DNA from: a virus
Direction: 5' to 3' (one strand)
Length of the DNA stretch: 24,733 bases
IMG/VR virus record: IMGVR_UViG_3300009159_000299
Span: 1 to 24,733 of that record
This document shows positions 1-24,733 of the stretch, piece after piece. Made by a program: the position numbers and the translations under genes. The notes beneath the pieces are model-generated. The model had not been told where the DNA came from, ran no database searches, and saw nothing but the letters and a program-made list of their open reading frames with translations. Each line of letters begins with the position of its first letter. Position 1 is the first letter of the stretch.

Positions 1-200
1 TAATCATATCTCTCAATAGAATCTTTACCATTAACAGCTAATGAACCATCTGCATTACCTTGTAGACGATATAACGCATTGTTATATTCTACTACTGGTA
101 TTGTAGCTAAAACTTTGTAGATTTCATCAAAACTCCAATTTTGGACATTTTGTTCTGACCTATATGTATCTGGTTTTAATTGTCTATCTGGGGCTGCCAT
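1..200 (-). CDS. Partial gene after the head module, unknown function
   Basis: The reading frame is open from an ATG at 200 to the window edge, giving at least 66 residues that begin MAAPDRQLKPDTYRSEQNVQ. Its ATG overlaps the stop of the upstream gene (TAATG), so it is translationally coupled to it. It is the last visible gene of the capsid-side transcript. The position suggests a head-completion or tail-connector protein, but no motif supports this and I do not recognise the family. The C-terminus lies outside the window. Confidence 0.75.
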   Translation of the reverse strand, partial: MAAPDRQLKPDTYRSEQNVQNWSFDEIYKVLATIPVVEYNNALYRLQGNADGSLAVNGKDSIERYD

Positions 201-670
201 TATCTACTCCATTTTAGCGAACTACGCTTAGCTTCATTAATTTTGTTTTCAAACTTAGCATATTCAGCTAATCGTGTTAATTTCATAGTAACACGTTCAG
301 TTGTGTCAATGCCAGATAATTGTTCTAACTGTTTTAATTTTGCATTAACTGCTGCTGTAGTATTATCAATTTCTCCAGTTCTTACTAAGTTTTCTAAATA
401 ATCAGTTATATCTGATACTTCAGAATATGCTGTTGGGTCTGCTTTAAATGTTTCTCTAATATCAAAATAATCAGCTATATATGGAACACCATTATCTATG
501 TCATATCCTATAAAAAGTCCATCAGCTTTTTCTGCAGCTTGTATTGGTTGATTTTTATCTGTTTTGGGTAATTCTGAAGTGTCTAGAGTTACATCTTGTA
601 CATCAGATGCTGACCTGAATACATTAGGGCTAGTAGTTGCTTCTTCTGCTGATGAAGTCTCGGATGTCAT
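200..670 (-). CDS. Acidic protein downstream of capsid, unknown function
   Basis: This 156-residue protein has a Ser/Thr/Glu-rich, probably disordered first 45 residues. A helical second half (about 85-150) contains DYLENLVRTGEIDN and two further charged helices. The ATG at 670 is preceded by a purine-rich ribosome binding site (AGAGGAAG). The gene overlaps the end of the upstream small gene by 41 nt and the start of the next gene by 1 nt, so the three form one transcript. Its place after the capsid fits a virion or head-tail joining protein; that is inference only. Confidence 0.8.
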   Translation of the reverse strand: MTSETSSAEEATTSPNVFRSASDVQDVTLDTSELPKTDKNQPIQAAEKADGLFIGYDIDNGVPYIADYFDIRETFKADPTAYSEVSDITDYLENLVRTGEIDNTTAAVNAKLKQLEQLSGIDTTERVTMKLTRLAEYAKFENKINEAKRSSLKWSR

Positions 671-851
671 TTACTTCCTCTATTTTTCCATCACGATGAG
701 CTTTTATTAAAGCTGCTCGCATTGATTTAGTTTTTGATGATTCATTTTGTATTGAACTAAGTTGACGCTTTAAAGTATATCTTTGTTGAGTAGATAAATT
801 TGGTTTCCTTAACTCTCTTTGTATCATTTCAATATCTTCTGTTCTGCTCAT
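630..851 (-). CDS. Small basic helical protein with a predicted leaderless start
   Basis: It encodes 73 residues beginning MSRTEDIEMIQREL, highly charged and predicted helical throughout. I chose the ATG at 851 rather than an upstream TTG because the TTG would lie within the promoter. There is no Shine-Dalgarno sequence. Instead an extended -10 (TGTTATAAT) ends 6 nt before the ATG, so transcription should start at the ATG itself. The gene opens a new transcript just after the capsid terminator. Function unknown. Confidence 0.7.
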   Translation of the reverse strand: MSRTEDIEMIQRELRKPNLSTQQRYTLKRQLSSIQNESSKTKSMRAALIKAHRDGKIEEVNDIRDFISRRSNY

Positions 852-857
852 AAATTG

Positions 858-866
858 ATTATAACA
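858..866 (-). promoter_or_regulatory. Extended -10 promoter abutting an ATG
   Basis: The minus strand reads TGTTATAAT, a perfect extended -10. Six bases separate it from the ATG at 851, which places +1 on the start codon. A TTTACA about 15 nt upstream lies inside the preceding terminator hairpin and could act as a poor -35. Confidence 0.6.
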
Positions 867-867
867 C

Positions 868-891
868 AAAAGCCCCTCTGTAAAGAGGAGC
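868..891 (-). terminator. Rho-independent terminator after the capsid gene
   Basis: Read on the minus strand, an 8-bp stem (GCTCCTCT with AGAGGGGC, one G-U pair) closes a TTAC loop and is followed by TTTT. It lies about 20 nt past the capsid stop codon, so it ends or attenuates the scaffold-capsid transcript. Confidence 0.75.
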
Positions 892-913
892 TAATGTCTG
901 ATGCTTAATTAAA

Positions 914-1864
914 TTAAGCAGTTGCAGCGGTCTTGAGAGCAATTATCCAGCTAGAATTTAGAACCTTGCACACGTAGCTACCAGCCCAGGCGATAGTTGA
1001 ATATCTATCAGCAGGGTTACTGGTGTCACTTGAACCAGGAGTCTTAATGTAAAGCTTTGGAGCATCTGTTGCCAAGTCCATTACACCGAATGCGTCTTTG
1101 CCGTGAATGACATTGTCGTAAAGTGTAGCAGATGTAGCAGTAGCAGAAGCACCGTTGTTTGTAAGAATAAATCTTACTCCGAATAGTTCTCCAGCTTCAC
1201 CCATATATAGGTCTTTTACATCGCTGTAGGTCTTAGAATTTACCCAAGTTGAGTCACCGATTAGGTCGTACCAAGTGTAAGGTTGAATCTTACCTAGGAA
1301 GAAACCGTCATCGTATCTTGAAGCTGCGTTACCTTCTAGGGTACGTACAGCCTTTTTGATTTCTGCAGCATTTAGAACGCTTCCTGAAGCAACAGCACTA
1401 GCAGCGGTTACACCACCAGCATATTGTACAGTTGCATTTGCAGTTGCATTAATGACATCTCGAACTAAAGTATCTAGGGTTTCACCCATATTTTGTCCGA
1501 ATACTTCAATTTTTTCTTTGTTGTTTTGGTCTATTGAGATAGTGCTCAAGAATCGACCAATTTTTGCCGTACTTCCGTATTCCTTAATGGTTGCGGAAAT
1601 TGTAGAGGCAGTCAAATTTACTTCTGCAGGGTTATCACCTTCAGTCAAACCACCAGTTACTGCAGATACAGCAAGTGGGGTGTAACGAGTAAAGTTAACA
1701 GTTCTACCTTCACCAGCAGGGATAGTTTTCTTTTGTGCTCCCTGTTCGTGAATCAGACGTTTCATAGCTCGTGCAAGAAAAACTTTTTCATAGTAAGTAG
1801 AAACTTCGTAAGTTATTGTACTACCATTTCCAAGTCCTGCAGAGGTTGTTACTTGTGTGGCCAT
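914..1864 (-). CDS. Major capsid protein, N4-gp56 family
   Basis: This 316-residue protein forms the icosahedral shell. It resembles the N4-gp56 capsid family: an N-terminal GLGNGSTITYEVSTYYEKVF stretch, then KRLIHEQGAQKKTIP and VNFTRYTPLA, then an EYGSTAKIGRF segment. These are typical of HK97-fold capsids of this group. The start has an AAGGA ribosome binding site. The gene follows a putative scaffold gene with a 24-nt gap and is followed by a terminator, so scaffold and capsid form a strongly expressed pair. Codon choice looks less AT-rich than in neighbouring early genes, as expected for a highly expressed protein. Assignment is from family memory, not a search. Confidence 0.92.
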   Translation of the reverse strand: MATQVTTSAGLGNGSTITYEVSTYYEKVFLARAMKRLIHEQGAQKKTIPAGEGRTVNFTRYTPLAVSAVTGGLTEGDNPAEVNLTASTISATIKEYGSTAKIGRFLSTISIDQNNKEKIEVFGQNMGETLDTLVRDVINATANATVQYAGGVTAASAVASGSVLNAAEIKKAVRTLEGNAASRYDDGFFLGKIQPYTWYDLIGDSTWVNSKTYSDVKDLYMGEAGELFGVRFILTNNGASATATSATLYDNVIHGKDAFGVMDLATDAPKLYIKTPGSSDTSNPADRYSTIAWAGSYVCKVLNSSWIIALKTAATA

Positions 1865-1888
1865 TTTATTTTCCTTTTGTTAAAGATA

Positions 1889-2635
1889 CTACTTATTGAA
1901 ACCGAGTTGTTGTTCCATTTCGTCCAAAGACATATCGGAAAAATCTTTTTTACCAGAATCATTTGTAGTAGTATCTGGTTTTAGTGTAGTTTCAGCAGCA
2001 GCTTGAGCTACAGAAGCTTTAACATTGGCATCAGAACGATTAGATTGTCTTTTGGCGACATCCATAACGTCATTGACAATATCCTTCAGTCTTATCTCAG
2101 GATTCTTATTGCTGAATTTTTCGTACATTGAAGCAATTTTGTTGCTCAATGCAGGGTCATATTGATTCCCTTCGGCATTAAGTTCTGGATATTTTCTTTC
2201 TATATTCTCAACATCACGTTCAAAATTATCGGCACGGTCTTTTGCTGCCTGTTTTTGTTCAAACTGTTGTAGTTTGATATCAGCTATCATTTCGGCTTGA
2301 CTGGCTACTTGCTGTTGATATTGCTCAGCAGTTATCTCAGTGTCATACGAAAAGTTTGTAGGTTGGGCTGGAGCTGGTTGGTTGTAAAAATTTGTTGGTT
2401 GCTGAACTTGTTCAGACAATTCACGAATTTTGTTTGACATATTTGCAAAACGTTTTTCTTGACGTGGTGAACGTTTGCTTTCCTCTTCATAGTTAGTTGA
2501 TTCTGTATCACCCTCCACCCCTGCGTCATTAGAGACTTCAGTATCTACAGTATTAACTTCTTCTGTTGATTCTGTTTGTTCCAGACTGGGGGTGGTCTCA
2601 GTAGTTTCTTCTACTGGTAGTATGGTATCTTCCAT
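1889..2635 (-). CDS. Putative capsid scaffold protein
   Basis: It encodes 248 residues. The first 60 are very acidic (many E, T, D) and probably disordered. A long charged coiled-coil region covers about 65-190, with a Gln/Asn/Pro-rich stretch near 80-100, and the acidic tail ends FSDMSLDEMEQQLGFNK. This composition and the position directly before the major capsid gene are classic for scaffold proteins, which template procapsid assembly and then leave. The ATG at 2635 has a GGGAGAAG ribosome binding site. There is no protease signature, so it is unlikely to be a prohead protease. Confidence 0.8.
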   Translation of the reverse strand: MEDTILPVEETTETTPSLEQTESTEEVNTVDTEVSNDAGVEGDTESTNYEEESKRSPRQEKRFANMSNKIRELSEQVQQPTNFYNQPAPAQPTNFSYDTEITAEQYQQQVASQAEMIADIKLQQFEQKQAAKDRADNFERDVENIERKYPELNAEGNQYDPALSNKIASMYEKFSNKNPEIRLKDIVNDVMDVAKRQSNRSDANVKASVAQAAAETTLKPDTTTNDSGKKDFSDMSLDEMEQQLGFNK

Positions 2636-2700
2636 AACTTCTCCCTATTTTAGTTGACTGCCCACGTTCAGCTATTGCTCGGTTCTTGGCGACACCGTTT

Positions 2701-2719
2701 AGTAGATTGCAAATCTACT
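2701..2719 (-). promoter_or_regulatory. 5' hairpin in the scaffold-capsid mRNA leader
   Basis: A perfect 7-bp stem (AGTAGAT with ATCTACT) closes a 5-nt loop just downstream of the predicted transcription start at about 2723. The rest of the 88-nt leader (to 2635) has a CGGT/ACCG pairing and ends in a good ribosome binding site. The hairpin looks like a tRNA anticodon arm, but no other tRNA arm can be found around it. Confidence 0.5.
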
Positions 2720-2729
2720 TCTGGTATCT

Positions 2730-2757
2730 ATTATCATACTTTAAAATATTTTGTCAA
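2730..2757 (-). promoter_or_regulatory. Strong promoter for scaffold and capsid
   Basis: The minus strand has TTGACA at 2757-2752, a 16-nt spacer and GATAAT at 2735-2730. The -35 is embedded in the last codons of the upstream gene. It would give the scaffold-capsid pair its own transcript, with extra copies of capsid mRNA over the rest of the head module. Confidence 0.65.
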
Positions 2758-2971
2758 TAATCGGATTACCATTTTCGTGTATTCCCTTGAGAATAAGCCC
2801 TGGTTCTAAATAAAAGCTATGTTTAAAAGGACAAGATTCACAAGATACTTCTGTTCCTTGTTGAATCCAAGTGTGTCCCTGCATAGATGCTTTTGCATCT
2901 TTCCACATTGAATCAATTTGGGCAGAAGATAATTTTAGAACTTCTTCGGATGGTTCATTCTGTTGTTGCAT
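2741..2971 (-). CDS. Small CxxC protein of the head module, unknown
   Basis: It encodes 76 residues beginning MQQQNEPSEEV and contains SCESCPFKHSF, a CxxC plus His that could bind a metal. I took the ATG at 2971 over a TTG at 3001 because it gives a Met start with normal coupling. It overlaps the upstream gene by 17 nt. Its last codons form the -35 box of the scaffold promoter. Its small size and position between portal and scaffold do not define a role. Confidence 0.7.
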   Translation of the reverse strand: MQQQNEPSEEVLKLSSAQIDSMWKDAKASMQGHTWIQQGTEVSCESCPFKHSFYLEPGLILKGIHENGNPIIDKIF

Positions 2972-3269
2972 TGTTAATCTCGTTAGCTGTATTTTGTACA
3001 ATATTCAGAACTTGTGATAGTTCATCAGCTACAAGATTGGATACAATGAATTTTTGACCAATTTCTTCTAGGGTCAAAGTAGCAGTATCTACTCCATTCA
3101 TTTTTTTGTAGTATTCAATGCGTTCTTGCATTTGTTTTTCTATTTGCAACCAACCTGGGTGGTCTGCAAGATTAGCAATTTGTTTATCTTTTAATGTAGC
3201 CTCTTGGTGTTCTGGTGTGTTGTCAGGCAAAGAAACTTCTAGTCCTTCAGTTATTGCGTCTGTGTTCAT
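2955..3269 (-). CDS. Small acidic protein after the portal, unknown
   Basis: It encodes 104 residues, acidic and mostly helical, with a likely coiled coil around 40-60 (WLQIEKQMQERIEYYKKM). The ATG overlaps the portal stop as ATGA, so its translation depends on portal translation. Genes at this position in podovirus-like head operons are often small assembly factors, but I do not recognise this one. Confidence 0.78.
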   Translation of the reverse strand: MNTDAITEGLEVSLPDNTPEHQEATLKDKQIANLADHPGWLQIEKQMQERIEYYKKMNGVDTATLTLEEIGQKFIVSNLVADELSQVLNIVQNTANEINNATTE

Positions 3270-5200
3270 TGTTGTCCTCCAAATAATTGGTTAGCTATTC
3301 TTGCAATTTCTGGGTCTTGTATCTGAGGATTCATGGGAACTGCACCTTGTGGTGGCATAGGTTGTTGCATATCAGCACCTGGCATTTGAGGCATTGGTTG
3401 TTGCATAGATTGTTGCGGTGCTTGTGGTTCTGCCATAGCTGGTGGAGTAACATCTCCTCCTGCACCTCCTGCTATTTGTGGTGGCTGATTCATATTGCCT
3501 TGATTTTCCATTTCAGTGTTGTTGATTTCTTCTTGAGTCATACCAATAAGAATTTTGTCATACCCTTCAACACCTGAAGTAGAAAATATTTTCTTGATGT
3601 GTTCACCGACATTGTACTTGAGTCCATTCTTGGCAAGTTCTTGACTGAGTCCAGGTATCTTGGAAACTACTACTAACAGATTGGTAAGAGCTTCTGATTG
3701 GGCAACATCATCTTTTCGATTAGTTGAATTGGCATCAATGTAATATTTGTATTTAATATCACCGATATCATCTTTAGCAATAGTTAGTATTGCATAACTT
3801 CCAGATTCAGATTCTTTTAGAATTTCACTTACATCTGGGTGCATTTCTTTTATTAAATCAATTTCATCATCAAACAAATCAAGATTAATTGGTTTTGGTT
3901 GTTTAGTAGCTACTAAATTAACAAATCCATCATAAAGTTCTTCAACAGATTGCTCCATCATAAACCTATCCCAGTTATCACGGGTGTTTTCACGTGCTTG
4001 AAGTAGTTTAAGAGCTTGTGGAGTCTTACCGAAGCCTGGGTCTGAAGTAGAATCAGAACTTGCTGCAGTGTCAGTAGTACCATTTTGGTTAAGAATTGAA
4101 CCAATTAGGAACTGGTAGGTACTTTGGAAGGTAGAAAGTCCCTGTGGATTAGTGTTGTAAGGTCGAATTGAGTTAGGAATATTCTCTAACCAACGTGCTC
4201 CAGGACTGTATTTAACACTTGAAGCTACAATTCCGTTAGGATTCATAATAGTTGGTGGGAATACTGACATCTTGACACCGTCTAGGTACAGATTAATAAG
4301 TGAATCCATAGCATATTGTAGTGTTTTTCCTCTTTCAAAGTCACCTAGACCATAAATTGAGTCTACAAGTGGGAAACAATACTTCAAAACAATAGGAATC
4401 TTACCGTTTTTGTGTGGGTTAGCAATGTCTCTAATGATTTTATTCTCATAATCAGGACAAAACATAATCCAACGTCCATCAGAACCTGCTTCATATCTAG
4501 TAACAACCTTAACTTGCGAAGCTTTTCCTTTAGAACCTTGGCTTTTTTGGTCTCTATCGTTTTCTACATAGGACTCATCACGAGATTCTTTTTGCATTTT
4601 TGAACCTTCTTTGGCAGATTCAATAATATATTTCAATGCAGTCTTTTCCCAGTCGCCATTTTTAGCTTTGAGTTTAGTTTGCAACCATCTTACTGATACA
4701 TAGTTTACTACGTGACAGTAATCGGAGTCTTGCATAGTAAGTTTACCTTTTTGTGGTATCCAGTTACGAATTGGTATTAACCAGCAATCTGGTCCAACAT
4801 AATCATCGTCTAAACGGTAGTCGTACATCATTGGCATAACTCCATACACCATAGAGTATAAGTCCCACATTCTTAATTTCGTAAGGTGTGAAAATTGTGA
4901 GTTAGCATTAGGTTGAATATAACGCTGAAGAATAATATCCATTAAGGTAGATTTGCCTTTATCTTTAACGGACAAAGCCTTAACCATACCTGTTGGAAGT
5001 TGTCCCATTACTCGACCTGCCCGTTCCCATATAATAGTTGATAGACGGGAGTCTGTTACTTTTGATTTAAAGCTCATTGAATCTTCAACTTTAGAAATTA
5101 ACATTGATTCTTTTTCATCAAATGTATCAACTATAGTTTGAATAGCAGCTTTGTCTGTAGTATATTCATCGCCAATTTGTTTTATTTTATCTTTATCCAT
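3266..5200 (-). CDS. Portal protein
   Basis: This 644-residue protein would form the dodecameric DNA channel at one capsid vertex and dock the terminase. The evidence is its size, its position between terminase and scaffold/capsid, and its sequence character. An N-terminal helical region is followed by a mixed core (LRMWDLYSMVYGVMPMMYDY, then VTRYEAGSDGRWIMF), a helical wing and stem (QALKLLQARENTRDNW) and a Pro/Gln/Met-rich C-terminal tail of about 75 residues. The length is typical of podovirus-type portals rather than siphovirus ones. The start at 5200 has AAAGGAGA 5 nt upstream. The flexible tail may contact ejection proteins; that is inference. Confidence 0.85.
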   Translation of the reverse strand: MDKDKIKQIGDEYTTDKAAIQTIVDTFDEKESMLISKVEDSMSFKSKVTDSRLSTIIWERAGRVMGQLPTGMVKALSVKDKGKSTLMDIILQRYIQPNANSQFSHLTKLRMWDLYSMVYGVMPMMYDYRLDDDYVGPDCWLIPIRNWIPQKGKLTMQDSDYCHVVNYVSVRWLQTKLKAKNGDWEKTALKYIIESAKEGSKMQKESRDESYVENDRDQKSQGSKGKASQVKVVTRYEAGSDGRWIMFCPDYENKIIRDIANPHKNGKIPIVLKYCFPLVDSIYGLGDFERGKTLQYAMDSLINLYLDGVKMSVFPPTIMNPNGIVASSVKYSPGARWLENIPNSIRPYNTNPQGLSTFQSTYQFLIGSILNQNGTTDTAASSDSTSDPGFGKTPQALKLLQARENTRDNWDRFMMEQSVEELYDGFVNLVATKQPKPINLDLFDDEIDLIKEMHPDVSEILKESESGSYAILTIAKDDIGDIKYKYYIDANSTNRKDDVAQSEALTNLLVVVSKIPGLSQELAKNGLKYNVGEHIKKIFSTSGVEGYDKILIGMTQEEINNTEMENQGNMNQPPQIAGGAGGDVTPPAMAEPQAPQQSMQQPMPQMPGADMQQPMPPQGAVPMNPQIQDPEIARIANQLFGGQQ

Positions 5201-5245
5201 AATTCTCCTTTGTTAGAATCGTAGAGTCCCTCTCTTGTGATTATA

Positions 5246-5563
5246 TTAACTATACTTTTTATCTCTAGAATCGTCAATTTTATTATAATCTATCTGAGCA
5301 TTGTCTTGTTTTATTAACCGAGATACCTTTCCTTTGTTCAAAACTACTGTAAAGGACAAAGAACCTGAATATTTTTTTTCAGTTGCTTCTTTAATGACCT
5401 GCATAATGATTGCTGCTGCCTGAGCATTGTCTTTTGGTTTATGAGATTCAAAGGAGTGAACGATAACTTGGTGAGTATTTTTAGTGTGACGCTTAATGGT
5501 TACTTGAACATCACCATAGTCAACTGCTTCTATTAAGGCATTGATATCTTCGATGTAGGTCAT
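5246..5563 (-). CDS. Small protein between terminase and portal, unknown
   Basis: It encodes 105 residues with a mixed alpha/beta pattern: beta-like DVQVTIKRHT and HQVIVHSF, a helix around 48-60, then strand LSFTVVLNKGKVSRLI. The ATG overlaps the large terminase stop (ATGA), and a 45-nt gap precedes the portal gene. I see no catalytic motif and do not recognise the family. Confidence 0.78.
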   Translation of the reverse strand: MTYIEDINALIEAVDYGDVQVTIKRHTKNTHQVIVHSFESHKPKDNAQAAAIIMQVIKEATEKKYSGSLSFTVVLNKGKVSRLIKQDNAQIDYNKIDDSRDKKYS

Positions 5564-6909
5564 CTGTAGAATCCGTTATCAAATAAGTCTTCTTGTGGGA
5601 AGTCATAGGTTTTGTTGATATCAAACTGATAATACAAAGCAGCATAACGTAATGCATCTAAAGCGTGGTCATCTTTTTTCATTGGTTCTTCTTTTTCATT
5701 ACGGTTGGTGTTTTTACCTCTAGGGTAGCGATACTTTTCAAATTCTTCAATTAGATTAACACAGGCTGATGATATGAATAGTTTTGGCTTAGGTGGTCCG
5801 TGCAGCTGTTCACGAGGTATTAATTTTTCTTGAAGGATATTAATTCCTGCTGAGATATAATCTTTACGTTTGGTAACTGGTACACAGGGAATGTTTTGCT
5901 GATTAAGATTAGCAATGTGTTCTGAAGCTTGAGAGTCACCAATGTAGGATAGGATATTTTTACCAATAGATTTTTCTTTTATAATTAAAGCTAATTGATT
6001 AATGGTTCTTTTGCGTTCATAAATCTCATCATAGACCCACCAGTTCTGGTCGTAATCAATTAAGATATATAAAATTGCTGCAGGATTTTGGTAACCAAAG
6101 TCAATGCCAACTATGTGAGTTCCTGTAAGTGGTACTTTTTCTGGTTGGACTACGTGGATAGCTCGGTCAAATGTCTTATAAACTAGTCCTTCCATCTTCT
6201 TAAACTCAGCCATATACTCTTGAGCAAACTCGTCTGGAGTATTCTCAGACCTAATTCTATCTATTTCAGTTTTACTGATGACTGGATTGTCATATGGCGT
6301 GGCGTGTGAATAGAACCAGCTAGGACGGCCCTTAGTAAACTTCTGGGTAAAACCACCAGTCTCGGTCTTATCGTAGCCCTGGGCGTACATATAGAGGTCA
6401 TAGAAGTGATTAAACCCATTAGGGGTGCTAATAAACATAGCCCAGCCCTGAGTTGTTAGAAGCATCGGCTCAAAGACTAACTTCCAGTGTTCTGGTTCGT
6501 GGTAGGCGTACTCGTCAAAGACTAAACCATTAACTTCAGTACCACGCAGCGTGTTGGCATTGTCGGAACCTTTTAATTCAATCGTGGAGTTAGGTAACTT
6601 AGTATCGTGCTTGATACCGTTCTTTTCATCATCAATGTAATTTAGGGTGACTGTTAGGTCAACATTGTTAACATCTTTAATTAATTCTTGAGGAATCAAT
6701 GTTTTAATATATTGTTTCCAGTAAATATCCTTAGCTTGTTTATAAGTAGGAAGAACTATCCAATAGCGTCCTTGTTTACGTAATGCTTCATAAAGAGTGT
6801 ATTCCAAGGCAAACATTGATTTACCAGTACGTCTTCCCCAGTTCAGTATTTTAAACCTTGAAGGAGAATTATGTACGTCAGATTGTTTGGGGTGAGGACT
6901 ATATAACAT
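5560..6909 (-). CDS. terL: Terminase large subunit
   Basis: This 449-residue packaging motor cuts concatemeric DNA and pumps it into the procapsid. The ATPase half has Walker A GRRTGKS at 25-31 and a Walker B-like GLVFDEY. The RNase H-like nuclease half has the three acidic clusters GIDFGYQNPAA, YIGDSQASEH and DDHALDALRY. I chose the ATG at 6909 over one at 6930 because it overlaps the stop of the upstream regulator (TAATG) and has AAAGG just upstream. The next gene is coupled at its stop. All expected motifs are intact. Confidence 0.95.
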   Translation of the reverse strand: MLYSPHPKQSDVHNSPSRFKILNWGRRTGKSMFALEYTLYEALRKQGRYWIVLPTYKQAKDIYWKQYIKTLIPQELIKDVNNVDLTVTLNYIDDEKNGIKHDTKLPNSTIELKGSDNANTLRGTEVNGLVFDEYAYHEPEHWKLVFEPMLLTTQGWAMFISTPNGFNHFYDLYMYAQGYDKTETGGFTQKFTKGRPSWFYSHATPYDNPVISKTEIDRIRSENTPDEFAQEYMAEFKKMEGLVYKTFDRAIHVVQPEKVPLTGTHIVGIDFGYQNPAAILYILIDYDQNWWVYDEIYERKRTINQLALIIKEKSIGKNILSYIGDSQASEHIANLNQQNIPCVPVTKRKDYISAGINILQEKLIPREQLHGPPKPKLFISSACVNLIEEFEKYRYPRGKNTNRNEKEEPMKKDDHALDALRYAALYYQFDINKTYDFPQEDLFDNGFYR

Positions 6910-7124
6910 TAGCAACCTTTCTGCATACACTTAGTGCCTGTATAGAAATGACCTTTTCTGCAGACCTTAGATTTTTTTAATTGTTCTAGAATAACTTTTT
7001 TAGGAGTCTCCAATATTTTTTCAGGAGTCCCTTTAAGTGAATTAGATATAAACTCAGATTTATTTTCTATGGAGTCCCATAAGTCTTTGTCAGCGTCTCT
7101 AATGTAAATATTATATCGTGGCAT
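6909..7124 (-). CDS. Ribbon-helix-helix regulator with Cys-rich tail
   Basis: It encodes 71 residues beginning MPRYNIYIRDADKDLWDSIE. The N-terminus has the short strand plus two-helix pattern of Arc/MetJ-type ribbon-helix-helix DNA-binding proteins. The C-terminus (KVCRKGHFYTGTKCMQKGC) has three Cys and one His and may bind zinc. I chose the ATG at 7124 because the longer frame back to 7187 would run through operator repeats. There is no Shine-Dalgarno sequence; a TGC-TACAAT element ends 8 nt upstream. Palindromes surround the promoter, so it probably represses itself. It lies between the two terminase genes and is coupled to terL. Confidence 0.72.
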   Translation of the reverse strand: MPRYNIYIRDADKDLWDSIENKSEFISNSLKGTPEKILETPKKVILEQLKKSKVCRKGHFYTGTKCMQKGC

Positions 7125-7125
7125 A

Positions 7126-7166
7126 TACACACATTGTAGCATAGTGTGTGTAGTGTGTATACACAC
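7126..7166 (-). promoter_or_regulatory. Promoter with overlapping operator palindromes
   Basis: A perfect 14-bp palindrome GTGTGTATACACAC lies at 7153-7166, and an inverted pair TACACACA/TGTGTGTA at 7126-7133 and 7145-7152. Read on the minus strand, a -35-like TATACA (7161-7156), 17-nt spacer and extended TGC-TACAAT (7138-7133) sit inside these repeats. A repressor bound here would cover both promoter boxes. Confidence 0.6.
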
Positions 7167-7187
7167 ATCTTTATACTGGCCCCCCAA

Positions 7188-7325
7188 ATATTTTACTAGG
7201 GAGGTATTGTGAAAGAAAAACTGTGTACAGGTGAAGAAACAATATTTGATACATATATATGAGTAGTACGCCTATAGCCAAGAGCCCTATAAGGGGGATA
7301 TACCCCCCCCCGCCCCTATCTGTTA
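7188..7325. other. Noncoding gap with a GC-rich hairpin
   Basis: No convincing gene lies here. There is a GGGGG-ATATA-CCCCC hairpin at 7293-7307 that runs into nine consecutive C. This may slow or end transcripts coming from the small terminase gene, though no T-run follows on either strand. A 17-codon GTG frame at 7209 on the plus strand has a GGGAGG before it but looks accidental. Confidence 0.4.
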
Positions 7326-7784
7326 TTAATTTATTATATCAATAGGGGTATTGGCATTGCCTAGCTCAATCTTTACCACTTGTGCTACCTGCTTACGCTC
7401 AACCATATGACCATCTAGACGGGCTAGCAATTCAATTGCCTTGAGTTTGGTGTTAGTCTTATTAATACCATCGATATTACCCCTTATTACATCCGCTATG
7501 CTCTCTCTTATGTGTTCTAGTGTTATATTGCTTTTATTTGTATAAGCTTGCAACCACTTATTATTAATAGCGGGGCTTGCAATTTGATTGGCATAGTGTT
7601 TATTGTATCCCGCCTGTATAGCCGATTGATAGGCATTACCGAAAGTAGTACTTTCAGGGCTTATATATAATTGCATAAATAAATTTTGCTTGGGATTGGC
7701 TTGCCATTGATTACTTATAGCCCCCACTTTACGCTTGCTAGGTGCTACACCCTTATTTTTACCTGTATTTTTGCGGGCTTTCAT
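7326..7784 (-). CDS. terS: Terminase small subunit
   Basis: It encodes 152 residues that would recognise the packaging site and regulate TerL. A basic N-terminal tail precedes the family signature around residues 31-65: KQNLFMQLY, then AYQSAIQAGYNKHYANQIAS. This is the helix-turn-helix segment of Terminase_2-like small subunits. A helical oligomerisation region follows. The gene opens the head operon. Its ATG has no ribosome binding site; an extended -10 (TGGTATAAT) ends 7 nt upstream, so the mRNA should be leaderless. The regulator gene, not terL, follows directly. Confidence 0.85.
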   Translation of the reverse strand: MKARKNTGKNKGVAPSKRKVGAISNQWQANPKQNLFMQLYISPESTTFGNAYQSAIQAGYNKHYANQIASPAINNKWLQAYTNKSNITLEHIRESIADVIRGNIDGINKTNTKLKAIELLARLDGHMVERKQVAQVVKIELGNANTPIDIIN

Positions 7785-7791
7785 ACTCTTA

Positions 7792-7820
7792 ATTATACCA
7801 ATTTACACCTGATAATGCAA
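7792..7820 (-). promoter_or_regulatory. Head operon promoter, leaderless
   Basis: The minus strand has TTGCAT (7820-7815), a 17-nt spacer ending in TGG, and TATAAT (7797-7792). The terS ATG begins 7 nt later. It is back to back with the early promoter; only 18 bp separate the two -35 boxes, so one bound regulator could switch both. Confidence 0.6.
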
Positions 7821-7838
7821 TTATATTATGAAAAGTTA

Positions 7839-7867
7839 TTGACAATAGGTTTTTTATACGATACAAT
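7839..7867 (+). promoter_or_regulatory. Early promoter 1
   Basis: TTGACA (7839-7844), a 17-nt spacer and TACAAT (7862-7867), with TACGA just before the -10. It drives the first early operon and shares its architecture with promoters at 9643 and 13253. Confidence 0.8.
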
Positions 7868-7901
7868 GTATTTACCTTAAAAAAACGGGTACAAGGTACA
7901 A

Positions 7902-7959
7902 GCGGGGGCTAGATGATAGGGCTATAAGCAACATACGCCACAAGTTGCAAGCCCCCCGC
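7902..7959 (+). promoter_or_regulatory. Structured 5' leader of the first early mRNA
   Basis: A closing stem pairs GCGGGGGCT (7902-7910) with AGCCCCCCGC (7950-7959, one bulged C). Inside it GCAAC (7928-7932) pairs with GTTGC (7944-7948). A direct repeat GGTACAA lies just upstream. The first gene's ribosome binding site lies 25 nt downstream, so effects on initiation would be indirect. Function unknown. Confidence 0.5.
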
Positions 7960-7996
7960 CTTGATGATAAATATTAAAATAAAAAAAGGATTAAAG

Positions 7997-8146
7997 ATGA
8001 AAGTTTACAATAAAAAAGGTGTATTCATTACACGGGCTGAAAGGCTAAAGATTAAAGAACAAAAAGATATAAACATATTTAATATTATAATGTTTGTATG
8101 CTTAAATGCTTATTTAATAATCTGGTTTATAACAATAACGAATTGA
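7997..8146 (+). CDS. Small membrane protein, first early gene
   Basis: It encodes 49 residues: a basic N-terminal half (MKVYNKKGVFITRAERLKIK) and a hydrophobic helix at about 28-46 (IIMFVCLNAYLIIWFITI), so a C-tail-anchored topology is likely. I took the ATG at 7997 because AAAGGA lies 6 nt upstream; the earlier ATG at 7961 has none. As the first early product it may act on the host envelope, for example in superinfection exclusion, but that is a guess. Confidence 0.65.
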   Translation: MKVYNKKGVFITRAERLKIKEQKDINIFNIIMFVCLNAYLIIWFITITN

Positions 8147-8158
8147 AAGGGTAAAATA

Positions 8159-8710
8159 ATGAAAGTTGCTAAAGTAAAAATATATACTATAAAAGAATTA
8201 AGCCCTGATGCTCAACAAGTGGCCATCAATCAGTGGCTACAACACGATTATACAGATATTAATTATGTACTCGATGAATACAAAATCGAATTAGAAAGTT
8301 TTGGTTTTTATGATGTGGATATTAATTATACTGGTTTTTATTCACAAGGTGACGGGGCTAGTTTTACAGCGGGTATTGATATAATGAAGTTTTTAGCTAA
8401 AAATAAAAAATTAAAAGAATATAAAAAAATAATCAAAAACCTTGATGAGATAACTTTTAATATAATCAGGCATAATAATCATTATTACCACGAACACACC
8501 ACAAGTGTTGAGATTATGGATGCCTGGGATGAATACGATATTCAAGGTTTAGAAGATTATATTAATCAATGGGTTTTAGCTTTTAATATTGATATATATA
8601 AAGCACTACAAAAAGAATATGAATATCAAACATCTGATCAAACTATTATTTATGAGTTACTAGATAATGAGATATATTTTACAAAAAACGGGTTACAGTT
8701 TATTTATTAA
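8159..8710 (+). CDS. Conserved phage protein of unknown function (SQGDGASF type)
   Basis: It encodes 183 residues. The start MKVAKVKIYTIKELSPDAQQ and the segment GFYSQGDGASFTAGID match a widespread family of phage and plasmid hypothetical proteins. These open with 'ytf-ELs-eAQ-kA' and carry a 'fSGF-SQGDGasF' motif; they are sometimes labelled antitoxin-like without proof. It has no catalytic residues I can name. The ribosome binding site GAAAGGG is followed by AT-rich spacer and is repeated before the next gene, so the two genes share an initiation module. Confidence 0.8.
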   Translation: MKVAKVKIYTIKELSPDAQQVAINQWLQHDYTDINYVLDEYKIELESFGFYDVDINYTGFYSQGDGASFTAGIDIMKFLAKNKKLKEYKKIIKNLDEITFNIIRHNNHYYHEHTTSVEIMDAWDEYDIQGLEDYINQWVLAFNIDIYKALQKEYEYQTSDQTIIYELLDNEIYFTKNGLQFIY

Positions 8711-8733
8711 TAAAGCATTGAAAGGGTAAAAAA

Positions 8734-9282
8734 ATGACAATAACTATGAATAATATAAATGATATATTTGGGGCTAAAATTGCAAGCATTGATACGATGC
8801 AATATAAGGGCTATAAACTATTGAAAGAGTTTTTTATTGACAATAGCGGGTTTGGTAGTAGTAACGAACTTGCACTTACAAAAATACAATTTGAAAGTGA
8901 ATTACAGGCGTTTTTAGCGGGCTATGGCAAACCTGTAACCGCTAAAATTACCAGGTTTGGTCAATTCCAGGTATATTTGGGGCTATTTGCAAAAACAGGC
9001 CAAAAGATATCTAAAAAAATTGCAAACAATACGCTATTAATTAAGGATGATAATAAAAACATAATCAGGCTACACGATACAAACATATTAAGTGAAAGCG
9101 GGGGTGTAATAACTATAAATAGCGGGGGTTATCAAACAAACACTACAAAAAGCCGTATCAATGACTACTTGCCAAACGGGTATTATATATCGCAAAAAGA
9201 TTTTGTCTGGTATCTAAACACGCCCGAAAGCACAATTGATTTTGTGGATGGGATGACAATAACAGGCTATTTGAATATATAG
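8734..9282 (+). CDS. Conserved phage hypothetical protein
   Basis: It encodes 182 residues. Segments such as LLKEFFIDNSGFGSSNELAL, FGQFQVYLGLF, IRLHDTNIL and TKSRINDYLP recall a conserved early protein found in many tailed phages. I know of no experimentally assigned function. The composition suggests a compact alpha/beta protein. It is the last gene of the first early transcript and is followed within 15 nt by a strong terminator. Confidence 0.8.
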   Translation: MTITMNNINDIFGAKIASIDTMQYKGYKLLKEFFIDNSGFGSSNELALTKIQFESELQAFLAGYGKPVTAKITRFGQFQVYLGLFAKTGQKISKKIANNTLLIKDDNKNIIRLHDTNILSESGGVITINSGGYQTNTTKSRINDYLPNGYYISQKDFVWYLNTPESTIDFVDGMTITGYLNI

Positions 9283-9295
9283 CACAATTAAGGGG

Positions 9296-9321
9296 CGGGG
9301 CTTACTATAGCCCCGTTTTTT
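9296..9321 (+). terminator. Rho-independent terminator of the first early operon
   Basis: A 6-bp GC stem (CGGGGC with GCCCCG) closes an 8-nt loop and is followed by six T. It begins 14 nt after the stop codon at 9282. Confidence 0.85.
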
Positions 9322-9390
9322 ATATTGCTTTTTTATTGTGCGACATTGTGCTTTTTTTTATAGGGCTATATTGTACTACTTGCAATATAA

Positions 9391-9598
9391 AAACGCTTTA
9401 AACGGGCTTTAAACAGGCTACAATCAGGCTATAATCAGGCTATTTGATAGGTATTCATGTATGCATTGCTAGGATGTAGCAAGCTATTTTTATAATTATA
9501 AAAAACGCTTTTATTAATAACGCTTATAAAAGCACAAGGCAAGGGGGGCAAACAAAATAAATAAAAGGGGGTAAAATAAGCAAATAAAAGGGGGTAAA
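9391..9598. repeat. Iteron-like repeat region, candidate replication origin
   Basis: The gap 9283-9705 has no credible gene. Within it, GGC recurs at exactly 11-bp steps (9405, 9416, 9427, 9438) in units like AATCAGGCTAT. AACGCTT occurs three times. A perfect 18-bp palindrome TTTTTATAATTATAAAAA lies near 9484-9505, and AAATAAAAGGGGGTAAA is repeated at 9559-9575 and 9582-9598. Tandem short repeats, AT-rich dyads and G-rich direct repeats between two early operons suit an origin. An array of transcription-factor sites is the alternative. Confidence 0.5.
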
Positions 9599-9642
9599 CA
9601 GGGTTATTGACGGGGGCAATGAAAGTTTATATAAAAAAGGTA

Positions 9643-9671
9643 TTGACAATAGTTATACGATACGCTACAAT
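9643..9671 (+). promoter_or_regulatory. Early promoter 2
   Basis: TTGACA (9643-9648), a 17-nt spacer containing TACGATACG, and TACAAT (9666-9671). The short leader carries TTAAACGGG, which supplies the GGGGA ribosome binding site of the next gene. Confidence 0.8.
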
Positions 9672-9705
9672 GAAGTTACAAATTAATTAAACGGGGATAA
9701 AAAAA

Positions 9706-9915
9706 ATGATAACTACAATTTTAAGAGAAGGTGTATTAAATGACGATACATTGTATCAAGCCGAAAAAAATAAAGTGTTTAAGGGCAATTATATCGCTAT
9801 TGTAGAGTACTACACTTACGCTAGTGCCTGGCATAATAATAAACATATTAAAGGCTTTAGAAGTGAAAATAGCATGAATAAGTTTATAAATAAATTAAAG
9901 AAAGGGCAAAAATAA
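9706..9915 (+). CDS. Small early protein, unknown
   Basis: It encodes 69 residues with a central YIAIVEYYTYASAWHNNKHI segment and a basic C-terminus. It is the first gene of the second early transcript. The ribosome binding site is ACGGGGA, 8 nt before the ATG. No domain recognised. Its stop overlaps the next start (TAATG). Confidence 0.72.
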   Translation: MITTILREGVLNDDTLYQAEKNKVFKGNYIAIVEYYTYASAWHNNKHIKGFRSENSMNKFINKLKKGQK

Positions 9916-10088
9916 TGCAAGAGAAAAGGCAATATATATTAAGCGATAGGATGTTTAAAGTGTTATATGCAAATGACAAACCGAATTATAAACTAACTAC
10001 CGAACAATTTATGGAATTGTTATTTATCCAGGACGAATTGAGTTTGAACCCGCTATTAAAAAGAGAATTAAGAAAGGCAAAAAAATGA
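9915..10088 (+). CDS. Small early protein, unknown
   Basis: It encodes 57 residues beginning MQEKRQYILSDRMFKVLYAN and ending in a basic helix (LKRELRKAKK). It is coupled at both ends: its ATG overlaps the previous stop and its TGA overlaps the next ATG. An AAAGGG ribosome binding site precedes it. The tight packing supports it as a real gene. Function unknown. Confidence 0.68.
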   Translation: MQEKRQYILSDRMFKVLYANDKPNYKLTTEQFMELLFIQDELSLNPLLKRELRKAKK

Positions 10089-10303
10089 CAACTAAAGATT
10101 TGACAAATAATATCTATGATTTAGTAAAGGTAACGGCATTAAAAGATAAGCAAAATGACGATTGGGCGATATTGTCAAGACAATTCGCACAAGATAGCAG
10201 AAAACAAATGCACAAATACTTAAGCAATAAGGATATGAGCATAAGCAACAATGTTATCTATATAGGTAAAAAAATTAAAGTAACAATAGAGGAGGTAAAA
10301 TAA
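10085..10303 (+). CDS. Small early protein, unknown
   Basis: It encodes 72 residues: helical in the first two thirds, ending in strand-like NNVIYIGKKIKVTIEEVK. ATGA overlap with the preceding gene and TAATG overlap with the next place it in the coupled series. The ribosome binding site is GAAAGG. No motif recognised. Confidence 0.7.
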   Translation: MTTKDLTNNIYDLVKVTALKDKQNDDWAILSRQFAQDSRKQMHKYLSNKDMSISNNVIYIGKKIKVTIEEVK

Positions 10304-10545
10304 TGTATAAAATATACAGCTTGGAACGCAAAAATAATAGTGTTAATGGTAATCCAAAATATGAAATATATTTTAAAAACCTTGATGGTGAATTTGACCA
10401 CGCAACTACCGCAAGCGATTACGCTTTTTGTTATGGTATTACAAACGATATTTATAGCTTAAAAAACCCTAAAGTTATGGCAAAATTAGAGTTTAGCAAG
10501 GCGGGCAAAATAACAGATTTTAAAGTAATAAGAAAGGTAAAATAA
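10303..10545 (+). CDS. Small early protein, unknown
   Basis: It encodes 80 residues, probably beta-rich (MYKIYSLERKNN, PKYEIYFKNLDGEF, MAKLEFSKAGKITDFKVIRK). A strong GGAGG ribosome binding site lies before the ATG, inside the end of the previous gene. It is coupled to neighbours by single-base overlaps. No family recognised. Confidence 0.72.
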   Translation: MYKIYSLERKNNSVNGNPKYEIYFKNLDGEFDHATTASDYAFCYGITNDIYSLKNPKVMAKLEFSKAGKITDFKVIRKVK

Positions 10546-10727
10546 TGAATACAATCGACAGGCTAGTTATGGAGTATAGCGACAAAATGCTAGATATAAA
10601 TAATGCTGACGATATGGACTATGGCGACAAAACAGGTGCGTATATGGCGATAGCACGGCAACTTATAGCCGATGTAGCAACGAAAATATCAGATGACGAT
10701 TTAGACCTTGAGGACTTAATGCTATGA
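10545..10727 (+). CDS. Small acidic early protein, unknown
   Basis: It encodes 60 residues and is strongly acidic at both ends (DINNADDMDYGD; C-terminal SDDDLDLEDLML). Acidic tiny early proteins of phages often act as inhibitors or DNA mimics, but nothing here shows that. It starts with a TAATG overlap and ends with an ATGA overlap. Confidence 0.68.
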   Translation: MNTIDRLVMEYSDKMLDINNADDMDYGDKTGAYMAIARQLIADVATKISDDDLDLEDLML

Positions 10728-10789
10728 GCAACGAACAAAAAGCTTGGGCTAGACATTTTACAGGCACAATAACTAACTATTTTAATTAA
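10724..10789 (+). CDS. Very short early ORF, 21 residues
   Basis: It encodes MSNEQKAWARHFTGTITNYF plus one further Asn. The ATG overlaps the previous stop as ATGA, the same coupling used throughout this operon, and the next gene has its own ribosome binding site after a 13-nt gap. No separate Shine-Dalgarno sequence is visible. It could be a real micropeptide or a by-product of reinitiation. Confidence 0.4.
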   Translation: MSNEQKAWARHFTGTITNYFN

Positions 10790-10802
10790 AGGAGTAAATA
10801 AA

Positions 10803-10958
10803 ATGAAAAACTACACAATTTATTTTGAGGAGGCTTATAAAATAAAAATTAAAGCTAAAACAAGAGATGAAGCACTAGATATGTTTATGGACAACGAGTA
10901 TGACAACGCCAAATATCTGGAAATATCAGGGTACGAAATAATAGAGGAGCAAAAATGA
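10803..10958 (+). CDS. Small early protein of a common phage type
   Basis: It encodes 51 residues beginning MKNYTIYFEEAYKIKIKAKT and then TRDEALDMFMDNEYD. The strand-strand-helix pattern with '-ika-trdEAl-mf-' is common among tiny phage and plasmid proteins of unknown function. A GGAG ribosome binding site lies 9 nt before the ATG. Its stop overlaps the next ATG. Confidence 0.72.
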   Translation: MKNYTIYFEEAYKIKIKAKTRDEALDMFMDNEYDNAKYLEISGYEIIEEQK

Positions 10959-11227
10959 GTAAAAATAAAGACCTCAATGTACTAGAATCGTTTTTTAATA
11001 AAATAATTAAGGACTTGCCGATACCGATAGCAAAGGCTGGTACAGGAAGTATAGGTACAAGCATATATGGCTTTCATCTAATGGAAGTGGGAGACGCTGT
11101 AAAGTTTAAGGCAGAACATAGGCAAAACAAATATGTTTGTAGTGCTAGAAGCTATGGCAAAAAAGCAAATAAGAAGTTTACAGCTAGGTACATAAATGGC
11201 GAAACAATAATCTGGAGGGTTAAATAA
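10955..11227 (+). CDS. Small basic early protein, unknown
   Basis: It encodes 90 residues with a basic C-terminal half (FKAEHRQNKYVCSARSYGKK then FTARYINGETIIWRVK). The beta-rich pattern and charge would suit nucleic-acid binding, but no known fold is recognised. ATGA overlap upstream and TAATG overlap downstream; GAGGAG ribosome binding site in the end of the previous gene. Confidence 0.72.
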   Translation: MSKNKDLNVLESFFNKIIKDLPIPIAKAGTGSIGTSIYGFHLMEVGDAVKFKAEHRQNKYVCSARSYGKKANKKFTARYINGETIIWRVK

Positions 11228-11409
11228 TGGAACGAAAAGCAAAGACCGACAAAGAAGTAAAAGAAACATTACTAGCGATAGATATGTTTTTAGATATTGA
11301 GGAGTGGCTAGAATATACAAAAGCCGAACTTAATTGGGAAAGAATTAGCCTATCTGAGTTAATCGAGGTTGAAGCAGTACATAAAATAATTAAAAAGGAG
11401 CAAGAATAA
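11227..11409 (+). CDS. Small acidic helical early protein, unknown
   Basis: It encodes 60 residues, acidic and helical (LLAIDMFLDIEEWLEYTKAE). A GGAGG ribosome binding site precedes the coupled ATG. It ends with a TAATG overlap to the Zn-ribbon gene. Function unknown. Confidence 0.7.
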   Translation: MERKAKTDKEVKETLLAIDMFLDIEEWLEYTKAELNWERISLSELIEVEAVHKIIKKEQE

Positions 11410-11660
11410 TGAGTGGATTTTCAGACGACACAAACTGTCCTAACTGTAACAAATATGCTAACAGGTATAGCGACTACAAGCCGTTTGACCTAGTTAGCAT
11501 AGACTGTGCGTACTGTGGTTTTTATACCCATACAACAGTAAAGCAAATGGATCTAGAAGAATTAAACGACACAAGGGAACAGCAAGAATTAAAGCCATTG
11601 AAAAAATTACCAAAGTGGACGCTTGATGAGTACGGCTATTACGCAAAGGAGCAAGAATAA
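11409..11660 (+). CDS. Small Zn-ribbon-like protein
   Basis: It encodes 83 residues. Two pairs, CPNC (about residues 10-13) and CAYC (about 33-36), are spaced as in a treble-clef or zinc ribbon. Similar short Zn-ribbon proteins ('MSGF--l--CP-C' followed by 'kpfD-vs--C--CGF') are common in phages, with unknown roles. The C-terminal half is acidic and helical. It is coupled to both neighbours, with a GGAG ribosome binding site. Confidence 0.75.
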   Translation: MSGFSDDTNCPNCNKYANRYSDYKPFDLVSIDCAYCGFYTHTTVKQMDLEELNDTREQQELKPLKKLPKWTLDEYGYYAKEQE

Positions 11661-11788
11661 TGAAAACAATAAAAATAGTAAATAAGATTGTTGATGAATT
11701 ATGGAAAAATGGGCTAACTATTGACGGAGTAGATATATCAGATTATGAGCAAGCAATAACCAAAACAATAATAGAGGAGAAAAAATGA
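11660..11788 (+). CDS. Very small early protein, unknown
   Basis: It encodes 42 residues (MKTIKIVNKIVDELWKNGLT, then an acidic helix). Start coupled by TAATG and stop coupled by ATGA to the next gene. A GGAGCAAGAATA ribosome binding site lies inside the preceding gene. The packing makes it a likely gene. No family recognised. Confidence 0.65.
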   Translation: MKTIKIVNKIVDELWKNGLTIDGVDISDYEQAITKTIIEEKK

Positions 11789-12039
11789 AAAACTTACAAT
11801 TAAAAACAAGACCGATAGATAAACCCTATGAGATATGGAAAGGTCGGGTAATGATTGGTAGTGAAGTATTGAATATGGAGTGGCGAGTCCTAAAAAAGTG
11901 GCAAGTCGACGACGATAAACCTTATGCTCGCTGGTTCGTAGGAGCTAAAAGTGAAGCAACCTATGGCGAGTGGGAGTATGGCGATACCTATGTCAAAGAA
12001 ATTAAAACTTTTGGTACTAAAACTTTTTCCGACGCATAA
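11785..12039 (+). CDS. Conserved small phage protein, unknown function
   Basis: It encodes 84 residues. NPY-like start RPIDKPYEIWKG followed by MEWRVLKKWQVDDDKPYARW and GDTYVKEI matches a common phage hypothetical family with a 'W-WRVLKkyq----pyaRw' core. Beta-rich, role unknown. It is the last gene of the second early operon, and its 3' end overlaps the convergent gene at 12017 by 23 nt. I see no clear terminator for this transcript. Confidence 0.78.
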   Translation: MKNLQLKTRPIDKPYEIWKGRVMIGSEVLNMEWRVLKKWQVDDDKPYARWFVGAKSEATYGEWEYGDTYVKEIKTFGTKTFSDA

Positions 12040-12217
12040 TTTTATCGAACTTTTTGACAGGTAATTTTAAAGCTAAAGCAAGGTCAACAATATCATCATC
12101 TGTAATCTTGCTTGGCTTTTTTTTGTTAAACTTTTTGCTGTGGCTATTAAGATAGCTGGCGATTGAGCCTAGCTCGTCCTCGCCTATTGTCTCGTCAGAA
12201 AATACATATAACTTCAT
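12017..12217 (-). CDS. Small helical protein, copy 1 of a paralogous pair
   Basis: It encodes 66 residues beginning MKLYVFSDETIGEDELGSIA. The C-terminal half reads ITDDDIVDLALALKLPVKKF then DKIMRRKKF, which could be a helix-turn-helix. The gene at 12389 encodes the same layout (ITDDDIINLAIDLDISVGGI, IKIMRQKQL), so the two are paralogs. I chose the ATG at 12217, not 12247, because a TGGTATAAT element ends 7 nt before it and there is no Shine-Dalgarno sequence. That predicts a leaderless mRNA. A DNA-binding switch protein is a reasonable guess from its location between operons. Confidence 0.7.
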   Translation of the reverse strand: MKLYVFSDETIGEDELGSIASYLNSHSKKFNKKKPSKITDDDIVDLALALKLPVKKFDKIMRRKKF

Positions 12218-12224
12218 AAACACT

Positions 12225-12233
12225 ATTATACCA
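12225..12233 (-). promoter_or_regulatory. Extended -10 promoter fused to a terminator
   Basis: The minus strand reads TGGTATAAT directly after the six-T tract of the terminator at 12233-12258. The ATG at 12217 begins 7 nt after the -10. Confidence 0.62.
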
Positions 12234-12258
12234 AAAAACCCCCACACACAATAGGGGT
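12233..12258 (-). terminator. Terminator of candidate small RNA 1
   Basis: On the minus strand ACCCC pairs with GGGGT across an 11-nt loop and the T tract continues for five more bases. The stem is short but GC-rich. Its U-tract abuts the next promoter. Confidence 0.65.
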
Positions 12259-12330
12259 AGTTGGCTAATCACCTTAAAAAGTAACTAGTATTTTTGTTTT
12301 AAGTTTGTAAAGCCATACGACAAACTTTAC
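12235..12330 (-). ncRNA. Candidate small RNA 1, about 95 nt
   Basis: An extended -10 (TGCTATAAT, 12345-12337) predicts a start at 12330, and the terminator above ends the RNA near 12235. The RNA begins with two mutually exclusive hairpins. One is AAGTTTGT with ACAAACTT (8 bp, 12327-12320 and 12308-12301). The other is GTAAAG with CTTTAC (12330-12325 and 12312-12307). No ORF longer than a few codons has a ribosome binding site. It may be an antisense or regulatory RNA, or an unusually structured mRNA leader. No expression evidence exists here. Confidence 0.42.
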
Positions 12331-12336
12331 ATATAA

Positions 12337-12345
12337 ATTATAGCA
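12337..12345 (-). promoter_or_regulatory. Extended -10 promoter of candidate small RNA 1
   Basis: TGCTATAAT on the minus strand; the -35 region is poor (TTTACT-like, badly spaced), so activity would rest on the extended -10. Confidence 0.5.
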
Positions 12346-12388
12346 TAAAAGGAGTTGAGCTAAGTAAAATAATAGGGCAAGGGGGTAG

Positions 12389-12568
12389 TCAAAGTTGCTT
12401 TTGTCTCATAATTTTAATAATACCACCAACAGATATATCAAGGTCTATTGCTAGGTTGATAATATCATCATCCGTAATAGCCCTTGTTCTATTTTTATTT
12501 AACATATAAGTGATTAGCTCAAGCTCTAGTGGAGATAAATCACCTTCAAAGAATAAATGAGTACCCAT
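12389..12568 (-). CDS. Small helical protein, copy 2 of a paralogous pair
   Basis: It encodes 59 residues beginning MGTHLFFEGDLSPLELELIT. The C-terminal half matches the product at 12017 position by position: both have ITDDDI, a hydrophobic helix and a KIMR ending. The ATG at 12568 has no ribosome binding site. A TACAAT ends 6 nt before it, so this is another predicted leaderless gene. Its N-terminal half differs from copy 1, suggesting old duplication and divergence. Function unknown; possibly a small DNA-binding regulator. Confidence 0.65.
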   Translation of the reverse strand: MGTHLFFEGDLSPLELELITYMLNKNRTRAITDDDIINLAIDLDISVGGIIKIMRQKQL

Positions 12569-12574
12569 ACATCT

Positions 12575-12580
12575 ATTGTA
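12575..12580 (-). promoter_or_regulatory. Promoter -10 next to the ATG of paralog copy 2
   Basis: TACAAT on the minus strand, 6 nt before the ATG at 12568. A TCTACA about 18 nt upstream is a 4 of 6 match to the -35 consensus. Confidence 0.45.
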
Positions 12581-12716
12581 ATTGACAAAGTGAATAATGT
12601 AGAGTAGTATCTAGTTAAACACGAACCAAACTTAAATCAGCTTTCGTGTCTAAACAAATGAGCTGGACTATACTAACCGAAGTGGACAACTCACTGGGGG
12701 ATGTAAGTAGGGTAAC

Positions 12717-12783
12717 AAAAAAGAAGCCGAACTTAAGCGACTTCTTTATAGCAAACAACTGAGTTGTTCGAACGAACCAAACT
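12717..12783 (-). ncRNA. Candidate small RNA 2, about 67 nt
   Basis: A near-consensus promoter (12818-12790) predicts a start at 12783. The RNA contains the palindromes GTTCGAAC and AACAACTCAGTTGTT. It ends in a 9-bp terminator stem (12746-12738 with 12729-12721, one G-U pair) with an 8-nt loop, followed by TTTT then G. No start codon with a ribosome binding site lies inside. The compact promoter-hairpin-terminator unit is typical of a dedicated small RNA gene. Targets are unknown. Confidence 0.6.
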
Positions 12784-12789
12784 GAGTAT

Positions 12790-12818
12790 AGTTTAGCATT
12801 ACCCTCGAACCTTGTCAA
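12790..12818 (-). promoter_or_regulatory. Promoter of candidate small RNA 2
   Basis: Minus strand TTGACA (12818-12813), 17-nt spacer ending TGC, TAAACT (12795-12790). The same TTGACA-N14-TGC-TA layout occurs at 19934-19906. Confidence 0.68.
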
Positions 12819-12894
12819 CTGAATAACGCTATTTATTTTAACCAAACACTTTCCTACCTCTGTGTCCAATCTACTAAGGGATGTTAGGGAATAG

Positions 12895-13149
12895 CTAGTC
12901 TTTTAACCAGACACCTGTTTGTTTGAAATGTTTTACTTTATTTTTAAGTATATTGTAGTTAGTCCAGACTTCTTTATTAGAACTAGAATAAAACACTTCA
13001 ATGATTGTCTTAAAATCTTTACTTAATATGCGGTAGTCTTTACCTTTAATGGTAACAATACCTTTTTTTATATATTTATCTAATATCAATTTATCTTTAA
13101 CTTCAACCTTAACAGGTTCTTCCGTATCATGTTGTAAATATACAAACAT
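12895..13149 (-). CDS. Small protein of the regulatory island, unknown
   Basis: It encodes 84 residues beginning MFVYLQHDTEEPVKVEVKDK. The pattern is strand, helix, two strands, long helix (about 45-75), ending VKHFKQTGVWLKD. It has a strong AGGAGGG ribosome binding site and its own promoter, and is divergent from the DNA metabolism operon. A repressor or modulator of that operon is suggested by position, but no DNA-binding motif is clear. Confidence 0.72.
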   Translation of the reverse strand: MFVYLQHDTEEPVKVEVKDKLILDKYIKKGIVTIKGKDYRILSKDFKTIIEVFYSSSNKEVWTNYNILKNKVKHFKQTGVWLKD

Positions 13150-13168
13150 ATCACCCTCCTAACAAAAT

Positions 13169-13219
13169 GTTCCGCACCAGTTAAACGGGTATAAAACTGA
13201 TGGGAACAAGGGCATTATA
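13169..13219 (-). promoter_or_regulatory. Extended -10 promoter with 5'-terminal mRNA hairpin
   Basis: TGGTATAAT on the minus strand (TATAAT 13219-13214) predicts a start at 13207. The RNA would begin at once with a 13-bp hairpin, GTTCC plus CATCAGTT pairing with AACTGGTG plus GGAAC, with one bulge and a 12-nt loop (13207-13169). ATTTTG follows, so it might also attenuate. Confidence 0.55.
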
Positions 13220-13252
13220 CCAGATACAGACAATAAAGTCTATTGTTTCGTA

Positions 13253-13281
13253 TTGACAAACAAATTAAAGTACGATACAAT
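13253..13281 (+). promoter_or_regulatory. Early promoter 3, DNA metabolism operon
   Basis: TTGACA (13253-13258), 17-nt spacer ending TACGA, TACAAT (13276-13281). The leader again carries TTAAACGGG before the first gene. TACGATACAAT is identical in early promoter 1. Confidence 0.82.
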
Positions 13282-13316
13282 ACTTATGTAATATAAATTA
13301 AACGGGAGAAAACAAT

Positions 13317-13535
13317 ATGAAATGTACCCATCCATATTTAATCAAGGTCGATGATTTTGTTGGAGAATATATGCACCCAGTTGAGTGTGAAGAGTGTAGT
13401 CAGATAATTGAGTGTCCGCACCTAGAGATAGATAATGCCGATGATTTCAATCAACCGACCTGCATAGATTGCTTGGCATGCGGAATAGATGTATTAGAAC
13501 CTATTGAATATGATAAATATCAGGAGAAGCTATGA
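13317..13535 (+). CDS. Cys-rich, probably zinc-binding small protein
   Basis: It encodes 72 residues with eight Cys. They include the pairs CEEC (about 24-27) and CIDC followed by CLAC-like spacing (about 49-55), which could coordinate zinc. The protein is acidic. It is the first gene of the DNA metabolism operon, with a GGGAGA ribosome binding site. Its stop overlaps the next ATG (ATGA). No specific family recognised. Confidence 0.75.
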   Translation: MKCTHPYLIKVDDFVGEYMHPVECEECSQIIECPHLEIDNADDFNQPTCIDCLACGIDVLEPIEYDKYQEKL

Positions 13536-13777
13536 AAAATTACGACAACCTAATGATAATAGTGAAAAAAGTAGAAAGAGATTTGTTTGGAATAGCAGAC
13601 CTTAACATAGAACAGAAACAAGGTTTGATAAATATTTTAGAAAATGTACGCATAGTGCGGGATAGATTGCAAATGTTAATAGATGACCAAGAAGCAGAAA
13701 CACAATCAATGATTGAGGAGTTTAAGAATATTGAAAAGTTAAATGACAAATTGGGAAAAATGTTAAATGATAAATAG
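13532..13777 (+). CDS. Small coiled-coil protein, unknown
   Basis: It encodes 81 residues, almost fully helical with heptad-like spacing (NYDNLMIIVKKVERDLFGIA, then LENVRIVRDRLQMLIDDQEA). It is coupled by ATGA to the preceding gene and overlaps the nuclease start by 11 nt. It might be an accessory subunit of the nuclease downstream; there is no direct evidence. Confidence 0.72.
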   Translation: MKNYDNLMIIVKKVERDLFGIADLNIEQKQGLINILENVRIVRDRLQMLIDDQEAETQSMIEEFKNIEKLNDKLGKMLNDK

Positions 13778-14528
13778 CAAATTAAACACTGGATTACAAT
13801 CTGAGATTGTAGCTACAATACGCAAAGAGTATGAGGAAAAGTCAGCCCTGCACGAGCCTAGCGGTAAACTATCTGCTGGTCAATTAGGCAAACCATTACT
13901 TGAACAAGTGCTGAAAGTAATTGGTGTGCCACAAAAACCACAGGAAGATTACACCTTAGGATTGTTTCGCAGAGGTGATAGTGTAGAACAAAACATCATT
14001 GAACTACTTAACCCCGACAAAGTGCAAAAACCAGTTGAGTATCGTAATTGTGTAGGAGTAATAGATGCCATAAAGAACAACAATATTTATGAAGTTAAAT
14101 CTATCAAAAACTCACAATTTCAATACCTCGACCCTACAAACGAAAGTAGACGCAGAGTTGGTGGCGAGTTAGTACCCATATATGGTGGTGTAAAGTACGC
14201 ACACGCCCTCCAGGGCGGTTTATATGCCCTAGCCGAGGGTAAGGACGAGTTTACTATAATCTATGCGTCAGCAGACGATTTACGCACCATACCCCACACA
14301 GTCAAAACAGAGGATGTCAAAGATGAAATAGAAAATATCATTGACGAAGTAGATAAAGCGTTAAAACTTAAAGTATTACCAAAATGGATTGCTCGTGAAT
14401 CGTGGCAAGAAAAATACCCACAATACTCAAGCTATCCAGATTGGATTAGTTTAGACCCAGAACTAGCTATGACAAAACTTAAAAACCAATACCCAGATAG
14501 TTATAAGAAACTAACAGGAGGAAAGTAA
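13767..14528 (+). CDS. RecB/Cas4-like PD-(D/E)XK nuclease
   Basis: This 253-residue protein resembles phage exonucleases of the RecB family. An N-terminal FRRGDSVEQNI motif (about 68-77) is followed by GVID (Asp100), then EVK (Glu109, Lys111), the PD-(D/E)XK active-site set. AHALQGGLYAL supplies the QxxxY motif (Gln149, Tyr153). It probably resects or processes DNA ends for recombination-dependent replication, together with the SSB-like and RusA proteins in the same operon. No Cys cluster for an Fe-S centre is visible, which argues against a true Cas4 or AddB. It has only a weak ribosome binding site, so coupling to the previous gene is likely. Confidence 0.82.
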   Translation: MINSKLNTGLQSEIVATIRKEYEEKSALHEPSGKLSAGQLGKPLLEQVLKVIGVPQKPQEDYTLGLFRRGDSVEQNIIELLNPDKVQKPVEYRNCVGVIDAIKNNNIYEVKSIKNSQFQYLDPTNESRRRVGGELVPIYGGVKYAHALQGGLYALAEGKDEFTIIYASADDLRTIPHTVKTEDVKDEIENIIDEVDKALKLKVLPKWIARESWQEKYPQYSSYPDWISLDPELAMTKLKNQYPDSYKKLTGGK

Positions 14529-14635
14529 TGGAAAAATTAATGAATATATTGGAGTTTGTAGGAATAACAATAGCATGGTCAGCAATCACAATGGTTGTTA
14601 TAACATCAGCACTTCAAATATCGAAAGGATTGTAA
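14528..14635 (+). CDS. Very small single-pass membrane protein
   Basis: It encodes 35 residues with one hydrophobic helix (about 9-29, FVGITIAWSAITMVVITSAL). A strong GGAGG ribosome binding site precedes the ATG, which overlaps the nuclease stop (TAATG). Its own TAA overlaps the next ATG. The excellent initiation signals make it a convincing gene despite its size. Function unknown. Confidence 0.68.
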   Translation: MEKLMNILEFVGITIAWSAITMVVITSALQISKGL

Positions 14636-14961
14636 TGCTACATGACAAAGTCAGAGTAATCTTAAGAGATAAACCAAAAACTCGTAATTCAGACCAAGAA
14701 CTAGTATTAGAAGTATGGAAACAATTCGGATTGTATTTAAGCAATTCACAACGAGCAAAGTTTTTAGAGATACCAACTTCAGATACCATTACCAGAGTCA
14801 GGCGTAAAATACAGGAAGGAGGTGAGTATCAGGCAACCGAGAATATAAAAAAGTTTAGAAAGGTAAAGAGTATGATTGTACAACAAAACATACCTAAAGC
14901 CAAAGAAGTAGATAAGTTATTTGACGATACTGATTTTACAATAAAAAAGTATTGGAATTAA
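14635..14961 (+). CDS. Conserved phage protein with HTH-like region
   Basis: It encodes 108 residues beginning MLHDKVRVILRDKPKTRNSD. I chose the ATG at 14635 because it overlaps the previous stop and follows AAAGGA. The layout 'L---p-tRNSD--L---vW---g' followed by 'pTSDTITRVRRKIQEGGEY' matches a recurrent phage family near replication genes, whose role is unknown. The second segment looks like a DNA-recognition helix region. Confidence 0.78.
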   Translation: MLHDKVRVILRDKPKTRNSDQELVLEVWKQFGLYLSNSQRAKFLEIPTSDTITRVRRKIQEGGEYQATENIKKFRKVKSMIVQQNIPKAKEVDKLFDDTDFTIKKYWN

Positions 14962-14973
14962 AGAAAGGAAAAT

Positions 14974-15369
14974 ATGGAAAAAGAATATACAAAATTAAGC
15001 AACCTAGTAAACGGAACTTTTACAATCAATAAGTTCTTCGGTTACAAATGGAAAAAGTGGGATGACGATAACAAGAAAATGCTTGTATCAGATAGCTGGC
15101 AAAAAGACTATCGTAAGTCCTATTCAGCAGAAACCGACAAAGGTTTGCTAGACCTATCATCTAGTCAAGTAGGAGTATTGTTAGAAACTATCTGTAAAAA
15201 TGGTCAATCAGATTTAGTAGGCAGAACTTTTCAAGTAAAGTCTAATGGTAAAACTGGTATGGACATCAGATACTTTTTTAATGCAGTACAAGTCATCTTA
15301 CCAGCTCCGACAGTACAACCAGAGTTTTCTATGACTGATGAAATTAATCTTGACGATGTGCCCTTTTAA
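14974..15369 (+). CDS. SSB-like single-stranded DNA-binding protein
   Basis: This 131-residue protein is likely to coat single-stranded DNA. The body is beta-rich with aromatic positions (FGYKWKKWDDDN, MDIRYFFNAVQVI) as in OB-fold binding proteins. It ends in an acidic, hydrophobic tip (TDEINLDDVPF) very like the DDxPF tail through which SSBs recruit partners. It lies between a helical protein and the recombination-type genes. It is not close to bacterial SSB in sequence, so it could belong to a separate phage OB-fold family. AAAGGA ribosome binding site. Confidence 0.62.
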   Translation: MEKEYTKLSNLVNGTFTINKFFGYKWKKWDDDNKKMLVSDSWQKDYRKSYSAETDKGLLDLSSSQVGVLLETICKNGQSDLVGRTFQVKSNGKTGMDIRYFFNAVQVILPAPTVQPEFSMTDEINLDDVPF

Positions 15370-15737
15370 TGAAGGTTGAAGACGCAATTAAAGGAATAGT
15401 TGCTTATCGTAAGTTAATACACGAAGAAAACTATTGGAACAACCCAGAACGGTTAAGTGATGTGATGGCAAAATTAGCAGTTTACAACGCTTACCTAGCA
15501 GATAACATTGCTACTTTCCACAAACAAGCAACGGAAAAACAATCAGTAGTATTTATGGAAGCTCGCAAAGAAGTTGGAGTAACAGAGGCTGAACGAATAT
15601 CCAGATTTAAATCATTAAACGAAAGAGAGACATACGAAAAATGCAAATACATTTACACAGCAACGGGGAATCTGATAACAGTGTTACAGTCAAGGTTGAA
15701 AGTGATAGAACAGCAACGCAAGGACGAAAGTCTATAA
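15369..15737 (+). CDS. Helical protein in the recombination operon, unknown
   Basis: It encodes 122 residues, almost all alpha-helical, with a C-terminal ERETYEKCKYIYTATGNLI then LQSRLKVIEQQ segment. Similar small helical proteins occur beside SSB and nuclease genes in many phages, without an assigned activity. It is coupled to the SSB-like gene by TAATG. The gene's last 97 nt are also read in another frame by the next gene. Confidence 0.75.
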   Translation: MKVEDAIKGIVAYRKLIHEENYWNNPERLSDVMAKLAVYNAYLADNIATFHKQATEKQSVVFMEARKEVGVTEAERISRFKSLNERETYEKCKYIYTATGNLITVLQSRLKVIEQQRKDESL

Positions 15738-15910
15738 AACGCAACCCAGAACAATACAAGAAAGCTGTTGATACGACCAGGGCAAGACACGGAGAAGATT
15801 TTTATAGTAGGATAGCGAAACATGATAACCAATGGCTCAAGGGTAATTCGGACGCTATGCGTGAATTAGTTAATAAAAGATGGGCTAAACAAAGAAAGGG
15901 AAATAAGTAA
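15641..15910 (+). CDS. Small basic KGG-like protein, overlaps previous gene
   Basis: It encodes 89 residues. The region YKKAVDTTRARHGEDFYSRI is closely similar to NKAKYGEDFYKRIGATGGAK in the next gene, so the two are related. The basic C-terminus ends VNKRWAKQRKGNK. The only in-frame start is the ATG at 15641, 97 nt inside the upstream gene, with no good ribosome binding site. The first 30 residues may therefore have been added by overprinting. Its stop overlaps the next ATG. Confidence 0.6.
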   Translation: MQIHLHSNGESDNSVTVKVESDRTATQGRKSIKRNPEQYKKAVDTTRARHGEDFYSRIAKHDNQWLKGNSDAMRELVNKRWAKQRKGNK

Positions 15911-16185
15911 TGCCAGCAACAAGAGAAGGTGGAATCAAAGCCGCAATAACAAACAAAGCTAAGTATGGAGAAGATTTTTACAAGCGTATTGGTGCAACAG
16001 GTGGAGCTAAAAGTAGGGGTGGTGGGTTCGCATACGACCACGAATTAGCACGATTAGCAGGTAGACTTGGTGGTTTAAAATCACGCAAATATGGCACTGG
16101 TAAAGAACTAGACAAAAATGTTCTTAAAGAAGCCAAACAAGATGTCAAATATTACAAAATAATTAAATTAAACCAAGGAGAATAA
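15910..16185 (+). CDS. KGG-repeat type small basic protein
   Basis: It encodes 91 residues with the motifs GGIKAAITNKAKYGEDFYKR, GATGGAKSRGGGFA and AGRLGGLKSRKYG. These are typical of phage proteins with KGG or general-stress-B-like glycine repeats. Such proteins are common in phages, of unknown role, possibly binding nucleic acids through their basic glycine-rich loops. It is coupled to the related gene just upstream. Confidence 0.75.
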   Translation: MPATREGGIKAAITNKAKYGEDFYKRIGATGGAKSRGGGFAYDHELARLAGRLGGLKSRKYGTGKELDKNVLKEAKQDVKYYKIIKLNQGE

Positions 16186-16186
16186 A

Positions 16187-16357
16187 ATGAGATTAGCAGT
16201 TTTAATATCAGGTTACATAGTATTGGCTTTGTGCGTAACAACAGTAATGAACTTAATAGCAGAAAATGACCCTAGTACAGGAATTACTCTTGTAGGATTG
16301 GTAATGCTTGCAACACCAATTATACTTGGTGTAATTTACGCACATCGAAATAAATAA
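16187..16357 (+). CDS. Small two-helix membrane protein
   Basis: It encodes 56 residues with hydrophobic helices at about 3-25 (LAVLISGYIVLALCVTTVMN) and 33-53 (ITLVGLVMLATPIILGVIYA), and a short basic tail HRNK. GGAG ribosome binding site. It could be an early membrane modifier; a holin seems less likely because the lysis genes lie elsewhere on the other strand. Confidence 0.7.
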   Translation: MRLAVLISGYIVLALCVTTVMNLIAENDPSTGITLVGLVMLATPIILGVIYAHRNK

Positions 16358-16361
16358 ACAA

Positions 16362-16419
16362 GTCGGTGCCTCTGTCAATAGGTTAAATGGTTACAATGTA
16401 TCAAGTAACAGCAGCCGAC
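16362..16419 (+). promoter_or_regulatory. Structured RNA element between two membrane protein genes
   Basis: An outer stem pairs GTCGG (16362-16366) with CCGAC (16415-16419), extendable by a wobble pair. An inner hairpin pairs GTTAC (16390-16394) with GTAAC (16405-16409). The 88-nt gap is unusual in an operon where most genes overlap. It may be a processing site or a cis-regulatory RNA for the next gene. Confidence 0.4.
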
Positions 16420-16445
16420 ACTGAAATAATAAAAAGGAGGGTGAA

Positions 16446-16598
16446 GTGTATAAAACAATATGGATAACAATAGCAATACTAGCAGTGGTTACATTACTAT
16501 GGTTCTGCTGGTTAGTCTTTCAACTATCTGATTTGGTAACGTGCAGCAATATGCCGTTCAATGAGCTAACAGCACACTGTGTTAAGATACTTCGATGA
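16446..16598 (+). CDS. Small membrane protein with GTG start
   Basis: It encodes 50 residues: a hydrophobic helix at about 5-27 (IWITIAILAVVTLLWFCWLV), then a polar tail with two Cys (about 33 and 45). The GTG at 16446 follows a strong GGAGG by 5 nt, and the TGA overlaps the next ATG. No family recognised. Confidence 0.68.
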   Translation: MYKTIWITIAILAVVTLLWFCWLVFQLSDLVTCSNMPFNELTAHCVKILR

Positions 16599-16930
16599 GA
16601 GTTTTTGCAACAGGTGGAACAAGAGATGACGATACGCACAAACTAGACTACGAGGGTTTTTTATCGCCAGAAGTGTTAAAACGTTTTGCTGAATATATGA
16701 ACAGCAACAGAGTACAAGCCGATGGAGCTTTGAGAGATTCAGATAACTGGCAGAAGGGTATGCCTAAAGACGCCTATATGAAATCGGGTTGGCGGCACTT
16801 CCTGGATTGGTGGTCCTTGCATAGAAATATAGACAACAAAGTTGAGTTAGAAGACGCAATTTGTGCAGTTATATTCAACGCTCAGGGCTACCTATACGAA
16901 CTATTACAGGAGAAAAAAGATGGCAAGTAA
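16595..16930 (+). CDS. dATP/dGTP diphosphohydrolase-like protein (DUF5664)
   Basis: It encodes 111 residues. The order matches the dATP/dGTP diphosphohydrolase N-terminal family: a Gly/Asp-rich start (GGTRDDDTHKLDYEGFLSPE), then LKRFAEYMNSN, then DNWQKGMP, then SGWRHFLDWW and ELEDAICAVIFNAQGYLYEL. The conserved pieces are W-kG-p, -RHl- and the ED-A---wN-ah helix. Family members may cleave dNTPs, and related MazG-type enzymes clear dATP in phages that replace adenine. No PurZ-like synthetase lies in this window, so here it may simply adjust nucleotide pools. Confidence 0.7.
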   Translation: MRVFATGGTRDDDTHKLDYEGFLSPEVLKRFAEYMNSNRVQADGALRDSDNWQKGMPKDAYMKSGWRHFLDWWSLHRNIDNKVELEDAICAVIFNAQGYLYELLQEKKDGK

Positions 16931-17066
16931 AACTAACAAGGTACATATTAAAAAAGATATGACAAACATCAAGTGGGTGAAAAAAGCTCAGATGTGGTCG
17001 AAAACGGTAGTCAAAGAGGGCAAGCAGACTATTGAGTGGAGTCAGGAAAAACCAAATGATAAGTAA
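16920..17066 (+). CDS. Small basic protein, unknown
   Basis: It encodes 48 residues (MASKTNKVHIKKDMTNIKWV, then VKEGKQTIEWSQEKPNDK). I chose the ATG at 16920, inside the end of the previous gene, because AGGAG lies just upstream; a longer frame from 16863 has no such signal. The two short strand-like segments and the basic charge suggest a tiny nucleic-acid binder. Not recognised. Confidence 0.62.
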   Translation: MASKTNKVHIKKDMTNIKWVKKAQMWSKTVVKEGKQTIEWSQEKPNDK

Positions 17067-17220
17067 GCTACCCTACCCCAGGGTTCGCAAGATACACATC
17101 TTTAAGACCAACAAAAGGATTAAGCCGAGTCCGTTGGTTATAAACCTATCCCCCGAAGCAATCAAGTGGAAAGTATTAAATAAGATTCTAATTAAAAGAA
17201 TAAAAGAATATGAAGTTTAG
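17056..17220 (+). CDS. Small basic protein before the resolvase, unknown
   Basis: It encodes 54 residues, strongly basic (MISKLPYPRVRKIHIFKTNK, then WKVLNKILIKRIKEYEV). I used the ATG at 17056 with AGGAAA upstream rather than a TTG at 17032. It overlaps both neighbours by about 11 nt. Function unknown. Confidence 0.6.
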   Translation: MISKLPYPRVRKIHIFKTNKRIKPSPLVINLSPEAIKWKVLNKILIKRIKEYEV

Positions 17221-17566
17221 AATTGAAGGACTACCACCTAGCCCTAATCAAATAGGGCGGTCGCACTGGGCCGTACAGGCTAAAATAAAAAAAGAATGGC
17301 AAGATAAGGTGGGGTGGTTAGCTAAAGCTAATCGCCCCTCCAAGCCATTTAATAAAGCTCATATATCATTTACTATCTGTACTGGCGATAAACGCAGACA
17401 CGACCCAGATAACCTTAACTGGGCTGTTACTAAACCAACACTGGATGGATTAAAGGGTATTGTTATTGAAGATGATTCAATCGATAATATTACTCTTGAA
17501 TACAAATATACTAGAGTAGGAAAGAGAGGGTTTGATGTCGAAGTTACAGAAGTGGTTAAAGTTTAG
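17210..17566 (+). CDS. rusA: RusA-family Holliday junction resolvase
   Basis: This 118-residue endonuclease would resolve branched DNA before packaging. The family pattern is clear: GLPPSPNQIGRSHWA near the start, then KRRHDPDNLNWAV with Asp65, Asp67 and Asn68, KPTLDGL with Asp79, and IEDDSI with Asp88-89. These acidic residues bind the metal ions, and the length is the usual one for RusA. It is the penultimate gene of the operon and overlaps both neighbours, consistent with late use of recombination products. Confidence 0.9.
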   Translation: MKFRIEGLPPSPNQIGRSHWAVQAKIKKEWQDKVGWLAKANRPSKPFNKAHISFTICTGDKRRHDPDNLNWAVTKPTLDGLKGIVIEDDSIDNITLEYKYTRVGKRGFDVEVTEVVKV

Positions 17567-17759
17567 AAAGTCTTTTCTTAAAGACAAGAAAAACTTTGAA
17601 GGTTATTATATTTGTGAGAAGTGTGGCAGGTGGGTAGAAAACATTGAAGTTGACCATATAATAAAACGCAGCATTGCACCCGATAGAGTCTTTGATGAAA
17701 CCAATTTAAGATTGCTTTGTAATAGTTGCCACAGGTCAGTCAATCCTGATTATAATTAA
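17535..17759 (+). CDS. HNH endonuclease
   Basis: It encodes 74 residues. The treble-clef HNH core is complete: CEKC (27, 30), VDHI (Asp40-His41), Asn57 in ETNLRLL, and CNSCH (62, 65, 66). Small HNH proteins of this kind in phages often assist terminase in cleaving packaging sites, or act as free-standing nickases. Here the gene ends the early operon, far from terminase. I took the ATG at 17535, preceded by GAGAGGG, over a TTG one codon before. Confidence 0.88.
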   Translation: MSKLQKWLKFRKSFLKDKKNFEGYYICEKCGRWVENIEVDHIIKRSIAPDRVFDETNLRLLCNSCHRSVNPDYN

Positions 17760-17853
17760 AATACGCACTTCCTAGAGTGCGTCAAAATAGTCTAAATCAT
17801 ATATTAGGTAGGTTGTATTCTAATGTTAGAAAAAGATACTATGCTAGGACATT
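17757..17853 (-). ncRNA. Possible small RNA 3, about 95 nt
   Basis: On the minus strand an extended -10 (TGTTATAAT, TATAAT 17865-17860) follows directly on a terminator T-tract and predicts a start at 17853. An ATG at 17852 is followed by only one codon and a stop. The RNA would contain TTCTA/TAGAA (loop ACAT) and end at the 7-bp hairpin ACGCACT/AGTGCGT (17782-17763), followed by ATTTTAATT. The U-tract is weak, so the 3' end is uncertain. Confidence 0.33.
17763..17782 (+). terminator. Hairpin just after the HNH gene
   Basis: A perfect 7-bp stem ACGCACT/AGTGCGT with a 6-nt loop. On the plus strand no T-run follows, so it is a weak terminator or an mRNA 3'-end protector. On the minus strand it has an ATTTT tail. 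Confidence 0.4.
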
Positions 17854-17869
17854 AATAAAATTATAACAT

Positions 17870-17903
17870 AAAAACCCCCAGCCGTAATAGCTAGGGGGTT
17901 TTT
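17870..17903. terminator. Bidirectional terminator between convergent operons
   Basis: AAAAACCCCC and GGGGGTTTTT flank a short AGC/GCT-stabilised loop. Both strands give a GC stem followed by five T, so it stops the early plus-strand transcript and the minus-strand transcript ending at 17906. Confidence 0.88.
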
Positions 17904-17905
17904 GA

Positions 17906-18352
17906 TTACTCGAACCAATTCGTATCATCGGTTGTTTCAAGTAGGTAGCCAAAGAATAGTACATCGGCTTCTTCCATTTTAGAAAGTTCCCGATATTCCA
18001 TAAACTCTGGATAGGTTTCGTGAAAGGCCTTAATGACATGCTTTGGTGGAAGCCCTGAGAGAACAATGACATCTATATCGTTGGCTCTGGCCCACTGAAG
18101 TTCCCAGTCAAGCCGTTCAATGAGGTAAAACCCCTGCCTAAAATCGCACTCACCGCAGTCTGATACAGCAACTGAGTACCAAGCGAAGTCAACCCACCAA
18201 TAGTATGTTGTATTGTCTGGGGTATAGAACACAAGTCTGCCACAATTTCGGCAGGTGATTTGATTAGTTTCAGGTGGCACTTCATCTTCCTCCTCGTATT
18301 GGATTATTTCTAGGTTGAAATAAGCCAGGATTGAATTGACTAAAAACCACAC
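17906..18352 (-). CDS. Zn-ribbon domain protein, unknown
   Basis: It encodes 148 residues. A hydrophobic start (MWFLVNSILAYFNL) and an acidic linker precede CRNC (about 34-37) and CGEC (about 66-69), the two knuckles of a zinc ribbon. A C-terminal alpha/beta part contains NDIDVIVLSGLPPKHVIKAF and EADVLFFGYLL. The start is GTG with a GAAGGG ribosome binding site. It ends at the bidirectional terminator. I do not recognise the family. Confidence 0.72.
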   Translation of the reverse strand: MWFLVNSILAYFNLEIIQYEEEDEVPPETNQITCRNCGRLVFYTPDNTTYYWWVDFAWYSVAVSDCGECDFRQGFYLIERLDWELQWARANDIDVIVLSGLPPKHVIKAFHETYPEFMEYRELSKMEEADVLFFGYLLETTDDTNWFE

Positions 18353-18395
18353 ATTATTCCCTTCTGTTTGTAAAGACGGCTTTTTAAGGTACTAG

Positions 18396-18476
18396 GCGGA
18401 CTGGCAAGAGTTGCACTTGCTACTATGCGAGAGGACGATTATTCTAACGCATCGTGTTCTATTACACCACAGCCCG
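18396..18476 (-). ncRNA. tRNA-like RNA with enlarged anticodon loop
   Basis: Read on the minus strand the parts fall in tRNA order with exact spacing. The acceptor stem is CGGGCTG/CAGTCCG (7 bp, one G-U), then TG, then D stem GTGT/ACAC with a 6-nt loop. Next come G26, anticodon stem ATGCG/CGCAT, a 4-nt variable loop, and T stem GCAAG/CTTGC with 7-nt loop TGCAACT, then one discriminator base. The anticodon loop is 18 nt instead of 7. The D loop lacks GG and the T loop has G at the usual position 55. No CCA is encoded. It may be a tRNA-like regulatory RNA or a decayed tRNA. Confidence 0.45.
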
Positions 18477-18511
18477 ATGAGGTGGCTAGTTTGAATACAT
18501 AGCCAGGTATT

Positions 18512-19783
18512 TTATGCGGTATACAGCTTGCCATTATACATGGCTTTGCCGTTATGGATATGAACCCCGTAAACATGGAAGTCGCCATTGCCCTCTTCGT
18601 AGTGGACAATACCTATTCCCTGTTGCCAGTTCTCATATCGTGTGACAGGCTTACCCCACTCGTCAGTTCCACCCATAGCTGATGGTACAGCACCATCAAT
18701 TCTGGCTAGAGTACCTGGAGTAAAAGCAAGTCGTGTCTTAAAACCGTTTTTAACATTAACGGTCTTGTATTGGAGTTCCATACGATGTACGTGACCAAAG
18801 ATAGTTGAAACCCTATCATCGGCTACCACAGCCATCGCTGTTGAACCATTGGAACGAACCTTAACACCGTGAATACATTTTAGATTATCATTAATCCAGT
18901 ATTCGCCAGCAGGATAGCCATCGATGTACTCGACGTTGAGTTCATCTAGTCTAAGTAGGAACGGTACTGATAGCACAGGCCAGTTATCTGGTTTCTCTGC
19001 TCGGTGTAATCCGAATGCCGCTGAGGCATTTGTGATAATCGACTTGTTGATTCGAATATCGTGATTACCAGCTATTAGTGTAACTTTCGCATTTGGTGCT
19101 GAACTCCGTTGTTCAACAAGGAAACGATAGCCACGATTGATAGCCTTTTGTGTAGTCAGAGCAAAAGTTGGTTCTTGGATAAACCTAGAGAAGCTAGGGA
19201 AGTCCAGGAAGTCACCTAGGTTGATTATCTGGTCTGGAGCAACATCAGCAATTATCTGTAAAGCAATCGACATAGCTTTCTCGTCGTGAAACGGGTCAAG
19301 TGTGTCATCTACTAAATCTCGACGAAACCCAATCTGTGGGTCAGGCAAGATGATAGCAGTCTTTACAGTGTTCTTATTAGCTTTAGGCTTGAGTAACTTG
19401 ATAGGCACTTGTGCTGCCTGTTGGATTACAGGCCACTTTGGACCTTCACTAAATGCTGGGTCGAGAACTAGTTGCACACCTTGATTGTCGTGTGTTTCTG
19501 CTTCGCCATCAGCGTTCTTAATAGTGGTAGTCCAGGTGCTTACCCTGATACCCTTAACAGTACCAATTAGCTCAGGACTGACGTTGTTCTTTTTAAGTGC
19601 TTCGATTAGTTTGTCAGCGACACCTCGCCACTGACCATCTTCTCGAACATTACCTTTGCTGGTTTTATTCAAACCCATGCGTCTGCGTCTAGAACGTACT
19701 GCCGCAGGTGTTATACCTAATGCTTCAGCAAGTTCTGTATCTGAACTATCTATGTTAGCTTGAATGTACTCGTTTGGTTCCAT
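18512..19783 (-). CDS. Metallophosphoesterase with N-terminal HTH
   Basis: It encodes 423 residues. An N-terminal helix-turn-helix (about 13-37, SDTELAEALGITPAAVRSRR) is joined to a calcineurin-like phosphoesterase. The phosphoesterase has DPQ (148-150), GD (190-191), GNHD (239-242), IHG (304-306) and GHVH (330-333). The usual first motif is DxH; here Gln replaces His, as in some phage members. Likely a nuclease or phosphatase acting on DNA or nucleotides. I chose the ATG at 19783 because GGAGG precedes it, over a TTG at 19810. It has its own promoter after the lysis terminator. Confidence 0.85.
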   Translation of the reverse strand: MEPNEYIQANIDSSDTELAEALGITPAAVRSRRRRMGLNKTSKGNVREDGQWRGVADKLIEALKKNNVSPELIGTVKGIRVSTWTTTIKNADGEAETHDNQGVQLVLDPAFSEGPKWPVIQQAAQVPIKLLKPKANKNTVKTAIILPDPQIGFRRDLVDDTLDPFHDEKAMSIALQIIADVAPDQIINLGDFLDFPSFSRFIQEPTFALTTQKAINRGYRFLVEQRSSAPNAKVTLIAGNHDIRINKSIITNASAAFGLHRAEKPDNWPVLSVPFLLRLDELNVEYIDGYPAGEYWINDNLKCIHGVKVRSNGSTAMAVVADDRVSTIFGHVHRMELQYKTVNVKNGFKTRLAFTPGTLARIDGAVPSAMGGTDEWGKPVTRYENWQQGIGIVHYEEGNGDFHVYGVHIHNGKAMYNGKLYTA

Positions 19784-19824
19784 GGTTCCTCCATATAAAG
19801 GTACAAGCAATTTGCTCTATTATT

Positions 19825-19830
19825 ATTATA
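19825..19830 (-). promoter_or_regulatory. Promoter -10 for the metallophosphoesterase gene
   Basis: TATAAT on the minus strand, just after the T-tract of the preceding terminator. The predicted start at 19818 leaves a leader of about 35 nt with a GGAGG site. No good -35 is visible. Confidence 0.45.
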
Positions 19831-19837
19831 ATCTCTT

Positions 19838-19863
19838 AAAAAAAAATAACAGCCGTTTGGCTG
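19838..19863 (-). terminator. Rho-independent terminator after the lysis module
   Basis: On the minus strand CAGCC pairs with GGCTG across a 4-nt loop and is followed by TTA and a run of nine T. Confidence 0.85.
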
Positions 19864-19899
19864 CTACTTTATTGGTCGCTTGCATGAATTTGCTTGCAT
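19864..19899 (-). CDS. Possible leaderless 11-residue ORF
   Basis: MQANSCKRPIK. The ATG lies 6 nt after a -10 element, and the stop is followed at once by the terminator, so the whole transcript would be about 62 nt. It may be a micropeptide gene or simply a small RNA that happens to begin with AUG. Two copies of GCTTGCATGA (19878-19887 and 19892-19901, plus-strand reading) span it. Confidence 0.3.
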   Translation of the reverse strand: MQANSCKRPIK

Positions 19900-19905
19900 G
19901 AGGTT

Positions 19906-19934
19906 ACTCTAGCATAGCCACTTTAATTTGTCAA
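19906..19934 (-). promoter_or_regulatory. Promoter of a 62-nt RNA at the end of the lysis module
   Basis: Minus strand TTGACA (19934-19929), a 17-nt spacer ending TGC, TAGAGT (19911-19906). The -35 overlaps the stop codon of the transglycosylase gene. The layout equals that of candidate small RNA 2. Confidence 0.58.
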
Positions 19935-20464
19935 TACCAGTTATGCGAATTATGAAAAGCTACTGCGTTGGCCCATGAGCCATACCGAGCTATTGTGTAC
20001 GACTGCATATCTATCATAGCCCCTACTGGCTCGTTCCAAGTATGCGACCACTTACCACAAGGTAGTTGCTGGCCGATACCGCACGCTCCAGAGCTTTTAT
20101 TGACAGCATTGGGGTTACAGCCTGACTCTCGCATAATGAGAGTATAGGCATTACCTTGGTCTGTGATACCTGCCTGATTCATCCAGTCCTGGCAAGTGCC
20201 AGATACAGAACTAGCCTGTGCCCTTGGTACTACTATAGCCAATAAGCGGTCTTTTTTAGCTTTTACCTGAAGTCTTAACTCATCTATTTGTTTTTGTAAT
20301 TCTATTTGTTGTTTTGCTTTTTCTTCTATTGAACCCCTGTTAAGGTTTTCATTGGTTTCAATTTTTTTATTAGATTTCTTTATTTCGCCACTAAGCAAGA
20401 TGTTGAACGCCGCTAGAGCGACTATTGATATTCCTAAGATTATCCATTTGAATCGTATTAAAAT
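19931..20464 (-). CDS. Membrane-anchored lytic transglycosylase, probable ATT start
   Basis: This peptidoglycan-cleaving lysis enzyme has 177 residues if it starts at the ATT at 20464. An N-terminal basic-hydrophobic signal anchor (about 7-25, WIILGISIVALAAFNILLSG) precedes a coiled coil (about 35-72) and a lysozyme-like catalytic domain. In that domain ESGCNPNAVNKSSGACGIGQ carries the catalytic Glu (about 113). The ATT is placed 5 nt after a perfect AGGAG site; no ATG, GTG or TTG exists in frame until 20398, which has no site and would remove the anchor. The short Cys-containing catalytic domain resembles cell-wall enzymes I associate with Saccharibacteria. Confidence 0.75.
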   Translation of the reverse strand: MLIRFKWIILGISIVALAAFNILLSGEIKKSNKKIETNENLNRGSIEEKAKQQIELQKQIDELRLQVKAKKDRLLAIVVPRAQASSVSGTCQDWMNQAGITDQGNAYTLIMRESGCNPNAVNKSSGACGIGQQLPCGKWSHTWNEPVGAMIDMQSYTIARYGSWANAVAFHNSHNWY

Positions 20465-20480
20465 ATATTCTCCTCTTTAA

Positions 20481-20558
20481 TTATTGACAAGCCTCGCAAG
20501 ACTCCAGAGTTTCTGGGTCCACGGGACATACTTGAGCTAAAAAGTCTGGCTCTTCCAT
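20481..20558 (-). CDS. Very small Cys-containing ORF, 25 residues
   Basis: It encodes MEEPDFLAQVCPVDPETLES then CEACQ, acidic with three Cys including CEAC. The ATG begins one base after the stop of the holin-like gene, so reinitiation is possible. No clear ribosome binding site of its own. It sits between holin-like and transglycosylase genes, where small lysis regulators are often found. Low certainty. Confidence 0.38.
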   Translation of the reverse strand: MEEPDFLAQVCPVDPETLESCEACQ

Positions 20559-20559
20559 A

Positions 20560-20739
20560 CTAGACTTTGCTCATACCTGCTCGTAATGCACCAAGACCTA
20601 AAGCACTTAGTATGATATTCACATACTGAGTATAGCTAGGGTCAACATAGCCGTACTGTACTAGAGTATTGAAGATAATCGCTACGATTACCACAATGTA
20701 AGTTTTTTTGCCTTGAAGTTCGCTTAATATTTTTTTCAT
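20560..20739 (-). CDS. Small holin-like membrane protein
   Basis: It encodes 59 residues beginning MKKILSELQGKKTYIVVIVA. One hydrophobic helix lies at about 13-30, and a second weaker one, VNIILSALGLGALRAG, at about 40-55. The '-LqGKKTYi---' start and 'ALGLGALRAG' ending recall small phage holins. With the transglycosylase two genes downstream and the amidase upstream, a pore-forming role in lysis is likely. The start overlaps the previous stop (ATGA). Confidence 0.72.
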   Translation of the reverse strand: MKKILSELQGKKTYIVVIVAIIFNTLVQYGYVDPSYTQYVNIILSALGLGALRAGMSKV

Positions 20740-20837
20740 TTCTTTTTCGCTTTCTTGGTTACTTTTTTAGTTACCTTTTTAGTTGATTTTTTAGGTTGTG
20801 TTTTACTCATTGTTCCGTAACTTTTCATTCCGTACAT
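20736..20837 (-). CDS. Tiny Lys-rich protein, 33 residues
   Basis: It begins MYGMKSYGTMSKTQPKKSTK and continues with three VTKK-type repeats. It is almost one third lysine. A strong AAGGAGA site lies 6 nt before the ATG, and the stop overlaps the holin-like ATG. Such Lys-rich mini-proteins are common in phage late operons and may bind DNA or the envelope; no role is known. Confidence 0.68.
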   Translation of the reverse strand: MYGMKSYGTMSKTQPKKSTKKVTKKVTKKAKKK

Positions 20838-20853
20838 AATGTTCTCCTTTTGT

Positions 20854-21105
20854 TTACCACTTTACTTTATTTGCCCAGTACGCTGCTGACATTTTGCCTT
20901 TAGCTATATTCTTAGCGTGTCTAGCCTTAAACGACTTTGACCTAGCTGTTGTTGTTTTATCACCTGATACACCTTGTTGTCCAAAACGGATTAACTTTAT
21001 GGTGTCGCCACTTTTAGCAAGTACAGCGTGTGATTTTGTAGCGTGCGATGAAGTACGCTTAGGCTTATTATACCCCTCAAACTTCTCTTTACCACGTGCA
21101 ATCAT
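20854..21105 (-). CDS. Small basic conserved phage protein
   Basis: It encodes 83 residues. The segments EKFEGYNKPKRTSSHATKSH, IKLIRFGQQGVSG and SFKARHAKNIAKGKMSAAYW match a family of small basic proteins found in many podovirus and environmental phage genomes. I do not know a tested function; a virion or DNA-binding role would fit the charge. Its ATG overlaps the stop of the preceding gene. Confidence 0.78.
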   Translation of the reverse strand: MIARGKEKFEGYNKPKRTSSHATKSHAVLAKSGDTIKLIRFGQQGVSGDKTTTARSKSFKARHAKNIAKGKMSAAYWANKVKW

Positions 21106-21251
21106 TTCTTTTTTGCTTTTGGTTTAGTGTGAGTAAGCACTTTACTAGATGCAGTATGTTTAGCACCTGAGTGTATCTTGCCACTCATTTTATGTGTTGG
21201 ACCTGTGTATAACTTACCGCTTGATAAATAGTGTTTAGCTGTTTTGCTCAT
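21102..21251 (-). CDS. Tiny basic repeat-containing protein, 49 residues
   Basis: It begins MSKTAKHYLSSGKLYTGPTH. Three related units (SGKLYTGPTH, SGKIHSGAKH, SSKVLTHTK) follow one another, then a Lys-rich tail. It is coupled to both neighbours by ATGA-type overlaps. Proteins with this 'GK-ytG-tH' repeat occur in other phages beside the two adjacent families; function unknown. Confidence 0.68.
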   Translation of the reverse strand: MSKTAKHYLSSGKLYTGPTHKMSGKIHSGAKHTASSKVLTHTKPKAKKK

Positions 21252-21424
21252 TTCTTTTTCCCTTTGCTTTTTAATCTGTCGGCTTTGAATTCTGCTGGTG
21301 TATGTGTAGCTTTAGTTTTCATGTTCTTAGCTTCGTTGACTTTTCCACTTGCTGTAAAATGAAGCCGTATTTTGGTTCCATTTTTTAAGGTTTTCATTCT
21401 ATATTTTCCGCCCTTGATTGGCAT
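21248..21424 (-). CDS. Small basic conserved phage protein, 58 residues
   Basis: It begins MPIKGGKYRMKTLKNGTKIR and continues LHFTASGKVNEAKN, then HTPAEFKADRLKSKGKKK. The 'GGKYr-Kt-knG-k-RLhf--gGKV-E' core recalls a recurrent phage mini-protein. The ATG overlaps the amidase stop (TAATG), and its stop overlaps the next ATG. It is the first of four consecutive small basic genes between amidase and holin-like gene. Confidence 0.7.
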   Translation of the reverse strand: MPIKGGKYRMKTLKNGTKIRLHFTASGKVNEAKNMKTKATHTPAEFKADRLKSKGKKK

Positions 21425-22374
21425 TATTTGCCTCCTTTGTTAAATAATTGTTTAATCCAGTTTATTACATAAAGTATAAGTTGGATTATTGGGTTTGTAG
21501 GTGGAACAACTGGCACTTCCACTAAGGGTTGTCCGCCAGGATTGGTAACATCGGCAGGGTCAGTCGTTACAGGTTTAGGTGGTACTGCTGGTGCTGGTGT
21601 TACATATTTAGCAGTCAGGACAGATGTTACATCTACGCCATTGGCTGTGATTACTTGTCCGCCCTCTGCGATGTATTTATTCCAAGCATTGGCTTCCTGG
21701 TTGTAAGCACCTATCTGTTTGCCATCTTTGAAGACTTTATACTTTGGTGCTACTGATGGTGGAATTGGTACATCAGCTGGTTTAGGAGTTGGGGTCGATG
21801 GTTGTATCTCTGGCCAGTCAAAAGGCACATTAGGTATTACTGGGTTGCCGTTGGTGTTGCGGTATTCCTGTACGAAGCCGATTAGAGTATTACCACAGCA
21901 AGCTGTATAAGCGTCAGATACTTCTCGGTGAGCATAGACATCGCTCTGTACGGCTGGAAAGCTAGGGTTCTGGGTACATAACCAGTCTAATAGTTGCTTG
22001 AGAGCTTCATACTGCTCCCTTGTAGGGATTTGATTAACATCTGGGTGAAAATACCCATCTAGGCAAATAGCAACGCTCTGGCGGTTCACAGGGTAGTTGC
22101 CAGCGTGGTAGGTAGCTTGAGTAAATGGTCTAATCCAGAATATCTCGCCAACGTTGTCTATTTTGAAGTGATATTGTAAGCCTGGTCCTAGTCGTTGGTA
22201 GTGAGCTGCTGCTTCGCTTCGGTAACGTGCCATTGAGTCGTAATCGTGCTGTCGCACTACTGCATCGTGATGTACGATAATTTTAGTTATTGAGTTCTCA
22301 CTGCGAGCTTCTTCTGGCCAAGCTGGGTTTAGGTAGCTATCTCCTCGAACATCGGTCATTGGGTAAGTTTTCAT
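21424..22374 (-). CDS. N-acetylmuramoyl-L-alanine amidase (endolysin)
   Basis: This 316-residue enzyme cuts the bond between muramic acid and the stem peptide. The Amidase_2 catalytic domain fills about 28-170: IIVHHDA (His35-36), YHAGNYPVNRQSVAICLDG, and zinc ligands His149 (YAHREV) and Cys159/160. A Pro/Thr-rich linker and a small repeat-like region (about 211-258) follow. The C-terminus ends in a hydrophobic or amphipathic helix (about 296-311, IIQLILYVINWIKQLF), an unusual feature that could tether it to membrane. GGAG ribosome binding site. There is no signal peptide. Confidence 0.9.
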   Translation of the reverse strand: MKTYPMTDVRGDSYLNPAWPEEARSENSITKIIVHHDAVVRQHDYDSMARYRSEAAAHYQRLGPGLQYHFKIDNVGEIFWIRPFTQATYHAGNYPVNRQSVAICLDGYFHPDVNQIPTREQYEALKQLLDWLCTQNPSFPAVQSDVYAHREVSDAYTACCGNTLIGFVQEYRNTNGNPVIPNVPFDWPEIQPSTPTPKPADVPIPPSVAPKYKVFKDGKQIGAYNQEANAWNKYIAEGGQVITANGVDVTSVLTAKYVTPAPAVPPKPVTTDPADVTNPGGQPLVEVPVVPPTNPIIQLILYVINWIKQLFNKGGK

Positions 22375-22384
22375 TTATTCTCCT

Positions 22385-22621
22385 TTATTTATTTAAGAAT
22401 GCTATTAGCAGGTAGGTTACTATTGCAGTAGATATGCTGGCAATGATTGGATTGATTACATTCATCAGGCTTTTCTTTTTCAATTCAACCGATACCATTT
22501 GCTTAAAATCTTCAAACTCGTCTTTGGTAACATAGTTCTTAGTTACATTGTCGAGCTTCTTGTCTATTTGGTCAAGACGGTAAAGCACCAGTTCGTAGTT
22601 TTCTTTTTTAGGAGTTGCCAT
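22385..22621 (-). CDS. Coiled-coil protein with C-terminal membrane helix (XhlA-like)
   Basis: It encodes 78 residues. A polar helical region (about 8-50, with LDQIDKKLDNVTKNYVTKDE) is followed by a C-terminal hydrophobic segment at 56-76 (NPIIASISTAIVTYLLIAFL). This is the layout of XhlA-type accessory lysis proteins. It overlaps the tail-tip gene upstream (TAATG) and directly precedes the amidase, supporting a role in membrane disruption or endolysin release. Confidence 0.7.
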   Translation of the reverse strand: MATPKKENYELVLYRLDQIDKKLDNVTKNYVTKDEFEDFKQMVSVELKKKSLMNVINPIIASISTAIVTYLLIAFLNK

Positions 22622-23487
22622 TATGTTTGACTCACTAAGTAGCCATTAAAAGCGTTAGTATAGATTGTCGCTACTTCTAATGCTGGGGTACTTACTCCAC
22701 TATTGAACATAAATCCTTCAATATAATCTGAAGCAGCTAGTTGTATAATTCCAGATAAGCCCAAACCAAATAAAGTTGAAGCAGCATTTCTTCTTGCCCC
22801 ACGAACTACCTGAGTTGTGCCATTTTTTTGAATATACGGGTAGAAAATATCAGTTGTTGTAGCATTAACTTGGCAAACCATATTTATTTGGTAAAAGCCA
22901 GCTACTGGGGCTGTATAGCGAAAATTGGTTGTACTGTCAAAGTTGTTATTTGTATCAAAAAGTTCGGTGTCGTAGTTTATTTTAGTACCTACGCTGGCAC
23001 TTAGGTTTTGGGCAGCATTACGATACACACTAAACTTATACGGATTAGATATAGCAGCTGTCGAATAACTCAAACTAGCAATTTTAGCAGATGTTACTGC
23101 TAAGTTGGTGATGTTTGAAGTTATAATTGAATCTGTTGCGTGTGTACCGTCTTGGTTATGACCCACTAATACGCCAGTCATAGCATCATCCCAATGTGTT
23201 TCCGTAAAGTACATAGATACAGCTGCACCTGCATTGTGGGTTGAATCAGTTGTGCCTTCTTTACCACGAACACAATTTATAATATTACTTCCATTGACCA
23301 CACCTGTAATAACTTCTTCATTGATTGTACCTGGCTCCAATACTAATGTAATTGCAGTATCTGTATCTAACCCAGAAGTAGTAGTTAATGGCAATGTAGT
23401 AGCAGCTGCGGCAAAGCCACCCACTCCTATGGTTGTACTAAACTTTCTTTTTGCTTTTTTGAATTTATCTGTATTTGCAGCTGCCAT
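22621..23487 (-). CDS. Tail-tip protein with C1q-like C-terminal domain
   Basis: It encodes 288 residues. The first 120 (TDKFKKAKRKFSTT to ETHWDDAMTG) are nearly the same as in the neighbouring gene at 23496 and probably anchor the protein to the virion. The C-terminal part (about 150-285) has the jelly-roll pattern of C1q/TNF-like domains: KINYDTELFDTNNNFD, FRYTAPVAGFYQINMV and a final TIYTNAFNGYLVSQ. That suggests a trimeric receptor-binding tip. AGGAG ribosome binding site. Confidence 0.75.
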   Translation of the reverse strand: MAAANTDKFKKAKRKFSTTIGVGGFAAAATTLPLTTTSGLDTDTAITLVLEPGTINEEVITGVVNGSNIINCVRGKEGTTDSTHNAGAAVSMYFTETHWDDAMTGVLVGHNQDGTHATDSIITSNITNLAVTSAKIASLSYSTAAISNPYKFSVYRNAAQNLSASVGTKINYDTELFDTNNNFDSTTNFRYTAPVAGFYQINMVCQVNATTTDIFYPYIQKNGTTQVVRGARRNAASTLFGLGLSGIIQLAASDYIEGFMFNSGVSTPALEVATIYTNAFNGYLVSQT

Positions 23488-23495
23488 AATATCTC

Positions 23496-24350
23496 CTAAG
23501 TTTTAATTATATAATTCATTACTAAATAAGGCTGAAGGTTATTGTGTGACCCACCACCACCTGTTGCACCACTTGTCCACGTTAATGTATCTGGTGTACC
23601 TGCATCACCACGAGATATTTGTGAAGTGTAATTACTATCATCAACACCTTGTAACTGCCTCGATAAACTATTTGAATGAGTATGAGAGGGCATTTCTGCG
23701 GTTAAAAGAGTGTGTGTTTCAGCACCACCAGTACCACCTAGTGTTGCAAATGTTCCAGTATTTTTACCTACAGGTATACGACCTTTCATATCTGGCAAAT
23801 TAAATGTAGTAGTTCCATTGCCTACTCCATAAGTTGTACTAACTATTGCAAACAAATCTGCATAAGTTGTGCGAGATACTGCTGTTCCATCACACAATAA
23901 ATATCCAGTTGGAGCAGAACTACCAGCAAAAGTTAATACTGTGCCAGTTGGATTCATTACAGATACACCACTAATAGATACAGAAGTAGCAGTAACAGCT
24001 CCGTGTGTACCATCTTGACTATGTTGAGTTAAAATACCATTTACCATATCATCCCAGTGAGTTTCAGTAAAATACATACTTACTACAGAAGCAGAAGAAT
24101 GAGTAGTATCAGTAGTTCCTTCTTTAGCTCTAACGCAATTTATAATATCAGTTCCTGAAACTACTCCTGTAATTACTTCTTCATTGGCATTACCTGGGTC
24201 AAGCACTAAAGTAATGGCTGTATCGGTATCTAGTCCAGTTGTAGATACTAATGGCAGTGTAGTTGCTCCTTGAGCAAATCCACCTGCAGAAACAGTTGTA
24301 GAAAATCTTCTCCTGGCTTTTTTGAATTTGTCTGTGTTAGATGCTGCCAT
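23496..24350 (-). CDS. Tail-tip protein with phage tail collar domain
   Basis: It encodes 284 residues. It has the same N-terminal module as the next gene (NTDKFKKARRRFSTT through FTETHWDDM). A phage tail-collar-like domain follows at about 130-284: PTGYLLCDGTAVSRTTYADL, TTYGVGNGTTTFNLPDMKGR and the His-containing PSHTHSNS, ending QPYLVMNYIIK. Such collar domains occur at fibre tips and often bind metal through His repeats. A host-recognition fibre is the likely role. AGGAG ribosome binding site. Confidence 0.82.
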   Translation of the reverse strand: MAASNTDKFKKARRRFSTTVSAGGFAQGATTLPLVSTTGLDTDTAITLVLDPGNANEEVITGVVSGTDIINCVRAKEGTTDTTHSSASVVSMYFTETHWDDMVNGILTQHSQDGTHGAVTATSVSISGVSVMNPTGTVLTFAGSSAPTGYLLCDGTAVSRTTYADLFAIVSTTYGVGNGTTTFNLPDMKGRIPVGKNTGTFATLGGTGGAETHTLLTAEMPSHTHSNSLSRQLQGVDDSNYTSQISRGDAGTPDTLTWTSGATGGGGSHNNLQPYLVMNYIIKT

Positions 24351-24358
24351 TACTACTC

Positions 24359-24733
24359 CTATACTTTAATTATATAATTTAATACAACATAAGGTTGCAA
24401 TACTGATTGTGTTGCACTTAATGCACTAACAGTTGTGTGGGAGTGTGAACCGTCTGCACTAATAGCGTGATTGTGACTTGGTGGTGTATCTGATGAAGCT
24501 GTGTTTACAATATTAGATGACTGTCCAGCTTGATAAATAGCCCTATCAACTGCTCCACCGTGAGAGTGAGAACCTTGAGTATCGGTTGTGTGAGTATGAG
24601 CTAAAGAAACTGTTTTTGCACCACCTGTTTCACCCAATATATCAAATGCTGTATCTGCACTGTCTCTACCTACGGGAATTTTACCTTTTAAATTTGGAAC
24701 ATTAAATGTAGTTGAACCATCACCAACACCATA
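24359..24733 (-). CDS. Tail collar protein, C-terminal part
   Basis: The frame is open to the window edge, giving 125 residues of C-terminus. GVGDGSTTFNVPNLKGKIPV is followed by a Gly/His-rich stretch (AHTHTTDTQGSHSHGG, PSHNHAISADGSHSH) and ends QPYVVLNYIIKV. It is a third tail-tip paralog, closest to the collar domain of the gene at 23496. The His-X-His pairs resemble the iron-binding needles of T4-type long tail fibre tips. The N-terminal part is outside the window. Confidence 0.85.
   Translation of the reverse strand, partial: YGVGDGSTTFNVPNLKGKIPVGRDSADTAFDILGETGGAKTVSLAHTHTTDTQGSHSHGGAVDRAIYQAGQSSNIVNTASSDTPPSHNHAISADGSHSHTTVSALSATQSVLQPYVVLNYIIKV

Follow-up and report, generated by a model that had tools for sequence, protein, structure and literature searches.

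The window, the whole 24,733-nt stretch of viral DNA that was analysed, contains five minus-strand genes in which a −10 hexamer lies almost directly against the start codon (Table 1). Direct checking of the sequence gave TGTTATAAT-caattt-ATG at 851 and TACAAT-agatgt-ATG at 12568 (spacers of 6 nt), TGGTATAAT-taagagt-ATG at 7784 and TGGTATAAT-agtgttt-ATG at 12217 (7 nt), and TGCTACAAT-gtgtgtat-ATG at 7124 (8 nt). The TG dinucleotide of an extended −10, one base ahead of the hexamer, is present at 851, 7784, 12217 and 7124 and missing at 12568. None of the five starts has a Shine-Dalgarno core in the 18 nt upstream, and such a core is found at most other starts. These observations agree with an earlier sequence-only reading, which had placed a −10 6-7 nt before four of these ATGs, without a Shine-Dalgarno sequence, and 8 nt before the fifth, at 7124. 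Among the promoter matches listed, no −35 accompanies 851, 7784 or 12217; 7124 has a weak TATACA, and 12568 has a weak TCTACA separated from the −10 by 17 nt.

Table 1. Features of the window discussed in the text
Feature	Position	Strand	Description
orf851, 73 aa	630..851	-	predicted leaderless start, N6; first gene past the major-capsid gene terminator
Extended −10 TGTTATAAT	858..866	-	6 nt ahead of ATG 851
Intrinsic terminator, capsid-gene unit	871..892	-	directly upstream of orf851 −10
orf7124, small protein	6912..7124	-	two N-terminal helices, ribbon-helix-helix-like; invariant C-terminal C/H motif
Extended −10 TGCTACAAT	7133..7141	-	8 nt ahead of ATG 7124
Inverted repeat GTGTGTATACACAC	7143..7167	-	candidate operator; adjoins orf7124 −10
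Terminase small subunit (TerS)	7326..7784	-	predicted leaderless start; first gene of packaging/structural run; Pfam Terminase_2 6e-8, phrog_51
Extended −10 TGGTATAAT	7792..7800	-	7 nt ahead of ATG 7784
orf12217, 66 aa	12017..12217	-	predicted leaderless start; paralog of orf12568
Extended −10 TGGTATAAT	12225..12233	-	7 nt ahead of ATG 12217
Intrinsic terminator	12238..12258	-	directly upstream of orf12217 −10
orf12568, 59 aa	12389..12568	-	probable leaderless start; TACAAT-N6
−10 TACAAT	12575..12580	-	6 nt ahead of ATG 12568
TTGACA-17-TAGAGT promoter, 11-codon ORF (ATG 19899) and terminator	19843..19934	-	upstream of metallophosphoesterase gene; not leaderless

When 44 curated starts were examined, TANAAT was found five times at spacings of 6-8 nt and 11 times across the other upstream positions (binomial p ~0.0014). 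Counted over all ATGs, TANAAT at a spacing of 6-8 nt occurs at 0.9% in four phage sequences and at 1.5% in the window. The opposition of the two strands that had also been proposed, with good ribosome binding sites on the plus strand, did not survive: most internal minus-strand genes carry good Shine-Dalgarno sites (for example, those at 3269, 5200, 13149, 21424, 22374, 23487 and 24350), which rules out a strand-specific gene class. The true contrast is between the genes that lie directly behind such promoters and all the others. A possible sixth start, ATG 19899, shows the suggested 6-nt distance, behind TAGAGT, but its ORF has 11 codons and continues into an intrinsic terminator (19870-19843), so that it is no gene start. 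The equivalent promoter of the related contig L011 has no ATG at such a distance, and the region reads as promoter plus leader for the metallophosphoesterase gene.

Conservation of the spacing in related phages

Conservation was found at orf851, a protein predicted to be all-helical, with four helices (pLDDT 79). Orthologs are present in eight other phage contigs, all with N6, and the succession of terminator, TGnTATAAT, exactly 6 nt and ATG is kept in the nine versions. The TG, the TATAAT, the spacing and the ATG are invariant, whereas the spacer letters and the sequence of the upstream terminator diverge, the terminator stem being kept in the relatives with changes on both sides. Of the seven TerS sequences, six have a distance of 6-7 nt: N7 in the window, N6 in L003, L011, G425:C113 and G434:C379, and N7 behind the weaker AATAAT in C20 (TTGACA-17-AATAAT-N7). 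The exception is L007, in which the −10 lies 34 nt from the ATG. The expectation that the distance would be retained in related phages was thus borne out, as was that of a peak in their −10 to ATG distances: TATAAT-to-ATG distances in the phage family form a sharp peak at 6 nt, with 11 sites against about one for each other distance. The corresponding enrichment at N6-8 is 6.2-fold, with a p of ~5e-6 that overstates the case because orthologs are not independent. Phages distant in TerL show no such peak (0.7-fold at N6-8).

At orf7124, the spacing is not constant (8, 6 and 6 nt). The L007 ortholog has TGTTATAAT-N6 and that of L005 has TGTTAATAT-N6; L006 shows no clear −10 at this gene. Palindromes occur at the matching place in L005, L006 and L007. 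By analogy with the lambda repressor, orf7124 may regulate its own expression at the palindrome overlapping its promoter. Searches of the protein against Pfam and of its fold against the PDB gave no match. No orthologs were found for orf12568.

A leaderless reading and its alternatives

From this arrangement, we infer that extended −10 promoters very probably give the first gene of a transcription unit a leaderless mRNA, in a host that is likely to belong to the Patescibacteria. At the five minus-strand genes, a −10 of the form TGnTATAAT or TGnTACAAT (plain TACAAT at 12568) stands 6-8 nt ahead of the ATG, and from that position RNA polymerase would start on the A of the ATG or within 1-2 nt of it. 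The ribosome would then recognise the 5′-terminal AUG in place of a Shine-Dalgarno sequence. Only the gene immediately behind the promoter would be read in this way, the later genes of each run using Shine-Dalgarno sites. At 851 and 12217, where the −10 comes right after the intrinsic terminator that closes the unit before it, the two elements would constitute a compact stop-and-restart module, which at 851 would separate the capsid-gene transcript from the following genes.

It is improbable that these promoters are real but translation begins upstream of them, at an in-frame TTG, GTG or ATG, with the terminator's G-rich 3′ arm acting as a Shine-Dalgarno sequence and the −10 lying inside a readthrough coding sequence. 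Such an arrangement can be drawn for orf851 in the window, where TTG 869 is in frame behind GAGGGG, and in L087 an ATG upstream of the −10 is in frame; however, the terminator hairpin would lock the proposed Shine-Dalgarno sequence away. Moreover, upstream starts are ruled out for orf851 of L086 and TerS of L003, where a TGA in frame closely precedes the −10, the ORFs of TerS and orf12568 in the window contain no upstream start codon, and conservation of the orf851 protein among the relatives begins at the ATG. Equally hard to sustain is the proposal that more distant upstream promoters make the main transcripts, with ordinary leaders, and that the near −10s are secondary or regulator sites. 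The 34-nt distance of L007 TerS, the palindromic repeats over the orf7124 promoter and a second TATAAT 35 nt before TerS (7825) would all fit it, but the 7825 hexamer lacks a well-placed −35, the terminators cut 851 and 12217 off from upstream transcription, and ordinary leaders would still be without a Shine-Dalgarno sequence. Least credible is chance, by which AT-rich upstream DNA would yield −10-like hexamers near ATGs from which the sequence-only reading picked its matches: with 37% G+C, the window holds about 50 TATAATs on the two strands together, and promoter-like matches over most of it are no more frequent than in shuffled sequence (78 versus 72), but neither a peak at one distance over a flat background in diverged relatives, with none in the TerL-distant phages, nor a hexamer and length that stay invariant beside a variable spacer at orf851, nor the conservation of hexamer and spacing at orf851 and TerS in those relatives is expected from it. 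Chance is a possible account of orf12568 alone.

The probable host group and known leaderless systems

The same layout was found on Patescibacteria chromosomes, where TATAAT 6-11 nt ahead of ORFs is enriched 4.4-fold (p ~9e-14) and TGn precedes 32 of 76 near-ORF TATAATs versus 56 of 592 other TATAATs (p ~1e-11). The chromosomal genes concerned are housekeeping ones such as those for tRNA synthetases, YchF, EF-P and PurD, and in G425:C113, the nearest complete relative of the phage, the layout stands before TerS and ORFs of 74, 149 and 336 aa. The earlier suggestion that only the terminase and small regulators are singled out is thus not supported; because the layout occurs in related phages and in Patescibacteria chromosomes, it has the look of an ordinary mode of expression in the likely host group. 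The analysis used only histograms that resolve the distance to ORF starts; counting TATAATN6ATG or TATAATN6-8ATG over whole genomes against the reversed pattern does not discriminate, because Dependentiae give a similar twofold excess. The histograms showed a weak peak in a Chloroflexi MAG and no peak in Dependentiae; 50 kb of E. coli gave nothing to count and is thus no real control.

The suggestion that the layout is a clue to the host is supported in part, since the chromosomes that show it belong to the group whose bins hold phage relatives: a major capsid protein of 70% in one MAG contig and TerL of 48-50% in two Patescibacteria-class bins, the binning being partly suspect. Infection of Patescibacteria is most likely on this evidence, which rests on MAG bins that are possibly wrong. 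No prophage junction was seen for these relatives, and tetranucleotide usage did not single out Patescibacteria. Scanning the window for tRNAs and against Rfam gave no hits. A DNA search for CRISPR-spacer and prophage matches in 393 genomes of the class gave mostly short matches or matches to KGG-like genes, the useful ones being to the terminase in G425 and G434 and to the portal in G730. The spacing itself depends on lineage. In G425, the mode of 6-7 nt resembles that of its binned phage C113 and of the window, which is no specific proof of host; in G001, the mode is 9 nt (range 7-11, none at 6), which disagrees with the N6 of the phage contig in its bin. We consider it possible, although short of probable, that Patescibacteria generally start many units leaderless from TGnTATAAT with a lineage-specific spacing (6-7 or 7-11 nt) which their phages copy. 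If so, the −10 to ATG spacing could be read as a signal of host range and could help to assign phages to hosts.

Leaderless phage genes are already known. The lambda cI repressor is made from PRM as a leaderless message in E. coli. The likeness to lambda is that of a phage regulator expressed from a leaderless message, as orf7124 would be; the difference is that lambda offers one repressor in E. coli, whereas here several units, including packaging genes, would be involved. Lambda was the first leaderless case, and leaderless genes are widespread in bacteria, with a share of over 20% in Actinobacteria and Deinococcus-Thermus according to a 2011 survey (Zheng et al., 2011; PMC3160421). The bacterial TA-led genes of that survey, with a TANNNT signal ~12 bp before the start, share with the present ones a −10-like element near the start and the absence of a Shine-Dalgarno sequence. 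Leaderless promoters have also been predicted in Cluster O mycobacteriophages (PMC4351075); those are SigA-type and serve an actinobacterial host, whereas here the −10 is mostly of the extended TGn form, stands at TerS and at the gene after the capsid gene, and probably functions in Patescibacteria. In the literature searched, leaderless genes were not found described for Patescibacteria or for phages that infect them. The present genes would add a conserved leaderless set in an uncultured phage group. They also suggest that Patescibacteria, a large phylum of which very few members are in culture, regularly express genes in this way, and gene callers that expect a Shine-Dalgarno sequence may misplace starts there.

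RSA-ATP1, a tailed phage of Patescibacteria of ~39-40 kb, requires code 25, in which UGA is glycine (PMC13059738). C113 and C20, relatives of the present phage, are of matching size; the window is a fragment. The codes differ: TGA is a stop in the window and its relatives, and reading of TGA as glycine, as in the code-25 Absconditabacteria/Gracilibacteria, was not encountered in the window or C20. The bin that contains C20 carries an rpoB that can be read only if TGA codes for an amino acid, whereas in C20 itself TGA is a stop; because of this mismatch of genetic codes, G002 is unlikely to be the host of C20.

Near -10 hexamers at minus-strand starts

Reading the upstream sequence of five minus-strand ATGs in this uncultured tailed phage (a record of 24,733 bases, with no near relative found among the deposited phages searched) confirmed at each the short spacing to the -10 hexamer noticed in the sequence-only reading. 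The Shine-Dalgarno (SD) core is absent at these five starts and present at most others, on both strands. In the upstream regions of 44 curated window starts, five TANAAT hexamers lie 6-8 nt from the start codon and 11 lie at other distances (p ~0.0014). The -10s of 851 and 12217 come directly behind the end of an intrinsic terminator, so that one unit is closed and the following one opened within ~40 nt. Most likely, the extended -10 promoters start the RNA at the A of the ATG, and host ribosomes most likely translate the leaderless message. Leaderless genes are already known in bacteria (PMC3160421) and leaderless phage promoters have been predicted (PMC4351075); the window case would therefore join a known kind of system.

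Features of the window and their coordinates
Feature	Position	Strand	Layout
orf851	ATG 851	minus	TGTTATAAT + 6 nt
orf7124	6912-7124 (ATG 7124)	minus	TGCTACAAT + 8 nt
TerS (terminase small subunit)	ATG 7784	minus	TGGTATAAT + 7 nt
orf12217	ATG 12217	minus	TGGTATAAT + 7 nt
orf12568	ATG 12568	minus	TACAAT + 6 nt
Repeats	7012-7028, 7187-7203	minus	ACTCCTnnnAAAATATT-like
Promoters with -35	7839, 13253	plus	TTGACA-17-TACAAT, core ACGATACAAT
Promoter with -35	9643	plus	TTGACA-17-TACAAT, variant ACGCTACAAT
Small protein gene	15910-16185	plus	
Possible small RNA	17763-17897	minus	terminator, TGTTATAAT + ATG of only two codons, second terminator ~90 nt on
Attenuator-like leader	19843-19934	minus	promoter, 11-codon ORF, terminator
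Tail-protein paralogs	22621-24637	minus	tandem

Plus-strand genes do have SDs in their leaders, as had been proposed, but strand is not the dividing line, since internal minus-strand genes also carry SDs; the putative leaderless set comprises the genes directly behind the near -10 promoters. Plus-strand units have a different promoter class, with three closely similar members. The supposed restriction to the terminase and small regulators also failed, because on C113, a contig of MAG G425, the layout heads TerS and ORFs of 74, 149 and 336 aa.

A possible sixth case at 19899 was rejected: the promoter is TTGACA-17-TAGAGT, and the reading frame from this ATG is just 11 codons long, with a terminator (19870-19843) behind it. 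Downstream of it, the metallophosphoesterase gene has its own ATG at 19783, preceded by GGAGG. A similar promoter and hairpin precede the metallophosphoesterase homolog of the related phage L011.

Conservation in related phages

Relatives were gathered via the terminase large subunit (TerL) and the major capsid protein. Where present, orf851 directly follows the capsid gene. Across nine versions (window, L004, L008, L009, L074, L075, L076, L086, L087) the same TATAAT, TG and ATG recur with the gap always at 6 nt, whereas the bases filling that gap are mostly variable and the upstream terminator stem is retained with differing sequence; the protein is 56-97% identical to that of the window in the seven relatives aligned. 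The packaging run opens with TerS, where six of seven sequences compared retain the layout, with 7 nt in the window and C20 (TTGACA-17-AATAAT) and 6 nt in L003, L011 (TACAAT), G425:C113 and G434:C379; in L007 the layout is lost (34 nt). The orf7124 spacing of 8 nt becomes 6 nt in L005 and L007, and L006 has no clear -10. Palindromes flank this -10 region in all four phages, which is consistent with an autoregulated promoter.

The orf7124 product ends in a C-x-KGH-x5-KCMQKGC motif, common to six relatives and perhaps metal-binding. The ACTCCTnnnAAAATATT-like repeats lie in the TerS-TerL interval, both within orf7124 and 5′ of it; they also occur in L005, L006 and L007 and are a possible packaging site.

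The family-wide distance check (TATAAT to ATG, ORFs of at least 40 codons) gave 11 sites at 6 nt against ~1 per other distance, a peak within the 6-8 nt range that the sequence-only reading had named as support. Leaving out copies identical to the window, 6-8 nt was enriched 6.2-fold (p ~5e-6), although family p-values come out too strong because orthologs share ancestry; the fixed length and hexamer amid otherwise changing sequence are the stronger point. The peak was weaker (2.5-fold) in phages with ~47-57% identical capsid proteins, and phages sharing only a distant terminase had no 6-8 nt enrichment (0.7-fold).

Patescibacteria bins and chromosomes

Capsid relatives (70% identity) were located on a contig of MAG G001, whose title reads Patescibacteria, and on the 40.5-kb C20 of MAG G002; a search of G001's class returned terminase relatives in G425 and G434. 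At 40,378 bp, C113 of G425 carries a 127-bp terminal repeat. A Patescibacteria host is thereby suggested, but binning is not proof: TGA is a stop in C20 (loci L160, L161), whereas G002 rpoB (C11:87077-88228) contains TGA in frame 12 times, a pattern seen in code-25 Patescibacteria.

The more interesting lead is that Patescibacteria chromosomes share the layout. In 448 kb of Patescibacteria sequence, TATAAT was 4.4-fold commoner 6-11 nt before ORFs than further away (p ~9e-14), and TGn accompanied 42% of near-ORF sites versus 9% of other TATAATs (p ~1e-11; slightly different set, G425 included). In G425 the genes behind these sites include those for YchF, class-II (Ala-type) and Trp/Tyr-type tRNA synthetases, PurD, EF-P and an ABC transporter; among those in G001 are genes for a class-II tRNA synthetase, adenylate kinase and YchF. 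Spacing differs by lineage: G425 has seven sites at 6 nt, six at 7 and one at 8, similar to its binned phage and the window, and G001 has none at 6 nt and a mode of 9. Dependentiae had no distance peak, and the peak in a Chloroflexi MAG was weak; E. coli provides no real control, since the 50 kb covered held zero sites. A literature search found no description of leaderless genes in Patescibacteria.

The small protein gene, whose DNA is ~70-77% identical over 70-150 bases to many Patescibacteria genomes, is possibly host-derived. The possible small RNA would be convergent with the plus-strand HNH gene. The two complete tail-protein paralogs share the start MAAxNTDKFKKAxRxFSTT, each with a TATAAT 18 nt upstream of an SD-led ATG.
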